Below are positions 1-64,000 of a stretch of DNA of 64,000 nt, one piece after another. The notes below the pieces were generated by a model. That model searched no databases. It was not told the origin of the DNA and saw only the letters and a program-made list of their open reading frames with translations. Both the position numbers and the translations under genes were made by a program. Every line of letters begins with the position of its first letter. Position 1 is the first letter of the stretch. The stretch is from Phytoactinopolyspora halophila (GTDB lineage Bacteria; Actinomycetota; Actinomycetes; Jiangellales; Jiangellaceae): positions 310,001 through 374,000 of the forward strand of contig NZ_QMIG01000003.1 in assembly GCF_003287285.1 (NCBI RefSeq), read 5' to 3'.

Positions 1-58
1 GTGCACGCGGCGCCGGCCGGGCCGCTGGCGCGGATCGCTCGGACACGGCCACGGCCAT
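1..58 (-). CDS. Sugar ABC transporter permease (MalG-type), N-terminus only
   Basis: The ATG lies at 58-56 and shares its A with the TGA stop of the upstream permease, giving a TGATG junction typical of coupled ABC permease genes. Only about 19 codons are in the window (Met-Ala-Val-Ala-Val-Ser then an Ala/Pro/Arg-rich stretch). That suits the disordered cytoplasmic tail of a MalG-like inner-membrane subunit. The identity rests on position: binding protein, then first permease, then second permease. No membrane segment is visible yet. Confidence 0.5.
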   Translation of the reverse strand, partial: MAVAVSERSAPAARPAPRA

Positions 59-972
59 CAGGATCCCCTCCTCAGCATGCGGGCATAGGCGATGGCGAAG
101 AGCAGGAGCAGCACCAGCCAGATCACACCGACGGCCGAGGCGTAGCCGAGTTCGAAGCTGGTGAACGCCAGCCGGTACACCCACACGACGAGTGTGGTGG
201 TGGCATATCCCGGTCCGCCTTCGGTCATCGCCCAGATCTTGCCGAAGTCGTTGAAGTTCGCGACCACCATCAGCAGGCTCGCGATCAGCGCGGCGTTGCG
301 CATGTACGGCAGCTTGATGTGCCGCGCCATCGCCAGGCCCCGGGTGCTGTCCACGCGCGCCGACTCGATGACCTCGTTCGGCACGGCGGCGAGCGCGGCG
401 CCGAAGACGAGCACGAAGAACGGCGTCTGCGCCCACACGTTGGCCGCGACCACCGTGGGCAGCGCCCACGTCGACGAGACGAGCCAGTCCACCGGCTGAT
501 CGGTGATGTTCAGATCCATCAGCAGGGCGTTTATGACGCCGCTCTGCGCGTCGAACATGTACCGGAACAGGAACGCCACGACCACGAACGGCACCGCCCA
601 CGGCGTCAGCAAGAGCGTCTTGACGACCCGTGCCCGGCCGCTGAGGTTCTCCACGAGCAACGCCACCATGGCACCGATGATCGCTGCGATCGCCACCGAT
701 CCGAACGTGTAGATGGCCGTATTCCGCAGCGCTTCCCAGAAGATCGGATCATCGACCAGCTGCTCGAAGTTGGCGGTGCCGACCGGCGTGGGGTCGGCAC
801 CGGCCAACGGATTGAACTCGGTGGTCGACAGCTGGATGGCACGGACGATCGGATACCCGATCACCACGCCGATGGCGATCAGGGCCGGCAGGATCATCCA
901 GTCCATCCACGGCCGCCGGCCCAGCCCCGTTCGCCGCCGCGGCTGCCGCGGCGCAATTGCGGTGTTCGTCAT
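58..972 (-). CDS. Sugar ABC transporter permease (MalF-type)
   Basis: About 304 residues. An Arg-rich N-terminus is followed by six predicted membrane segments. The first is near WMDWMILPALIAIGVVIGYP, and the last lies in the final 40 residues. The cytoplasmic EAA loop, which contacts the ATPase, is seen as ESARVDSTRGLAMARHIKLP, with the usual conserved Gly replaced by Ser/Thr. It would import a sugar with the lipoprotein encoded just upstream. I chose ATG at 972, two bases after the upstream stop. A TTG at 978 in the same frame would overlap that stop and is the alternative. No ATPase gene is in view; actinobacterial CUT1 systems often share one MsiK-type ATPase encoded elsewhere. Confidence 0.85.
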   Translation of the reverse strand: MTNTAIAPRQPRRRTGLGRRPWMDWMILPALIAIGVVIGYPIVRAIQLSTTEFNPLAGADPTPVGTANFEQLVDDPIFWEALRNTAIYTFGSVAIAAIIGAMVALLVENLSGRARVVKTLLLTPWAVPFVVVAFLFRYMFDAQSGVINALLMDLNITDQPVDWLVSSTWALPTVVAANVWAQTPFFVLVFGAALAAVPNEVIESARVDSTRGLAMARHIKLPYMRNAALIASLLMVVANFNDFGKIWAMTEGGPGYATTTLVVWVYRLAFTSFELGYASAVGVIWLVLLLLFAIAYARMLRRGS

Positions 973-974
973 CC

Positions 975-2327
975 TCAATCGAGTGCCGATTCGAGCTTGC
1001 TCTGGATGTCCTCGGCGACGTCGGCCGGGTCAGCACCGCTCGTGACGATCTGTTGCAGACCGGCCATAACCGGACCGTATCCCGCGGAGAACGTCTGACC
1101 GTACGGCGGAACCGTGAACGTCGGGTTGATGTCCTCGATGAACGACTGCCGCACCGGAGTGTCCATCAGTTCGGCGACTTCCCCTTCCGGTTCGGTGACC
1201 GGTGGCAGCGCCAGCGCGGTGTCCATGGTGTAGTCGACGATCGCATCCTCCGAGGTGGACAGGTACTCGATGAGCTCTGCGGCGGCTTCCTTGTTCTCGG
1301 AGTTGTTGAAGATCACGAGCTGATGGCCCTGATTGACCGAGTACGGCTCCCCGGACGGCCCGGTGGGCAGGGTCGTGACCCCCCACGCCTCGAAGAACTC
1401 CTCGTCCGACATGCCATTGGTGTCCTGCACCACGCCCTGGAAGACGTCCTGATCCCAGATGAACGCGACCTCGTCCTGCGCGGCCTGGGGCCGGAACTCG
1501 CCGATCTTGCGTCCCGGCTCGATGTAGTCGTTGCTCGCCAGCTCGCTCATCCAGGACAGGTACTCCACCATCTCCGGGCTGTTCGCGTTGGCGCCCGATT
1601 CGCCGAAGGGCTCGGCCCCGAACGTCTTCATCCACGCCCAGTTCGCGCCCAGCCCGAAGGGCCGGTTCGTCACATCAAGACCCAGGGGCGTGATGCCGGG
1701 GAACTCCTCCTTGATGGCCGCCAGCGCGTCCATGAGCTCGTCGATCGTCTCGGGCGGCTGCTCCGGATCCAGGCCCGCGTCGGCCATGAGGCCCTTGTTG
1801 TACCAGAAGCCTTGCGGCGAATCGATCCACGGGAACGCGACGAGCTCGCCCTCGTACGTGCCGCCCTCGACGTCCGCCGGGTTCACCGCGGAGATGGTCT
1901 CCTCGTCGAGGTGCTCCCCGAGCGGGGCGAGCGCCTCGGTGGAGGCGACCGCGAACGTGTCGTTGCCGGCCAGCTGCGCCACGTCCGGCGGATTGCCCGC
2001 CTGCACTCGCTGCACCATCTGCTGGCCGATGTCGCTGAACCCGATACCCTCGCTCTCGATCTTGATATCGGGGTGTTCCTCTTCGAACTGCTCCAGCGTT
2101 TCCTGCAGGCCGGGCCGCGTGGCGTCCTCGGTGTCCGCCCAGTTGGCGAAGGTCAAGGTGACCGTGCCGTCCTCCGATGTCCCGGCATCGTCACCACCAC
2201 ACGCGGCCATCAACAATGCGAGAGCACCCGCGCCCGCCAGCGCCCGCAGGCCCAGCGGGGGCGACAGCGGGTGATGCCGCCGCGCCCGGTTCGTGCTCGT
2301 ATTTTCTCGATCGGAATAGCGTTGCAT
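975..2327 (-). CDS. Sugar-binding lipoprotein of ABC transporter
   Basis: 450 residues, family 1 extracellular solute-binding protein. After an Arg-rich start there is a hydrophobic stretch ending LALLMAACGG, a lipobox whose Cys would be lipidated and anchored on the outer face of the membrane. The mature part begins with an acidic linker, then VTLTFANWADTED, the usual first strand of the fold. A good Shine-Dalgarno (GAGGAG) precedes the ATG at 2327. It is the first gene after the GntR regulator and probably defines the substrate specificity of the neighbouring catabolic operon. The ligand cannot be read from sequence. A sulfoquinovose-type glycoside is possible if the sulfosugar interpretation of the operon is right; otherwise an ordinary aldose or glycoside. 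Confidence 0.85.
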   Translation of the reverse strand: MQRYSDRENTSTNRARRHHPLSPPLGLRALAGAGALALLMAACGGDDAGTSEDGTVTLTFANWADTEDATRPGLQETLEQFEEEHPDIKIESEGIGFSDIGQQMVQRVQAGNPPDVAQLAGNDTFAVASTEALAPLGEHLDEETISAVNPADVEGGTYEGELVAFPWIDSPQGFWYNKGLMADAGLDPEQPPETIDELMDALAAIKEEFPGITPLGLDVTNRPFGLGANWAWMKTFGAEPFGESGANANSPEMVEYLSWMSELASNDYIEPGRKIGEFRPQAAQDEVAFIWDQDVFQGVVQDTNGMSDEEFFEAWGVTTLPTGPSGEPYSVNQGHQLVIFNNSENKEAAAELIEYLSTSEDAIVDYTMDTALALPPVTEPEGEVAELMDTPVRQSFIEDINPTFTVPPYGQTFSAGYGPVMAGLQQIVTSGADPADVAEDIQSKLESALD

Positions 2328-2356
2328 GTCGCTCTCCTCACGTCAGCTTGGGAGAG

Positions 2357-2385
2357 AGGTTAGACCTCTGGCGTCTGGCACGCAA
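2357..2385 (-). promoter_or_regulatory. Probable promoter of the sugar transporter operon with regulator half-sites
   Basis: On the minus strand TTGCGT (2385-2380) and TAACCT (2362-2357) are separated by 17 bases, a good sigma-70-like match 30 bases before the binding-protein ATG. The spacer contains CCAGACGCCAGAGGTC, two CCAGA half-sites in direct orientation. The same CAGAG(G/C)TC string occurs at the GntR gene's own promoter and at the divergent operon promoter. It is therefore a candidate operator for that regulator. Confidence 0.45.
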
Positions 2386-2448
2386 CATGTCGTGATGTGG
2401 TCGCAATGCGATGGCCGAAGAGCGCGTTTCGCGTGCAGCGCGACAGAT

Positions 2449-3162
2449 CTACTGTTCGCCCTTCTCGGCCGCGATGCGTTCCAGCGCGGCGTGGTGAGCG
2501 CTCCGAATGTGCCTCCGGGCGGCCTGACCGGCCTCCGACGGATCGCGGTTTTCCAGCGCAGCCACGATGCTTTCGTGCTGCTTGCGGGCCTTCTCCCGCC
2601 GCCCGGGAATCAGCAGTGTCGTCTGCATGCCTTCGATGAGGATGTCGTGCAGCACGTCCGTCGTCTGCCGGAGGAACCGGTTGCCCGCCGCTTGCGCGAT
2701 GGCCAGGTGAAAGGTCGCGTCGAGGCGGGCCAGCCGCTGGAAATCGCCGGAATCGTCGAACGCCGAATCGAGCTCGTCCAGGATTTCCCGGAGATCGACG
2801 ATCTGCTCGTCGGTGATCTGCTCGGCGGCCCACTGCGCCGCCGGCACCTCCAGCACCTCGCGCATCGCGAAGAGTTCGTTGACATTCACCTCGGGATTGC
2901 TCAGCGCCGCGCCCAGCGCCTGCTTCGTCTGCGACTCCGCGACGAACACGCCACGCCCGTGCCGCACGATCAACCGTCCCTGAGCCTGCAGGATCCGTAC
3001 GGCCTCGCGCACGGAGGGGCGGCTGGTGCCGAGCAGTTCGGCCATGTCCCGTTCCGTGGGCAGCCGGTCACCCGGTTTCAGGGCATCCTTGGCCAGGAGG
3101 TCTTCGATCTGCGCGACGATGCGCTGGGAGACATTTCCCGCCTGGTTCACCGGTTCCCACAC
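2449..3162 (-). CDS. GntR-family (FadR subfamily) transcriptional regulator
   Basis: About 237 residues. The N-terminal winged helix-turn-helix (roughly 5-70) contains the diagnostic GDRLPTERDMAELLGTSRPS. The C-terminal all-helical FCD ligand-binding domain (roughly 95-230) keeps the metal-binding Asp and His positions (LARLDATFHLAIAQAAGN). The reading frame is open to 3318, but I place the start at GTG 3162, seven bases after GAGGGG, because the upstream residues look non-coding. It sits between the divergent transporter and enzyme operons and most likely represses both until a pathway intermediate binds. Confidence 0.85.
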   Translation of the reverse strand: MWEPVNQAGNVSQRIVAQIEDLLAKDALKPGDRLPTERDMAELLGTSRPSVREAVRILQAQGRLIVRHGRGVFVAESQTKQALGAALSNPEVNVNELFAMREVLEVPAAQWAAEQITDEQIVDLREILDELDSAFDDSGDFQRLARLDATFHLAIAQAAGNRFLRQTTDVLHDILIEGMQTTLLIPGRREKARKQHESIVAALENRDPSEAGQAARRHIRSAHHAALERIAAEKGEQ

Positions 3163-3232
3163 TGTGACTCCCCTCACGTCAGGCGACTCCGGTCCGGAGC
3201 TCGCGCCGCACTGTGATGGCGCTGATGGGCGA

Positions 3233-3263
3233 GCATAGCTGGCCAGAGCTCTGGACACATCAA
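3233..3263 (-). promoter_or_regulatory. Candidate autoregulatory promoter/operator of the GntR gene
   Basis: A perfect 12-base palindrome CCAGAGCTCTGG lies at 3243-3254. On the minus strand it falls between a TTGATG-like -35 and a TATGCT -10 (3238-3233). The spacing is long (about 19-20), so the exact promoter call is tentative. The half-site CCAGAG recurs in the transporter promoter at 2366-2379. Confidence 0.4.
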
Positions 3264-3309
3264 TCGTAACCGGCACGGCGGCGCGCTGGGCACGCTTCCA
3301 CAGACTACC

Positions 3310-3347
3310 TTGCTTCACTTATCGCCGGACGATAGTGTTCAGAGGTC
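3310..3347 (+). promoter_or_regulatory. Probable promoter of the enzyme operon with overlapping inverted repeat
   Basis: TTGCTT (3310-3315) and TAGTGT (3333-3338) are spaced by 17 bases upstream of the first enzyme gene. An inverted repeat TATCG-N5-CGATA (3320-3334) lies in the spacer, and CAGAGGTC (3340-3347) follows at about the expected start of transcription. That octamer is shared with the transporter promoter. Together they suggest negative control by the neighbouring GntR protein. Confidence 0.45.
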
Positions 3348-3378
3348 AAGCCACTTACCACGTGGAAGGATTCGGCGG

Positions 3379-3696
3379 ATGCCCGAGGAACACACCAAAG
3401 CAGTGCCCCAGTTTCTCGCCCACAAGGAGGGTGACCACGTCGCCGTCGCCGTCCAAGACGTCTCGCCCGGAACCGCGCACGGTTGCATCCTGCATGGCGA
3501 TCAGGATCTGACGGTCGACGTCCAGGACACGGTCCCCCTCGGGCACAAGATCGCCCTGACCGACCTGGCGGAGGGCGTCGACGTCATCGAGTACGGCGTC
3601 CGGGTCGGCATCACCACCGCGCCGATCACGGCCGGCCAGTATGTCCACACCCACAACGTTAGGAGTGCCCGGTGGCAGAGCAGCGTCGCCCACTGA
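3379..3696 (+). CDS. UxaA-family small subunit (SAF domain), SuyA-like
   Basis: About 105 residues, a stand-alone SAF domain. Family features are [11 protein letters not shown] near the start, [15 protein letters not shown] in the middle, and a C-terminal [11 protein letters not shown]. In UxaA altronate dehydratase this domain is fused to the large domain. In sulfolactate sulfo-lyase SuyAB, and in some sugar-acid lyases, it is separate, as here. The start at ATG 3379 has GGAAGGA eight bases upstream; the longer open frame from 3310 lacks one. The gene overlaps the large subunit by 25 bases, implying coupled expression of one enzyme. Confidence 0.75.
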
Positions 3697-4835
3697 CCGG
3701 ATACCGCCGCCCCGACGGGCGGGTCGGGATCCGGAACCACGTCATCGTCCTCCCGGTCGACGACCTCTCCAACGCCGCGTGCGAAGCAGCGGCAAACATC
3801 GTTCCCGGTACGCTCGCCATCCCGCACGCGTACGGGCGTCTCCAGTTCGGCGAGGACCTCGAACTGCACTTCCGTAGCATCATCGGCACCGGCGCCAACC
3901 CGAACGTGGCCGCCGTCGTCGTGATCGGAATCGAACCCTCGTGGACCGAGCGGGTGGTCCAGGGAATCGCCGCCACCGGGAAGCCGGTGGAGGGATTCTC
4001 CATCGAACGCCACGGCGATCTGCGGACCATCGAAAAGGCGGCTCGCACGCTGGCCCGGTTCCACCAGGACGCCTCGGAGCTCCAGCGCGAACCCGTCGAA
4101 CGCGGCGAGCTCATGCTCAGCATCAAGTGCGGCGAGTCGGACACGACCAGTGGCCTGGGCTCCTGCCCCACCACGTCCGAAGCTGTCGATCGCTGGGTCG
4201 ACGCCGGCGGCACCGTCCTGTTCGGCGAGACCAGCGAGCTCACCGGGGGCGAGCACCTGATCGCGGAACGCTGCGTCAACGACGAGGTGCGCAAGAAGTT
4301 CCAGGGCCTGTACGACCGCTACCTGGCGCGGATCGAGGCTGAAGGCGCGAACCTGCTCGGCTCGCAGCCCACGCAGGGCAACATCCGCGGCGGCCTGTCC
4401 ACCATCGAGGAGAAGGCGATGGGCAACATCGCCAAGACCGGCTCGGTGCCCGTCGTCGACGCCCTCGAACCGGCCGAAGCGCCCACGGTCCCCGGGCTGA
4501 ACTTCATGGACACCTCCTCGGCCGCGGCGGAGTGCGTGACGTTGATGGCCGCGGCGGGAGCGGTGCTGCACCTCTTCCCCACCGGGCAGGGCAACGTCAT
4601 CGGGCATCCCATCGAGCCGGTGATCAAGCTCACCGCCAATCCCGTCACGGCGGAGACGATGACCGAGCACATCGACCTCGACTGTTCTGGCCTGCTGCGC
4701 CGGGAATACCCGCTGCCGCACGCGGGCGACCAGCTCATGGACATCTGTGACCGCACGATCAACGGCCGGCTGACCGGCGCCGAGCTCATGGGACACCGCG
4801 AGTTCGCGCTGACCCGGCTCTATCCAAGCGCATGA
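3672..4835 (+). CDS. UxaA-family large subunit, SuyB-like lyase
   Basis: 387 residues. The start ([19 protein letters not shown]) is that of the UxaA C-terminal domain, and GTG 3672 follows AGGAG. It differs from altronate dehydratase in ways that matter. The YGC of UxaA is YGR here ([16 protein letters not shown]), the GLGCE block is GIEPSW, and ECGGSDGLSG is [10 protein letters not shown]. These features agree with my memory of SuyB, the (R)-sulfolactate sulfo-lyase large subunit that releases sulfite and pyruvate. The neighbouring SlcC-like and ComC-like dehydrogenases support that reading. Sugar-acid dehydration is the alternative. Family assignment is firm; the substrate is inferred. Confidence 0.65.
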
Positions 4836-6259
4836 TGGAAGCCAACTACATCGCCGGCGAGTGGCGACCGGGAGCCCGCGACGCCATCGCCGTACGCAAC
4901 CCCGCCGACGGCTCGGTGCTCGCCGAGCTCGGATACGGCACCGCCAACGACGCCGTGACCGCCGCCGACGCCGCGTCGGACGCCTTCGGCGACTGGGCCG
5001 CGCGCCCGGCACGGGAGCGCTCGGACATCCTCGTCCGGGTCGCCGACCTGCTCGCCGAACGCGCGGAGACGATCGGCCCGCTTCTCGCCCGGGAGACCGG
5101 CAAGCGCCTCCCCGAGGGAATCGGCGAGATCCGCCTGTCCGCCGAGTTCTTCCGCTGGTTCGCGCACGAGATCCGGCAGCCGCACGGCGAGCTGCTCACG
5201 CCCGAGGCCGGAGCCCGGCGCCAGGTGGCCCTGAGCCGGCCCGCGGGAGTGGCGGCCTGCCTGACCCCGTGGAACTTCCCGGTCTCGATCCAGGCGCGCA
5301 AACTCGCCGCCGCCCTCGCTGCCGGATGCACCACGGTGTCCCGCGCCTCGGAGAAGGCGCCGCTGGCCGTCGTGGAGATGTTCCGGCTCCTGTCCGAGGC
5401 GGGAATTCCACCCGGGGTCGCCAACCTCGTGCACGGCCCGGCCGCGGAGATCACCGACACGCTGCTGGACCACGCTGGCGTGCGGGTCGTCAGCTTCACC
5501 GGATCGACGACGATCGGCCGGCAGATCATGGCCAAGGCGGCACCGCGCATCGTGCGTCCCGCGCTGGAGCTCGGCGGCGACGCCGCCTTCGTCGTGTGCG
5601 CCGACGCTGACGTCGAACAGGCCGTCGAGGGCGCCATGATCGCCAAGTTCCGCAACAACGGCCAGTCCTGCATCGCCGCCAACCGGTTCCTGGTGCACCG
5701 CGACGTGTACGAGGAATTCCGCGACCGGCTCGTCGCGAAGGTGGACGCGATGACCGTCGGCGATCCGGTGGCCGACCCGGTGCCAGACCTCGGGCCACTC
5801 ATCGATGACGGCCAGGTCACGGCGGTCGACGAGATCCTGGGTGAGGCAGCCGCCGCTGGCGCGAGGCGGCTGACGCGCGACATCCCGGTTCCGGACGGCG
5901 GGAGCTACCTCGCCCCGTCCATCTGGGAGAACGTGCCCGACAGCAGCCGGATGGTGAGCTCCGAGATCTTCGGGCCGGCGGCCGCGCTCATCCCCTTCGA
6001 CACGGACGACGAGGCGATCCAGCGTGCCAACCAGACCGAGATGGGCCTGGCCGGATACGTCTACACCAGGGATGCCGCGCGGTCGTGGCGCTACATCGAC
6101 GAACTCGACGTCGGGATCGTCGGCTGCAACAACCCGGTTCCCCCGGCGGTCAACGCCCCTCTCGGCGGCGTGAAACAGAGCGGTCTCGGACGCGAGGGCG
6201 GTGCGCTGGGCCTCGAAGAGTTCCAGGTCACCCGGTACGCCTCGTGGCAGCTGGTGTAG
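4832..6259 (+). CDS. Aldehyde dehydrogenase (GabD-like; candidate sulfolactaldehyde or glyceraldehyde dehydrogenase)
   Basis: 475 residues, full-length NAD(P)-dependent aldehyde dehydrogenase. Conserved parts are the TPWNFP block, the FTGSTTIGR nucleotide-binding turn, the general base Glu246 (LELGGD), the nucleophile Cys280 ([11 protein letters not shown]), and [12 protein letters not shown] near the C-terminus. The closest overall type is succinate-semialdehyde dehydrogenase, the group that includes the sulfolactaldehyde dehydrogenase of the sulfo-Entner-Doudoroff pathway. ATG 4832 overlaps the previous stop (ATGA), with a second ATG directly after. In the operon it would oxidise the three-carbon aldehyde released by the aldolase. 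Confidence 0.85.
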
Positions 6260-6267
6260 GCGGCGCC

Positions 6268-7278
6268 GTGGGCACAGACAGCCACAGTTACGACGTCGTC
6301 GTCTCCGAAGACGTCTGGGGCGAGCCGTTCGATGGCCTGGCACGTGAGCGTTCCGTCCTCGCCGGTGCCGACCTGTGGTCGGACCGCACCCGGTTGACGC
6401 GCGTACTCGAAACCGCGCAGGCACTGGTGGTGCGCAACCGCACCACCGTCGATGCCGAGCTCATCCGGGCGGCGCCCGGCCTGAAGGTGATCGCCCGCGC
6501 CGGTGTCGGGCTCGAAAACATCGACGTGCAGGCCGCCGACGAGCGTGGCGTGGTGGTCGTGTCCCCGCGCGGCGCCAACTCGCGCAGCGTCGCCGAGTAC
6601 ACGATCGGTTCCGCGCTCGCGTTGCTGCGCGGCCTGCTCCCGCATGACCGGGCCGTCCGGGACGGGGCGTGGAACCGGCATCCCGGGCGGGAACTGTCCG
6701 GGCGCACCTGGGGCATCCTCGGTGCGGGCTCCACGGGACTTGCCGTGGCGCGCCTCGCGCGCGGCTTCGGCATGCCGGTGACCGGATACGATCCCTACGT
6801 CGACGACGACGATCCGCAACTCGCGGCGTCCGGCGTCCGGCTCGTGTCCCTCGATGCGCTCTGTCGCGAGGCGGACGTGATCAGCGTGCACCTTCCCGGC
6901 GGCCCGGAGACCTCCGGGCTGGTGGATCGCCGCCTGATGAAGCTCATGGGCAGCGAGACGATCCTCATCAACGTCGGGCGAGGCGAGGTGGTCGACGAGG
7001 AGGCGCTGGCCGAGGCCCTGGAGAACGGAGATCTCGCGGGTGCCGCGCTAGACGTCCGGGCGAGCGAGCCGCCGGTTCCGGCCGCGCTCGAACGGCTCGA
7101 CAACACCTTGTTGACGCCGCACATCGCCGGGATCACCGAGGAGTCACAGGACCGGATCGTGCACGCTCTCGTCGCCGACATCCGCGCGGTGCTCGCCGGT
7201 GATGAGGCCGCGCACGCCGTCGGGCGGGCGCGCGCGGTTTCTGGCGAGCCCGCCGATGGCCCGGGTGCCCGGCCATGA
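6268..7278 (+). CDS. D-isomer-specific 2-hydroxyacid dehydrogenase (SerA/SlcC-like)
   Basis: 336 residues. The NAD-binding core is seen as TWGILGAGSTGLAVARLA (GxGxxG) followed by the Asp of GYDPY. Catalytic residues are Arg in NVGRGEVVDEEAL, Glu in RASEPP and His in LTPHIAG. The N-terminal substrate domain has VVRNRTTVDAELI and IARAGVGLENID. The frame is open upstream into the aldehyde dehydrogenase gene; I use GTG 6268, just past that stop. (S)-sulfolactate dehydrogenase SlcC belongs to this family, and the pairing with an Ldh_2 enzyme would invert a hydroxyacid through its 2-keto form. Phosphoglycerate or tartronate-type substrates cannot be excluded. Confidence 0.8.
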   Translation: MGTDSHSYDVVVSEDVWGEPFDGLARERSVLAGADLWSDRTRLTRVLETAQALVVRNRTTVDAELIRAAPGLKVIARAGVGLENIDVQAADERGVVVVSPRGANSRSVAEYTIGSALALLRGLLPHDRAVRDGAWNRHPGRELSGRTWGILGAGSTGLAVARLARGFGMPVTGYDPYVDDDDPQLAASGVRLVSLDALCREADVISVHLPGGPETSGLVDRRLMKLMGSETILINVGRGEVVDEEALAEALENGDLAGAALDVRASEPPVPAALERLDNTLLTPHIAGITEESQDRIVHALVADIRAVLAGDEAAHAVGRARAVSGEPADGPGARP

Positions 7279-8294
7279 CAAGCAGCATGACGACGGTCGG
7301 CGAGCTCACGGCGGTCGCCACGCGGCTGCTGCGGCAGGCCGGGATGCCCGACGAGCCGGCACGGCGAAGCGCCGAGCTGCTGGTGCTCGCCGACGTCTGG
7401 GGAATCGGCTCGCACGGTCTGCTGCGGCTGCCGTACTACCTGGCGCGGTTCCGCGGCGGCGGCCTCAACCCGGCCGCGGCGCTGCGCGTCCTGCGTGACA
7501 CGGGGCCGATCGTCTCGTACGACGGTGCGGATGGCCTGGGCCATTGGCAGGTCTGGCATGCCGCCGAGGCGGGCGTGGCCCGGGCACGTGAATACGGCGT
7601 GGCGATCGCGTCGGTCGGGTCGTCGTCACACTGCGGCTGTCTCGGGCTGTACACCCTCCCGGCGGTCAACGCCGGCCTGATCAGCCTGGTTTTCTCCACC
7701 GGCCCCGCGGTGATGGCCGCACCGGGTACCGCCACGCCGTTGCTGTCCACGAGCCCCCTGGCTGCCGGAGTCCCGAGCCAACCGCGTCCGGCCATCGTCG
7801 ACCTCGCCACCACGGCTGTCGCTCGCGGCAAGATCGCTGCCCATGCCCAGCGCGGCGAGCCGCTGCAGGAGGGATGGGCCGTCGACGCCACGGGCACGCC
7901 CACCACCGACGCCCGGGCCGCCCTGGAGGGCATGCTGGCCCCGCTTGGCGGCGGCAAGGGGTTCGCGCTGGCCTTCATGGTGGAAGCGCTCGCCGCGGGG
8001 TCGGTCGGTCCCGCGCTCTCCGGCGACGTCCCCGACATGTTCAACCCGCACAGCAACGCCGAAGCGCAGCGAATCGGCCACCTGGTGATCACCTTCGATC
8101 CGTCCTTCGTCGCCGTCGACGGCAACGCGCAGCACCGCCTGGACGCGCTCGCTGCCCGGGTCACGGCGGCAGGAGGCCGCATTCCCGGCGCGTCCCGGAC
8201 CCTGCCATGGGACATCACCGAAGACACGCCGGTCGAGATCGCCGAGTCCGTCCGTGCCGAACTCGCGTCGTGGGAGGCGAGTCTTCACACGTGA
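7275..8294 (+). CDS. Ldh_2-family malate/L-lactate-type dehydrogenase (ComC-like)
   Basis: 339 residues, family of malate, L-lactate, ureidoglycolate and (R)-sulfolactate (ComC) dehydrogenases. Seen are GIGSHGLLRLPYYLARF with the conserved SHG, the SSSHCGCLG active-site loop (usually NHFG-like), LDLATT-type VDLATTAVARGKI, the GWAVDATGTPTTDA block and LGGGKGFALAFMVEAL. ATG 7275 overlaps the upstream stop by four bases; ATG 7287 would also fit. Next to an SlcC-like enzyme and SuyAB-like genes, a role reducing 3-sulfopyruvate to (R)-sulfolactate is plausible. Specificity is not provable from sequence. Confidence 0.8.
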   Translation: MTSSMTTVGELTAVATRLLRQAGMPDEPARRSAELLVLADVWGIGSHGLLRLPYYLARFRGGGLNPAAALRVLRDTGPIVSYDGADGLGHWQVWHAAEAGVARAREYGVAIASVGSSSHCGCLGLYTLPAVNAGLISLVFSTGPAVMAAPGTATPLLSTSPLAAGVPSQPRPAIVDLATTAVARGKIAAHAQRGEPLQEGWAVDATGTPTTDARAALEGMLAPLGGGKGFALAFMVEALAAGSVGPALSGDVPDMFNPHSNAEAQRIGHLVITFDPSFVAVDGNAQHRLDALAARVTAAGGRIPGASRTLPWDITEDTPVEIAESVRAELASWEASLHT

Positions 8295-8334
8295 TCGGCC
8301 GCGCCGGTGCGAAGGTGTACCGAGGAGGAATTTG

Positions 8335-9141
8335 ATGAACGTTGAGCGGATCGCCGGCCACGTCGCCGTGGTGACCGGTGCCGGCGGGGGCATCGGGCGT
8401 GCCACGGCGCTCCGGCTGGCCACGGAGGGCGCGCGGGTGCTCGTCGTCGACGTCGACGAGGCGGGCGCGGCGCAGACGGTGGCCCAGATCGAGGACCGCG
8501 GGGGTACGGCATCGGCAGCCGCCATCGACCTGGCCGACCCGGACCAGCGAGCGTCGGCCATCCCGGCCGCGATCGAGCGGTTCGGCCAGGTCGACGTCCT
8601 CGTCAACAACGCCGCTTACCACGGCCTGCGCACTCCCCTGCTGGAACTGTCCGACGACGACTGGAACCGGGTGCTGACCACCAACGTGACCGCCACGATG
8701 GCGCTGTCGCGAGACGCCGGTGCCGACATGGCCCGCCGTGGCCGGGGCGCCATCGTCAACCTCACCTCGCTGCACGAGCGGCTGCCGCTGATCACCTACG
8801 CGGCCTACGCCACCAGCAAGGGCGGCATCGCCGCACTGACCAGATCCCTCGCCGCCGAGCTCGCGCCGTACGGCGTCCGGGTCAACGCCGTGCAGCCCGG
8901 CGTGATCAGCACCGCGTCGCTGGACGAAAGTCTCGGGGCGGATGCCAGCCACGTCCCCGCCGCCACACTGCTCAGGCGCCCGGGGACACCGGACGAACTT
9001 GCCGCCGCGATCGCGTTCCTCGCCTCCCCGGACGCGTCCTTCATCACGGGTGTGGAGCTTCCCGTCGACGGCGGCCGCGGTATCAGCCGCCTTCCCGACC
9101 CGTTCGCCGACCAGCACAACCGGGGAAGTGAGCAGGCGTGA
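8335..9141 (+). CDS. SDR-family sugar dehydrogenase
   Basis: 268 residues, classical short-chain dehydrogenase. The cofactor motif TGAGGGIG is followed by Asp in VVDVD, which favours NAD. Further motifs are NNAA (VLVNNAAYHG), catalytic Ser in NLTSLHERL and YATSK (Tyr-x-x-x-Lys). The C-terminus has FITGVELPVDGG. ATG 8335 has a strong GAGGAGGA seven bases upstream, and the longer frame from 8254 overlaps the previous gene. With a lactonase and a sugar-acid dehydratase in the same operon it probably oxidises an aldose at C1 to the lactone. The sugar may be galactose-like or sulfoquinovose-like. Confidence 0.82.
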   Translation: MNVERIAGHVAVVTGAGGGIGRATALRLATEGARVLVVDVDEAGAAQTVAQIEDRGGTASAAAIDLADPDQRASAIPAAIERFGQVDVLVNNAAYHGLRTPLLELSDDDWNRVLTTNVTATMALSRDAGADMARRGRGAIVNLTSLHERLPLITYAAYATSKGGIAALTRSLAAELAPYGVRVNAVQPGVISTASLDESLGADASHVPAATLLRRPGTPDELAAAIAFLASPDASFITGVELPVDGGRGISRLPDPFADQHNRGSEQA

Positions 9142-10307
9142 CCGACTCGACCATACGCACCATCGAGACGTTCCAAGTCCCGCCGCGCTGGATTCTCGTC
9201 CGCGTGTCCACCGACGACGGGCGTGCCGGCTGGGGCGAGTGCATCATCCCCAAGCGCGCTCGGGCGGTACGCGCCGCCGTCGCCGACATCGGTGACAACC
9301 TCATCGGCGCCGACGCGCGCCGCATCGAGGACATCTGGCAGCGGATGCATCGAGACGGGTTCTTTCGCGGCGGTCCGGTGCTGATGACTGCCGCGGCGGG
9401 CATCGAACAGGCGCTGTGGGATCTGAAGGCACGGGCCGCGGACCTGCCGGTCTACGACTTCCTCGGCGGCGCCGTGCGCGAACGCGTCCGCACCTACGCG
9501 TGGATCGCCGGTGACCAGCCAGACGACGCACTCCAGCACGCCCGGCAACGCGTCGACCAGGGATTCACCGCCGTCAAGATGAACGCGACCGCGGCGTCCG
9601 ACCATCTCGACCGGTTCGCCACCATCGATCATCTCGTCGGCCAGGTCGCCGCCATCCGCGAGGAGTTCCCCGACCTGGGCATCGCCCTGGACTTCCACGG
9701 CCGGGTACACCGCAGCGTCGCGAAGATCCTCCTGCGCGAGCTGGAACCGTACCGGTTGATGTGGGTGGAGGAACCCACCATCGCGGAGAACGAGGACGTC
9801 CTCCCCCACCTGCGCGACGCCGCCGGAGCGGTGCCGATCGCCACCGGCGAGCGCCTGATGTCGCGCTGGCAATTCACCCGGATCCTGCAGGAAGGCACCG
9901 TGGACATCATCCAGCCCGACGTCTCCCTCACCGGGCTGTTCGAACTGGAAAAGATCGCGCGCATGGCCGAGGCGTACGACGTCGCCGTGGCGCCGCACTG
10001 CCCGAACGGCCCGGTCTCGCTGGCGGCATCGCTCCAGGTCGCCTACTGCTGCCCGAACGTCGTCATCCAGGAACAAAGCGGCGGCATCCACTATCACCAG
10101 GGATATGACGGGCTCCCGTCCGGCGAGCTGTTCGACTATGTCACCAGCGGCGAGCTGATCGAATCACGCGGCGGGTTCTTCGCACGCCGCGCCGAGCCCG
10201 GGCTGGGTATCACCGTTGACGACACGGCCGTGCGCTCCGCGGATTCCAGCTGGCGGCTACCCGATCCGAACTGGCGGCACGAAGATGGGCGGTACGCGGA
10301 ATGGTGA
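9138..10307 (+). CDS. Galactonate-dehydratase-like enolase superfamily enzyme
   Basis: 389 residues. It resembles E. coli DgoD along its length: VPPRWILVRV start, FFRGGPVLMTAAAGIEQALW, ALDFHGR (the His that acts as acid), metal ligands Asp, Glu (WVEEPT) and Glu (ATGERL), APHCPNGP (second catalytic His), VIQEQSGGIHYH and the terminal WRHEDGRYAEW. It would dehydrate an aldonate to a 2-keto-3-deoxy acid. D-galactonate is the family default. D-gluconate-configured acids, including 6-deoxy-6-sulfogluconate, differ only at C4 or C6. GTG 9138 overlaps the upstream stop (GTGA). Confidence 0.82.
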   Translation: MTDSTIRTIETFQVPPRWILVRVSTDDGRAGWGECIIPKRARAVRAAVADIGDNLIGADARRIEDIWQRMHRDGFFRGGPVLMTAAAGIEQALWDLKARAADLPVYDFLGGAVRERVRTYAWIAGDQPDDALQHARQRVDQGFTAVKMNATAASDHLDRFATIDHLVGQVAAIREEFPDLGIALDFHGRVHRSVAKILLRELEPYRLMWVEEPTIAENEDVLPHLRDAAGAVPIATGERLMSRWQFTRILQEGTVDIIQPDVSLTGLFELEKIARMAEAYDVAVAPHCPNGPVSLAASLQVAYCCPNVVIQEQSGGIHYHQGYDGLPSGELFDYVTSGELIESRGGFFARRAEPGLGITVDDTAVRSADSSWRLPDPNWRHEDGRYAEW

Positions 10308-11284
10308 CCACCACAGACCTGCGCGGCGTTCACGTCGCGCTGCTCACTCCCGTGAACGATGCCGGCGAGCTCGACCCCGACGGGCTGGAGCGGCTGGTGA
10401 ACCGCGCCCTGCGGGGCGGCGTCACCGCTGTCTGCCCGGTCGGCTCCACCGGCGAGGGCCCGCGCCTGACCCGGAGCGAGCGGAGCACGGTCACGGCGTG
10501 GACACGAGCGATCGTCGATGACGCCGATGATGTCGCCGACGCCGCTGGCACCGGCGGCACCGCCGGTACCGGCGGGACCACCGGCACTGCCCGTTCTGGT
10601 GACGTGGCCGACACGCCCGTCATCGCGGCAATGTCCGCGCTCACCGGCACCGACGCCGTCGCCGAGATCGCGCAGCTGGAACAGGCCGGCGCCGACGCCG
10701 TGCTCGCCGCGCCGCCGTCGTACTACCCCATGACGCCCGACGAGATCCAGCGCTTCTACGTCCACCTCGCCGAGTCGTCGCCGATCCCGCTGCTGATCTA
10801 CAACATCCCCGCGATGACCAAACACGCCGTCCCACCCGACGTCGTGGGCACGCTGGCCACCCACCCGCAAGTGATCGGGATCAAGGACAGCAGCCGCGAC
10901 CTGGAGTACCTGCAGGCCGTCGTCTACGCCACGGAAGGCGCCGACTTCTCCGTCCTGACCGGCACCGACACCATGCTCGTGGCCAGCCTGACCATGGGTG
11001 CTGTCGGCGCGATCGCCGCCAGCGCCAACGTGGTGCCCGAGCTGAGCCGGCGCGTGCTCGATGCCTATCACCAGGGTGACCTACCCGCCGCGTTGTCGGC
11101 ACAACGGCAGTTGTACGACGTCGTCCACGCGTGCCGCGCGGCCGGTGTCCCGGCAGGCTGGAAAGCCGCCGCGTCGCTGGCGGGCAGCTGTGGACCCGCC
11201 ATGGTGTCGCCGGCGCGCGCCCTCGACAAGGAACAGGAGGCCACCCTCGCCGCGCGGCTACGTGCCTGCGGGGTGGTCGGCTGA
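10301..11284 (+). CDS. DHDPS-family aldolase (2-keto-3-deoxy acid aldolase candidate)
   Basis: 327 residues, class I aldolase of the dihydrodipicolinate synthase/N-acetylneuraminate lyase family. GSTGEG carries the 2-oxo acid binding site, Tyr in LIYNIPAMTK is the proton relay, and Lys in IGIKDSSRD forms the Schiff base. After a galactonate-dehydratase-like enzyme it would split the 2-keto-3-deoxy acid into pyruvate plus a three-carbon aldehyde. An unusual Gly/Thr-rich insertion occupies about residues 75-107, between the helix after GSTGEG and the next strand. ATG 10301 overlaps the previous stop by seven bases. Confidence 0.8.
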   Translation: MVTTTDLRGVHVALLTPVNDAGELDPDGLERLVNRALRGGVTAVCPVGSTGEGPRLTRSERSTVTAWTRAIVDDADDVADAAGTGGTAGTGGTTGTARSGDVADTPVIAAMSALTGTDAVAEIAQLEQAGADAVLAAPPSYYPMTPDEIQRFYVHLAESSPIPLLIYNIPAMTKHAVPPDVVGTLATHPQVIGIKDSSRDLEYLQAVVYATEGADFSVLTGTDTMLVASLTMGAVGAIAASANVVPELSRRVLDAYHQGDLPAALSAQRQLYDVVHACRAAGVPAGWKAAASLAGSCGPAMVSPARALDKEQEATLAARLRACGVVG

Positions 11285-12144
11285 TGTCGCAGCCCGTCCC
11301 GATCACCGAACCGGTCGCGCTCGGCGAGGGCCCCCTCTGGGACCCCGACACGTCGAAGCTGATGTGGGTGGACATCTCCCAGCACGCGGTCCACGAGTAC
11401 GATCCCGCGACCGGTGACGATCGCGTCGTCCAGTACGACGTGCCCGTCGGCGCCATCGTCAAACACGCCCACGGTGGCTACGTCGCCGCCGCCGGCATGG
11501 GCTTCGCCGCCATCTCCTGGCCCGGCGGCGAGCTGGCCTGGCTCGGCGACGTGACCCGCGGCGAGCGCATGAACGACGGGGCGTGCGATCCGGTCGGCCG
11601 GTTCCTGGCCGGGACCATGGTGACCGGCGGAGGCACCGGCGCCGCGCTGTATCAGCTCGATCGCGGACACGTACGGCTCCTGCTGGAGTACGTGTCCATC
11701 TCGAACGGGCTGGACTGGAGCCCGGACGGGCAGACCATGTACTACGTCGACACGCCGTGCGAACGCGTCGACGCCTTCCGCTACGACGTCGAGACGGGAT
11801 CGATCAGTGCGCGCCGCACCCTGATCGATCTGCGTGACACGCCCGGCCGGCCCGACGGGCTCACCGTCGACGCCGACGGCGGGATCTGGGTGGCCATGGC
11901 GCGCGGCGGCGGTTGCGTGCGCCGCTTCACCCCGGATGGCGACGCTGACGACGTGATCGAGCTACCGGTCCCCCACGCCACGAGTCTCGCGTTCGGCGGC
12001 GACGATCTACGTGACCTGTACATCACGACGTCCCAGCTCGGTCTCGACGCCGACGATCTCCGGCACTGGCCGCTGGCCGGCGCGTCGTTCCTGGTCAGTG
12101 ACGTCGGTGTGACCGGCCGAGAGCCCTTCTCCTACGTCCCGTAG
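11284..12144 (+). CDS. SMP-30/gluconolactonase-family lactonase
   Basis: 286 residues, six-bladed propeller of the SMP-30/regucalcin family. The first metal ligand is Glu in LGEGPLWDP. The Asn ligands are in RMNDGACDP and SISNGLDWSPDG, and the Asp ligand is in YYVDTPCERVDAF or the adjacent blade. PDGLTVDADGGIWVA is the family signature. It would open the sugar lactone made by the SDR. The ATG shares a base with the previous stop (TGATG), so it closes a continuously coupled operon. No terminator hairpin is obvious in the 176 bases that follow. Confidence 0.85.
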   Translation: MSQPVPITEPVALGEGPLWDPDTSKLMWVDISQHAVHEYDPATGDDRVVQYDVPVGAIVKHAHGGYVAAAGMGFAAISWPGGELAWLGDVTRGERMNDGACDPVGRFLAGTMVTGGGTGAALYQLDRGHVRLLLEYVSISNGLDWSPDGQTMYYVDTPCERVDAFRYDVETGSISARRTLIDLRDTPGRPDGLTVDADGGIWVAMARGGGCVRRFTPDGDADDVIELPVPHATSLAFGGDDLRDLYITTSQLGLDADDLRHWPLAGASFLVSDVGVTGREPFSYVP

Positions 12145-12320
12145 CGCCCGCTCTCAAGCCCGGCGCACGATGCCGTTCTACTGTGACCTGGGCACAGCGA
12201 ACCGACATTCTGTTAGATGTGACGGAATGTCAGTTTCATGCCGATTTATGTATTGATGCATGTCATCTCCCGTGGCACGATCTTCTTTACCATCAGTAGG
12301 GCGAGAGGGGGCCATCCGCC

Positions 12321-15300
12321 ATGGGGGGGGGTCAATTCCTGGGCACTGCTGTGCGCAATGTGGCTGTTATCTCCAGTGTCGGTCTGCTAGCTGCAGGATT
12401 ATCGGTGCCGTCGGGTGCTGGAGATTCTCAAACTAACGGCGTTACCGCTGCCGCAGAAAACGATGCGGACCAGAGCACTGAAAGCAGCTCGAGCGGCCGG
12501 AAAGTTCACGACGTAGATAAACGCCCGTCGCCGCCGGAGCTGGTCCCAGCAGAGGACCGAATTCCCGGAATCGGCGCAATCGAAGATTCTGATCTCGTGC
12601 TTGACCATGATGACGCGCGCGAACTGATGTCGGCGTCTGACGATCTAGCACAAGAGCCTGAACCTCACGAGGACTTGCCCACGCCGATTATTGTCGGGTA
12701 CGAACCGGAGGATCCGATACCAGGGTGCAACACCTGGGGCGTCCTTGTGTGGGCTCATCCGGAGGATGATTCGGATAATCCGATAGTTGGTGGCAACTAT
12801 CACGTGGAACTCTTCCGTGCCTCCGATGACGAACGTGTCTGGGATATGGAATTCCCAGGTTGGGTCCGTGGCATCCGTGTCCTGAGCAATGTATTCGAGG
12901 ACAGTTGCAGGCTGGGAACTGACTATCCGATGCCGGGTCCCCCATTTCTCGAGGTCGGCAAAGAATATTATGCTTCAGTCACTTTTGTGGGAAGTTCAGA
13001 CGACCCCCCACGTAGCGATCCGGCGTACAGCGACACCCATGAGGCGTATGGCTTTCCTGGTTTGCCTGAGGAGTCGACGCGTGGGGATTGTTATTGTGTG
13101 ACGTCGACGGGGCGGCTTTTCCCGTTGAATCAGTTCCGTGGTAACCCGGTCAACACGGCCACGGGGGCGTTGACCGAATCGGCCACGGATGCCGAGATCG
13201 CAAGTATCGGGCAAGGGTTCAGCGCGACCCGATCGTATAACTCGAACAACGAGTCGGTCGGTGTGCTGGGCAAGGGGTGGACGTTCCCGTACTTTGCCCA
13301 TCTGGATATCGGGGCTGATGGCTCGTCGGTGCGCTACATCGCAGAAGACGGCCAGGAGATCACCTATGAGGAGAACGGCGATTCGTTCGAGCCTCCGGAG
13401 GGGCACGCCACGCGGCTGGAATCGACCAGCGATGGCTTCGCGCTTGCCACGAAGGAGCACGAGTCGATCGAGTTCGATTCGGATGGGCGGCTGTCCCGTG
13501 TAGAGGAATCGTCCGGTCAGGGTGTGTCTTTGGCGTATTCGGGTGATCGTCTGGAGACGGTGACCGATGCGTCGGACCGGGATTTCGACATTGACTACAA
13601 CGCGGACGGGTTCATCTCGTCGATCACTCTGCCTGATGGTGAATCGATCTCGTACGAGTACGACGGTGATCTGCTCACGTCGGTGACCGATGTCCGCGGC
13701 GGCGTGACGGAGTACGAGTACGACTCCGAAGGCCGTTTGACGTCGGTCACGAACGCGTTGGGGCACACGGTCACGGAGTCGACGTATGACAGTGCGGGCC
13801 GGGTCGTGGAACAGGTCGATGCCCACGGCGGTGTCACCGAGTTCGAGTACGAGCAGGACGGGGAGTATCTCACCACTTACACCACGGATCCGCTCGGCAA
13901 CGTCACCCGCGATCACTACTACGACAACGTGCTGATCGAAGAGGAGACGGCCGAAGGCGCGGTGACGACGTATGAGTACGACGATCGGCTGCGGCTGGTC
14001 GCCGAAACGGATCCGCACGGGCTGGTCACCAGGCACGAGTACGACGAGGACGACAACCGGATTCGTACCGAGTATCCGAACGGCGATGTCGAGGAATTCA
14101 CCTATTCCGATGATGGTGAGTTGCTGAGCGAGACGTCGCCGGAGGGGCACGTCACGGAGTACGAGTACGACTCGTCGCATCGGGTCACGACGATGACGGA
14201 TCCGGAGGGCGGCGAGACGTCGTATACGTACACCGCCAAGGGCCAAGAAAAGACGGTGACCACGCCGGAGGGCCGCACGAGCACGTACGAGTACGACGAG
14301 GACGGCAACCGGATCGCCGAGATCAGCCCGGAGGGCCGGAAAACGTCGTCGGAATACGACGCGCTGGGTCGCGTGGTGTCCGAGACGTCGGCGCGGGGCC
14401 ACGTGGATGGTGCGGATCCGCAGGATTTCACGAGCACGTACGAGTACGACAAAGCGGGCAATCTCATCGCTTCCAGCGATCCGGCGGGCAATGTCACCGA
14501 GTTCGAGTACGACCTGGTGGATCAGCAGGTCGCGGAGACCGACCCGCTCGGGCGGCGCACCGAGATGGAGTACGACGCCGTCGGCAATCTGGTGCGGGTC
14601 ACCGATCCCACGGGCGCGGTGACCACGCACGAGTACGACGCGGTCGGTAATCGGATCGCGACCACGGATGCTGAGGGTGCCACCACCACGTGGACTTACG
14701 ACGGTGACGGGCGCAAGATTTCGGAGACGAAGCCGCGTGGCAACGAGCAGGGCGCGGACCCGGCTGAGCACACGTGGACCTACGAGTACGACGGCCTCGG
14801 CAACCTGATCTCCGAAACCGATCCGGAGGGTCGCGAGACCACGTACGAGTACGACGAGCGCTATCGCCAGATCTCGGTCACCGATCCGCTCGGGCAGACC
14901 ACGACAACCGAGTACGACGGTGACGGAAACGCCGTGGCCACCACGGATCCGCTGGGCAACACCACCGAAACGGTCTACGACGGGCGTGGCCTGGCGGTGG
15001 AGCAGATCGACGCGGCCGGCGAGGTCACGACGACGGAGTACGACGGCGACGGGCTGGTGCTGGCGGAGACGACTCCCGAGGGGCACACCACGACGTATTC
15101 GTACGATGACGACGGGCTCATGCTCACCCGCACCACGCCACGCGGGAACGAGGCCGAGGCGGATCCGGACGAGTTCACCTGGACACACGCGTACGACGCG
15201 GACGGCAACCAAATTTCGGTGACGGACCCGCTGGGTGGTGAGCAGACCACCACGTACGACGCGCGCGGCCTCGTGACCGAGACGACGGACGAGGTCGGTG

Positions 15301-17759
15301 CCACCACCACGACGAGCTACGACGCGGCCGGCCAGGTCACCAGCGTCACCGGACCGGATGGCGCCGAAACATCGTATACCTACACCGATGCGGGCGAGCT
15401 GAAAACGGTGACCGACCCGAACGGCGGCGTCACCACTTACGGCTATGACCAGGTGCACCGGCGCGTTTCGGTCACCGATCCCCTCGATCGCACCCGCACG
15501 TTCAGCTACGACGCCGACGGCAACCAGGTCACCGAGGTGCTCGCCCGGGCCGAGGAGCACGACGATCCCGACCGGTGGACCATCACCACCGACGTCGACG
15601 AGCGCGGACTACCGACGGCGGTGACGACCGGCTCGGCGTCGTCGTCGCGGTCCTTCACCTACGACGACGCCGGCCGGCTGGTCGAGTACGCCGACGCGTC
15701 CGGCACCACGACCCAGGACTACGACGCGGCAGGCCGGCTCGTCTCGGTGTCCCGCGATCACGCCGACGGTGGTGTGGACGAGTACAGCTACACCTACGAC
15801 GCGCGTGGCCTGCTCACCGAGATCGGCTATCCCGACGGCACGGGCGTACAGCACGAGTACGATGCCGACGGCCTGCGCACCATGACAACGCTGCCGGAAG
15901 GCTTTCGTGAAAGCTACGGCTACGATGCCAACGCGAACCTGACCAGTACGTCTTACCTGCTTCCCGAAGGAAGCAAACCCTTGCGGGTCTACCGCCAGCG
16001 CCAGAAGTACGACGCAGCCGATCGGATCTCGCGGGTATCCCACAGCTACGGAAACGCGTTCATGCCGTACATCTCCTACACCCGCGACGCGGCCGGACGG
16101 CCCATAGAAAGGGCACGCGGCAAGGAGGCACTCGGAGTCGACGCGGCACAGTCATACACCTACGACGACGCTGGCCGGCTCGACCGGGTGTGTTTCTTCG
16201 AGGACACCGAACCCGAACAGTGCACCACCAGCGCGGGTGAGTACATCGACTATGACTACGACGGCAGCGGCAACATTCTTGCCGAAGACCGGCACGGCGT
16301 CGACGATCCCGGGCTGATCACCTACGAATACGACGCCGCCCACCAGCTCGTCTCCGTCGACGGGCAGGAATACACCCACGACGCGGACGGCAACCTCACC
16401 AGCGACGGCACCACCACGTGGACATACGACGCGTTCGACCAGATCGTCGAAGCCGAACACGAGGGCGATGTGGCCGAGCTCGCCTACGACGCGCAAGGCA
16501 ATCGCATCTCCGTCACCACTGGCGGCCAGCAGCGCAACCTGAGCTGGGACATCAACGGCGAGCTGCCCATGCTCACCACCGTCGACGATCCCGACGGACA
16601 GACCACATACCGCTACGGCCCCACCGGGCTGCCCACCCGAATACACCTCGACGACGACACGCAGTTCCTGTTTACCGATGCGCTGGGCACTGTCACCGAC
16701 GCCTACGACGGCGACATTACTCCCAGCTGGCACAGCGAATACGAACCATTCGGGGCGCGGCGCAACACCACCGAAGACGGCCTGACCACCGACGATCTCG
16801 GACTCGGGTTCACCGGCGAATACCACGACCCCGCCACCAACCTGCTACACCTGCGCCTGCGCGACTACAACCCGAACCTGGGCCGCTTTACCGGCACCGA
16901 CCCCGTCACCACACCCACCGGAACACCCTGGACATCCCCATACGCCTACGCCGGCAACCAACCCACCCTGCTCACCGACCCCACCGGTTCCTGTCCGTGG
17001 GACTGGTGCAAAGACCTCTTCGGCTCTGACAACTTCATGCCAACGATGCCGTTCATGCAGGACGCGCTCGTTGGTGCCTCCGGTGCCTACCAAACAGAAG
17101 GCTTCCCCTCACGCAACGAAATATTTGGTGGGTTCGCACTCGGCGCGGTCAGCGCCGGCGAATCGGCAGCCCACGATCTCGCATCCCGAGGCCGCGGCGC
17201 CCACTTCTCCGAAATGACAGGCTGGAACGGCCAATGGCTTGCCGGCCAGATCGACGACTTCAACAGCGACTGGTACCCCGTCACCGCCAGGCTCGGCGAA
17301 GCCGGATTCTACGCAGGCAGCATCGCCGCAAGCCTCCCCTTCGGAGCCCGCACCACCGCCACGGGCCTCACAACGCGCTACTGCCCACCCGGCTTGACGA
17401 GTAACGTTAGGTCGCCACAGCAGCCAGCTCCCGTTGCTCCCAAGGCACTTCCTCGTGGCGGTGTTATAATAAAAGAATCAGACATGCGGCACATAATGGA
17501 AAATCATGGCCCTGAAAGCACTGTTCCCGGCAAAGGAAAATTCTCAAAAGGAACTTCTGAATCTGACATTTCTGCTATGATCGACAGAACGGTCCGCCAT
17601 GGCTCATCTAGAGAGAATACCAAGAATCGCCCTGGAATGATCTACGAGTATAACTTTGGATCGCAAATAGGTGTCGATTACCTAGGAAGTATGAGCACAA
17701 AACTCAGGGTGGTGGTTCGGCCGAACAATACGGCGCGTACCGCATTCCCGTATAATTGA
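12321..17759 (+). CDS. RHS-repeat polymorphic toxin with C-terminal nuclease-like domain
   Basis: 1812 residues. An N-terminal hydrophobic stretch (VAVISSVGLLAAGLSV) suggests Sec export. Next come a low-complexity acidic region and a DUF6531-like entry (PVNTATGALTESATDAEIAS). Dozens of YD repeats follow (YEYDxxGxL) from about 300 to 1490. The RHS core ends near 1505-1560 with LRDYNPNLGRFTGTDP and QPTLLTDPTGSC. The tip (about 1710-1812) has MRHIMENHG, GKFSKGTSESDISAMID and RVVVRPNNTARTAFPYN. That layout recalls BECR-fold RNase toxins (EndoU/colicin D/E5-like), with His as candidate catalytic residue. Tip DNA is AT-rich compared with the rest, as expected for an exchanged cassette. GAGAGGGGG precedes ATG 12321. 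Confidence 0.85.
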   Translation: MGGGQFLGTAVRNVAVISSVGLLAAGLSVPSGAGDSQTNGVTAAAENDADQSTESSSSGRKVHDVDKRPSPPELVPAEDRIPGIGAIEDSDLVLDHDDARELMSASDDLAQEPEPHEDLPTPIIVGYEPEDPIPGCNTWGVLVWAHPEDDSDNPIVGGNYHVELFRASDDERVWDMEFPGWVRGIRVLSNVFEDSCRLGTDYPMPGPPFLEVGKEYYASVTFVGSSDDPPRSDPAYSDTHEAYGFPGLPEESTRGDCYCVTSTGRLFPLNQFRGNPVNTATGALTESATDAEIASIGQGFSATRSYNSNNESVGVLGKGWTFPYFAHLDIGADGSSVRYIAEDGQEITYEENGDSFEPPEGHATRLESTSDGFALATKEHESIEFDSDGRLSRVEESSGQGVSLAYSGDRLETVTDASDRDFDIDYNADGFISSITLPDGESISYEYDGDLLTSVTDVRGGVTEYEYDSEGRLTSVTNALGHTVTESTYDSAGRVVEQVDAHGGVTEFEYEQDGEYLTTYTTDPLGNVTRDHYYDNVLIEEETAEGAVTTYEYDDRLRLVAETDPHGLVTRHEYDEDDNRIRTEYPNGDVEEFTYSDDGELLSETSPEGHVTEYEYDSSHRVTTMTDPEGGETSYTYTAKGQEKTVTTPEGRTSTYEYDEDGNRIAEISPEGRKTSSEYDALGRVVSETSARGHVDGADPQDFTSTYEYDKAGNLIASSDPAGNVTEFEYDLVDQQVAETDPLGRRTEMEYDAVGNLVRVTDPTGAVTTHEYDAVGNRIATTDAEGATTTWTYDGDGRKISETKPRGNEQGADPAEHTWTYEYDGLGNLISETDPEGRETTYEYDERYRQISVTDPLGQTTTTEYDGDGNAVATTDPLGNTTETVYDGRGLAVEQIDAAGEVTTTEYDGDGLVLAETTPEGHTTTYSYDDDGLMLTRTTPRGNEAEADPDEFTWTHAYDADGNQISVTDPLGGEQTTTYDARGLVTETTDEVGATTTTSYDAAGQVTSVTGPDGAETSYTYTDAGELKTVTDPNGGVTTYGYDQVHRRVSVTDPLDRTRTFSYDADGNQVTEVLARAEEHDDPDRWTITTDVDERGLPTAVTTGSASSSRSFTYDDAGRLVEYADASGTTTQDYDAAGRLVSVSRDHADGGVDEYSYTYDARGLLTEIGYPDGTGVQHEYDADGLRTMTTLPEGFRESYGYDANANLTSTSYLLPEGSKPLRVYRQRQKYDAADRISRVSHSYGNAFMPYISYTRDAAGRPIERARGKEALGVDAAQSYTYDDAGRLDRVCFFEDTEPEQCTTSAGEYIDYDYDGSGNILAEDRHGVDDPGLITYEYDAAHQLVSVDGQEYTHDADGNLTSDGTTTWTYDAFDQIVEAEHEGDVAELAYDAQGNRISVTTGGQQRNLSWDINGELPMLTTVDDPDGQTTYRYGPTGLPTRIHLDDDTQFLFTDALGTVTDAYDGDITPSWHSEYEPFGARRNTTEDGLTTDDLGLGFTGEYHDPATNLLHLRLRDYNPNLGRFTGTDPVTTPTGTPWTSPYAYAGNQPTLLTDPTGSCPWDWCKDLFGSDNFMPTMPFMQDALVGASGAYQTEGFPSRNEIFGGFALGAVSAGESAAHDLASRGRGAHFSEMTGWNGQWLAGQIDDFNSDWYPVTARLGEAGFYAGSIAASLPFGARTTATGLTTRYCPPGLTSNVRSPQQPAPVAPKALPRGGVIIKESDMRHIMENHGPESTVPGKGKFSKGTSESDISAMIDRTVRHGSSRENTKNRPGMIYEYNFGSQIGVDYLGSMSTKLRVVVRPNNTARTAFPYN
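12323..12331 (+). repeat. Nine-G homopolymer at the RHS start codon
   Basis: The start ATG is followed directly by eight more G, giving a run of nine G (12323-12331) that encodes the Gly repeat after Met. A gain or loss of one G would shift the frame at codon 2. Such tracts can slip during replication, so this is a candidate on/off switch for the toxin gene. Confidence 0.7.
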
Positions 17760-17774
17760 TAAGGCGAATATTTG

Positions 17775-18245
17775 ATGATCGAAATTGGTTACAGTTTATC
17801 CGATTCGAACAACAAAGTCGACCGGAAAACTCTGATCGCAGTAGATCAAATAGATCTCATGTACGAATATTTTATGGGGGATATCGTATTTCGACTTGGA
17901 GATCTCGATCTCAGCACGTACCCGTGGGGATCGATTACCGTCTTGGATTTCGCTCTCGTGATCGATGCTATCGCTCAGGACTTGGGCAAATCTCAAGAGG
18001 TGACCGAGGTGTTCGAGTATACGGAGTCGGAAGCATCGATTACATTTCACCGGATAGGTGCGAACGTGGTAGTAACGTCCAGCTACGTTTCCGGAGCGGC
18101 GACCGTGCCATATGAAGCGTTGCGTACCAGCGTCCGCGCCTTCTTGAAGGTGGTTCTAAGGGATCTAATTCAGAAGTATCCCGAGCTGGGCGAGAACCCC
18201 TACATCGACGAGAAGCTGACAGAGATCGACGGACGGGGCGGATAA
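17775..18245 (+). CDS. Probable immunity protein for the RHS toxin
   Basis: 156 residues, acidic overall, with no signal peptide and no domain I recognise. It starts 15 bases after the toxin stop (ATG 17775, with a weak AAGGCG upstream; a TTG at 17772 is in frame). The composition shares the AT-rich character of the toxin tip, so the two probably moved together. Small, cytoplasmic, acidic proteins encoded directly downstream of an RHS tip are usually the cognate immunity factor. The assignment is by context only. It has an alternating beta-strand/helix look (GDIVFRLGDLDLSTYPWG, then a helical VLDFALVIDAIAQDL). Confidence 0.65.
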   Translation: MIEIGYSLSDSNNKVDRKTLIAVDQIDLMYEYFMGDIVFRLGDLDLSTYPWGSITVLDFALVIDAIAQDLGKSQEVTEVFEYTESEASITFHRIGANVVVTSSYVSGAATVPYEALRTSVRAFLKVVLRDLIQKYPELGENPYIDEKLTEIDGRGG

Positions 18246-18710
18246 CGTCCGACCGTAGTTCCAGAGTGTCAGAAGACCCACCGAAAGGTCTCGTTTAAAC
18301 ACGTAGAAGAAACTGTAAGAAGGTACGAGGCAGTCAGACCAGACTCTTGCAAACTTCTTAGGCATGCGGAACGGCCAGCGGCCTGAGTCCGGCTCTGGAC
18401 GTTCCACAGAGCCAACAAGCGCGGCGGGCCGCGCCCGCGCCGCGCAGCTACACGCGGGCACTATCACTGGCGATGATCACATCGGCCACCCCAGCCAGCG
18501 CCGAGCATCGCTACATCGGTGAGGCATCAACGGAAACACCATGCTCCGCTGCTCCGCACCGGTCATCTGCCACACGGGCGTAAACAGCGACGACGGATGC
18601 AGCTCCAAACGACGACTCACCACCGCCATCGGCGCGGCCGGTGACTGCCGGCCGCGGGCGCGGCGGGTCTATTCTGAGTATCCAGAGATCTTGAGAGCGT
18701 TGGAGTTGTG
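18246..18710. other. Intergenic stretch with hairpin remnant and possible gene relic
   Basis: No convincing intact gene. The stretch holds the degenerate hairpin at 18354-18419. On the minus strand at about 18470-18640 there is a short protein-like stretch (SRRLELHPSSLF then TPVWQMTGAEQRS) without a usable start or end. It may be the relic of a longer gene. RHS downstream regions often accumulate such debris. Confidence 0.4.
18354..18419. repeat. Dispersed hairpin family A, degenerate copy A1
   Basis: Two arms of about 25 bases (18354-18378 and 18395-18419) pair imperfectly around a GC-rich loop. The right arm contains CTCTGGACGTTCCACAGAGC and CAACAAG, matching the arms of the better copies at 19502 and 34818. 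It lies downstream of the immunity gene. Confidence 0.6.
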
Positions 18711-19346
18711 ATGAGTAGCGAGTACGTTGCGTTGTCCGCGAAGCGTAATCGGGGGTGGCCGTGGCCGGAGGAGTCGTGGGGTTTGACGCCGATGTTTGGT
18801 GAGGAGGGTTGGTGTCACTCCTGTGGGATGCCGCAGAAGGGGCAGCACGGTTCGCTGGTGCTGCGCCGCAAAGGTCTGGAGCGGTGTGCGGGTGCTTGGA
18901 TGCCGTACTGGCGGTATGACGTGATCTGTTTGGAGTGGTCGCTGGCCGAGCAGGTGGCTGAGCGGTTCGACGTCGAGCTGCGCGAGGTCGCCTGGCATGT
19001 CACTCCTCCCGGCGAAGCATGGCAGATCGTGGCGCCCACCGTCGGGCATGCCTGGTTCGATCCACACGAGGTGCGCCAGGCGGCAATCGCGCGGCATGGT
19101 GAGACCGGTGCCACGTGTGTCGAGTGTGGTGTGTGGCGATGGATGCCGATGCTGTTTCGCAGCCTGCCGCCGCTGCGTATCCAGCCAAGCCTCGGCCACG
19201 TTGATGTCGCAGCCAGCCCCGAATGGTTCGGTGCTGGCTGGAAGGCGTTCCGCCAGATTCTCCTCCGCCGCGAACTCGCCGAACTCATCGCCGCAGCCAG
19301 CCCTCGAGACTTCAAAATACGAACCGTCACATTCACCGCCGACTGA
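18711..19346 (+). CDS. Double-CxxCG-motif protein, possible immunity-type protein
   Basis: 211 residues with two CxxCG motifs: CHSCGMPQ near residue 35 and CVECGVWRW near residue 143. These probably form a zinc-binding fold. This layout recalls the Myxococcus double-CXXCG paralog family, one member of which (SitI6) is an immunity protein. I make the link from the motif pattern only. It lies about 1 kb downstream of an RHS toxin/immunity pair, so it may be a displaced or orphan immunity gene. ATG 18711 follows GGAG; a GTG one codon earlier is possible. The Trp-rich N-terminus (RNRGWPWPEESWGLTP) is notable. Confidence 0.6.
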   Translation: MSSEYVALSAKRNRGWPWPEESWGLTPMFGEEGWCHSCGMPQKGQHGSLVLRRKGLERCAGAWMPYWRYDVICLEWSLAEQVAERFDVELREVAWHVTPPGEAWQIVAPTVGHAWFDPHEVRQAAIARHGETGATCVECGVWRWMPMLFRSLPPLRIQPSLGHVDVAASPEWFGAGWKAFRQILLRRELAELIAAASPRDFKIRTVTFTAD

Positions 19347-19953
19347 CACACCAATGCATTCGTGACCGTCCGACAACTGTCTACGAGATTGATGTGCTGA
19401 CGAGTGCTCAAACTATGGCACCTCCGGCAGAAAACAACTCGCGACGGGCCAGGAATCGACGCGTAGACCGCCCTCTTCAGGACTTCCCCGCCTCAGGTCT
19501 GCACTTGTTGGTTCTGCGGAACGCCCAGGGGCCCAAATCTGGGTCTGGGCGTTCCGCAGACCCAACAAGTGTGATCGGCCCGCTAGGTATATCGCGATCA
19601 GGCTCTAATCCGCCGGCATGGCAGCCGGCAGGGCTCGGGCCATGGGCGGCGCCACGCCACGCCGACCCGCGTCGCCACCAACAACCCCGTGCGCACGGCC
19701 ACCGACGTCACTCGCCCGGCTGGATCGCGAGGCAGCCGGTGACGTGCCGCGAGGCGCGAGCGATTGAGCAGGCGCTGATCATGGAGAGCCGGGCCCCGCA
19801 TCGCGAACAAGATCAATAACACCAGCCCGCCGTCGCGCACTCGCCGGCTGTCGACGCCGGCATGACCTCCTCTTTAGCCGCATCCATCGTAAAAGACCGC
19901 GTCAACCGCCTGACGATATACCGGTTAATTGAACAAAACTAGCCGATCTTCTG
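19347..19953. other. Gene-free stretch between the CxxCG gene and the laccase gene
   Basis: It contains hairpin A2 (19502-19571) and otherwise no reading frame with convincing coding character. The small minus-strand frame at 19598-19840 is Arg-rich with no ribosome site and looks like non-coding GC-rich sequence. Confidence 0.5.
19502..19571. repeat. Dispersed hairpin family A, copy A2
   Basis: Arms of 27 bases (19502-19528 and 19545-19571) match at 26 of 27 positions around a 16-base loop (GGGCCCAAATCTGGGT). The arm core, TTGGGTCTGCGGAACGCCCAG in one arm less its last base, is shared with copy A3. The stem is long enough to act as a strong terminator or RNA-processing element. Confidence 0.8.
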
Positions 19954-19983
19954 TTGACTTACCTTCAAAAGTCCTTCTAGTGT
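19954..19983 (+). promoter_or_regulatory. Possible promoter of the laccase cluster
   Basis: TTGACT (19954-19959) and TAGTGT (19978-19983) with an 18-base spacer lie about 75 bases before the laccase start. The local sequence is AT-rich relative to its surroundings. No clear copper-regulator operator was recognised. Confidence 0.4.
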
Positions 19984-20056
19984 GCCATGCCATGAGAAGT
20001 CGGCCCCCTGCTCTCAACGGTGCGCGTGCCCCGATCACCACCGAATGGAGACTTCC

Positions 20057-21073
20057 ATGGCTGAGACCAACCCCCGGAACAGCCCACCCCGACGACACAT
20101 GTCCCGCCGCTCCATGCTCGTCGGCGCCACGGCCAGCATGGCCGTTCCCGCAATAGCTGCGACCAGCGCCGACGCGGCACCGCCCGCCGCCACTTCGCGA
20201 GGGCGCGGAAAGGGTTCCGGCGAGACCCGCAGCATCACGATGTACGCCGAAGAGCTCGACGACGGCCAGATCGGATACGGACTCGAACCGGGTGAGGCCA
20301 CGATCCCCGGCCCGATTCTGGAGATGTGGGAAGGCGACACGCTTGAGATCGATCTGGTCAACAACACCGACGAACGCCTCTCGATTCACCCGCACGGCGT
20401 CGACTACGACGTCGATTCCGACGGCAGCCCGCTCAACGATTCCTTCAATGAACCCGGCGAGCGGCGCACCTATGTCTGGACCACCCGGGAACCATTCAAG
20501 GGCCCGAAGAGTATGTGGATGCCGGGCAGCGCGGGTTACTGGCACTACCACGACCACGCGATGGGCACGCCACACGGCACGAAGGGCATCCGCAAGGGTC
20601 TGTACGGCGCGCTGATTGTCAGGCGCAAGGGCGACATCCTTCCCGACCGCCAGTTCACCGTCGTGTTCAACGACATGACGATCAACAACAAGATGGCGCC
20701 GGACGCTCCGGTGTTCGAAGCCCGGCTCGGTGAACGGGTGGAGTTCATCGCCATCGGCCACGGAAACACCTTCCACACGTTTCACATCCACGCGCACCGC
20801 TGGGCGGACAACCGCACCGGCATGCTCGAAGGCCCGAACGATCCGAGCCCGGTGATCGACAACAAGGACCTCAACCCGGGTTCCTCGTACGGCTTCCAGA
20901 TCATCGCCGGTGAGGGCGTCGGACCCGGCGCCTGGATGTACCACTGCCACGTGCAGTTCCACTCCGATGACGGCATGGCCGGGATCTTCCTAGTCCGCAA
21001 CGAGGACGGCACCCTTCCCGACGGCGCGCAGGAGGCATTGGACCGATACCACGGGCACGGGTCGGACGAGTAG
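20057..21073 (+). CDS. Two-domain small laccase (multicopper oxidase), Tat-exported
   Basis: 338 residues. A twin-arginine signal is clear ([20 protein letters not shown]). Copper ligands occur in the four expected blocks: IHPHG (His111, His113), [20 protein letters not shown] and [15 protein letters not shown]. The last holds the type 1 Cys and the two trinuclear-site His. Length and motif wording match the trimeric two-domain small laccases of Streptomyces (SLAC/EpoA type), which oxidise phenols or other donors and reduce O2 to water outside the cell. ATG 20057 has GGAG six bases upstream. It is the first gene of a secreted redox cluster, 14 bases before the next gene. Confidence 0.9.
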
Positions 21074-21087
21074 CTGAAGGAGGAGCG

Positions 21088-24000
21088 ATGGACCGCGCAG
21101 GTTTCTTACGCTCAGACAGCAAGACACGAACGGAACCGAGATCATGGCGAGGCGCGATCGCCCTGGCAGCCAGTGCCGCACTGGCGTTGGGTATGTCGGC
21201 CGTGCCCGCACTGGCAGAAACTGGAAACTCCCCACAACCCGAACCGTCCCCGGCCTCGACGGCACCTGCCGCGCCCGGGGGTTCCGCCGCATCAGATGGT
21301 GGCCAGGGCACGGCAGCATCCACGGCGGCCGCGGCTCCCGCGGCGAGCGACTCGGTGAACGTGCTCGTGTTCCACGGCGCGGCCGACGAGCAAGAGGACC
21401 CGGTCGCCGAGGCCACACAAGCGATCGAGGAGCTCGGTGAGCAGCACGACTTCACGGTCGAGGCATCAAGCGATCCCGAGGTGTTCTCCCGGCAGAATCT
21501 GAGCGAATACCGCGGCGTCGTTTTCCTTTCCGCCGAGGGAACCGAACTCACCGGTGCACAGGAGGATGCGCTCCAGTCCTATGTCCAGGCCGGCGGCGGC
21601 TTTCTCGGCATCCGCGACGCCGCCCGCGCGCAAGAGCGTTCGGAGTGGTTCACCGGCTTGATCGGTACCCGCCCCGTCGGCAGCTTGCCCGACCCCGAGC
21701 ACGTCGCCGAGGTAACGGCCAGCGCCAACAACCCTCCGAACGAGACGGAGGAGAATCTGATCGACGGCGATGTCGACACCAAGTGGCTCGCCTTCGAACC
21801 GACGGCGTGGATCGTCCTGCAGCTCGCCGAACCCGCGGCCGTGTCACAGTATGCGCTGGCATCGGCGAACGACTTCCCTGGCCGCGATCCGCAGGACTGG
21901 ACCCTGCAGGGCTCGCAGGACGGGGAGAACTGGACGGACCTGGACAGCCGATCCGGCGAGGAGTTCCAGGAACGCTTCCAGACCAAGGACTACGAGTTCG
22001 AGAACGACGAGGAGTACAAGTACTACCGGCTCGACATCACCGCCAACAACGGCGACGGCCTGACGCAACTCGCCGAGTTGCAGCTCTTCGCCGGCGACGT
22101 GACCGAGCCCGAGCCGGAGATCGACGAGCAGGAGGCGACCGTCAGCGTCGTCGACGATCAGCATCCGGCCACCGAGGACCTGCCGCGCACCTGGACACGC
22201 ACCGACAAGTGGATCAACTGGGCACCCAACCCGGTCGGGGACGTGCACACCGTCGCGCAGGTGCAGGAGAAGACGTACGACCCGGGCGATGGCGCCAACG
22301 GTGCGTTCCACCCCGTCTCGTGGTGCCGCGACTACGACGGTGGCCGCTCGTTCTACACCGGCATGGGCGGCACCGAGGAGAGCTACTCCGACGACGGCTT
22401 CCGCAGCCACCTGCTTGGCGCCATCCAGTGGACCACCGGCATGGTACGCGGCGACTGCCAGGCCACTATCGGTGACAACTACACGATCGAACGGCTGACG
22501 GACGAGAACCAGGAAGGCGAGCTCGACCAGATCGGCGAGCCGCACGGCCTGGACGTCGCTCCCGACGGCACGGTCTTCTACATCGGCAAGGCGGCCTGCC
22601 CATCTGGACCGGTCCCCGACTGGGACGACCCGGACGTCGGGCTGGGATGCGGCACCATTCACCAGTGGGATCCGGACACCGAGGAGGCGAAGCTGCTCAC
22701 CACGCTGGACGTGTTCGGTAACCGCGGAAGCGGTGGCGAGCTCGTCAAGAGCGAGGAAGGGCTGGTCGGCATCACGCTGGACCCGGACTTCCAGGAGAAC
22801 GGGTGGATCTACATCATGTGGATGCCGCACGAGTCCATCGACGTCGACGCCCGGATCGGCCAGCGCACGGTGTCCCGGTTGACGTACGACTTCGAAACGG
22901 AGTCGATCGACCAGAGCACCCGCGAGGATCTGCTGCAATGGGACACCCAGATCCATAGCTGCTGCCACGCCGGCGGTGGCATGGACTTCGATTCCGACGG
23001 CAACCTCTACGTCGGCGTCGGGGACAGCAACTCGTCGCAGGGTTCGCAAGGCTACTCGGGCAATAACTGGGAGCAGGACTACAAGGGCGTCTCCTTCCAG
23101 GACGCGCGCCGCACGTCCGGCAACACCAACGACCTCAACGGGAAGATCTTGCGGATCCACCCCGAGGACGACGGCTCGTACACGATCCCCGAGGGCAACC
23201 TCTTCACCGGTGACGAGGAAGGCGGCGGCAAGACCCGCCCGGAGATCTACGTCATGGGCGTGCGCAATATCTCCACGCTGAGCATTGACCGCGAGCACGA
23301 CTGGCTCAACGCCGCCTGGGTCGGGCCGGACGCCCCGTCGCCGAGCCCGGAGCTCGGCCCGGCGAAGTACGAGACCGCGACGGTCATCACCTCCGCCGGC
23401 AACCAGGGCTGGCCGTACTGCATGGGCAACCGGCAGCCGTACCGGGACCGCAGCAACGAGGACCCGGACGAGCTGACCGGCTGGTACGACTGTGACGACC
23501 TGAAGAACGAGTCGCCACGCAACACCGGCCTCGTCGACATTCCCGATGCCCGGGACAACATGATCTGGTACTCGCCTAACGGCGGCGGCCCGGTCTTCCC
23601 GGAACGCGACGACGGCAGCGGGGTGCCGACCTACGAGGAGGAGGACGCGACCTACACGCAGCCCTATCTCAAGGGCGGCTGCCAGGCGGTCATGTCCGGA
23701 CCGACGTACCACGCGTCGCAGGTCGACACCGACAGCGGAGTCGCATGGCCCACGCACTGGGAGGACAAGTGGTTCATCGGTGACGAGTGCAACTCGAACA
23801 ACAGCATCGCCGTGACCCTCGATCCGGACGGCATCGAGGATCAGAGCCCACCGCTGTTCGCCGAGAGCCTGCGCTCCATCATCCGCGGGGGCACCGGCGA
23901 CGACCGGCTCCAGAACTGGATGATGGACGCCAAGTTCGGCCCGGACGGTGCGCTGTACATGCTGGACTACGGCGGCGGGTTCTTCAGCCTGACCGACAAC

Positions 24001-25179
24001 CAGAAGCTGATCCGCGTCACCTACGACGGCGGCCCGGCCACGCCCGAGGCCACCGCGTCGGCGACAGCCGTGCAGAACAAACCACTCACCATCGCCTTCA
24101 CCGGCCAACGCTCCGGCGGCGTGGCGTACGAGTGGGACTTCGGCGACGGCAACGGCTCCGACGAGGCCAACCCGCGGCACACCTACGAGACACCCGGCAC
24201 CTATACGGCCACGCTCACGGTGATGTATGCGGATGGTGAAACGGCGACCACCACCACGGAGGTCACCGTCGAGTGTGCGGTGCCGGACACCCGCGACACC
24301 GTCCAGATCCGCGACGCCGGCACCGGCGTGCCCAACCACGAGGTCGGCGGTGACTGCACCATCAACGACCTGATCGACGACGAGGGTGACTGGTCGAGCC
24401 ACGGTGCGTTCGTCGAGCACGTCAACGACGTCGCCAACCGGCTGAAGTCGGACGGCGTCATCTCCGGCAAGGAGAAAGGCATGCTGACGAGGACGGCCGC
24501 GAAGTCCGACATCGGCAAGAAGGGCGACACCGGATACGAGGCCATCTTCGATGGGACGGCCGAGTCGCTGCTGGGATGGTCCCAGGCGCCGGGTGGCCAC
24601 TTCGAGCTCCAGGACGACGGGACGCTGCTCTCCCAGGGCGGCCTGGGCATGCTGTGGTACTCGGCCGAGGAGTTCGACGATTTCTCGGTGCGCCTCCAGT
24701 TCCGTGATGTCGCACCCGAGGGTCATCACGCGAACAGCGGCGTGTTCGTGCGGTTCCCGGACCCGCGCACGCCGGTGGAGGAGCGCCCGGAGTGCGGCAC
24801 GACCGGTGCTGCGGAGACCTCCCAGGCGTGGGTCGCGATCTACTGCGGTCAGGAGATCCAGATCTACGACGGCGAGTCCGGTGAACCGCAGAAGACCGGC
24901 TCGATCTACAACTTCGACCCTGTCGGTCTCGACGACGCCGGAGCGACCCCGAAGGGTCAGTGGAACGACTACGAGATCCGGGTAGTCGATCAGCAGTACA
25001 CGATCATCCGCAATGGCGAGGTGATCAACGAGTTCGACAACTCGCCCGGTCAGGAATCGTCCAGGGACGGTGATCCGCCGACGGATCTGCGCCAGTTCGC
25101 CAGCGGGTTCATCGGGCTGCAGAACCATGGCAACGACGATCTGATCGAGTTCCGCAACATCCGGGTCCGCGAGCTATAG
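21088..25179 (+). CDS. Secreted ThuA / discoidin / sorbosone-dehydrogenase-like / PKD / DUF1080 protein
   Basis: 1363 residues. A signal peptide ends near ALAETG and an Ala/Pro linker follows. A ThuA-like domain starts near 90 (VNVLVFHGAADEQ), is split by an F5/8-type C (discoidin) domain at about 209-337, and resumes to about 460. A six-bladed glucose/sorbosone-dehydrogenase propeller follows (about 464-985; GEPHGLDVAPDG, GNRGSGGELVKSEEGLVGIT, NRQPYRD). Then come a PKD domain (about 988-1062; WDFGDGN), an unnamed module (about 1063-1145; GGDCTINDLIDDEG to SDIGKKG) and DUF1080, the 3-keto-disaccharide-hydrolase fold (about 1150-1363; FDGTAESLLGW). Likely substrates are oxidised sugars or glycosides outside the cell. 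GGAGGAG precedes ATG 21088. Confidence 0.88.
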   Translation: MDRAGFLRSDSKTRTEPRSWRGAIALAASAALALGMSAVPALAETGNSPQPEPSPASTAPAAPGGSAASDGGQGTAASTAAAAPAASDSVNVLVFHGAADEQEDPVAEATQAIEELGEQHDFTVEASSDPEVFSRQNLSEYRGVVFLSAEGTELTGAQEDALQSYVQAGGGFLGIRDAARAQERSEWFTGLIGTRPVGSLPDPEHVAEVTASANNPPNETEENLIDGDVDTKWLAFEPTAWIVLQLAEPAAVSQYALASANDFPGRDPQDWTLQGSQDGENWTDLDSRSGEEFQERFQTKDYEFENDEEYKYYRLDITANNGDGLTQLAELQLFAGDVTEPEPEIDEQEATVSVVDDQHPATEDLPRTWTRTDKWINWAPNPVGDVHTVAQVQEKTYDPGDGANGAFHPVSWCRDYDGGRSFYTGMGGTEESYSDDGFRSHLLGAIQWTTGMVRGDCQATIGDNYTIERLTDENQEGELDQIGEPHGLDVAPDGTVFYIGKAACPSGPVPDWDDPDVGLGCGTIHQWDPDTEEAKLLTTLDVFGNRGSGGELVKSEEGLVGITLDPDFQENGWIYIMWMPHESIDVDARIGQRTVSRLTYDFETESIDQSTREDLLQWDTQIHSCCHAGGGMDFDSDGNLYVGVGDSNSSQGSQGYSGNNWEQDYKGVSFQDARRTSGNTNDLNGKILRIHPEDDGSYTIPEGNLFTGDEEGGGKTRPEIYVMGVRNISTLSIDREHDWLNAAWVGPDAPSPSPELGPAKYETATVITSAGNQGWPYCMGNRQPYRDRSNEDPDELTGWYDCDDLKNESPRNTGLVDIPDARDNMIWYSPNGGGPVFPERDDGSGVPTYEEEDATYTQPYLKGGCQAVMSGPTYHASQVDTDSGVAWPTHWEDKWFIGDECNSNNSIAVTLDPDGIEDQSPPLFAESLRSIIRGGTGDDRLQNWMMDAKFGPDGALYMLDYGGGFFSLTDNQKLIRVTYDGGPATPEATASATAVQNKPLTIAFTGQRSGGVAYEWDFGDGNGSDEANPRHTYETPGTYTATLTVMYADGETATTTTEVTVECAVPDTRDTVQIRDAGTGVPNHEVGGDCTINDLIDDEGDWSSHGAFVEHVNDVANRLKSDGVISGKEKGMLTRTAAKSDIGKKGDTGYEAIFDGTAESLLGWSQAPGGHFELQDDGTLLSQGGLGMLWYSAEEFDDFSVRLQFRDVAPEGHHANSGVFVRFPDPRTPVEERPECGTTGAAETSQAWVAIYCGQEIQIYDGESGEPQKTGSIYNFDPVGLDDAGATPKGQWNDYEIRVVDQQYTIIRNGEVINEFDNSPGQESSRDGDPPTDLRQFASGFIGLQNHGNDDLIEFRNIRVREL

Positions 25180-25184
25180 CCGAA

Positions 25185-25226
25185 CGGCTGGCCGGTGCGG
25201 CGCGTTCGTGCCGCACCGGCCAGCCG
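25185..25226 (+). terminator. Strong hairpin between the two large secreted-protein genes
   Basis: Two perfect 17-base arms (25185-25201 and 25210-25226, starting CGGCTGGCCGG) with an 8-base loop GCGTTCGT, six bases after the stop codon. There is no T tract, as is common for actinobacterial terminators. It could also be an attenuator that limits read-through to the cupredoxin gene. Confidence 0.75.
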
Positions 25227-25297
25227 CGGCTCTCGTCAATCCCCCGGGACGTTTCCAATTCCGAGGATCCCCCGAGGAACCGAGAAAGGTGTCTCTC

Positions 25298-27175
25298 ATG
25301 TATCGACGACTATCCGCGGCCTTGCCCCACCGCCGCTCGCGTGCGGCTCGCGGCCTGGCCGTGACTGTGGTCAGCGCCGTGTTGGCCACGTTGTGCCTCC
25401 TCCCCACGTCGTCCGCCACCCAGAATTCGGCCACCTTCCAGAGCGACGAGTCGCCGGCTGCCGCGCAGGAACAGGTGCTCACCTGGACCGCCGACGACAG
25501 CACGACCGAGTACGCCTCCGCCCCCACGACCGCGACGGCGGGGCCCGCGACTCTCGTGTTCGAGAACAGTACGGACACGGGCAACACCACGGGCATGCCC
25601 CACACGCTGACCTTCGACACCTCGAACCCCGACTACAACCAGGACGTCGACGTCGACATCCTGGCCAGCCCGTCCGATTCCAACGGCGGGCGGTACGAGG
25701 TGGACGTGGTCCTCTCCCCCGGTGAATACCGCTACTTCTGTGACATCCCGGGTCACGGTCAGATGGAGGGCGTACTCGTGGTCACCGATGACGGCGGCGA
25801 GGACACGACTCCCCCGGATGTGTCGGCCGAGGTGAGCGGCGACCAGAACGACGACGGCGACTACGTGGGGGCCGCCACCGTGACCCTCGCCGCCACCGAC
25901 ACCGATTCCGGCGTCGACACCGTCGAGTATCAGATCGACGACATGGGTTTCGAGCCCTACACCGAACCGGTGACGGTCGACGAGCCCGGGGACCACTCGG
26001 TTCAGTACCGCGCCACCGACAACGCTGGCAACACGTCGGACACCGGCACGGTCAGCTTCACGGTGGTCGAACCCGACCCCGGTGACACGACTCCCCCGGA
26101 CGTGTCGGCCGACGTGAGCGGCGACCAGAACAGCGACGGCGACTACGTGGGGGCCGCCACCGTCACCCTCACCGCCACCGACACCGACTCCGGCATCGAC
26201 ACCATCGAGTACAACCTCGATAACGCCGGCTTCGAGCCCTACACCGACCCCATCACCATCGACGAACCCGGCGACCACACCGTCGAATACCGCGCCACCG
26301 ACAACGCCGGCAACACCTCCGACGTCAAATCCGTCATCGTCACCATCGTGGAACCCGACCCCGGTGACACGACTCCCCCGGACGTGTCGGCCGAGGTCAG
26401 CGGCGACCAGAACGACGACGGCGACTACGTGGGGGCCGCCACCGTCACCCTCACCGCCACCGACACCGACTCCGGCATCGACACCATCGAGTACAACCTC
26501 GATAACGCCGGCTTCGAGCCCTACACCGACCCCATCACCATCGACGAACCCGGCGACCACACCGTCGAATACCGCGCGACGGACAACGCTGGCAACACCT
26601 CCGACGTCAAATCCGTCATCGTCACGATCGTGGAGCCCGATCCGGGTGACACGACTCCCCCGGACGTGTCGGCCGAGGTCAGCGGCGACCAGAACAGCGA
26701 CGGCGACTACGTCGGCTCCGCCACCGTCACCCTCACCGCCACCGACACCGACTCCGGCATCGACACCATCGAGTACGACCTCGACAGCACCGGCTTCGAG
26801 CCCTACACCGACCCGGTGACGGTCGACGAGCCCGGCGACCACACCGTCGAATACCGCGCCACGGACAACGCCGGCAACACCTCCGACGTCAAGTCCGTCA
26901 TCGTCACCATCGTCGAGCCCGACCCGGGCGAGTGCTCGGACACCAGGGACACGGTGATCATCGGCTCCATCGACACCACGGTGGAGAACGCCGATGTCGG
27001 CGACGGCTGCACCATCAACGACCTCATTGACGAGGACGGCGAGTACGCCAACCATGGCCAGTTCGTTAAGCACGTACGAGACGTCACCAAGGAGCTGATG
27101 AAGGAGGGCATCGTCTCCGGGAGCGAGAAGGGCCGCATCATGAGCGCTGCCGCCCGCTCCGACATCGGCAAGTAG
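25298..27175 (+). CDS. Secreted cupredoxin with four tandem Ig-like repeats and shared C-terminal module
   Basis: 625 residues. A signal peptide (GLAVTVVSAVLATLCLLPTSSA) precedes a plastocyanin/azurin-like domain (about 58-165) with all type 1 copper ligands: His102 (GMPHTL), Cys148, His153 and Met156 (FCDIPGHGQM). Four 94-residue repeats follow (about 169-544), each beginning DTTPPDVSA and ending near TIVEPDPG. They resemble Ig-like or OmpL47-type beta-sandwich spacers. Residues 546-625 are a module (DGCTINDLIDEDGEY to ARSDIGK) also found in the preceding gene's product. ATG 25298 follows GAGAAAGG. It would be an extracellular copper electron carrier displayed on a stalk. Confidence 0.85.
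   Translation: MYRRLSAALPHRRSRAARGLAVTVVSAVLATLCLLPTSSATQNSATFQSDESPAAAQEQVLTWTADDSTTEYASAPTTATAGPATLVFENSTDTGNTTGMPHTLTFDTSNPDYNQDVDVDILASPSDSNGGRYEVDVVLSPGEYRYFCDIPGHGQMEGVLVVTDDGGEDTTPPDVSAEVSGDQNDDGDYVGAATVTLAATDTDSGVDTVEYQIDDMGFEPYTEPVTVDEPGDHSVQYRATDNAGNTSDTGTVSFTVVEPDPGDTTPPDVSADVSGDQNSDGDYVGAATVTLTATDTDSGIDTIEYNLDNAGFEPYTDPITIDEPGDHTVEYRATDNAGNTSDVKSVIVTIVEPDPGDTTPPDVSAEVSGDQNDDGDYVGAATVTLTATDTDSGIDTIEYNLDNAGFEPYTDPITIDEPGDHTVEYRATDNAGNTSDVKSVIVTIVEPDPGDTTPPDVSAEVSGDQNSDGDYVGSATVTLTATDTDSGIDTIEYDLDSTGFEPYTDPVTVDEPGDHTVEYRATDNAGNTSDVKSVIVTIVEPDPGECSDTRDTVIIGSIDTTVENADVGDGCTINDLIDEDGEYANHGQFVKHVRDVTKELMKEGIVSGSEKGRIMSAAARSDIGK
25802..26929 (+). repeat. Four tandem 282-base repeats inside the cupredoxin gene
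   Basis: Units begin at 25802, 26084, 26366 and 26648 with exactly the same period of 282 bases (94 codons). Units 2 and 3 are nearly identical over their middle 200 bases. Unit 1 is the most divergent at its 3' side (SDTGTVSFTVVE instead of SDVKSVIVTIVE). This is the pattern expected from recent duplication by unequal crossing over. Confidence 0.9.
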
Positions 27176-27180
27176 CGAAT

Positions 27181-27226
27181 CACGACGCCGGGCCCGTGCA
27201 CGTGGAGGCACGGGCCCGGCGTCGTG
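27181..27226. terminator. Bidirectional terminator hairpin between convergent genes
   Basis: Perfect 19-base arms (27181-27199 and 27208-27226, beginning CACGACGCCGGGCCCG) with an 8-base loop. It starts five bases after the cupredoxin stop and ends 30 bases before the end of the converging oxidoreductase gene. It can therefore serve both. Confidence 0.85.
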
Positions 27227-27256
27227 TCCGGGCGACGACGTCATGCACGGCGAACG

Positions 27257-28165
27257 TCAGGGCTGCAGGACGTACCTTCCGCGTATCCCGCCCTTGGCGA
27301 CCGCGACGTGGGCGGCGGCGACCTCGTCGAGCGGCACGACAGCATGCACCCGCGCTGGCAGGCGGCCGCTCGCGGTGGCGTCGAGCAGCCCGGCGAGCCG
27401 GGCACCGTCGGGCTCCGTCACCACCACGTGGACAGTGACGCCGCGTGTTTCCGCCGGCACGGCACCCGGCTGCACGCCGACGAAGATGCCGCCGTCACGC
27501 ACGAGCGCGAAGCCTTGCTCCTGGAATGCGGCAGCATCCGCCACCGCATCCCAGCCGGGTGCTGCCTCCGTGGTGAAGCCGGCCCCGAGTCCCCGCACGA
27601 ACTTCTCGTCGTCGGCCCGGGCCAGCCCGGTGACGCGCCAGCCGCGATCCTGCGCGAGTGGAATGAGGTACCCACCGACGGCGCCCGCGGCCCCGGTCAC
27701 CAGCAGGCTGCGTCCCCCGCCGTCGCCGAGCAGGTCGAGCATCTGTGCCGCGGCCAGGCCGTTGAGCGGGATGGTCGCTGCCGTGGTCAGGTCGATACCG
27801 TCGGGCACGAGGGCGGCGTCGCTCGCGGATACGATCAGCTGCCCGGCGTACGTGCCGTAGTCGCGGTCGAACCCGCCGACCAGGCCGGCCACGCGGCTGC
27901 CGACCGGGATATCGACGCCAGGACCGGCTGCGGCGACGGTTCCGGCGAAATCCCAGCCCAGCCCGGTGTGGTCGGGCTGGTCGATCAGCCCGAGCTCGTG
28001 GAACACGCCGTTGGCAACCGCCAGGTCGACAGGATTGACCGCGGCGGCAGCGATCTCGACGCGGATCTGGTTCGGCCCGGGCTCGACGACGGGGACGTCG
28101 ATGATCTCGATGGAGTCGGGACCGCCCGGGGTGCGCACGACCGCGCTGCGGAATGTGGTGGACAT
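27257..28165 (-). CDS. NAD(P)H:quinone oxidoreductase (zinc-free MDR family)
   Basis: 302 residues, medium-chain dehydrogenase/reductase of the quinone reductase class. The N-terminal GroES-like part has VNPVDLAVANG and GWDFAGTVAAAGPGV. The Rossmann part has LLVTGAAGAVGGYLIPLAQ. No zinc-ligand Cys cluster is present. ATG 28165 follows AGGAGGG; the longer frame to 28240 runs through the operator. It is divergent from an HxlR regulator with a palindrome in between, the arrangement described for qor2-qorR in Corynebacterium. A role in quinone or electrophile detoxification is likely. Confidence 0.85.
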   Translation of the reverse strand: MSTTFRSAVVRTPGGPDSIEIIDVPVVEPGPNQIRVEIAAAAVNPVDLAVANGVFHELGLIDQPDHTGLGWDFAGTVAAAGPGVDIPVGSRVAGLVGGFDRDYGTYAGQLIVSASDAALVPDGIDLTTAATIPLNGLAAAQMLDLLGDGGGRSLLVTGAAGAVGGYLIPLAQDRGWRVTGLARADDEKFVRGLGAGFTTEAAPGWDAVADAAAFQEQGFALVRDGGIFVGVQPGAVPAETRGVTVHVVVTEPDGARLAGLLDATASGRLPARVHAVVPLDEVAAAHVAVAKGGIRGRYVLQP

Positions 28166-28233
28166 GTTTCGCCCTCCTGTGGAGAAATCGGTTCTGCTCC
28201 ACCACAATGGATGGGTAACTCTCCAATGGGAAG

Positions 28234-28253
28234 TACGCACTTCAAAGTGCGTA
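28234..28253. promoter_or_regulatory. Perfect palindromic operator between qor-like and HxlR genes
   Basis: TACGCACTTCAAAGTGCGTA has perfect 9-base half-sites around a 2-base centre. It lies 29 bases before the HxlR start and 68 bases before the oxidoreductase start. Its position fits repression of both genes by the HxlR protein. Confidence 0.8.
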
Positions 28254-28282
28254 TGTCACCACGCGGTAGGAAGGAGCGGTCG

Positions 28283-28750
28283 ATGCCGACGATGACGGCG
28301 GCCCAGAAGCGGGCACAGGCGAAGGTGGAGTACGACGCGTTCCTTGCCCGGTGCCCGAGCCGTCAGCTCCTCGACCGTATCTCCGACAAGTGGGTCGCCC
28401 TGGTCCTGGCCGCGCTCGGCAGCGACGGCCCGCATCCCGGCGAGGAGGACTGCGACGGCGACCCGCGACCGATGCGCTATTCCGAGCTGTCCCGCCGGCT
28501 GGCCGGAGTCAGCCAGAAGATGCTCACCCAGACCCTGCGCTCCCTGGAGCGTGACGGCTTGCTCACCCGCACGGTGACGCCCACCGTGCCGGTCACGGTC
28601 ACCTACGAGCTGACCGACCTGGGACTCTCGCTGCACGAGGTCATGCGTGGCCTCAAGGTGTGGGCGGAGGCGCACATGGACGACGTACTCGCCAACCGCG
28701 AGGCGTACGACACCTCCGAGCGCGACGGACACGACACCGCCGACTCGTGA
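28283..28750 (+). CDS. HxlR-family (DUF24) redox-sensing regulator, QorR-like
   Basis: 155 residues. The winged helix domain has ARCPSRQLLDRISDKWVALVL, RYSELSRRLAGVSQKMLTQTLRSLERDGLL and YELTDLG, all typical of HxlR. Cys24 just before the first helix matches the single redox-sensing Cys of QorR/YodB/HypR-type repressors. A second Cys sits in EEDCDGD, inside an insertion of about 15 residues not found in small family members. ATG 28283 follows AAGGAG. The stop codon overlaps the first bases of a hairpin repeat that probably ends its transcript. Confidence 0.87.
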   Translation: MPTMTAAQKRAQAKVEYDAFLARCPSRQLLDRISDKWVALVLAALGSDGPHPGEEDCDGDPRPMRYSELSRRLAGVSQKMLTQTLRSLERDGLLTRTVTPTVPVTVTYELTDLGLSLHEVMRGLKVWAEAHMDDVLANREAYDTSERDGHDTADS

Positions 28751-28818
28751 CTTCGATGCCGAGACGTGCACCTATTCGCCGATTTGGCAGTTTTCTCGCA
28801 CGTCTGGCCATCGAAGTC
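28749..28818. repeat. Dispersed hairpin family B, copy B1
   Basis: Arms of 21 bases (28749-28769 and 28798-28818) match at 19 positions: GACTTCGATG at the outside and AGACGTGC at the inside. The 28-base loop is T-rich (GATTTGGCAGTTTTCTC). The left arm includes the last two bases of the HxlR stop. Related copies are at 51610 and 53438. Confidence 0.8.
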
Positions 28819-28900
28819 GGCGCTGTAGGGCCTGATCAGCGAAAGACCGGTCCGTCCTCGTCGCGGCATCGCCGGAAGACCGCACCTCCTGATCGCGGCC

Positions 28901-28935
28901 TTGACATGTCCAGCCACTGGGTATACTAATATACT
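28901..28935 (+). promoter_or_regulatory. Promoter with overlapping palindrome upstream of the DgoR-like gene
   Basis: TTGACA (28901-28906) is a perfect -35. The -10 region is a double TATACT (28922-28927 and 28930-28935) embedded in the inverted repeat GTATA-CTAA-TATAC (28921-28934). Neither hexamer is at the ideal 17 bases; TACTAA (28924-28929) is. A palindrome on the -10 suits autorepression by the GntR protein encoded 60 bases downstream. Confidence 0.6.
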
Positions 28936-28996
28936 CAATTCGCCTGGGACCGTCTGACCAGGCATGAAGTGCCACTAGGCCGAGGAGGGTGTGACC

Positions 28997-29797
28997 ATGA
29001 GCCCGGCGAATATCGAGCACCACGGCCTCAGCACGATCTACGAGCCGGCCTCGGGCATCGCGGCGTCCTTCCGGCCGGTGGGCACGAACCTCAATTCCGG
29101 AGGGCTGTACGGCAGCGTGGTCCAGACCCTCGGACGCCGGATCGCCACCGGGGAACTGCCGGCGGGTACCCGGCTCCGGGTGGAGGACCTGTCGGTGGAA
29201 TTCGGCGTCTCCCGGACGATCGTGCGCGAGAGCCTGCGCTCGCTGGAGGCCAAACGCCTGGTCGGCGCCCGGCCCAGGGTCGGAACCCTGGTCCTGCCCG
29301 TCGATCAGTGGAATCTACTCGATCCCGACGTCATCGGCTGGCGGCTGGGCGGGCCGTCTGCCGACGCGCTCATGACCGAGCTGCTTGACCTTCGCCGCGC
29401 GGTGGAACCGCTCGCGGCGCGCAGTTTCGCGAATCACCCCGACGACGAGGGTTTGCGTGCGCTGCGTGAGAGCGCCGAGCAGATGCGCCGGGCCGTTGAC
29501 GACGGCGACTTCGGCCTGTTCAGCCAGGCCGACAGCCGATTTCACCGGATCGTCGTCGCGCATTCCGGCAGCCAGGTGCTGGGACAGCTGGTGGATGCCG
29601 TCGTAGCCGCGCTGCAGGCACGTGAACAGCTGCTGCTGATGCCCGAGCATCTAGACGAAGCTGTCGTGCGCTCACACGCGGCGGTGGTCGAGTGCATCGC
29701 CAACCAGGATCCCGACGATGCCGAGCATGCCGCCCGGCTCATCGTCGACGTGGCGTCGGACGAGGTCGCCCGCAAGCTGAAGGAGGGCACTCCGTGA
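28997..29797 (+). CDS. GntR-family (FadR subfamily) regulator, DgoR-like
   Basis: 266 residues. The wHTH region spans about 40-105 (GELPAGTRLRVEDLSVEFGVSRTIVRESLRSLE). VDQWNLLDPDVIGWRL is a linker wording seen in galactonate and sugar-acid GntR regulators. The FCD domain runs to the end (QADSRFHRIVVAHSG, VRSHAAVVECI with metal-binding His). ATG 28997 follows GAGGAGGG; a GTG two codons earlier is too close to the ribosome site. Its stop overlaps the alpha-galactosidase start, so it is the first gene of the operon it probably controls. Confidence 0.85.
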   Translation: MSPANIEHHGLSTIYEPASGIAASFRPVGTNLNSGGLYGSVVQTLGRRIATGELPAGTRLRVEDLSVEFGVSRTIVRESLRSLEAKRLVGARPRVGTLVLPVDQWNLLDPDVIGWRLGGPSADALMTELLDLRRAVEPLAARSFANHPDDEGLRALRESAEQMRRAVDDGDFGLFSQADSRFHRIVVAHSGSQVLGQLVDAVVAALQAREQLLLMPEHLDEAVVRSHAAVVECIANQDPDDAEHAARLIVDVASDEVARKLKEGTP

Positions 29798-31245
29798 CAG
29801 AAGACCCCAGCGCATCCACCGGCCGGCAGTTCCACGAGCTGTCCCGGGTGCCCGTCGATCCCGACGCCGGCGTGGTGTACGAGTTCGGCTGGCAGTCGTG
29901 GTCGCCGAGCACGGCCTACCCCGTGTCGGCTGGCGGCGGGTTCCGCCCGACGCGCCCCGAGCTGCAAACGTCGTACTATCGCCGGGAGAAGCCCGCACCG
30001 GCAGCCGCCTTTCAAGGTGAGGGCCTGCTCGCGATCGAGCCGGCACCGGGCGAGCCGGTCCACGTCGTCGCCCTGCGCGACGGCCGGGCCGAGGTGCCGA
30101 CCATCCGGGCGGAGCGCCGGTCAGACACTCTCCACGTCGCGGCCGACGGCGCCGTAGACCAGGTCGTCGACGACGGTCCGGGCGGCCTCTACGGCGCCCT
30201 CGCCCGGTTCGCCGACCGCTACATCGCGGCCGTGGGCACGCCGACGCTGCGGGACGTCCCGCCGATGTGGGCCAGCTGGTACCAGTACTTCACCGGGTTC
30301 ACCGAAGACGACCTGATCCGCAATCTCGACGCGATGGACGCCCTCGACCTGCCGGTGGGCATCGTCCGCCTGGACGACGCCTTCCAGGCAGGTATCGGCG
30401 ACTGGCTCGCCCCGTCGGAGGGGTTCTCGTCCCTGGACGGAATGATCGGGCGCGTTCTCGACCGGGGACGCCGGGCGGGAATCTGGACCGCTCCCCTGCT
30501 CGTGGGCGCCGAGAGCCGGACGTTCGCCGAGCATCCGGACTGGCTGGTCCGCGATGCCGCGGGCCGGCCGATCGTCGCGCAGCACAACTGGAACCAGGAC
30601 TGCTACGTCCTCGACGCCACGCATCCTGCCGCCGCTGACTATCTGCGCGAGGTGTTCACCACGTATCGCCGATACGGCGCGACCTACTTCATGGTCGATT
30701 TCATGTACGCGGGCGCCATCGAGGGCGTCCGGCACGCCGACGTCGACGGCATCACCGCCTACCGCGACGCCCTCCGGCTCATCCGCTCCTGCATCGGTGA
30801 CGACGCGTTGCTCCAGGCGTGCGGCGCGCCGATGTTCCCCTCCGTCGGTCTGGTCGACACCATGCGTGTCGGCACCGACGTGGCCCCGCACTGGTTCCCG
30901 CCCGGAGGCGAGATGTCCAGCCCGGCCACCCGGGCCGCCGTCGTGTCCACCGTCGGGCGCGCCTTCACCCAGGGACGGTTCTGGATCAACGATCCCGACT
31001 GCCTGGTGGCGCGCCCCCAGATCGAAGGACGGGAACGATGGGCCGAGGTGGTGGACCGCTACGGCGGGGTGCGGATCAGCAGTGACGGCCTGGACCAGCT
31101 CGACGATTGGGGCCTGGAGACGACACACCGGCTCCTGGTGCCGGCCCGGACGGCGCCGTTCGACCCCTCCCGGGTGCCGCTCGACACGAGCCTGTTCCAG
31201 GACACCCCGCCAACCGTCGAGCATTCGGCAGGTGCACCACGATGA
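29794..31245 (+). CDS. GH36-like alpha-galactosidase
   Basis: 483 residues. The (beta/alpha)8 core has WASWYQYFTGFTEDDLIRNLD, VRLDDAFQAGIGDW, GIWTAPLLVGAES and YFMVDFMYAGAIEG, whose Asp is the expected nucleophile. VDTMRVGTDVAPHW carries the acid/base Asp. These are clan GH-D (GH27/GH36) signatures. It is shorter than classical 700-residue GH36 enzymes, with a reduced N-terminal beta domain, and has no signal peptide. It would therefore hydrolyse imported alpha-galactosides in the cytoplasm. GTG 29794 overlaps the regulator stop (GTGA). Confidence 0.82.
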   Translation: MTEDPSASTGRQFHELSRVPVDPDAGVVYEFGWQSWSPSTAYPVSAGGGFRPTRPELQTSYYRREKPAPAAAFQGEGLLAIEPAPGEPVHVVALRDGRAEVPTIRAERRSDTLHVAADGAVDQVVDDGPGGLYGALARFADRYIAAVGTPTLRDVPPMWASWYQYFTGFTEDDLIRNLDAMDALDLPVGIVRLDDAFQAGIGDWLAPSEGFSSLDGMIGRVLDRGRRAGIWTAPLLVGAESRTFAEHPDWLVRDAAGRPIVAQHNWNQDCYVLDATHPAAADYLREVFTTYRRYGATYFMVDFMYAGAIEGVRHADVDGITAYRDALRLIRSCIGDDALLQACGAPMFPSVGLVDTMRVGTDVAPHWFPPGGEMSSPATRAAVVSTVGRAFTQGRFWINDPDCLVARPQIEGRERWAEVVDRYGGVRISSDGLDQLDDWGLETTHRLLVPARTAPFDPSRVPLDTSLFQDTPPTVEHSAGAPR

Positions 31246-33008
31246 CATCCCCCGACCAGCCCACGACCGATCCCGAGGCCGGATCCGGCGCGCCCGCGCA
31301 GCTGCGTAGCCGCGTATGGTTCGCCGATCCCGGCAAGACCGGTTTCATCGCGCGATCACACCTGCGCGCGGCCGGCCTGACCGACGAGGCGTTCGACGGC
31401 CGTCCCGTCGTCGGCATCGCCAACAGCTGGTCCGAGCTGAACCCGTGTAACGGGCATCTGCGCGATGTCGCCGCCGCGGTGCGCCGTGGCGTGCTGGCCG
31501 CTGGAGGGCTCCCGCTGGAGTTTCCCACCATGTCCCTCGGTGAGCCGCTGATGCGGCCCACCACCATGCTCTACCGCAACCTGATGAGCATCGATGTCGA
31601 GGAAACGCTGCGGGCCAACCCGGTGGACGCCGTCGTGTTGCTCGGCGGGTGTGACAAGACCACGCCGGCGCAGTTGATGGGTGCGGCGAGTGTCGACCTC
31701 CCCACCCTCATGGTCACCGGCGGGCCCATGGTCTCCGGCTCGTTCCGGGGCGAGCCGATCGGCAGCGGCACCGATCTGTGGCGCTTCAGCGAGGACGTCC
31801 GTTCGGGACAGATGAGCTCCACCGATTTCACCGAAGCCGAGTCCTGCATCCACCGCAGCGCGGGACACTGCATGACCATGGGAACCGCATCGACGATGGC
31901 CTGCCTGACCGAAGCGCTCGGTATCCAGATGTCGGGTGGGGCGGCATTCCAGGCCGTCGACAGCGGTCGCCGCCAGCTCGCCGAACGGTCCGGACGCCGC
32001 GCCGTGCACATGGCCGGGCACGGCCCGCGGCCCTCGGCGGTGCTGACGCGGCAAGCCTTCGAGAACGCGGCGCGGGCGAACGCGGCCATCGGCGGCTCGA
32101 CGAACGCCGTGCTGCACCTGCTCGCGCTGGCCGGGCGGGTCGGTGTGGATCTCACGCTGGACGACCTGGACCGGCTGGGCCGTGACGTCCCCCTCCTCGT
32201 CGACCTCAAACCGAGCGGCACGTACTTGATGGCCGAGTTCGAACAGGCCGGCGGCATGCCAGCCTTGCTGCACGAGCTCCTCCCCCTCCTGCACGCGGAC
32301 GCGATCACCGTCGACGGGCCCACCCTCGGCGACGCGGTCCGGCATGCCGAGCGGTACTGGCCGGAAGTCATACGCGGTCTCGACGAGCCGGTGCTGCCTT
32401 CGGACACGGGAACGGCTGTGCTCCGCGGGAACCTGTGCCCGGACGGTGCCGTGATCAAGCAGTCGGCGGCCGAACCCCGGCTCCTGAAACATCGTGGCCG
32501 CGCTCTGGTGTTTGACGACGTCGAAAGCTACCTGCGGGCCGCCGAAGACCCGGCACTGGACGTCGACGCCGACTCCGTGCTCATCGTCCGCAACTGCGGC
32601 CCGCGTGGGTATCCGGGCATGCCAGAGATCGGCAACCTCCCGATTCCGGTCCGCCTGCTGGAGTCCGGCGTTACCGACATGGTCCGCATCTCCGATGCAC
32701 GCATGAGCGGAACCTCCTACGGAACCGTCATCCTGCACGCCGCCCCGGAAGCCGCCGCGGGTGGGCCGCTGGCGCTCGTCCGGAACGGCGACATGGTGGC
32801 CCTCGACGTCTCCTCGCGGCGCCTCGACGTCGAGATCGACGATGCCGAGCTGGAACGCCGACGCGCGGAATGGTCGCAGCCCCCTCCGTCCCAGGATCGT
32901 GGATGGGCCAAACTGTACGTCGATCACGTGCTGCAGGCCGATCAGGGAGCCGACCTCGACTTCCTGGTCGGCAGCAGCGGCGACGCCGTTCCCCGGGTGC
33001 CGTTCTGA
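31242..33008 (+). CDS. IlvD/EDD-family sugar-acid dehydratase
   Basis: 588 residues. Iron-sulfur ligands are Cys in NPCNGHL, GGCDKTTPAQLMGA and GHCMTMGTASTM. The last two wordings are those of pentonate/hexonate dehydratases with a [2Fe-2S] cluster, not of dihydroxyacid dehydratase ([16 protein letters not shown]). The C-terminal barrel has VIVRNCGPRGYPGMPEIG and ISDARMSGTSYGTVILHAAPEA. It would convert an aldonate, probably galactonate given the neighbours, to the 2-keto-3-deoxy acid. ATG 31242 overlaps the preceding stop. Confidence 0.85.
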   Translation: MTSPDQPTTDPEAGSGAPAQLRSRVWFADPGKTGFIARSHLRAAGLTDEAFDGRPVVGIANSWSELNPCNGHLRDVAAAVRRGVLAAGGLPLEFPTMSLGEPLMRPTTMLYRNLMSIDVEETLRANPVDAVVLLGGCDKTTPAQLMGAASVDLPTLMVTGGPMVSGSFRGEPIGSGTDLWRFSEDVRSGQMSSTDFTEAESCIHRSAGHCMTMGTASTMACLTEALGIQMSGGAAFQAVDSGRRQLAERSGRRAVHMAGHGPRPSAVLTRQAFENAARANAAIGGSTNAVLHLLALAGRVGVDLTLDDLDRLGRDVPLLVDLKPSGTYLMAEFEQAGGMPALLHELLPLLHADAITVDGPTLGDAVRHAERYWPEVIRGLDEPVLPSDTGTAVLRGNLCPDGAVIKQSAAEPRLLKHRGRALVFDDVESYLRAAEDPALDVDADSVLIVRNCGPRGYPGMPEIGNLPIPVRLLESGVTDMVRISDARMSGTSYGTVILHAAPEAAAGGPLALVRNGDMVALDVSSRRLDVEIDDAELERRRAEWSQPPPSQDRGWAKLYVDHVLQADQGADLDFLVGSSGDAVPRVPF

Positions 33009-33955
33009 TGTCCGCGCAGCCGGCCACATCTCCCGACCGGTCCGCACCTCCCCGGGGTATCAGCCCGGTCCTGCTGACGCCCTTCACCGACGACGGCGGC
33101 ATCGACGAGTCCGGCTTCGTCCGCGTCGCCGACCACGTCCTGTCCCTGGGTGTGGGTTCGGTGATGTTTCCCGGGTTCGCGTCGGAAATGCTGGCCCTCT
33201 CCGAGCACGAGCGCGACACGCTCACCCACCTGCTCGTCGATCGGGCGGCCCGGTACCCCGGCGCCACCGTCATCGCATCCGTTCCCGACCACGCGACGTG
33301 GCACGCGACGCGGCGCACGGCGTCGCTGGTGGAGGCCGGTGTCGGCGCGCTCAACCTGCTGCCGCCACACCAGCTCGGCCCGCCGGGCGACGCCGTCATG
33401 GCACACATCGAGGCCGTGCTTGCCGCCGCATCACCCGTCCCGGTCATCCTGCAGTACGCGCCGGTGCAGACCGGGACCGTCCTCGATGTCGGCACCGTGT
33501 CCGCCCTGGCCGCCCGGCATCCGAACCTGGTGGCAGTGAAGGTCGAGTCACAGCCACCGGGCCGCACGGTCGCGGCCCTGCTCGGCGCCAGCCCGCCGCT
33601 CCCCTCGCTCGTCGGCTACGGCGGTGTGCAGATGCTCGACGCTCTGACCCGCGGCGCCGTGGGGGTGCAGCCGGGCTGTTCGTTCACCGAGCTCTACCTG
33701 GCGGTCTGGGCGCACCGGGAGGCCGGAGACCATGCCGCTGCCCGGGAGCTGCACACCCGCATGCTGCCGTACCTGTCCTACTGGATGCAGGACGTCGGCC
33801 TGATCGTCGCCGCCGAAAAGCTCATCGCCCACCGGCGAGGACTCATTCGCAGCGAGCATTGCCGCGCACCCGCCCGGCAGCTCGATGATGTCGAGCGGGA
33901 CATGGTCGAGCTCTTCTGCACCGAGTTCGCCGACACGCTTCCGGAGGTTCCGTGA
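33008..33955 (+). CDS. DHDPS-family aldolase or dehydratase
   Basis: 315 residues. Lys in LVAVKVES is the Schiff base residue and Tyr in VILQYAPVQ the proton relay. The usual GTTGE substrate loop is FPGFASE here, so the carboxylate-binding site is altered. Placed after an IlvD-type dehydratase it may cleave a 2-keto-3-deoxy acid to pyruvate plus an aldehyde. It could instead dehydrate it further to an alpha-ketoacid semialdehyde, as KDG dehydratases of this family do. The ATG shares a base with the previous stop (TGATG). Confidence 0.78.
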   Translation: MSAQPATSPDRSAPPRGISPVLLTPFTDDGGIDESGFVRVADHVLSLGVGSVMFPGFASEMLALSEHERDTLTHLLVDRAARYPGATVIASVPDHATWHATRRTASLVEAGVGALNLLPPHQLGPPGDAVMAHIEAVLAAASPVPVILQYAPVQTGTVLDVGTVSALAARHPNLVAVKVESQPPGRTVAALLGASPPLPSLVGYGGVQMLDALTRGAVGVQPGCSFTELYLAVWAHREAGDHAAARELHTRMLPYLSYWMQDVGLIVAAEKLIAHRRGLIRSEHCRAPARQLDDVERDMVELFCTEFADTLPEVP

Positions 33956-34758
33956 TGACCAACCCGCACGACACCGGCGGCGCCGCGCACCAGGGCAGGC
34001 TCGCTGGCGAGGTTGTCCTGGTGACCGGCGGCGCACGCGGGATCGGCCGGGCGATCGCCGAGGCGGCGCTCCGTGAGGGTGCCCGGGTGGTGGCCGCCGA
34101 CATCGACGACGACGCGGGAGCACGCCTCGTTGCTGACTTCTCGGCCAGGAGCGACGACCTCTGGTTCCGGAACGTCGACATCACCGACGAGGCCGCGGTG
34201 ACGCAGTTGGTCGCCGAGATCGAGGACGGTCTCGGGGCCGTGTCCGTACTGGTGAACAATGCCGGGCGCAACGTCTACGACGATCCCGTCACCATGAGCG
34301 AACAGGATTGGGACAGCGTCTTCACCGTGGACCTCAAGGCCCCCTGGATCTGCGCGAAACACGTGCTGCCGGGCATGATCGCCGCCGGGTCCGGCTCCAT
34401 CGTCAACATCGCGTCACTGCACGCGACGTTGACCATCGGTGGCATGTTCCCCTATGCGGCAGCCAAATCCGGGCTGGTCGGGTTCACCCGCAGCCTGGCC
34501 CTTGAGGTCGGCCGCCACGGTGTGCGGGTGAATGCCGTGAGCCCGGGATACATCCGCACCGCTCTGGTGGACGAGTACTTCGCACAGCATCCCGATCCCG
34601 GTGCGGAAGAGCAGGCGATCGGCGTGCAGCCGCTCGGCCGGCTGGGAACGCCGGCGGACGTCGCCGAGGTGGTGTGCTTCCTCGCGTCGTCCGCTGCCGC
34701 GTACGTCACCGGCGCGGACTGGGCCGTCGACGGCGGCCTCGGGGCGCGCTTCGCCTGA
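33955..34758 (+). CDS. SDR-family dehydrogenase (sugar or sugar-acid)
   Basis: 267 residues. TGGARGIGRAI with Asp in AADIDD (NAD preference), VLVNNAGRNVYD, Ser in NIASLHATL and PYAAAKSG are the classical SDR residues. The C-terminus has YVTGADWAVDGGLG. Start taken at ATG 33955, eight bases after GGAGG; a GTG one codon upstream overlaps the previous stop. It probably oxidises the free galactose released by the alpha-galactosidase, or a hydroxyacid intermediate. No lactonase is encoded in this operon; the SMP-30 protein at 11284 could serve. Confidence 0.82.
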   Translation: MTNPHDTGGAAHQGRLAGEVVLVTGGARGIGRAIAEAALREGARVVAADIDDDAGARLVADFSARSDDLWFRNVDITDEAAVTQLVAEIEDGLGAVSVLVNNAGRNVYDDPVTMSEQDWDSVFTVDLKAPWICAKHVLPGMIAAGSGSIVNIASLHATLTIGGMFPYAAAKSGLVGFTRSLALEVGRHGVRVNAVSPGYIRTALVDEYFAQHPDPGAEEQAIGVQPLGRLGTPADVAEVVCFLASSAAAYVTGADWAVDGGLGARFA

Positions 34759-34817
34759 CCGAACGGTGCATGATGGCTCGCCTCCCGATCGATGCCACAT
34801 GATCGGCGCAGGAATGC

Positions 34818-34887
34818 GACTTCTTGGGTCTCTGGAACGTCCAGAGGCCCAACTGCGGCTCTGGACGTTCCTTAGACCCAAGAAGTC
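34818..34887. repeat. Dispersed hairpin family A, copy A3, at a convergent gene junction
   Basis: Arms of 29 bases (34818-34846 and 34859-34887) match at 27 positions, with outer sequence GACTTCTTGGGTCT and inner GGAACGTCCAGAG. The 12-base loop is GCCCAACTGCGG. It lies between the ends of the SDR and beta-galactosidase genes, where it can stop transcription from both sides. Confidence 0.85.
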
Positions 34888-34903
34888 TTGATCAGTTCGA
34901 AGA

Positions 34904-36949
34904 TCAGCCCGGGCGCCGCACGACGGCGACCCCGCGCGGCTCCAGCGCGAGCGCACCGCCGGCCGACATCGGCGGTCCGGCCAGGACGTCGCCGGACAGT
35001 CCCGGGACCTCCACGTGCCGCGCGGTGCGATTGACCAGGAACCAGAACTCGTCGGTGCCGTTCGTGCGGATGGCGAGCTCGACGTCTCCCCCGGTCCGGG
35101 GGCCGAGCTCGGCACTGATTCCGGCGGCCGTGAGCAGCTCGGCCAGTACTGGCGCGATCCCGCCGGCGCCCAGGCGGGTCGAGACGTAGGTGGCCGAGCC
35201 GTCGCGCACCGGTCTCCTGGTCACGGCCGCGCGCCCGGCGTGGTCCCCGGACGTGTACCAGGCCAGGACTTTCACCTCGGGGTCGACCAGGTCGATCCGA
35301 TCCGTCCACAGGGAGCCGGTGGTGCCGTTGTCGAGTTCCACGACCTCGTCCGGCAGCAGTGGCGCGAACTCCTCGATCCGGATACCGAGAACGTCACGCA
35401 GCGCACCCGGATAGCCCCCGAGCCAGACGTGGTCGTTCTCGTCCACGATCCCGGAGAAGTAGGTCGTCACCAGGTGCCCGCCGCTGTCCACGTAGCTCGC
35501 CAGCTCCGCCGCGAGCGGCTGCGGCACGACATGCAGGATCGGCGCCACGACAAGTTCGTAGGTCGCCAGGTCGGTGCCCGTGGGTATCACGTCGGCACGC
35601 ACGCCCAGGTCCTGCAACGCCGAGTACCAGTCGAGTGCCTCCTGGTGATACCGCAGGTACGAGGTGGGGTGCGAGTCCTGCTCGCTGACCCACCACGAGT
35701 CCCAGTCCACGAGGATCGCCACCCGGGCGGGTTTCCGATCCGAGCCGACGACGGGTGCCAGCGCGTCGAGCGTCTGCCCCAGCTCGACGACGGAGCGGAA
35801 CACGGCTGTGTCCGCACCCGCATGCGGCACCATCGCCGAGTGGTACTTCTCGGCACCGGCCGCCGACTGGCGCCACTGGAAGAAGCAGACCGCGTCGGCG
35901 CCGTGCGCGACGTGGGTGAGCGAGTCCCGGATCATCTCCCCGGGCCGTTTGGCCAGGTTGACCGGCTGCCAGTTCACGGCGCTCGTCGAGTGCTCCATGA
36001 GAAACCACGGCCGGCCACCCGCGAGGTTGCCCGTGAAGTTCGCGCAGAATGCCAGCTCGTCCCGGCTCTGCTCGCCCGGGCGGACGTAGTGATCGTTCGA
36101 GACGAAATCGACCTCGCCTGCCCAGTCCGCGTAGTTCATCCCCTTCGTTCCTCCCATCACCATGAAGTTCGTGGTGACGGGGACATCCGGGGTGAAACGC
36201 CGCAGCACGTCCCGTTCGGCACACAGGTACTCCTTCAGCGCATCCGACGAGAACCGCTTGAAGTCCAGCTGCTGCGTGGGATTGGGATGCGATGCGGCCA
36301 GGCGCGGTGGCAGCACCTGATCCCAGCTGGAGTAGTGCTGGGACCAGAACGCCGTGCCCCACGCGTGGTTGAGCGCATCCAGGCTGGCGTAGCGCTGCCG
36401 CAGCCACGCGCGAAACGCGCGGGCCGCGTCGTCGGAATAGTCGTAGAGGTTGTGGCAGCCCAGCTCGTTCGAGACGTGCCAGGCGGCCAGCGCCGGATGC
36501 GTGGCGTAGCGTTCGGCCAGCGCCTCGACCAGCGCCAGGGCGTACTCGCGGAAGATCGCCGACGTCGGCCGCCAGTGCTGGCGGGCTCCCGGCCACACCG
36601 TCTCACCGGTCCGCGTGACGGGCAGGATCTCCGGGTGACGTGCCGTCAGCCACGGTGGCGGCGAGGCCGTCGCCGTGGCGAGATCCACCGCGATGCCGTT
36701 CGCGTGCAGCAGGTCCATCACCTCGTCGAGCCACGCGAAGTCCCAGCTGTCCTCATCGGGCTGGATCCGTGCCCAGGAGAAGATCGCCAGCGAGACGATG
36801 TTGACTCCCGCCTCCCGCATGAGGCGGACGTCCTCGTGCCACACGTCTCGGGTCCACTGCTCCGGGTTGTAGTCCGAGCCGTAGGCCATGCGAGAGCCCG
36901 GCATGCCCGTCGGCCAGCGCAGCCATCGGTGGTCGGTAGAAGGTGTCAT
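34904..36949 (-). CDS. GH42 beta-galactosidase
   Basis: 681 residues. N-terminal YGSDYNPEQWTRDVWHEDVRLM is the GH42 hallmark. Acid/base Glu is in WHVSNELGCHNLYDYS and the nucleophile Glu is in WFLMEHSTSAVNW. The trimerisation and beta domains follow (LVVAPILHVV region, then the C-terminal beta-sandwich). It has no signal peptide, so it acts on imported beta-galactosides. ATG 36949 follows GGAGGAGAA; the longer frame to 37036 has no ribosome site. It is last in the permease-permease-binding-protein operon and ends at the shared hairpin A3. Confidence 0.92.
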   Translation of the reverse strand: MTPSTDHRWLRWPTGMPGSRMAYGSDYNPEQWTRDVWHEDVRLMREAGVNIVSLAIFSWARIQPDEDSWDFAWLDEVMDLLHANGIAVDLATATASPPPWLTARHPEILPVTRTGETVWPGARQHWRPTSAIFREYALALVEALAERYATHPALAAWHVSNELGCHNLYDYSDDAARAFRAWLRQRYASLDALNHAWGTAFWSQHYSSWDQVLPPRLAASHPNPTQQLDFKRFSSDALKEYLCAERDVLRRFTPDVPVTTNFMVMGGTKGMNYADWAGEVDFVSNDHYVRPGEQSRDELAFCANFTGNLAGGRPWFLMEHSTSAVNWQPVNLAKRPGEMIRDSLTHVAHGADAVCFFQWRQSAAGAEKYHSAMVPHAGADTAVFRSVVELGQTLDALAPVVGSDRKPARVAILVDWDSWWVSEQDSHPTSYLRYHQEALDWYSALQDLGVRADVIPTGTDLATYELVVAPILHVVPQPLAAELASYVDSGGHLVTTYFSGIVDENDHVWLGGYPGALRDVLGIRIEEFAPLLPDEVVELDNGTTGSLWTDRIDLVDPEVKVLAWYTSGDHAGRAAVTRRPVRDGSATYVSTRLGAGGIAPVLAELLTAAGISAELGPRTGGDVELAIRTNGTDEFWFLVNRTARHVEVPGLSGDVLAGPPMSAGGALALEPRGVAVVRRPG

Positions 36950-37021
36950 ACGTCGGTTCTCCTCCAGCGCCCTGCGGCGCGTGTGTGCGTTGTCGTTCGC
37001 TGGTGTCACCAGCTCGGCGCG

Positions 37022-37072
37022 GGCCCGTGACGCCACCGGCCGACGTCACATGGCCCACGGACGTCACGGGCC
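37022..37072 (-). terminator. Intercistronic hairpin after the binding-protein gene
   Basis: Arms GGCCCGTGACG (37022-37032) and CGTCACGGGCC (37062-37072) are perfect complements with a 29-base loop. The hairpin lies between the binding-protein stop and the beta-galactosidase start. It may stabilise the upstream message or partly terminate it, which would explain higher expression of the binding protein. Confidence 0.55.
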
Positions 37073-37076
37073 GGCC

Positions 37077-38444
37077 TCACTGGCTGACGTCGAACCCCTG
37101 GTCGGCAGCGAACGTTGTCAGTGCCTCCTGCCACTCGTGCAGCCCGTCGCTGATGGTGGTGTCGGAGACGTAGGCCTGGCCCACGGTGTCGTTGAAGATC
37201 GAGTGCGCGTAGACCTGGAACGGCAGGTAACTCCAGCCCTCGCGGACGTTCGCCGCCGACTCCGCGAAGATCTTGTTCGCCTGCTGGCCACCGAAGTACT
37301 CGAACTCGGTCTCCAGGAACTCGTCCGACTCCAGCTTCTCGACCACCGCCGGGAAGAGACCCTGGTCGATCTTCGTCTGCACGCCGTCGCCGGCATTCGC
37401 GTACTCGACGAACGCGTACGCCAGCTCCTCGTTCGCGTTCTCGCCGTCGCGCATCACGGCCAGCGCGCTGCCGCCGTTCTCCGCGCTGGCGGATTCGCCG
37501 TCCTCCCACTGCGGCAGGGGCGCCACCCGCCAGTCGCCGGAGGCGCCCGGGACGCCCGACTCGAAGTTCGCCGGCATCCACGCGCCGGCCGACAGCGTGG
37601 CGATCGTTCCGTCGGACAGTGCCTGGTACCACTCGTCGGTCCAGCCGTTGATCGGCGCCACGAGATCCTCATCGATCAGCTGTTGCCAGGTCTCGGCGTA
37701 CGTGGTGGACCCCTCGTCGGTGAAATCGACGGTCACCTCGGTGCCGTCCACCTGGAACGGCTGGCCACCGGCCTGCCAGATAAGGCTGGTCGCCAGCCCG
37801 GCATCGCCGGTGTCGCTGGTGATGTACACGTCCGGGTCAGCCTCTTGCAGCTCCCGCGCCGCGTCGACGTACTCGTCCCAGGTGGTGGGCACGTCGACGT
37901 CGTGGGTGTCGAAGACCTCCTTGTTGTAGAAGAGCGCCATCGGCCCGGAGTCCATCGGCAGGCCGTAGACGCCCTCCCCCTGCGAGACCGAACTCCACGG
38001 ACCCGGCGTGTACGTCCCCTCCAACTCCGCGGCGCCGAACTGGGCCAGATCGGTCAGCGCCTCCGCATGGACGAACTGGGCCAGGGCGAAGTACTCGATG
38101 TGCGCCACGTCCGGGATGCCGGAACCCGCGGAGATCGCGTTCTGCAGCGCCGTGTACTGGTCATCGCCGCTTCCCGCGTTCACCAGGTCGACGCTGACCT
38201 CGGGATACTCCTCTTCGAAGTCCTCCACCACCTGGTCGAGCGTGGGTTCCCATGCCCACACGGTGATCTCCCCACCTTCCTCGAGGGCGGATTCGAGGGA
38301 CGCCTCGGCATCGTCGGCGGCTCCGCCCTCGCTGGTGCCCGAGTCGTCGGAGCCGCAGGCGGAAAGGGTCAACGCCAGGGCCAGGCCCACGGAGCATGTC
38401 AGGGCGAGCGGGTACCTCGCCGCGCGGTGTCGGTATTCGGTCAT
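37077..38444 (-). CDS. Sugar-binding lipoprotein of beta-galactoside ABC transporter
   Basis: 455 residues. The lipoprotein signal ends LALTLSACGSDD, so the Cys is lipidated. A family 1 binding-protein body follows an acidic linker (GEITVWAWEPTLDQVVEDFE, YGLPMDSGPMALFYNKEVF). ATG 38444 follows AGAGGAAC. The open frame upstream of this is non-coding read-through of the permease region. The operon places a GH42 enzyme directly downstream, so beta-galactosides such as galacto-oligosaccharides or galactan fragments are the likely ligands. Confidence 0.88.
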   Translation of the reverse strand: MTEYRHRAARYPLALTCSVGLALALTLSACGSDDSGTSEGGAADDAEASLESALEEGGEITVWAWEPTLDQVVEDFEEEYPEVSVDLVNAGSGDDQYTALQNAISAGSGIPDVAHIEYFALAQFVHAEALTDLAQFGAAELEGTYTPGPWSSVSQGEGVYGLPMDSGPMALFYNKEVFDTHDVDVPTTWDEYVDAARELQEADPDVYITSDTGDAGLATSLIWQAGGQPFQVDGTEVTVDFTDEGSTTYAETWQQLIDEDLVAPINGWTDEWYQALSDGTIATLSAGAWMPANFESGVPGASGDWRVAPLPQWEDGESASAENGGSALAVMRDGENANEELAYAFVEYANAGDGVQTKIDQGLFPAVVEKLESDEFLETEFEYFGGQQANKIFAESAANVREGWSYLPFQVYAHSIFNDTVGQAYVSDTTISDGLHEWQEALTTFAADQGFDVSQ

Positions 38445-38473
38445 GTCGGTTCCTCTCATATCGGTGTCGGACA

Positions 38474-39415
38474 TCATCTGCCGCTTCCCGCAGTCAGCCC
38501 GGATTGCCAGAAACGCTGGAGCAGCAGAAACGCCACGATCAGGGGGACGATCGTCAGCAGCGAGCCAGTGATCACCAGATTGAAGATCGCCTCGCCGCCG
38601 ACCGTGGAGGCTTGCGAGTTCCACTCGTTCAGACCCAGCGTCAGCGGATACCAGCTGGAATCCCGGAGCATGATCAGCGGCAGGAAGTAGTTGTTCCAGG
38701 TCGCCACCATCGTGAACAGCAAGACGGTAACCATCCCCGGCGCCAGCAGCGGCAAGCTGACCTTGAAGAAGGTGCTGAACTCCCCCGATCCGTCCACCCG
38801 GGCAGCTTCCAGCAGCTCGGTGGGTATCGCCTCCAAGGCGTACACCCACATCAGGTACAGGCCGAACGGCGAGATCAGCGACGGGATGATGACCGACCAC
38901 GGGGTGTTGGTGAGCCCGACTTCGCTGAACATCAGGAAGGTGGGCACCGCGAGCGCCGTCCCCGGCACGGCGACCGCCCCGATCACGATCGCGAAGACGG
39001 CACGCTTGCCGGGAAAGTCGAAGATGGCCAGGGCGTAGCCACCGAGAACCGCCAGGAAGGTGGCACCACCGGCACCGAGCACCACGTAGAGCACCGTATT
39101 CAGCAGCCAGCGCAGGAAGATCCCGTCGTCGTAGCTCAGCGTGTCGACGATGTTGTCCCAGAGCGCGAAGCCGTCGCCGAACCACAGGCCGAACGATCCG
39201 AACAGGCTCTCCTGGGTCTTGGTGGCGTTGATGAAGAGCCACACCAGCGGGACGAGGCTGTAGATCAGCACGATGCCGGTCAGGGCGGTGAGCAGCGGCC
39301 TGCGACGGGGACGCTCCACGGTGTAGTGGCGGCGCGCCCGCCGGCGCGTGGACGCGAGCGGGGTCATCGGCCGGCTGGAGGTCTTCCGCGCGCGATCCGG
39401 AAGGTGCGTGGTCAC
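38474..39415 (-). CDS. Sugar ABC transporter permease (MalG-type)
   Basis: 313 residues. A basic N-terminal tail is followed by six membrane segments, the first being LLTALTGIVLIYSLVPLVWLF. The EAA loop reads EAARVDGSGEFSTFFKVSLP, with the conserved Glu-Ala-Ala and Gly. The ATG overlaps the previous permease stop by four bases, and the binding-protein gene follows after 29 bases. No ATPase gene is present, suggesting a shared MsiK-type ATPase. Confidence 0.9.
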   Translation of the reverse strand: MTTHLPDRARKTSSRPMTPLASTRRRARRHYTVERPRRRPLLTALTGIVLIYSLVPLVWLFINATKTQESLFGSFGLWFGDGFALWDNIVDTLSYDDGIFLRWLLNTVLYVVLGAGGATFLAVLGGYALAIFDFPGKRAVFAIVIGAVAVPGTALAVPTFLMFSEVGLTNTPWSVIIPSLISPFGLYLMWVYALEAIPTELLEAARVDGSGEFSTFFKVSLPLLAPGMVTVLLFTMVATWNNYFLPLIMLRDSSWYPLTLGLNEWNSQASTVGGEAIFNLVITGSLLTIVPLIVAFLLLQRFWQSGLTAGSGR

Positions 39416-40347
39416 GCTTCAGCCCCCTTCCGCATGCCGCGCAGCTGCACGAGGTAGGCGATGACCATCGTGATGACCCCCATGATGATCGCCACCGTCG
39501 CGGCGTAGTTGTGTTGCTGGCCCGAGAAGGACAGCGAGAAGGCGTACATGTTCGGCGTGAAGCTGGAGGTGATCGCGTTCGGTGCGAGGCTTTGCAGGAT
39601 GCTCGGCTCGTTGAAGAGCTGGAAGCTCCCGATGATCGAGAAGATCGTCGCGATCACGATGGCTCCCTTGATGGCCGGCAGCTTGATGGACGTGATGACA
39701 CGCAGCTGGCTCGCGCCGTCGATCTCGGCCGCCTCGTACAGCGACGGCGGGATCACCCGCAGCGCCGCGTAGAAGATCAGCATGTTGTACCCGACGAACT
39801 CCCACGTCACGACGTTGCCGATGGAGATCAGGATGAGGTCCGGCGACAGCGGATCGGGGAACGAGATACCGAACGCGTCGTTGATGTTGGCCACCAGGCC
39901 GAACCGCGTCCCGTACATGAAGCCCCACATGAGCGTGGCGACGACGGCGGGCACGGCGTACGGCATGAAGATCGTGATCCGGAAGAAGCTCTTGCCGTAC
40001 AGGCGGCCGCTGTCGATCGCGAGCGCGACCAGCAGGGCGAGGAACAGCATGATCGGAACCTGGACGGCCAGGAATATCGAGACCCGGCCCAGCGCCGCCC
40101 AGAATTGCGGATCGCTGAGCGCGCGTTGGTAGTTCTCCAACCCGATGAACGACGTGCCGCCGACCATCTGCTCGCGAAACAGGCTGAGATAGATCGAATA
40201 TCCGATGGGGGCAAGGAACACGAGCGCGAAGACCGCCATGAACGGTCCCATGAAACCCCAGCCGATCCAGGAACGCCTTCGTCGCGGTCGACGCGATCGC
40301 GGCGTCGGTGACCCGGTCTCGGCCACGGGTTCGGCCAACGTTGTCAT
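39412..40347 (-). CDS. Sugar ABC transporter permease (MalF-type)
   Basis: 311 residues. An Arg-rich cytoplasmic tail (RSRRPRRRRSWIGWG) precedes six membrane segments. The EAA loop reads EAAEIDGASQLRVITSIKLP. It is the first gene of the operon, directly downstream of two palindromic LacI-type operators. Its start at 40347 faces the LacI regulator gene across a 270-base divergent region. Confidence 0.9.
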   Translation of the reverse strand: MTTLAEPVAETGSPTPRSRRPRRRRSWIGWGFMGPFMAVFALVFLAPIGYSIYLSLFREQMVGGTSFIGLENYQRALSDPQFWAALGRVSIFLAVQVPIMLFLALLVALAIDSGRLYGKSFFRITIFMPYAVPAVVATLMWGFMYGTRFGLVANINDAFGISFPDPLSPDLILISIGNVVTWEFVGYNMLIFYAALRVIPPSLYEAAEIDGASQLRVITSIKLPAIKGAIVIATIFSIIGSFQLFNEPSILQSLAPNAITSSFTPNMYAFSLSFSGQQHNYAATVAIIMGVITMVIAYLVQLRGMRKGAEA

Positions 40348-40459
40348 CCGGCTTCCTCGAAGTTGTCGTCCTGCGTCATCGATTCGTGTGCTTCGTCGAT
40401 TCGGTGGTGCGGTGGTGCTGACCTGCGGCTACCCGTGGGCTGGCAGCCCCGGCCATCCG

Positions 40460-40475
40460 ATGTTTACGTAAACAT
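40460..40475. promoter_or_regulatory. LacI-type operator 1
   Basis: ATGTTTACGTAAACAT is a perfect 16-base palindrome with the central CG expected for LacI-family sites. It lies 113 bases upstream of the first permease start. An identical copy lies 34 bases away. Confidence 0.85.
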
Positions 40476-40493
40476 CAGGCGGGTCCGGATGCG

Positions 40494-40509
40494 ATGTTTA
40501 CGTAAACAT
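40494..40509. promoter_or_regulatory. LacI-type operator 2
   Basis: This is an identical copy of the 16-base palindrome at 40460-40475. Centre-to-centre spacing is 34 bases, about three helical turns, so two dimers could contact each other. It is nearer the regulator gene, which suggests autoregulation as well. Confidence 0.85.
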
Positions 40510-40617
40510 GGATTAGCGTGATGTTGTCACCGTTCCCGGCAGGCGTCAAGACTCCATCACCGAGCTGTGACACTCGCCCACGGCGGCACCCGAATTACCG
40601 AGCAGGAGCACGGAGTG

Positions 40618-41715
40618 ATGATGAGCCAACACCCCGCCGACGACGCGCCTGGCCAGCGGCGGCCGGAATCGGATGGCACGGCCACCCGTCCGGCGAACGG
40701 CGTGCACGCACCGCGTCAGCGGGTGTCGATGGCCGACGTCGCCCGGCACGCGGGCGTCTCGTCGCAGACCGTGTCGCGCGTCTCCAACGGTTACCCGGGG
40801 GTGGTGGATTCCACCCGCCAGCGCGTCCTCGCCGCGATGCGCGAGCTCGGCTACCGGCCCAACAGCGCGGCCCGCGCGCTCAAGAGCGGGGAATTCCGCA
40901 CCATCGGGGTCATCCTGTTTACCCTGGCCACCACCGGCAACGTGCGGACCCTGGAAGCGATCACCACATCTGCTGCGCGCGAGGGTTACGCCATCACCAT
41001 CATCCCCGTCGCGGTTCCCACCCAAGACGGCGTGCACGGCGCGTTCACCCGGCTCGGCGAGCTGGCCGTCGACGCCGTGATCGTTATCATGGAGGTCCAC
41101 CTGCTCGACACCTCGACCGTCACCTTGCCCCCTGGGGTCCCGGTAGTGGTCGTCAGCGCCGACGCCGGAGACCGCTACAGCGTCGTCGACACCGACCAGG
41201 CCGACGGCACCCGGCAGGCCGTCCGCCACCTCCTCGACCTCGGCCACCGCACGGTGTGGCACGTCGCCGGCCCGGAAGAGTCATTCGCCGCCGGGCACCG
41301 CGCCGATACGTGGCGCGCGATCCTCGAAAGCGACGGACGCCCCGTCCCGCCGATGCTCCGTGGAGACTGGTCGACCGAATCCGGATACCAGGCAGGGTTG
41401 CAACTCCTCCGCGAATCCGGATGCACCGCCGTCTTCGTCGCCAACGACCAGATGGCGCTCGGCGTGCTCCGGGCGTTCCACGAAGGCGGACGGCGCGTCC
41501 CCCACGACGTCAGCGTGGTCGGATTCGACGACATCGCCGAAGCCAGCTCCTTCATCCCGCCGCTCACCACCGTCCACCAGGACTTCACCGAGACCGGACA
41601 CCGCTGCGTCGAAGGCGTGCTGCGGCAGATGCGCACCGACGCGCCCGAGCGCGGCACCACCCTGGTACCGACCTGGCTCGTCCCCCGCGCGAGCACGGCG
41701 CCGCCGCCGGCATGA
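40618..41715 (+). CDS. LacI-family transcriptional regulator of beta-galactoside operon
   Basis: 365 residues. The N-terminal HTH is VSMADVARHAGVSSQTVSRVSNGYPGVV with the minor-groove hinge helix near YRPNSAARALKSG. The periplasmic-binding-protein-like effector domain covers the rest (GHRTVWHVAGPEES, FVANDQMALGVLRAFHEGGRRVP, VGFDDIAEA). About 35 residues precede the HTH; I use ATG 40618, nine bases after AGGAG. It is divergent from the galactoside operon and almost certainly binds the twin operators. The inducer is probably galactose, allolactose or a disaccharide. Confidence 0.9.
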   Translation: MMSQHPADDAPGQRRPESDGTATRPANGVHAPRQRVSMADVARHAGVSSQTVSRVSNGYPGVVDSTRQRVLAAMRELGYRPNSAARALKSGEFRTIGVILFTLATTGNVRTLEAITTSAAREGYAITIIPVAVPTQDGVHGAFTRLGELAVDAVIVIMEVHLLDTSTVTLPPGVPVVVVSADAGDRYSVVDTDQADGTRQAVRHLLDLGHRTVWHVAGPEESFAAGHRADTWRAILESDGRPVPPMLRGDWSTESGYQAGLQLLRESGCTAVFVANDQMALGVLRAFHEGGRRVPHDVSVVGFDDIAEASSFIPPLTTVHQDFTETGHRCVEGVLRQMRTDAPERGTTLVPTWLVPRASTAPPPA

Positions 41716-41825
41716 ACCCACGCCGCTCCCCCGCGCTGACCGCGTACGCCGCCCGAGAGGTATCGCCGCGCGGCGATCGCGGCTACGATCGACGGCGCCA
41801 CCGGAGGCGTGGACGAGGGAGGATC

Positions 41826-43013
41826 ATGCGCTCGAGGGTTGCTTCTACGGCAGTCGTGGCCGCCGTGGCGGTGCTGGCCGCCGGTTGTGTCGAGGATGGC
41901 GCGGCCGACGACGAGGAGGCCACTGCCGTCGAGGGCCTGGCCGGCGAGGGTTCCGGGGAAGAGTGCACCATCGAGGAGCCGGTGCCGGTGGGGGTGGTGT
42001 TCAGCCTCACCGGAGGCGCCGCCTTCGCCGGTGAGTACCAGCGCGAGGGGCTGGAGCTGGCATTCGAGGAGATCAACGGCAAGGGCGGTGTCGAGTACGA
42101 GCTCGTCCTCGAAGACGACGCCACCGAGCTGGAAGACAGCATCGCGGCATTCGAGAAGCTCATCGAGCGCGACGAGGTCAGCATTATCGTCGGCCCGACG
42201 CTGTCGGACATGGCGTTCTCCACGTTCGAGGACGCGCAGCAGGCCGGCGTTCCCGTCCTGGGAATTTCCACCACCGCCAAGGGAATCCCGGATATCGGCG
42301 ACTACGTGTTCCGCAACTCCATCCCCGAGGAGGTGGCCCTCGCGCAGAGCCTGCCCGCGGCCCGCGACGCGCTGGGTTTGGAGAACGTCGCGGTGATGCA
42401 CGACAACGAGGACGAGTTCACCTCGTCGGCGTACACCACCATGACGGAGGTGCTCGACGAGGAGGGTATCGAGATCGTCGGGGACGAGACGTTCCAGACG
42501 GCTGACACCGAGTTCCGCTCCCAGCTGACCAAGATCCGCGAGGACGATCCGGACGCGCTGGTTCTCTCGGCCCTGCCGGCCGCCACCGTCCCACTGGTGC
42601 AGCAGGCTCGCGAGCTCGGCCTCGACGTGCCGATCGTCGGGGGCAACGCCTTCAACTCGCCGGTGATGATCGACAACCTGGAGGACGCGGCCGAAGGGCT
42701 CATCGTCGGCGGCGCCTGGAGTGACGCGCTGGACAGCCCGGGCAATGCCGAATTCATCGAGTCCTACACCGACACCTACGATCGCGCTCCGGATCAGTTC
42801 GCCGCCCAGGCATACACCGCGGCCCACATGATCGACGCGGCGGTGCGAGCCGGCTGCGACGGGAACCGCGAGGCGATCAAGACCAACCTGGGCCAGCTCT
42901 CGGAGCTGGATACCGTGCTGGGCACCCTCTCGCTCGACGAGAACGGGGAGGTTCACCACGAGCCCGTCGTCCAGATCGTCGAGGACGGTGAGTTCACCCT
43001 CCTCGACGGCTGA
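41826..43013 (+). CDS. Liv-type ABC transporter substrate-binding lipoprotein
   Basis: 395 residues. The lipobox is VLAAGC. The mature protein has GVVFSLTGGAAFAGEYQREGLELAFEEING, typical of branched-chain amino-acid (HAAT) binding proteins. Further blocks are IIVGPTLSDMAFS and GVPVLGISTTAKGI. A GAGGGAGG ribosome site precedes ATG 41826. It heads an operon with membrane and ATPase genes. HAAT ligands include amino acids, amides, urea and aromatic compounds, so the substrate is open. Confidence 0.9.
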   Translation: MRSRVASTAVVAAVAVLAAGCVEDGAADDEEATAVEGLAGEGSGEECTIEEPVPVGVVFSLTGGAAFAGEYQREGLELAFEEINGKGGVEYELVLEDDATELEDSIAAFEKLIERDEVSIIVGPTLSDMAFSTFEDAQQAGVPVLGISTTAKGIPDIGDYVFRNSIPEEVALAQSLPAARDALGLENVAVMHDNEDEFTSSAYTTMTEVLDEEGIEIVGDETFQTADTEFRSQLTKIREDDPDALVLSALPAATVPLVQQARELGLDVPIVGGNAFNSPVMIDNLEDAAEGLIVGGAWSDALDSPGNAEFIESYTDTYDRAPDQFAAQAYTAAHMIDAAVRAGCDGNREAIKTNLGQLSELDTVLGTLSLDENGEVHHEPVVQIVEDGEFTLLDG

Positions 43014-43030
43014 CGATCCCGGGACGTTCG

Positions 43031-43909
43031 ATGTTGCAGCAACTGGCCAACGGGCTGTTCGCCGGTTCGATCTATGCCCTGTTCGCGATCGGCTTCACCC
43101 TGGTGTTCGGCATCCTGCGCCACCTCAACCTCGCCCACGCGGCGATTTTCACGACCGGCGGGTTCCTCTCCGTCGATCTGATCTCGCGGCAGGGCCTGCC
43201 GATCTGGCTGGCCTTTCCCCTGGTGATGCTGGCCGGAGGGTTGATCGGGCTGCTGCTGGAGCGGATCGCCTTCCGCCCGCTGGCCGGGCGTCCCGACGAG
43301 CACTTCGCCGGCCTGATCTCGTCTGTCGCCTTCGGTGGAATGCTCATCGCCCTGGTGCAGGCACGTTACGGGACAGAGCAGCAGAGCATCTCCTCCGAGG
43401 CCTTCCCGAACGAGGTTTACACGGTCGCCGGCGTGTCGATCAGTCTCGCCCAGCTCACGACCCTGGGCCTCGCGCTGGTGCTCATGCTCGGTCTTGCCTG
43501 GGTGGTGGCGGCCACCCCGCTGGGGCGGGCCATGCGCGCGGTCGCGGAGAACGCGCGGGCCGCGCGGGTGCTGGGCATCAACGTGGAGCGGGTCACGGCC
43601 AGTACCTATGCCCTCTCCTCCGCCCTGGGCGCCATGGCGGGCATGCTGATGGTGCTCAACGTCGGCCAAGGCGACCTCGGAATGGGCCTGGCCATCGAGC
43701 TCACCGGCTTCGCGGTCATCATTCTCGGCGGCATGGGCTCGTTGTGGGGAGCCATGGCGGCGGGGCTGATCCTCGGGTTGGCCGAGGCGCTCACCATCCA
43801 TCACATCGGGTCCTCCTGGAAGGACGTCGTCGCTTTCGGCCTCCTGTTCGCCATCTTGCTGGTGCGCCCCCAAGGTCTGTTCGGAACGATCAAGGCGCGG
43901 GAGGTCTGA
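43031..43909 (+). CDS. Liv-type ABC transporter permease (LivH)
   Basis: 292 residues, about eight membrane segments. The N-terminus LLQQLANGLFAGSIYALFAI is the LivH signature. The cytoplasmic loop TPLGRAMRAVAENARAARVLGINV and GFAVIILGGMGSLWGAMAAG are conserved family blocks. It starts 18 bases after the binding-protein stop and abuts the next gene (TGAATG). Confidence 0.92.
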   Translation: MLQQLANGLFAGSIYALFAIGFTLVFGILRHLNLAHAAIFTTGGFLSVDLISRQGLPIWLAFPLVMLAGGLIGLLLERIAFRPLAGRPDEHFAGLISSVAFGGMLIALVQARYGTEQQSISSEAFPNEVYTVAGVSISLAQLTTLGLALVLMLGLAWVVAATPLGRAMRAVAENARAARVLGINVERVTASTYALSSALGAMAGMLMVLNVGQGDLGMGLAIELTGFAVIILGGMGSLWGAMAAGLILGLAEALTIHHIGSSWKDVVAFGLLFAILLVRPQGLFGTIKAREV

Positions 43910-45614
<1,705 letters not shown>

Positions 45615-45622
<8 letters not shown>

Positions 45623-46346
45623 CACGGCACCCGAATCTGACACCATCGTCTCGGTGCAGGGCCTGCACGTGTCCTACGGGAGGGTCCAGGCGGTACGCGA
45701 CATCTCCTTCGATGTCCCCGCAGGCGCGGTGGTAACCCTAGTCGGCGCCAACGGCGCCGGTAAGACCACCGTGCTCAACGCCGTGGCCGGGCTCGTGAAA
45801 CCGCGTGCGGGCACCGTGCTGTACCGGGGCCGGGACGTGACCCGCTGGCCGGCGCACAAGCTCGTCGCCGCCGGCATGGTTCTGGTCCCCGAAGGCCGCC
45901 AGATCCTCGGGACCCTCACGGTTGCCGAAAACCTGCAACTCGGTGGCTGGCGGCGAAGGAAGGCGTCTGCGGCCGCCATCGACGAGATGTACGAACGCTT
46001 CCCCGTGCTCGCCGAGCGCCGGAACCTGCGTGCGGGATCGCTCTCCGGCGGGGAGCAGCAGATGCTGGCCATCGCTCGCGCGATGGTGGCCCGGCCCCAG
46101 GTGATCCTCATGGACGAACCCTCGATGGGCCTGGCCCCCAAGATGGTGGACGAGATCTTCGGCGTGATCGAGACCGTCCGCTCCAGCGGCGTGACCGTCG
46201 TGCTCGTCGAGCAGAACGCCCGCCGCGCCCTGCGCGCCGCCGACACCGGCTACGTGCTGGAAACCGGCACCCTGGCCCATTCCGGGCCAGCCGCGCGCCT
46301 GCTGAAAGATCCCCGCGTCGTCCAGGCCTATCTCGGCGTCGAGTGA
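45615..46346 (+). CDS. Liv-type ABC transporter ATPase (LivF)
   Basis: 243 residues. Walker A GANGAGKTT, signature LSGGEQQMLAIARAM, Walker B VILMDEPSMGL and switch His/Gln region VVLVEQN. The wording VPEGRQILGTLTVAENLQLG is typical of LivF. ATG 45615 overlaps the fused gene by eight bases. It ends the operon, converging 18 bases later on a VapC remnant with no clear hairpin between. Confidence 0.92.
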
Positions 46347-46364
46347 GGCCCGTCTGCGCGACCC

Positions 46365-46724
46365 CTATGCGAGCGGGTTGATCCACGTCAGCTCGGGGAA
46401 CCGGCCGAAATCCGGATCGTTGGAGTACACCTCCCCCTGCTGCTCGATCGCGTATGCCGCCAGCTGGACACCCGTGGTCAGGTTGCCGGCCGTTCCCATG
46501 CTCTCCACCAGCCGCAACGCTATGTCCAGGTGCTTGACTCCAGGAACGAGGAATTCGACAGTTGGCTGCGCCAGCCAGTCCTGGACGTATCCGACCGCAT
46601 GTCGAAAATGATCACGGCGACCACCCGGCTGGTCCATGATCGCCTCGTCTTCCAGCTCGTCGGCGAGCCTGTTGAAACCTGCCAGATCGAATCCTGGTCG
46701 CGCGGCGGACTCGTGAGGTGTCAT
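46365..46724 (-). pseudogene. VapC-type PIN toxin remnant lacking its N-terminal catalytic part
   Basis: The C-terminal 75 residues are VapC-like: DWLAQPTVEFLVPGVKHLD, GNLTTGVQLAAYAIEQQG, YSNDPDFGRFPELTW and NPL. The N-terminal 45 residues instead resemble the end of an antitoxin (FNRLADELEDEAI). The first two catalytic acids of the PIN domain are missing, and the usual D-A-x-L-A-A is G-V-Q-L-A-A. This looks like an antitoxin-toxin pair fused by deletion of the middle. It lies 18 bases after the adenosine-deaminase gene on the same strand. Confidence 0.6.
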
Positions 46725-46742
46725 CCGATACGGATCACCGGT

Positions 46743-47708
46743 TCAGATCTGCCCGAAAGCCGCGGCGCGGGCGTGGTGCTGGCAACGGTCCTCGTGCTCG
46801 GAGGTCCAGCCGAACTGCCCGGCAAGAACCTGGAATTCCCGTTCGAGCGTCGTCTGCGATGTCGTCCGCGCGTCCGTGGAGATGGTCACCGCGAAGCCAT
46901 CGGCCAGCAGGCGGTCCGCCGGATGGTCAGCCAGGCTCGCGACCGCGCCCGTCTGGACATTGCTCACCGGGCACATCTCCAGCGACACCCCGTCGGAGCG
47001 CAACCGGTCCAGCAGCGCCCGCTCCTGCACCGCCCGCACGCCATGACCGATCCGGGCAGCGCCGAGCACATCCAGCGCTTCCCACACGCTCGCCGGTCCG
47101 GCCGCCTCGCCCGCATGGATGGTCACGCCCAGCCCACCCGCGTGCGCGGCGGCGAACGCCTCCCGGTGCGGCTGCCCGGAGTGGCTCTCGTCACCGGCAA
47201 GATCCACGCCGGACACGACATCTCGATGCCGCAACGCGGTGTCCACCACGCGCTCGCTGATGTCCGGCGATTGGTGGCGCAGGCAGCACAGCAGGAGTCC
47301 CGTCCGGACACCCGCACCCGCATCCGCACCAGCACCGGTCTCGGCGCGCCCGGCCGCCAGGCCCGCCACCACGGCGTCGACGGCCTCGTCCATGCTCATG
47401 CCGTGCCGCCCGTGTAGCTGGGGAGCGAACCGGACTTCCCCGTAGCCGACTCCGTCGGCGTGCCAGTCGTGCACCAGCTCGCGCGCCGCACGATGCAGGG
47501 CATCGGGCGTTTGCAGGACGTCCAGAACCGGCTCGATGTAGCCGAGATAGGTCGTCAGGGAACCGCATTCGGCTGGCGCCACCACGAGTTCGTCCACCGG
47601 GCGAGCAAGCGGCGTACCTTGCTGGGCGGCGAGCTCGGCCACGGTGCCCGGCCGAACCGAGCCGTCGAGATGGCAGTGCAGCTCCACACGGTCGTTCCGA
47701 TCTTTCAT
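46743..47708 (-). CDS. Adenosine deaminase family protein
   Basis: 321 residues. Zinc and catalytic motifs are HCHLDGS, TIHAGE (catalytic Glu), ARIGHG, and Asp in TISTDARTTSQTT. The second Asp of the usual TDDP pair is Ala. Actinobacterial relatives often have TDNR here, so activity may be kept with changed substrate contacts. The ATG overlaps the nucleoside-hydrolase stop by four bases, so the two enzymes are coupled for purine nucleoside salvage: deamination to inosine and cleavage to base plus ribose. Confidence 0.85.
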   Translation of the reverse strand: MKDRNDRVELHCHLDGSVRPGTVAELAAQQGTPLARPVDELVVAPAECGSLTTYLGYIEPVLDVLQTPDALHRAARELVHDWHADGVGYGEVRFAPQLHGRHGMSMDEAVDAVVAGLAAGRAETGAGADAGAGVRTGLLLCCLRHQSPDISERVVDTALRHRDVVSGVDLAGDESHSGQPHREAFAAAHAGGLGVTIHAGEAAGPASVWEALDVLGAARIGHGVRAVQERALLDRLRSDGVSLEMCPVSNVQTGAVASLADHPADRLLADGFAVTISTDARTTSQTTLEREFQVLAGQFGWTSEHEDRCQHHARAAAFGQI

Positions 47709-48655
47709 GGTGCGTCCTCCACGCGCTTGGCCAGGGTGTCGAACAGGAGTTCCTTGAAACCCTTCCCGTCCACCCGGCGAATCAGGGTCACGTTCGCCGC
47801 CGGGGCGTCCAGGCGCCGGTCCGGCGCGGTCTGGCCACGGGCCTCGTCACCGAGGGCGACTCGCACGTGGGCCGGCTCGGTCTCGATGACCAGATCGGGC
47901 CGCAGCACCCCGGCCATCGCCACCGGGTCCGGCAGGTCGTAGCCGTCCAGCCCGGTCACCGTCGCCGCCCATTCCGCAACTTTGCGGTTGATGCGCTGGG
48001 TGAACTTGGCGAGCGGGGTGTCCAGCTCACGCAGCGCGTGCTGATCGTCGGGAGTCATCACGGCGTCTCGCCGCGACACGTCCCAGCCGATCCAGGTGAC
48101 CAGCTCCGGAGCTGCCGCCTCCGCCACGACGTGCGCGGCTTCCGGATCGGCCCAGGCGTTGAACTCCGCTGTGGCGCTCATGTTCCCCACCGCATCCGGC
48201 GCTCCGATCATGCAATACACGTGCCGGAACCTGGTCAGCAACGCACGATCCCGGAGCACGGCGGCCGCCAAGTTGGTCAGCGGCCCCAGGGTCACCAGCG
48301 TCAGCTCGCCGGGCCGGGACCGCGCCCGGTCGAGCAGGACGTCGATCGCGTGCCCGGGGCGGGCAGACCCGGCCGGCTCGGGCAACCCCAGATCACCCAT
48401 GCCGTCGTCACCGTGGACGGCGGTGGCCGTGTGCAAGGGCCGCACGATCGGACGCTCGCAGCCCTGATAGACGGGCACCTGTCCCCGACCTGCGAGCTCC
48501 AGCGTCAGCAGGGCGTTTCTGGTGGCCAGGGGCACGGGGACGTTTCCGGCGACGGTGGTCACCGCGGTCAGCTCGGTGTCCTCATTGAGGGCTGCGAGCA
48601 GGAGGGCGACCGCGTCGTCGGATCCGGTATCGGTGTCCACGAGGAGCTCAAGCAT
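47705..48655 (-). CDS. Inosine-uridine-type nucleoside hydrolase
   Basis: 316 residues. The calcium/ribose site is LLVDTDTGSDDAVALLLAA (family DTDxGxDDA). Other blocks are VTTVAGNVPVPLATRNAL, LVTLGPLTNLAAAV and EFNAWADPEAAHVV, and the catalytic-site Asp is in YDLPDPVAMAGVL, where the common D(P/A) form replaces HD. The frame is open to 48721, but ATG 48655 matches the family N-terminus and has a GGGATGGCGG upstream. Confidence 0.88.
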   Translation of the reverse strand: MLELLVDTDTGSDDAVALLLAALNEDTELTAVTTVAGNVPVPLATRNALLTLELAGRGQVPVYQGCERPIVRPLHTATAVHGDDGMGDLGLPEPAGSARPGHAIDVLLDRARSRPGELTLVTLGPLTNLAAAVLRDRALLTRFRHVYCMIGAPDAVGNMSATAEFNAWADPEAAHVVAEAAAPELVTWIGWDVSRRDAVMTPDDQHALRELDTPLAKFTQRINRKVAEWAATVTGLDGYDLPDPVAMAGVLRPDLVIETEPAHVRVALGDEARGQTAPDRRLDAPAANVTLIRRVDGKGFKELLFDTLAKRVEDAP

Positions 48656-48701
48656 CCGCCATCCCTGAATTCGCCCGGCACGGTTGTCCGAACACGGCTT
48701 A

Positions 48702-48715
48702 TCTAAACGATTAGA
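48702..48715. promoter_or_regulatory. LacI-type operator between nucleoside and LacI genes
   Basis: TCTAAACGATTAGA has TCTAA/TTAGA half-sites around a central CG, the LacI-family format. It sits between divergent starts (48655 minus, 48772 plus), so it can control both the nucleoside operon and the regulator itself. Confidence 0.65.
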
Positions 48716-48771
48716 CTCCACTCTCGAATGCGATGATCTGATCTGTCAAGCTGATGAAGAGGGAGGTGTCC

Positions 48772-49764
48772 ATGGCGATCACGATGGTCGATGTCGCCCG
48801 GCGAGCGGGCACGTCCACGGCCGTGGTGAGCTACGTCTTCAACGACGGCCCGCGTCCGGTGGCAGCGCACACCCGCCAGCGGGTCCTGGCTGCCGCCGAC
48901 GAACTCGGCTACCGGCCCAACCGCATGGCCGCCGCCTTGCGCTCGGGCTCCTCCGGACTTATCGGCCTCGTCTTGCCCGACACCGTGAACCCGTACTTCG
49001 CCACGCTCGGCCGGCACCTCGAAACGGCCCTCGACACCGCCGGCAAGCTGACCGTCCTCGCGAACGCCGGATACGACGCCCAGCGGCAGGCAGCCGTGCT
49101 CGATCGCCTTCTCGCGTCCCAGGTCGACGGCTTGATCATCGTCTCGGCAGACGGTGCGGCCGACCCCGCCATCGCCGCCGAGCAGGCCGGCACCCCGCTG
49201 GTCGCCGTCCACCACCGCCCGGAGGGCTCGACGGCGCCGCTCGTCGCGGCGGACAACGACACCGCGGTGACATCGGCTGTCGCACACTTGCACGATCAGC
49301 ACGGTCACGAGCGCGTGGACTTCCTCGCCGGGCTCGCCGACGACGGCCCGGTGTCCGCACGGCTCGCGGCGTGGCGAAAATCCGCGACCGGTGAGGTGTT
49401 GCGCTGCGCCTACAGCCGCGAGGCCGCCGCCGAGCTGACCAGCCAGCTCGCCTCCGAGTCGCGGCTTCCCCGCGCCCTGCTAGCCGCGACCGATGTGCAG
49501 GCCTTCGGCGTGCTCGCCGCGGCAGGCGGCCTCGGCATCCACGTTCCCGACGACCTCGCGCTCATCAGCTGCGACGGAAGCGCCGAGGCAGCATTCACCG
49601 TTCCCTCCCTCGCCGCCGCGCAGCAGCCGTTCGACGAGATCGCCAGGCGCGCCGTGAACCAGCTACTCGGCCAGCCACTGCCCGACGCCCCCGCGCGGGC
49701 ACGCCTCGTTCCCCGCCGCAGCTGCGGCTGCCCGCAGCCGCCGTTGATCACCGGCACCGGCTGA
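48772..49764 (+). CDS. LacI-family regulator of nucleoside catabolism
   Basis: 330 residues. The HTH is ITMVDVARRAGTSTAVVSYVFNDG with hinge YRPNRMAAALRSG. The effector domain has GLIGLVLPDTVNPYFATLG, VDGLIIVSADG and LALISCDGSAEAAF. ATG 48772 follows GAGGGAGG; a more distant ATG at 48754 overlaps that site. The protein ends with an unusual RRSCGCP, as in many family members. Its divergent neighbours suggest a nucleoside, purine or ribose as effector. Confidence 0.88.
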   Translation: MAITMVDVARRAGTSTAVVSYVFNDGPRPVAAHTRQRVLAAADELGYRPNRMAAALRSGSSGLIGLVLPDTVNPYFATLGRHLETALDTAGKLTVLANAGYDAQRQAAVLDRLLASQVDGLIIVSADGAADPAIAAEQAGTPLVAVHHRPEGSTAPLVAADNDTAVTSAVAHLHDQHGHERVDFLAGLADDGPVSARLAAWRKSATGEVLRCAYSREAAAELTSQLASESRLPRALLAATDVQAFGVLAAAGGLGIHVPDDLALISCDGSAEAAFTVPSLAAAQQPFDEIARRAVNQLLGQPLPDAPARARLVPRRSCGCPQPPLITGTG

Positions 49765-49842
49765 GTGATCCCCGCACCTCGCGTGCGCAGAACGGGCCGC
49801 TATGACGACCGTTTCTCCCCGCACCCTGGCTTCCGGCCGCCA

Positions 49843-50226
49843 TCAGGCCACCGGGATGGCGCTGGTGGTCATCAGCTCGTACCCCTCCTGGGCATCGAGG
49901 CGGGAGTACTGCACGGTGACGGGGACCGAGCTGCGAATCCGGCACGCGTACGGAACGTCGGCCGGCAACGCCACACCGATCATTTCCGCCTGGTCGGAGC
50001 GCAGATGGATGTTGCGCCGGGCCGGCACCCGCACGTCGGTGGAGATCGGCTCCCGGTCGGCGAAATAGAACGTGAGGCCCACCTGCGCCTCCGTACCTGA
50101 CACGTTCAGGACACAGAACGCCTCGTGACTCGGCGTATCCCCCACCGATGTCCCGGGAAGGAAACAGTCCGGTACGTGCCAGACACGGTGCCCTTCAGCC
50201 GCCAGCTCGGTGGTTTCGTCGTTCAT
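49843..50226 (-). CDS. ASRT-family (sensory rhodopsin transducer-like) protein
   Basis: 127 residues. PDCFLPGTSVGDTPSHEAFC, LTFYFADREPISTDVRVPAR, HLRSDQ and VTVQYSRLDAQEGYELMTT match the wording of the Anabaena sensory rhodopsin transducer family. Most members occur without any rhodopsin, next to sugar-catabolism genes, and have been proposed to bind carbohydrates. There is no rhodopsin gene here. ATG 50226 follows GAGGAGG. Its upstream side borders hairpin C1 and a decayed dehydrogenase gene that may once have been its functional partner. Confidence 0.8.
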   Translation of the reverse strand: MNDETTELAAEGHRVWHVPDCFLPGTSVGDTPSHEAFCVLNVSGTEAQVGLTFYFADREPISTDVRVPARRNIHLRSDQAEMIGVALPADVPYACRIRSSVPVTVQYSRLDAQEGYELMTTSAIPVA

Positions 50227-50279
50227 CGCGCCTCCTCGCCGGGCATTGCCTTGCGGCCCATGTCGCAGCCCACGTCGCT

Positions 50280-50342
50280 CTCCCGCTGATCATGAACACT
50301 AGTAAACCTATGTAGTCGCTTAGTGTTCATGATCAGCGGGAG
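50280..50342. repeat. Dispersed hairpin family C, copy C1
   Basis: Perfect 22-base arms (50280-50301 and 50321-50342, outer end CTCCCGCTGATCATGAACAC) with a 19-base loop GTAAACCTATGTAGTCGCT. The loop matches the reverse complement of the loop in copy C2 (58642), so the two are opposite-orientation copies of one element rather than chance palindromes. Confidence 0.9.
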
Positions 50343-51135
50343 ATGGAGATGGGGGTGGGCGTGGGCGGACCGAACGACGAGAGGAGCACGCGCAACGAAT
50401 ACGCCAGAGGCAGCCGCCAGCGCACCGCATCGCGTCGGGTTCATCGGCCTGGGCACGATGGGCCGTCCGATGGCCCGGAAGCTACTCGCCGGCGGGAACC
50501 ACCTCACGGTCTGCGCGACGTCGACCCGTCGGCCGTCGACGGCTTGCGGGCCACAGGGGCTCACTCTGCCGATCCACGGGGCGCTGCCGAGGCCAGCGAC
50601 GTGGTCGTCTGCATGCTCACCCATCCCGACGTGGTCCGCAAGGCCATCCTCGGTGCCGGGCGAACTGACGATTCTTGCGGGTGGAGACGCCGATGCCATC
50701 AGCCGAGCCGGTAATGCGCTGCCTCGGCAGCGAGCTGCATCGCTGCGGTCCGCTCGGCTCCGGTCAGGTGATCAAACTCGCCAACAACCTCGTGTCCTGT
50801 GCCAACATCGCCGTGCTCGCGGAAGCTTACGCGCTGACCCGCCGGGCCGGGGCGAACGCGGACGTCCTGGTCGACGTCATGCCGCACACCTCGGCCGACA
50901 GTTGGCAACTGCGCCACACCCTGATCGGCAAGGTGCTGCAGGGTGACCTCCCCCCATGTTCAAGCTGGGGCTCGCGGCCAAGGACATGCGCCTGCTCGAC
51001 GAGCTGGCCGGAGAGCTGGCCGCACCGTTCGGCCGCGGACGTGAGGTCTTGAGCTGGTACGAGCAAGCCGAAGAGCGCGGCATGGCCGAGCAGGATTGGG
51101 GCGCCGTCGCCCTGGTCGACGAGCCCAACTGGTGA
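50343..51135 (+). pseudogene. Decayed 3-hydroxyisobutyrate-dehydrogenase-family gene
   Basis: Family pieces appear in order but in different frames. First is the cofactor site RVGFIGLGTMGRPMARKLLAGG, then SDVVVCMLTHPDVVRKAILG, GELTILAGGDADAISRA, SGQVIKLANNLVSCANIAVL with the catalytic Lys, and MFKLGLAAKDMRLLDELAGE to the end near 51135. At least four frame changes are needed. The stretch between ILG and GELTIL, normally about 50 residues with the ST..P segment, is missing. It cannot make a working enzyme. Hairpin C1 touches its 5' end. Confidence 0.85.
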
Positions 51136-51223
51136 TCCACCGCACGCAGGGCACACGGCCCGGACGTCGTGGCCGCTGACCCGTCGTCGACACAATGGCA
51201 GGATATTGACGACATAAGGCGTT

Positions 51224-51240
51224 ACTGCCACTTTGGCAGT
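51224..51240. promoter_or_regulatory. Small perfect inverted repeat
   Basis: ACTGCCA-CTT-TGGCAGT, seven-base arms with a three-base centre. It lies in an AT-richer gap 27 bases before a small possible membrane-protein frame. It could be an operator or a small hairpin; nothing else supports either. Confidence 0.35.
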
Positions 51241-51266
51241 ACGTTAATGGTAGAAGACTTTCTGCC

Positions 51267-51563
51267 ATGTTCGTACTCATCGTCACGGCGGCCATTGCCG
51301 CCACCACGGCAGCTCTCGCCAGCGCCATCCTGCTGACAATCTCATCCATCCGTCATCACAGCAGGTCAGCAGCCACACGGCCCCCGGCAACACCCCGCCC
51401 ACCAACATCCCACGAGACGGAGTTACCCCACGCGATAGCCCGGCACTCCGGCCGCCACGGCAGCCGCGGCGGAATCCACGCGAAGGCCCTGTTCACCTCT
51501 CCGTGGTGGCCAAACGACCCCTCCAGCTCTGGGCAGTCAGCTCCCACGAAGATCATCAGCTAG
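51267..51563 (+). CDS. Possible small membrane protein, unrecognised
   Basis: 98 residues. The first 27 form one hydrophobic helix (VLIVTAAIAATTAALASAIL) and the rest is polar and Pro/Ser/His-rich. It lacks a clear ribosome site and I recognise no family. It lies in a region with two decayed genes, so it may be a chance frame. I list it because the N-terminal helix is well formed and the upstream DNA is AT-rich like a promoter. Confidence 0.3.
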   Translation: MFVLIVTAAIAATTAALASAILLTISSIRHHSRSAATRPPATPRPPTSHETELPHAIARHSGRHGSRGGIHAKALFTSPWWPNDPSSSGQSAPTKIIS

Positions 51564-51609
51564 GACGCGACGTGGCCGCGTGGCGTGTTCCTCGACGTGG
51601 CGAACGCCG

Positions 51610-51683
51610 GGCACTTCGACACCCAGGCATGCGCTAACTCCCGATTTTCGCCGCTTTTTCGCACGTCTGGGGGTCGAAGTGCC
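51610..51683. repeat. Dispersed hairpin family B, copy B2
   Basis: Arms 51610-51632 and 51661-51683 match at 20 of 23 positions (outer GGCACTTCGAC). The loop contains CCCGATTTTCGCCGCTTT, almost the same as in copy B3. It lies 182 bases beyond the mercuric-reductase stop. Confidence 0.8.
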
Positions 51684-51865
51684 GCCATACGCTGACGTTG
51701 GAGATCGAATGGGCCTACGGGCTCGACCTCATGACCCGCCACACGGCCCGTCGTGGTCGACCTCCACGGTCACGACGTGGCCGGTATCCGGCTCAGCCGC
51801 GGTGATCGCCACGGCGCTTGTTCAACTCCAGATCCGGCATCTCCATCATCGACACCTCCGGCACG

Positions 51866-53347
51866 TCAGGCGGCACAGCAGGACAGCGTGGCGACGTCGC
51901 GGCCGAAGGTCTGCGCGGCCAATTTCAGACCTTCGGCCATGGTCAGATACGGCGCCCACGTGTCCGCCAGATCGGACGTGGTCAGCCCGAACTTGATCGC
52001 ATAGACCGCAGCCTGGATCACCTCTCCCGCGCCGTCGGCCAGGATGTGCACCCCGAGCGCCCGGTCGGTGGCCACGTCCGCGACGATCTTCACCAGACCC
52101 CTGGTGTCCCGGTTCACCGCGGCACGTGGCACCGCCGACAGCGGCAGCACCGATGTCGTCACCTCGTATCCGGCCGCGATCGCAGCCCGCTCGGTCAGCC
52201 CGGCCGCCGCGACCTGCGGTGACGTGAAGATGACCCGCGGCAGTGCGGCCCAGTCCACACTCCGGGTGGGTCCGTTCAGAGCGTTCTCCGCCGCCAGCGT
52301 GCCCTGCTGGGCAGCGACGTAGACGAGCTGCGGCGAGGAGGTGACGTCCCCGGCAGCGAATACGTCCGCGTTGCTCGTCTGCAGGTGCTCGTCCACGATG
52401 ACCCCGCCGTCCTCGTCGAGCACCACCCCGGCGGCGTCGACGCCCAGGCCAGCCGTGTTGGCGCGACGTCCGGTACCGACCAGGATGTGGTCCACGGTGA
52501 CACGCTGCTCGCGCCCATCAACCGTCGCGACGACGACACGCTTGTCACCGTCGACCTCCACCCGGCCGATCATTGCTGGCGCGTGTACCTCTGCGCCCTG
52601 GTCACGCAGCACAGCGGCCAGGGCGTCGGAGATGTCCGGCTCCTCACACGGCGCGATCCGATCCGCCGTGTCGAAGAACGTCACCCGGGAACCTACGTGG
52701 GCGAAGAACTGGCCCAGCTCGAGACCGATCGCGTTCGCGCCGATGACGGCCAGCGATCCCGGAACCATGTCCAGATCGAGCGCCGTGGTCGAGGTCAGAT
52801 AGCCGGCCTCGTCGAGACCCGGAATCGGCGGCGCCACCGGTGTCGCGCCCGTGGCCACCAGATACTTGTCCGCCCGGATGACGCGTCCGTCGACGGCCAG
52901 CGCCTGCTGATCGATGAACGCGGCATCACCGCGCACTACGTCGAATCCATGCACGCCGATCAGATCTTCGTACTTCTCCGCCCGCAAGGCGGCGACCAGC
53001 TCGTCCTTCTGCGTGACCAGTTCCCGCAGTTCCACCGAGTCGACGCTGGTGCGCACTCCGGCGAATCCGTGCTGTGCGGCTTGGTGGTATATCTCGCCGG
53101 CCCGGATCAGCGCCTTCGACGGTACGCATCCCACGTTGACGCACGTGCCACCGATGGCCGATCGCTCCATCATGACCACCCGCGCACCCAGGTCACGGGC
53201 GCGGATCGCCGCGGCGAACGCGGCCGACCCGGACCCGATGATCGCCACATCGTAGCCGGTGACTCCACTCGCCCTGCTGGGCCTACTCGCCCCGGTGGCA
53301 GCGCCGGGCGTCCCCTGCCTACCGGTGAGATCGTTCACGTCGCTCAT
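51866..53347 (-). CDS. merA: Mercuric reductase
   Basis: 493 residues, pyridine nucleotide-disulfide oxidoreductase. FAD site is VAIIGSGSAAFAAAIRA and the redox-active disulfide GGTCVNVGCVPSK. A second nucleotide fold has SLAVIGANAIGLELGQFF. FAD contact is in ADVFAAGDVTSSPQ, and the C-terminal vicinal pair LSCCAA delivers Hg(II) to the active site. This pair separates MerA from lipoamide dehydrogenases. There is no N-terminal metal-binding HMA domain; about 35 Gly/Ala/Ser-rich residues precede the fold. No merR, merT or merP gene is nearby. ATG 53347 lies only a few bases after the predicted transcription start, implying a near-leaderless message. Confidence 0.92.
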   Translation of the reverse strand: MSDVNDLTGRQGTPGAATGASRPSRASGVTGYDVAIIGSGSAAFAAAIRARDLGARVVMMERSAIGGTCVNVGCVPSKALIRAGEIYHQAAQHGFAGVRTSVDSVELRELVTQKDELVAALRAEKYEDLIGVHGFDVVRGDAAFIDQQALAVDGRVIRADKYLVATGATPVAPPIPGLDEAGYLTSTTALDLDMVPGSLAVIGANAIGLELGQFFAHVGSRVTFFDTADRIAPCEEPDISDALAAVLRDQGAEVHAPAMIGRVEVDGDKRVVVATVDGREQRVTVDHILVGTGRRANTAGLGVDAAGVVLDEDGGVIVDEHLQTSNADVFAAGDVTSSPQLVYVAAQQGTLAAENALNGPTRSVDWAALPRVIFTSPQVAAAGLTERAAIAAGYEVTTSVLPLSAVPRAAVNRDTRGLVKIVADVATDRALGVHILADGAGEVIQAAVYAIKFGLTTSDLADTWAPYLTMAEGLKLAAQTFGRDVATLSCCAA

Positions 53348-53358
53348 CACGCTGACGA

Positions 53359-53389
53359 CGCTATGGTTTCCAGCACACTGGAACGTCAA
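53359..53389 (-). promoter_or_regulatory. MerR-type promoter of merA
   Basis: On the minus strand TTGACG (53389-53384) is followed by the perfect dyad TTCCAG-TGTG-CTGGAA (53383-53368), then ATAGCG/TAGCGT (from 53364). The -35 to -10 spacing is thus 19-20 bases. An overlong spacer with a central dyad is the hallmark of MerR-family activation by DNA distortion. No merR gene is in the window, so the regulator must act from elsewhere. Confidence 0.75.
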
Positions 53390-53437
53390 GCACGAGCGTC
53401 GAGTCGCCTGTGAGGCGAGCTGTGTGGCGGAGGAGTT

Positions 53438-53507
53438 GACCTCGACACCCAAACGTGCGCGAATCCCGGATTTTCGCCGCTTTCTCGCACGTCTGGGCAT
53501 CGAAGTC
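53438..53507. repeat. Dispersed hairpin family B, copy B3
   Basis: Arms of 22 bases (53438-53459 and 53486-53507) match at 18 positions. The loop contains TCCCGGATTTTCGCCGCTTT, close to that of B2. It lies between merA's promoter and the end of the MMPL gene (minus strand stop at 53551), so it can terminate the exporter message. Confidence 0.8.
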
Positions 53508-53550
53508 GATACCGGCCTAGCGGTTGACGGCCGTCTCGCGCGATGTCGGC

Positions 53551-55887
53551 CTAACGCCTGACGGCCGCTTCGCGCGGCGCCGTCTCCTCGCCGGAACCAT
53601 CCCGCCTGCCCTCGCCCAGATCGACCCGGGGCAGGACGTGGCCCAACCAGTGCGGCAACCACCAGTTCACCCCGCCGAGCAGGCGCATGGTCGCGGGCAC
53701 CAGCACGGTGCGAACCAGAGTGGCATCGATCAGGATGGCCACGGCCAGCACCAGGCCCAGCTGCTGCAACTCCGCGATGGGCACGGCCGCGAAGCTGGCG
53801 AACACCACCACCATGATGGCCGCCGCCGACGTGATGGGCCGGGCAGTGTGTGCAAGTCCGTCGGCCACGGCCCGGGCATTGTCACCGGTGCGTTGCCACT
53901 CCTCGCGCATCCGGCCCACCAACAACACTTCGTAATCCATGGACAGGCCGAACAGCAGCGCGAAGGCCATGAGCGGGAGGAAGAACTGCACGAATCCGAT
54001 GTCGGCGAAGCCGATCACGTCGGCACCCACGCCGTGCTGCACCACGGCCACCAGCACGCCGAGCGACGCACCCACGCCGAGAATGTTCATCACGGCAGCT
54101 TTCAGGGGCAGCACGGCGCTGCGGAATGCCACCAGCAACAAGAGCAGCGAGAGGGCAACGATCAGCCCGATCGCCCACGGCTGTTTCGCTTCGACCTCGT
54201 CGGTGAGATCGGCGACCGTGGCACTCATTCCACCGACATGCACGTCGAGATCGGTGCCCGCGGTGGCGTCGGGACCGATGACAGAACGGATGTCATCGAC
54301 CAGGCCGGCGGTTTCGGGCGCGTCTGCCGGCTGCTGCGTGATCACCGTGATCACCGTCGTGTCCATGCCGCCGTCGAGGTCCACCACCGGGCGCAACACC
54401 TCCCCGGCGACGGGATCGGCGGCGGCGCGCTCCAGTGCCTGTGACGTGGGTGTGCCGACGCTCTCGTTCAGGATGCCGGTCAACGACTCGGTACGCGCGA
54501 CGTCGGGATGGTCGCCGATCTGCTCGGTGAGGGCCGCCACAGCACCCAGGTCCTGGTTATCGAACGCGCCATCCGGCGAGTGCACGACGACGGACATCGG
54601 CGCCATCGCACCGCTGGCGAACTCGTCGGTGAGAATCGCCAGTCCCTGACCGGACGGCCGATCTTCAAGGCCGGTGTTCGTGTCGAAACCGAGCTCGAGG
54701 TCGAACACGGGGATGGCCAGCGCGCCGAGAACGGCCACGCTCGCGACGAACGCGGACACCGGACGGCGCATCACGCCGTGTGCCCAGCGAACCCATCCGC
54801 TTCGCCCCGACCCCGAGCGTTGAGGGTCCCGTTCGCGGCGCCGGGGTAGCACACGCAGCCGGTCGACCCGTGCACCCACGAGGCCGAGCACGGCGGGAAG
54901 GAGCGACAGCGCGACGGCGACCATCACCGCCACGGTGGTCGACGCGGCGATGGCGAGATTGGTGAAGACGGCGTTGTCCACCAGATAGAGCCCCGACAGC
55001 GAGAGGGCCACGGTAATGCCCGAGAACAGCACCGCCTTACCGGTCGTGGACACGGCCATCCCGGCCGCCGCCACCCGGTCGTCACCCCGCGCCAGCTGCT
55101 CGCGAAACCTGGTCAGGACGAACAGGCTGTAGTCGATGCCGACACCGAGGCCGAGCAGGATGGCCAGACTTTCGACCATGATGTCGAACGTGTGGGCGTA
55201 GCTCGCCGCCCCGAGCAGCCCGAGAGTCACGGTCACACCGACCAGGGCCAACAGTATGGGCATGCCTGCCGCCACCAGCGTGCCGAAGGCGAGGACCAAG
55301 ACGATCAGCGCAAGTGGCAACCCGATCATCTCAGCACGGTTCAGCCCTTCCTGCTCCGCGTCGAGCAGGTCCACGAACAGCGGCGACTCGCCCGTGAGGA
55401 AGATCTGCACATCGCTGGTCGCCAGCGGATCGGTGACGGCACGCAGGTCGTCCACGAGATCCTGGTGCTCTTCACTCTCGCCGGTCAGCCCGATCACCAC
55501 GATCGCGGAATGGCCGTCGTCGGAGATCTGTCCGGTGGCGCCCTCCTGGTAGGGCCCGATGACGCTGACCACCCCGTCGACGTCGCGCACGGCCGCAACC
55601 GCCTCGTCGACGATTTCCCGGAAGGGCTCGTCGGTCGCGGTGTACTCGTCGGAGGAGAACACCAGCATGTCCTGTTCGGTGATTGGCTCCGCGAACTCCT
55701 CCTCCACGAGCTCGTCCGCCCGGTCCGCATCCGTGCCCGGTACTGTCAGCGACAGCCCGCCCAGCCGGTCGTGCAGTTGCATTGCGAACACCCCGCCAAC
55801 GACGAGAAGGAGTGCCCACACCGCGACCACGCGCCACGGATGGCGGGCTTGCGCGATGCCGATCCGGTACAAGAGTGGGTTCGTCAC
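53551..55887 (-). CDS. MMPL-family RND exporter
   Basis: 778 residues. Two halves each have one membrane segment, a large extracytoplasmic domain and five clustered segments. The first half shows GIGVGID-type LGLGVGIDYSLFVLTRFREQL and the second ALLFGLSMDYEVLLVGRMREEW, whose Asp-Tyr pairs carry the proton path in MmpL transporters. The start is GTG 55887 after GGAGG, 21 bases after the TetR stop. MMPL exporters move lipids, siderophores or drugs; with an adjacent TetR, drug or lipid export is likely. Confidence 0.9.
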   Translation of the reverse strand: MTNPLLYRIGIAQARHPWRVVAVWALLLVVGGVFAMQLHDRLGGLSLTVPGTDADRADELVEEEFAEPITEQDMLVFSSDEYTATDEPFREIVDEAVAAVRDVDGVVSVIGPYQEGATGQISDDGHSAIVVIGLTGESEEHQDLVDDLRAVTDPLATSDVQIFLTGESPLFVDLLDAEQEGLNRAEMIGLPLALIVLVLAFGTLVAAGMPILLALVGVTVTLGLLGAASYAHTFDIMVESLAILLGLGVGIDYSLFVLTRFREQLARGDDRVAAAGMAVSTTGKAVLFSGITVALSLSGLYLVDNAVFTNLAIAASTTVAVMVAVALSLLPAVLGLVGARVDRLRVLPRRRERDPQRSGSGRSGWVRWAHGVMRRPVSAFVASVAVLGALAIPVFDLELGFDTNTGLEDRPSGQGLAILTDEFASGAMAPMSVVVHSPDGAFDNQDLGAVAALTEQIGDHPDVARTESLTGILNESVGTPTSQALERAAADPVAGEVLRPVVDLDGGMDTTVITVITQQPADAPETAGLVDDIRSVIGPDATAGTDLDVHVGGMSATVADLTDEVEAKQPWAIGLIVALSLLLLLVAFRSAVLPLKAAVMNILGVGASLGVLVAVVQHGVGADVIGFADIGFVQFFLPLMAFALLFGLSMDYEVLLVGRMREEWQRTGDNARAVADGLAHTARPITSAAAIMVVVFASFAAVPIAELQQLGLVLAVAILIDATLVRTVLVPATMRLLGGVNWWLPHWLGHVLPRVDLGEGRRDGSGEETAPREAAVRR

Positions 55888-55908
55888 AGTAGCCTCCCAA
55901 GCCTCCGA

Positions 55909-56532
55909 TCACCGGGTGCCGCGCTGGTACACCAGAGCGTTCAGCGCGTCCGCCGCGCGGGCTCCGTCATATCCCGGCGCGGCGAGGGTGTGTAGCAACA
56001 TGCCGTCGAGCGCGGCGATCAGCGCCGACGCGAGCGCCGTGGCATCGATGTCCGCTGCGATGCTCCCGCGCTCCTGCTCGGCGCGGATCACGTCGGCCAG
56101 CATCGTCCGGTACTGGTCGAGCAGCTCCGCGAACCGATCACGAAGTTTCTCGTCCCGGGTGCAGGCCATCATCACCTCGACGACCAGCGCCTGGCGGCGC
56201 TCGGTGAGACCCTGCACGTACCACTGCGCCGCAGCTGCGATGACGTCGTCCACCGTGGCGTTATCGAGCGCCGGCAGTGGCTCCGTGAACAGCGTGTCGA
56301 TCGCGGCTAGCGCCGCCTCGCGCAGCAGCTCCCCCTTGCCGCGGAAGTGATAGCTGACGGCGCCGTGGGGCACACCCGCGCGTTCGGCGATCGCCCGGGT
56401 GCTCACGCCTCCCCAGCCCATCTCGGCGATCAGATCGGCTGCGGCCTCGAGGATCGCCGCACGGGTCGTCTCGCCTCGCTCCGCGCTCGTCTTTACCGTT
56501 GTCCGATCGGATTGTCCATTCGACTTGTCCAC
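55909..56532 (-). CDS. TetR-family regulator of the MMPL exporter
   Basis: 207 residues. The N-terminal HTH has ETTRAAILEAAADLIAEMGWGGVSTRAIAERAGVPHGAVSYHFRGKGELL. The rest is the all-helical ligand domain (QALVVEVMMACTRDEKLRDRF). GTG 56532 lies inside a perfect 16-base palindrome that is the likely operator, so the protein should repress its own operon. Its stop is 21 bases before the exporter start. Confidence 0.9.
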   Translation of the reverse strand: MDKSNGQSDRTTVKTSAERGETTRAAILEAAADLIAEMGWGGVSTRAIAERAGVPHGAVSYHFRGKGELLREAALAAIDTLFTEPLPALDNATVDDVIAAAAQWYVQGLTERRQALVVEVMMACTRDEKLRDRFAELLDQYRTMLADVIRAEQERGSIAADIDATALASALIAALDGMLLHTLAAPGYDGARAADALNALVYQRGTR

Positions 56533-56540
56533 ATGGACAA
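56525..56540. promoter_or_regulatory. TetR operator overlapping the regulator's start codon
   Basis: TTGTCCACATGGACAA has perfect seven-base half-sites around two bases, and the GTG start (56532-56530) is inside it. A further half-site ATTGTCCA is at 56513-56520 in the coding region. Its position could block transcription, or translation if RNA folds. Confidence 0.75.
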
Positions 56541-56710
56541 CTTATGCGTTCGCGTCATCCAGATCAAGCCGTGGGAGATCCGCATTTTGATTCCTCCGGA
56601 AGACTCCGGGTATAAGGGCACGGGTTACACATACCGGTACACAGGCACCCGCACCTCGCCCCTAAACCCTGGGCGTGGCGCGGAAGTTCGCAGCACAGAA
56701 AGGTGGCACC

Positions 56711-58615
56711 GTGATGGCCGAGACCGGCGCACGCAGCACGCTTCGTGCCGTACTCGTCGGCGGCGCGGCAACCGCGCTCACATTGCCGCTGGCCGGAGCG
56801 GCCGGCGAACCCGGCGACGGCACACCCGCTGCCGCGCAGGTGGACCAGCAAGCGGGCTCGTCACGTGAGCCGACGAAGAGCATCGGCTTCTACGTGGGCA
56901 AGGACCTCACCGACGACGGCTCCGTGCTCCTGGGTGGTTTCGGACACGAGCCGTCGAGCCACTGGTTGGAGATCGTGCCACGACGCGAGTTTGCCGAAGG
57001 TGCGACCACCACGGTCGGCATCACCGACGAGGCGCGCATGCCGGGCGAGCTCATCGAGATTCCCCAGGCACGCGAGACCAACAAGTACATCACCTCGCAC
57101 TATTCGGAGTTCGCCGGCTTTCCTGCCCCGCTGACCAACGGCGGGCTGAACGAGCACGGCGTCGCCGCTCGCGACATCTGGTCCCCCAGCAGCGAGCGGC
57201 TGCTGGAGTTCACCGACGACGTGCAGACCGGGCCGAACTACAGCGATCTGTCCCGCATCGCGATGGAACGTGCCAGCAGCGCGCGCGAGGCCGTGGAGAT
57301 CGTCGGCTCGCTGATCGACGAGCACGGATATTCCAGCTACGGCGGCAACTCGCACCTGTTCGCCGACCAGGACGAGGGCTGGGTGCTGGTGAACTACGGC
57401 GGCAACCAGGGCTTGTGGGCGGCCGAACGGCTCGGCCCCGACGAAGCCCGGGTCTCGTTCCCCGGCTACCTCAACCCCTTCCCGGTGGACTTCCAGGACC
57501 ACCCCGATGAGTACCTCGCGTCGGACAACTTCATCGACTTCGCGGTGGAACAGGGCTGGTTCGACCCCGACGAGAGCGACGAGTTCGACCCGCACGAGGT
57601 CTACGGCGGGCTCCTGCCACACGACCGGCAGGTCAGCGAGACCCATCCCGCCGGCTACAACATGCAAGGCGAGCTCGAAGAGGAACTGGCCGAGGAACTC
57701 GCGCCGGTGTCTCTGCAAGACATGATGGCCTACGTCCGTGACCCGCGCTGGTCGCATGATCGGTCCGGATACGGCCAGGTGGCGCAGCTTTCCGACGTGA
57801 AGCATCCAGAGCTAAACAAGCTGTGGACGGCCGTCACGGGAGCGGTGACGACACCATACGTCCCGATCTACATCGGGGCGGAGGACGTGCCACCGGAGTT
57901 CAAGCAGCACCGGTACATGACCAAGGGCGCGGCCGCGGAGTGGCTGGCCGCCGATTACGCCCCGTTGGAGGCGACCCGGTATGCCACGCGCACGTTCAAG
58001 CGGCTCATGTACCACACCTGCGAGGATCCAGAGACGTTCCTGCAGCCGGTGACCGCGGAGATCGAGGAATTCGAGCGTGACCTGCTGCGCGAGCAGGAGC
58101 GGATCGAGCGGCGGGCGCAGGCTCGGCTGCGCTCCGGCCGCGAGGAACTCGGCCGCGAGCTGCTCACCGACTACGTCGGCGAACGCCTGCTCGACGCCCT
58201 GGAACTGGGCGAGGAGGTCGTGAGCGCGGTCGAGGAGCGCACCCGCGAGGACTCGGGCATCCGGTTGCCGAGCGGGCGCGAGCTCCCCGGCGAGACCTTC
58301 CGGGCGGAAAGCCAGAGCATGAACCGCGGCGGGCTCGACGGTGCGGCCAACGACATCGTGCATTGCTACCGCGAGGCTCTCGACGACTACCCGCGCGAAC
58401 ACGGCGCCTACTCCGACCAGGCCGGTGACCTGCTCGGACGGGACAAGCCCGGGAAGCCTGGACGGCCCGGCGAGCTGAGCGAGCTGGGCGGCGTCGGCGC
58501 CGATGTCGATCCGGAGTCACTCCGTGACGCTCTGGACAGCGCCCGGCAGGAGCACGACCCTGACGCCGATTGGGATGCCTTCGCCGATGCCGTTCAGCGC
58601 GAGCTCGACGACTAG
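56711..58615 (+). CDS. Secreted peptidase C69-like (Ntn-hydrolase fold) protein lacking the nucleophile Cys
   Basis: 634 residues. A signal peptide (LRAVLVGGAATALTLPLAGAAG) precedes the C69/dipeptidase-like fold: SIGFYVGKDLTDDGSVLLGG, SSHWLEIVPRREF, GGLNEHGVAARDIW and DQDEGWVLVNYGGNQGLWAA. In C69 enzymes the mature N-terminal residue is Cys before the VGK block (CTxxxVGK). Here that position is Ser (SIGFYVGK). It may be a Ser variant or an inactive relative. The C-terminal third is rich in Glu/Arg and probably helical (ERIERRAQARLRSGREELGR). GTG 56711 has GAAAGG upstream; ATG 56714 is possible. Confidence 0.75.
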   Translation: MMAETGARSTLRAVLVGGAATALTLPLAGAAGEPGDGTPAAAQVDQQAGSSREPTKSIGFYVGKDLTDDGSVLLGGFGHEPSSHWLEIVPRREFAEGATTTVGITDEARMPGELIEIPQARETNKYITSHYSEFAGFPAPLTNGGLNEHGVAARDIWSPSSERLLEFTDDVQTGPNYSDLSRIAMERASSAREAVEIVGSLIDEHGYSSYGGNSHLFADQDEGWVLVNYGGNQGLWAAERLGPDEARVSFPGYLNPFPVDFQDHPDEYLASDNFIDFAVEQGWFDPDESDEFDPHEVYGGLLPHDRQVSETHPAGYNMQGELEEELAEELAPVSLQDMMAYVRDPRWSHDRSGYGQVAQLSDVKHPELNKLWTAVTGAVTTPYVPIYIGAEDVPPEFKQHRYMTKGAAAEWLAADYAPLEATRYATRTFKRLMYHTCEDPETFLQPVTAEIEEFERDLLREQERIERRAQARLRSGREELGRELLTDYVGERLLDALELGEEVVSAVEERTREDSGIRLPSGRELPGETFRAESQSMNRGGLDGAANDIVHCYREALDDYPREHGAYSDQAGDLLGRDKPGKPGRPGELSELGGVGADVDPESLRDALDSARQEHDPDADWDAFADAVQRELDD

Positions 58616-58641
58616 GTGCAGCACCCCGCCCACCTCCACCC

Positions 58642-58698
58642 CCGCTGATCATGAACACTTACCGACCACATAGGTCTATAAGTGTTCATGATCAGCGG
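58642..58698. repeat. Dispersed hairpin family C, copy C2, at a convergent junction
   Basis: Perfect 20-base arms (58642-58661 and 58679-58698, CCGCTGATCATGAACACTTA) with a 17-base loop. Arms are the same as in C1 apart from the innermost bases, and the loop is C1's in reverse complement. The right arm covers the last codons of the DUF998 gene on the minus strand, so it overlaps coding sequence. Confidence 0.9.
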
Positions 58699-59483
58699 AA
58701 CGAGCCGGTGATCGAGGCTTCGGAATGGCGATCGGCGCGGTTGTTCAACCGTCTCACCGGCGGCATCGTGAACGCCGAGCGGTACAGGTGGACGCCCAGC
58801 GTGCTGACCCAGATACATGCCACGACGGCGATCGCTCGCTGAATCGCCCCCAGCCAGTGGGGCAGCACCTCGGTGCTCATCAGCGTGAAGAGTACGAGGG
58901 TGACGATGCCGCTGGAGACGGATGGCAGCTGCATGCGACGCCACGCGTCATAGCGCCCGACACTCCACGAGATCAACAATTGGGAGCCTCCGGCGATCAG
59001 GAACGTCGCCACGCTCGCCACGTCGTGCACCTCGTGGTACAGCGAGACGTCGCCCGTGCTGACCTTGGCGGAACAGACCGGGAATTGCAGGCCGCAATCG
59101 TGCCGGACCGAACCGATGACGATCACGCCGAGGCCGCTCAGCATGACGCCCAGGGACCCGGCCCTGCCCAGCGAGTCCGGCAGCACGTAAAGCAACCCGG
59201 CGCCCAGCGACAGCACGCCGATGCCGAACATCACCAGGGCCAGAATCACGATCCAGGGGTGAGCCGCGTCGACCGCGGCCAATGAGCTGATGTAGTCGCT
59301 GCGCGGATCGTAGCGTTCCTGTACCGCACCCGCGATCAGCCAGCCGAGGGTGAAGACCAACGCCCCGCCGACCGACGACACCACCAGCCAGGTGGACAAC
59401 ACCCGCCGTCGCGATGGGTCGGCCAGCAACATAGCCATGGATTCGCGCTCACTCCGCTCGCCGGCATCCCCCGTCTGCGGCAT
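58692..59483 (-). CDS. DUF998-family integral membrane protein
   Basis: About 263 residues with six or seven membrane segments (WLVVSSVGGALVFTLGWLIA, VILALVMFGIGVLSLGAGLL and others). The YDPRSDYISSLAA after the first segment is the DUF998 signature. A Cys pair in RHDCGLQFPVCSAKV faces one side of the membrane, followed by HEVHDVAS, also typical. The start is uncertain: I use ATG 59483 after GGGGA; GTG 59531 and ATG 59438 are alternatives. Function is unknown. The last codons lie in hairpin C2. Confidence 0.75.
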   Translation of the reverse strand: MPQTGDAGERSERESMAMLLADPSRRRVLSTWLVVSSVGGALVFTLGWLIAGAVQERYDPRSDYISSLAAVDAAHPWIVILALVMFGIGVLSLGAGLLYVLPDSLGRAGSLGVMLSGLGVIVIGSVRHDCGLQFPVCSAKVSTGDVSLYHEVHDVASVATFLIAGGSQLLISWSVGRYDAWRRMQLPSVSSGIVTLVLFTLMSTEVLPHWLGAIQRAIAVVACIWVSTLGVHLYRSAFTMPPVRRLNNRADRHSEASITGSFR

Positions 59484-59583
59484 CTGGACGTTCCCCAGGC
59501 CACGACGGCTCGGCCACGCTGCCGACCGCACGAGCTATGCCCGAAGACCGCAGATTACGGAATCATAACATGCGAATCACTTT

Positions 59584-61446
59584 TCATGACATATCGCCTG
59601 GAGTGGCGGATTCCACGTCGCGCACCGCTCCCCTGTCGGCCGAGGTCACCCACGTGGCGTAGGCCCGCAAAGCCGGCGACACGGGACGCTTGCGATCTTC
59701 GGGTCGGTACCCACCCGTGGCCTCCACATGCGCGCGCCGAGCGCGCAGCGTCTCCTCGGAGACGTGCAGTGTGATCGCGCGCCGCGGTATGTCGATGGTG
59801 ATCTCGTCGCCGTCCTCGACGAGAGCGATGGCCCCGCCCGCTGCCGCCTCCGGCGAGACGTGCCCCACGGACAGGCCCGAGGTCCCGCCGGAGAAGCGGC
59901 CGTCGGTGACCAGCGCGCAGGCCGCGCCGAGACCGCGGCCCTTCAGATACGCCGTGGGATAGAGCATCTCCTGCATCCCCGGCCCGCCCCGCGGTCCCTC
60001 GTAGCGAATCACGACGACGTCACCGGCGGCGACCCGCTTGCCCAGAATCGCGTCGACGGCTTCCTCCTGCGACTCCACCACCACGGCGGGTCCGGTGAAG
60101 GTGAGGATGGACTCGTCGACTCCCGCCGTCTTCACGACGCAGCCGTCGTCGGCGAGATTCCCGCGCAGCACCGCCAAGCCGCCGTCCGGCGTGTACGCGT
60201 GCGCGATGTCACGAATGCAGCCCTGGTGGGAATCGAGATCGAGGTCCTGCCAGCGGCGCGACTGGGAGAAGGCCCGGGCCGACGGCTCGCACCCGGGTGC
60301 GGCGTGGAACAGCTCGACGGCGGCGGCCGACGGTGCGGCACCCCGGATGTCCCACTCGGCCAGCCAGGACTCCAGGGTGTCGGCATGAACGCTGCCCACG
60401 TCCGTGTTGAGCAGCTGGGCTCGATGGAGCTCTCCAAGCAGTGCCGGGATGCCGCCGGCGCGGTGGACGTCTTCGATGAGATAGCTGCCGTTCGGGGCAA
60501 CCTTGCACAGGCACGGCACGCGCCGCGAGAGGGCGTCGATGTCGTCGAGCGTGAAACCCAGACCGGCCTCGTGAGCGGCGGCGAGCAAATGCAGGACGGT
60601 GTTGGTGGAGCCGCCCATGGCGATGTCCAGGCACATGGCGTTCTCGAACGCCTCCCGCGAGGCGATGTTGCGTGGCAGCGCCCGCCCGTCGTCCCCGTCG
60701 TAGTACCGGCGTGCAAGCTCGACGACGCTGTGTCCGGCCTTCTCGTACAGGTCCCGGCGTGCGGTGTGCGTGGCCAGTGTCGTGCCGTTGCCCGGCAGCG
60801 CCAGCCCGAGCGCTTCCGTGAGGCAGTTCATCGAATTCGCCGTGAACATGCCGGCACACGAACCGCACGTCGGGCAGGCGTTCTGTTCCATGCGCGTGAG
60901 GTTCTCGTCCGAGACCGTATCGGCGACGGCGCCGGAGACCACGCTGATGAGGTTGAGCCCCTTCTGCACGGTCCCGTCGACGAGCGTCGCCGTACCACCC
61001 TCCATGGGCCCGCCGGAGACGAACACCGTGGGAACGTTCAGCCGCAACGCCGCCATGAGCATCCCGGGGGTGATCTTGTCGCAATTGGACAGGCACACGA
61101 GAGCGTCCGCGCAGTGCGCCTCGACCATGTACTCGATCGAGTCCGCGATCAGGTCCCGCGACGGCAGCGAGTAGAGCATGCCGCCGTGACCCATGGCGAT
61201 ACCGTCGTCAACCGCGATCGTGTTGAACTCGCGCGGGATGCCCCCTGCGGCCGAGATCGCGTCGGCGACGATGCGGCCCACCGGCTGCAGGTGTGTATGT
61301 CCGGGCACGAACTCGGCGAAGCTGTTCGCCACCGCGACGATCGGCTTGCCGAAGTCGTCGCCGTCGACGCCAGCCGCGCGCAACAGGGCGCGCGCGCCGG
61401 CCATGTTGCGGCCATGAGTGACAGTCTGGGAACGAAGTGCAGGCAT
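59584..61446 (-). CDS. ilvD: Dihydroxy-acid dehydratase
   Basis: 620 residues. [20 protein letters not shown] is the classic IlvD start. Cluster ligands are in [15 protein letters not shown] and [17 protein letters not shown], with PGHTHL in the first block. The C-terminus has [14 protein letters not shown] and [21 protein letters not shown]. It makes 2-keto acids in valine, leucine and isoleucine synthesis. It is the biosynthetic counterpart of the sugar-acid dehydratase at 31242, and the motif differences between the two are clear. The frame extends to 61476, but ATG 61446 matches the family. Confidence 0.93.
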
Positions 61447-61489
61447 GCCTCCATTGCCGCACCGGCCCCGCGTCATCGGAAGATGGCGG

Positions 61490-61503
61490 CACTACTAGTA
61501 GTG
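61490..61503. promoter_or_regulatory. Perfect palindrome between ilvD and the XRE gene
   Basis: CACTACTAGTAGTG, 14 bases, 19 bases upstream of the XRE start and 43 from the ilvD start. Short flanking GGCGG repeats surround it. It is a likely operator of the XRE protein. Confidence 0.6.
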
Positions 61504-61522
61504 GCGGTAATAGGATTCCGGC

Positions 61523-62356
61523 GTGGGACAGGACACCGAACGACGCCGCGAACTCGGCGACTTCTTGCGCAAACGTCGCGCGGAACTGGTGCGTGCCGAC
61601 TTCCAGCTGCCACCCGTGGGGCGCACCCGCGTCACCGGGCTACGCCGCGAAGAGATCGCCTATCGCGCCGGTGTGAGCGTCACCTGGTACACCTGGCTCG
61701 AACAGGGGCGCGAGATCAACCCCTCACGCCAGGTGCTGGACTCGATCGCACGCAACATGCGGCTCTCGGTAGCAGAGCACGAGTACGTGCTCTCGCTCGC
61801 CGGCTACGCTCCGAACCATTCCACCGAGCTCGCTCCGGTGGCGGCCCCCGCACACCTGCAGCGCCTCCTCGACGCGCAGGGCGACGCACCCGCATTCGCG
61901 GTGTCCCCCGACTGGACCATTGCCGCCTGGAATGCCGCCTACGAGGCCCTCTACCCCAACGTTGCCACGGTGGCGCCGGAGCAGCGGAACCTGCTCTGGC
62001 TGATCTTCACCGACCCCTACGTCCGGCAGATGCTGCCCGACTGGGAAGTCACCAGCCGCCACTTCGTCGCCGAGTATCGCGCCGAAGCCGGCCCGTCACT
62101 CGGCCACCCCGCACACGTCACGCTCGTCGGCCGATTGCTCGACGAAAGTCCCGAGTTCGCCCGCGCCTGGGAAGAACACCGGATCGAGCGATTCGCCTCC
62201 CGCGAGCGGCGCTTTCACCATCCCGACGTCGGGGACCTCCTGTTCGAACACCACCGGCTGATTCCCTCCGACGTTCCCGACGTCCACGTCGTCGTCTACG
62301 TTCCACAACCAGACTCCGCGACGCGCACGAGGATGCGAACGCTCACCCGTCCATGA
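61523..62356 (+). CDS. XRE-family regulator with MmyB-like ligand domain
   Basis: 277 residues. The HTH (about 5-75) is LGDFLRKRRAELV, RVTGLRREEIAYRAGVSVTWYTWLEQGREINPS. The MmyB-like PAS-type domain (about 105-270) has FAVSPDWTIAAWNAAYEALYP, NLLWLIFTDPYVRQML, FVAEYRAEAG and RRFHHPDVGDL. In this family the ligand pocket binds fatty acids. The family is large in actinobacteria and usually regulates a divergent gene, often a reductase. Here the divergent gene is ilvD. Start GTG 61523. Confidence 0.9.
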   Translation: MGQDTERRRELGDFLRKRRAELVRADFQLPPVGRTRVTGLRREEIAYRAGVSVTWYTWLEQGREINPSRQVLDSIARNMRLSVAEHEYVLSLAGYAPNHSTELAPVAAPAHLQRLLDAQGDAPAFAVSPDWTIAAWNAAYEALYPNVATVAPEQRNLLWLIFTDPYVRQMLPDWEVTSRHFVAEYRAEAGPSLGHPAHVTLVGRLLDESPEFARAWEEHRIERFASRERRFHHPDVGDLLFEHHRLIPSDVPDVHVVVYVPQPDSATRTRMRTLTRP

Positions 62357-62743
62357 CGCTCGCCGAACCAGCGGATATCGCACAGCTTTCTGGCCGGGCA
62401 TCGCCCGTTCCGGCCGGGCATCGCCGCTCTCACAGGGACACCCGCCGCGAGAGCCCGGTCACGTGCGTCAGCGACGTGTCGTTGCCGGTCGTTACGGAAT
62501 TCCACGCCAGTCGCGGTGCATGGGCCGGGTACGGACCGAGGTGGACCTCTCGGCCGCCGCACTACTGCCCGTCAGCGTGGCCTACCAGCGGGCCACCCGG
62601 CGACACGTCGGTTCGGCCGACAGTTTGCCCGACATCCCGAGTGTCGTACGGACCGTACTCCCGACGCTCACCTGAGCCAATGCAGGACGGGGGCTCCTGC
62701 GGTATCACGTCTCCCGCGAGGCACTGCCACAACGTGAGAGATG
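62357..62743. other. Gene-free stretch
   Basis: There is no frame with a ribosome site or recognisable protein. The plus-strand frame at 62463-62675 is short and Arg/Pro-biased. A terminator for the XRE gene is not evident. Confidence 0.5.
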
Positions 62744-62787
62744 AGAACCGACATTATCGAGGTGATGGTCACGACAATGTCGGTTCT
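62744..62787. terminator. Hairpin downstream of the last minus-strand gene
   Basis: Arms AGAACCGACATTAT (62744-62757) and ACAATGTCGGTTCT (62774-62787) match at 13 of 14 positions with a 16-base loop. It lies 12 bases beyond the stop of the gene at 62800. On the plus strand it is followed by TTTA. It is a probable terminator. Confidence 0.6.
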
Positions 62788-62799
62788 TTACAGCTCGTG

Positions 62800-63903
62800 T
62801 TATCTCGACTCGGGATGCCCCTCGTCCACGTCGCTTTCGAGAATCTCGGCCGCCCGCCGGAGAATGACCTCCTTCTCCTCAGCGATCCGGGCGAACGTCT
62901 CGGCATCCGCCTCGATCATTTCCGCCTGGATCTCGGACTCCACCTCGAACCACACGTGGACGAGACCGGTGCGTTCCTGGCACCGCACATCCGCGAGGGC
63001 GATCTCGATCTCCTCCGGCGTCACTTCCGTCCTATTGATGTCAAGCTCGGTCGGAAACTCGCCAGGTCTCTCCCTGCCATGTCCTTCCTCGGCCATACAG
63101 GCCGACCACTCTGCGATGACCTCCTGCACACGTTCATCCTCACGGGAGCGGACATAGCTCTCGCCCAAGCCGTCGACGGCTTCCGGTGGCCGGAAACCCC
63201 CCACCCGATAGAACGTGGCATCGCCGGCGAGCTCGGTATCCGCGTCGCCGAGGCATCCTTCCCGCTCCTCACCGAGCGGTCCGCTTCCCCCGAGAGCGTG
63301 TCGTTCCTCCTCGCTCGCGTCGGGTTCCGGGGGGTCGGACATCAGCTCACCGTCCGGGGTGACACTTTGATATCCGTGCTCGCGCGCGACATCTCGCTCA
63401 TACACGAAGGCGTAGCGGCGGTGCAGCTCGCTGGCGAACGACAGGCCGGAACGACGCGGCGGTTCCCAGGCAAAGCCTTGCTCTTGCATGCACTCCTGAA
63501 CCAACTGATCATGTGCACGCCGAAGCAGCAGACCTTCGTCCACCGACATCATGTACTCCTCGACCGGCAAGCTCAGCGAATCGGTGATCGACTCCTCCCC
63601 CGTCGACTCGTCCTCGAGCGATCGGCCGTCATCTCCGTCATCGGCGGCGACGCCGCCATCGCCATCGTGCGCGGTGGCGACATCGCCACCATCATCGCCA
63701 CGATCCATCAGCTGCGGAACGGCCAACGCCGCGCTGGCAGCCCCGACGACGATCGCCACGCTGCCGCTGGCGACTTTCGCCACATATCGCCGGCGCATCC
63801 GCCGGCCACGAGCCATACCGCCAGCCACCAGATCATCGATCGGTGGATCCACGGTGCTCGCCGCCGCGCGCATGGCCTGTTTGAGCTCTTCCTCCATACT
63901 CAC
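62800..63903 (-). CDS. Membrane-anchored protein encoded beside an ECF sigma factor (possible anti-sigma)
   Basis: 367 residues. A cytoplasmic start (SMEEELKQAMRAAASTVDPP) and an Arg/Lys-rich stretch precede one membrane helix (VASGSVAIVVGAASAALAVP). A very Asp/Gly-rich linker follows, then an extracytoplasmic domain rich in Glu, with paired Cys (VQECMQEQGF, WSACMAEEGH). CMxExG repeats of this kind occur in actinobacterial secreted proteins of unknown role. GTG 63903 lies eight bases after AGAGG and 19 bases after the sigma-factor stop. The operon position suggests control of that sigma factor, but no known anti-sigma motif is visible. Confidence 0.7.
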   Translation of the reverse strand: MSMEEELKQAMRAAASTVDPPIDDLVAGGMARGRRMRRRYVAKVASGSVAIVVGAASAALAVPQLMDRGDDGGDVATAHDGDGGVAADDGDDGRSLEDESTGEESITDSLSLPVEEYMMSVDEGLLLRRAHDQLVQECMQEQGFAWEPPRRSGLSFASELHRRYAFVYERDVAREHGYQSVTPDGELMSDPPEPDASEEERHALGGSGPLGEEREGCLGDADTELAGDATFYRVGGFRPPEAVDGLGESYVRSREDERVQEVIAEWSACMAEEGHGRERPGEFPTELDINRTEVTPEEIEIALADVRCQERTGLVHVWFEVESEIQAEMIEADAETFARIAEEKEVILRRAAEILESDVDEGHPESR

Positions 63904-63922
63904 CGTGATCACCTCTGTCTGG

Positions 63923-64000
63923 TCAGGCCGACCGATGAAGCGCGGACATGTCCCCAACACCGCTGTCTCCCAGTGCGGCACGCAATCGTTGCAGCGCACG
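63923..64000 (-). CDS. ECF (SigE-like) sigma factor, C-terminal end only
   Basis: The last 25 codons are visible and read RALQRLRAALGDSGVGDMSA plus five more residues to TGA at 63925-63923. The start of this piece fits the end of the sigma region 4 recognition helix (usually SRALARLR). The assignment rests on this short piece and on the downstream membrane gene. Confidence 0.5.
   Translation of the reverse strand, partial: RALQRLRAALGDSGVGDMSALHRSA

Follow-up and report, generated by a model that had tools for sequence, protein, structure and literature searches.

A secreted propeller protein and a cupredoxin co-inherited with the actinomycete small laccase: a possible extracellular electron chain to oxygen

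What do the small laccases of soil actinobacteria do for the organisms that make them? Proposals have ranged over morphogenesis, pigment, copper and lignin, and none has settled the matter (PMC5675413). A locus of Phytoactinopolyspora halophila bears on this question. At positions 20057-27175 of the window, by which we mean the whole 64,000-nucleotide stretch of DNA analysed, three intact ORFs, all on the + strand, encode a laccase, a propeller protein and a cupredoxin protein. A first-pass annotation had read them as consecutive genes for a Tat-exported laccase, a secreted propeller and a cupredoxin, a description borne out by the intact frames and by Pfam and PDB matches. Why should these three genes be neighbours? 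The locus is laid out as follows.

20057..21073, + strand: two-domain (small, SLAC-type) laccase with a Tat signal, 338 aa (Pfam, PDB matches)
21088..25179, + strand: secreted ThuA / F5-8C / GSDH propeller / PKD / C-terminal module / DUF1080 protein, 1363 aa
21352..21702, + strand: ThuA domain, first half, aa 89-205 (Pfam)
21700..22107, + strand: F5/8-type-C carbohydrate-binding-like domain inside ThuA, aa 205-340 (Pfam)
22114..22434, + strand: ThuA domain, second half, aa 343-449 (Pfam)
22468..24012, + strand: six-bladed GSDH-type propeller with Cys-Cys-His, Arg-Asn and a Met replacing the second PQQ arginine
24037..24270, + strand: PKD domain, aa 984-1061 (Pfam)
24286..24516, + strand: C-terminal module of the propeller protein, 55% identical to that of the cupredoxin protein
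24532..25170, + strand: DUF1080 / 3-keto-disaccharide hydrolase domain, aa 1149-1361 (Pfam)
25185..25226, + strand: 20-bp inverted repeat between the propeller and cupredoxin genes, a possible attenuator
25298..27175, + strand: secreted cupredoxin / four OmpL47 repeats / C-terminal module protein, 625 aa
25418..25798, + strand: type 1 copper (cupredoxin) domain, ligands His/Cys/His/Met
26942..27172, + strand: C-terminal module of the cupredoxin protein
27181..27226, + strand: 19-bp perfect inverted repeat 3' of the cassette, a likely terminator

The laccase and propeller genes lie 14 nt apart, with a good ribosome-binding site (gaaggaggag) before the propeller-gene ATG, and 118 nt containing the 20-bp hairpin separate the propeller and cupredoxin genes. 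Judged from this layout, with hairpins between the propeller and cupredoxin genes and after the cassette, co-transcription of all three is likely. A sigma-70 promoter scan gave no match above chance, and no CsoR operator was found near the three window genes at one mismatch or fewer. Just downstream, at 28991-34755, genes for a GntR/FCD regulator, a melibiase-like protein, an IlvD/Edd dehydratase, a DHDPS-family aldolase and an SDR dehydrogenase form a sugar-acid catabolism cluster, followed by a GH42 beta-galactosidase gene at 34907-37036; this cluster is not kept beside the cassette in other genomes. At 12321-17759 the window also encodes an 1812-aa RHS/YD-repeat protein with a short distinct C-terminus, and the small ORF after it could encode its immunity protein.

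The three genes co-occur across genomes as well as in the window. Among 217 genomes of the class Actinomycetes, a profile search found the cupredoxin in 38, a search at E < 1e-60 found a SLAC-type laccase in the identical 38, and the cassette propeller (E < 1e-100) is present in 37 of these; in the single carrier without it, G037, the cupredoxin lies at base 79 of a contig. None of the three was found in any other genome. Leaving phylogeny aside, so complete an overlap of laccase and cupredoxin would arise by chance with a probability of about 1e-43; the carriers come from 8 genera. Because genera g5 and g24 each mix carriers with non-carriers, the cassette genes seem to be gained or lost together. 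The genes are also physically linked: 80 named loci collected by the cupredoxin alone, which include Streptomyces, Micromonospora, Saccharomonospora, Prauserella, Amycolatopsis, Actinokineospora, Asanoa, Georgenia and Jiangella, carry all three genes in 78 cases; at the other two, L067 and L072, the sequence breaks off at the end of a contig. The genes stand in at least five orders, as scored from crude gene calls, and the linkage is therefore more than inherited synteny; within Streptomyces the cassette flanks do resemble lineage synteny. No further partner gene is conserved at essentially all of 85 loci, the next commonest occurring at 41 or fewer. Given all-or-none co-occurrence and adjacency maintained under rearrangement, it is close to certain that the three genes are one functional unit.

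The laccase itself is of the two-domain type. It begins with a twin-arginine start (MSRRSML), contains both Pfam multicopper-oxidase domains and finds its best PDB matches among solved two-domain laccases (E 1e-116 to 1.7e-133). The motifs HPHG, HYHDH, HTFHIH and HCHVQFH, together with a Met, supply the type 1 and trinuclear copper ligands, and the ligand positions are invariant in 99/99 relatives, one non-ligand His of HYHDH being variable. Streptomyces SLAC belongs to the same two-domain family and has the same copper ligands. It has been studied as an isolated phenol oxidase, and the passages of that literature considered here are silent on a cupredoxin/ThuA-GSDH cassette; it oxidises many phenols and has been obtained active as a recombinant protein without a cupredoxin protein (PMC3918160). 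In S. coelicolor SLAC is SCO6712 (PMC3918160), and a published list gives SCO6710 as a glycosyl hydrolase and a putative target of repression by the copper sensor CsoR (PMC6414726). Projected from the gene order in its relative S. coelicoflavus (L115), SCO6710-6712 are probably this cassette. Extra SLAC paralogues without a cassette occur at L057 and L060. Two tandem small laccases share one cassette at L157, L158, L159 and L058, which suggests specialised copies.

The third protein matches Pfam Copper-bind above its cut-off (E 8.8e-5) and has four OmpL47-type repeats after the N-terminal cupredoxin. Its motifs, MPH and FC..PGH..M, provide the His-Cys-His-Met set of a type 1 site in a plastocyanin/azurin-like domain, and the four ligands that the first-pass annotation had pointed out are all invariant, in 97/97 sequences. 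Both it and the propeller protein carry the C-terminal module, about 77 aa long, for which AlphaFold2 gives a confident small beta/alpha fold that has no match in the PDB. We considered the module as a cassette-specific docking tag and ruled this out, as it also ends an X-Pro dipeptidyl-peptidase-like protein of the same genome (L062, 9975-12266).

Beyond the class, SLAC relatives at roughly 46-54% identity occur without the cassette cupredoxin in 7/326 genomes of the phylum, and a universal pairing of SLAC with this cupredoxin is accordingly rejected. A different cupredoxin gene nevertheless adjoins the laccase in four of the five out-of-class loci with enough flank (L150, L151, L154 and L156), the fifth, L153, having none beside it; at L150, L151 and L154 the cupredoxin that follows the two-domain laccase is fused to a NosD-like right-handed beta-helix, a pairing apparently undescribed so far. 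Because of these four loci, the laccase-cupredoxin pairing may be wider than that with the ThuA-GSDH protein, and the sample, though small, favours the view that these laccases in general receive electrons from a cupredoxin.

What, then, is the propeller protein? Pfam identifies ThuA (E 1.5e-59), GSDH (3.1e-20), PKD and F5/8-type-C domains, along with 3keto-disac_hyd/DUF1080 (PF06439; E 5.8e-34, 118 bits against a cut-off of 26.8). The ThuA match is split into two stretches around the F5/8C domain, an insertion missing from the ThuA of Streptomyces-type cassettes. An AlphaFold2 model of the propeller (mean pLDDT 85, pTM 0.91) is six-bladed and resembles 2ism (Z 34.1), 3a9g (Z 34), the PQQ-bound S. 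coelicolor enzyme 3das (Z 31.1) and sGDH (Z 27), as well as fungal AA12 (Z 22-23 at 12-13% identity). With sGDH and Asd (1CQ1, 3DAS, 2G8S) the cassette propeller thus shares the fold (Z 27-34), and also several residues of the site: the equivalents of the sGDH catalytic His144 and of the PQQ-quinone contacts Arg228 and Asn229 are invariant in 95/95 cassette propellers, and Gly247-Pro248, the backbone calcium site, is likewise kept in 95/95 by sequence alignment, marking a candidate calcium site. It differs from them in adding ThuA and DUF1080 domains, in an extra Cys-Cys before the catalytic His, and in the absence of the RxR motif that holds the PQQ carboxylates. The Arg408 position is Met in 95/95 and the Arg406 position, which we take to be a PQQ-carboxylate anchor in sGDH, is Trp or unaligned, both positions being placed by sequence alignment and not by superposed coordinates. 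Published PQQ contacts of sGDH include Arg408 and Lys377 (PMC6881789). All 23 readable single-domain relatives have the RxR motif and no cassette propeller does, a comparison that leaves out three rows (L192, L193 and L221) read at a doubtful place.

The first-pass annotation had assumed a quinoprotein. The quinone-side residues and the Gly-Pro pair that this predicts are there; the carboxylate arginines are missing, the 406/408 pair being kept in no cassette propeller. PqqE exceeds its curated cut-off in 3/217 genomes, all of them cassette carriers of genus g24, and at that cut-off was not found in the other 35 of the 38 carriers, this genome included. Bacteria can scavenge PQQ, so a missing PqqE lowers the case for a PQQ enzyme and does not exclude it. 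Since the propellers lack the carboxylate arginines and most carriers lack PQQ synthesis, we do not call the propeller PQQ-dependent, and its status as a quinoprotein, read from sequence, is doubtful. At the second RxR position the ThuA-type paralogues carry Met, His or Gln, and most ThuA-type members have Cys-Cys directly before the catalytic His; a strict link between Cys-Cys and loss of RxR was rejected, since SGH or GVH occurs together with Met in some ThuA-type relatives. Four further large ThuA-GSDH-type proteins are encoded in the same genome (L061, L063, L065 and L066), three with Cys-Cys-His and none with RxR. We give only a slim chance to the idea that the ThuA-type propeller has ceased to be a PQQ enzyme and that the Met (His in some relatives) and the Cys-Cys-His form a copper or vicinal-disulfide redox centre, in which case the chain would run without an organic cofactor.

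The chemistry at the sugar is better indicated by the partners than by the propeller. DUF1080 is present in 79/80 named loci, and its position moves: it ends the propeller protein in window-type cassettes, it ends the cupredoxin protein in Streptomyces-type cassettes (L059), where the propeller protein stops after GSDH, and at L077 and L092 it is on both. Through this switching the keto-sugar hydrolase is linked to each of the two redox proteins. DUF1080 proteins hydrolyse 3-ketotrehalose or, putatively, 3-ketolactose (PMC9007349). In Micromonospora (L072, L077), Amycolatopsis (L136) and genome G155 (L159) the cassette itself includes an exported AP_endonuc_2 TIM-barrel protein, and in two Streptomyces (L106, L114) one is encoded nearby; among the members of that superfamily are a proven eliminase acting on 3-keto-glycosides and a probable hydratase of such compounds (PMC10628242). 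The 3-keto-glycoside chemistry to which the first-pass annotation had pointed is therefore a good guess, with the assignment to C3 coming from DUF1080 and AP_endonuc_2 and not from the propeller itself. Caulobacter follows a similar logic, an extracytoplasmic dehydrogenase acting with a DUF1080 3-keto-glycoside hydrolase (PMC9007349), but its dehydrogenase is the membrane-bound LacABC, in whose place the cassette has a propeller, a cupredoxin and a laccase.

We propose that the cassette encodes an extracellular chain from glycoside through propeller and cupredoxin to laccase and O2, coupled to cleavage of the 3-keto-glycoside, and we hold this reading with evenly balanced confidence. The ThuA-GSDH protein would oxidise a glycoside, most likely at C3; the cupredoxin would take the electrons singly and deliver them to the two-domain laccase at its type 1 copper, and the laccase would reduce O2 to water; the DUF1080 domain would then cleave the 3-keto-glycoside, assisted in some genomes by the exported TIM-barrel eliminase. 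We base the proposal on the genes present, their export signals and copper ligands, the propeller fold and the inheritance of the three as all or none; we infer the path and direction of the electrons, oxidation at C3, the substrate and the cofactor of the propeller. The association of a ThuA-GSDH protein with laccases and glycoside cleavage in Cellulosimicrobium (PMC4562250) also speaks for the chain, while the account of that activity as hydrolysis, the missing PQQ-carboxylate arginines and the extra SLAC paralogues at L057 and L060 speak against it. Copper nitrite reductase, a trimeric two-domain copper enzyme that receives its electrons from a cupredoxin (azurin or pseudoazurin), offers a parallel to the proposed laccase, but its acceptor is nitrite and not O2.

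The main rival dispenses with electron transfer from the sugar: the ThuA-GSDH-DUF1080 protein would deglycosylate phenolic glycosides in a redox-neutral manner, the laccase would couple or detoxify the released phenol, and the cupredoxin would shuttle electrons only between phenol and laccase. We consider this unlikely, though far from negligible. In its favour is the Xyl_I/Xyl_S complex of Cellulosimicrobium cellulans F16, with a secreted, laccase-associated, glycoside-cleaving ThuA-GSDH-PKD protein that resembles the cassette propeller protein but has CBM6 where the cassette has DUF1080, has no reported cupredoxin and is described as a glycosidase (PMC4562250). Purified as the taxane-xylose-removing subunit of a secreted complex of hemicellulases and laccases, this protein deglycosylates pNP-glycosides and xylosyl-taxane and cleaves beta-xylosides and beta-glucosides by what is described as plain hydrolysis, not oxidation, in a paper that does not mention PQQ (PMC4562250). 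That activity did not come from recombinant protein, turnover on the taxane fell from 13.2 to 0.061 per second once the subunit was isolated, and the authors were unable to assign the catalytic domain (PMC4562250). The breadth of phenols that SLAC oxidises suits this rival and also exposes its gap (PMC3918160): since the laccase takes phenols directly, a type 1 cupredoxin kept as strictly as the laccase is left unexplained.

That retention could instead mean that the cupredoxin protein delivers copper to the laccase or helps it mature, with the ThuA-GSDH protein working separately, which we think improbable. The out-of-class partners do have NosD-like beta-helix domains, and the family takes its name from a factor in the maturation of a copper enzyme, but these matches may mean merely "right-handed beta-helix", and the listing of SCO6710, close to SLAC, as putatively CsoR-repressed (PMC6414726) has to be set against recombinant SLAC that is active without the cupredoxin (PMC3918160; solved structures). 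Linkage to the propeller would also be left unexplained. The usual Cu(I) chaperones, moreover, are not known to have the type 1 electron-transfer ligand set, which here is invariant in 97/97. A last alternative, to which we give a very slim chance, keeps the propeller as an electron source and sends its electrons to other extracellular oxidases, such as lytic polysaccharide monooxygenases, with the laccase as a side branch or O2 scavenger, as has been suggested for fungal AA12 and AA8 proteins. The resemblance of the propeller model to AA12 (Z 22-23) speaks for it, and AA12 is considered to take part in the oxidative breakdown of cell walls outside the cell (PMC6881789). The fungal pyranose dehydrogenase AA12-AA8-CBM1 is likewise a secreted modular enzyme in which a propeller dehydrogenase is combined with a carbohydrate-binding module and a partner for electron transfer (PMC6881789), but that partner is a cytochrome b in the same chain, there is no laccase or DUF1080, and its PQQ residues are probably different. 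Against such a branch, no gene family outside the trio recurs at essentially all of the 85 loci.

We found no published description of the three-gene combination in the open literature, which was the scope of the search, and the earlier impression that it is undescribed holds to that extent. Twenty years of work have seen small laccases crystallised, engineered and put to use, and the cassette now names two defined, testable partner proteins. The small laccase of soil actinobacteria is co-inherited with two neighbouring secreted genes, one of them from a large ThuA-GSDH family that resembles quinoproteins yet is without a key part of the PQQ site. The electron chain proposed here would give the enzyme a likely natural job, that of passing electrons from extracellular sugar oxidation to oxygen, and suggests an oxidative route of sugar cleavage outside the cell in common soil bacteria.
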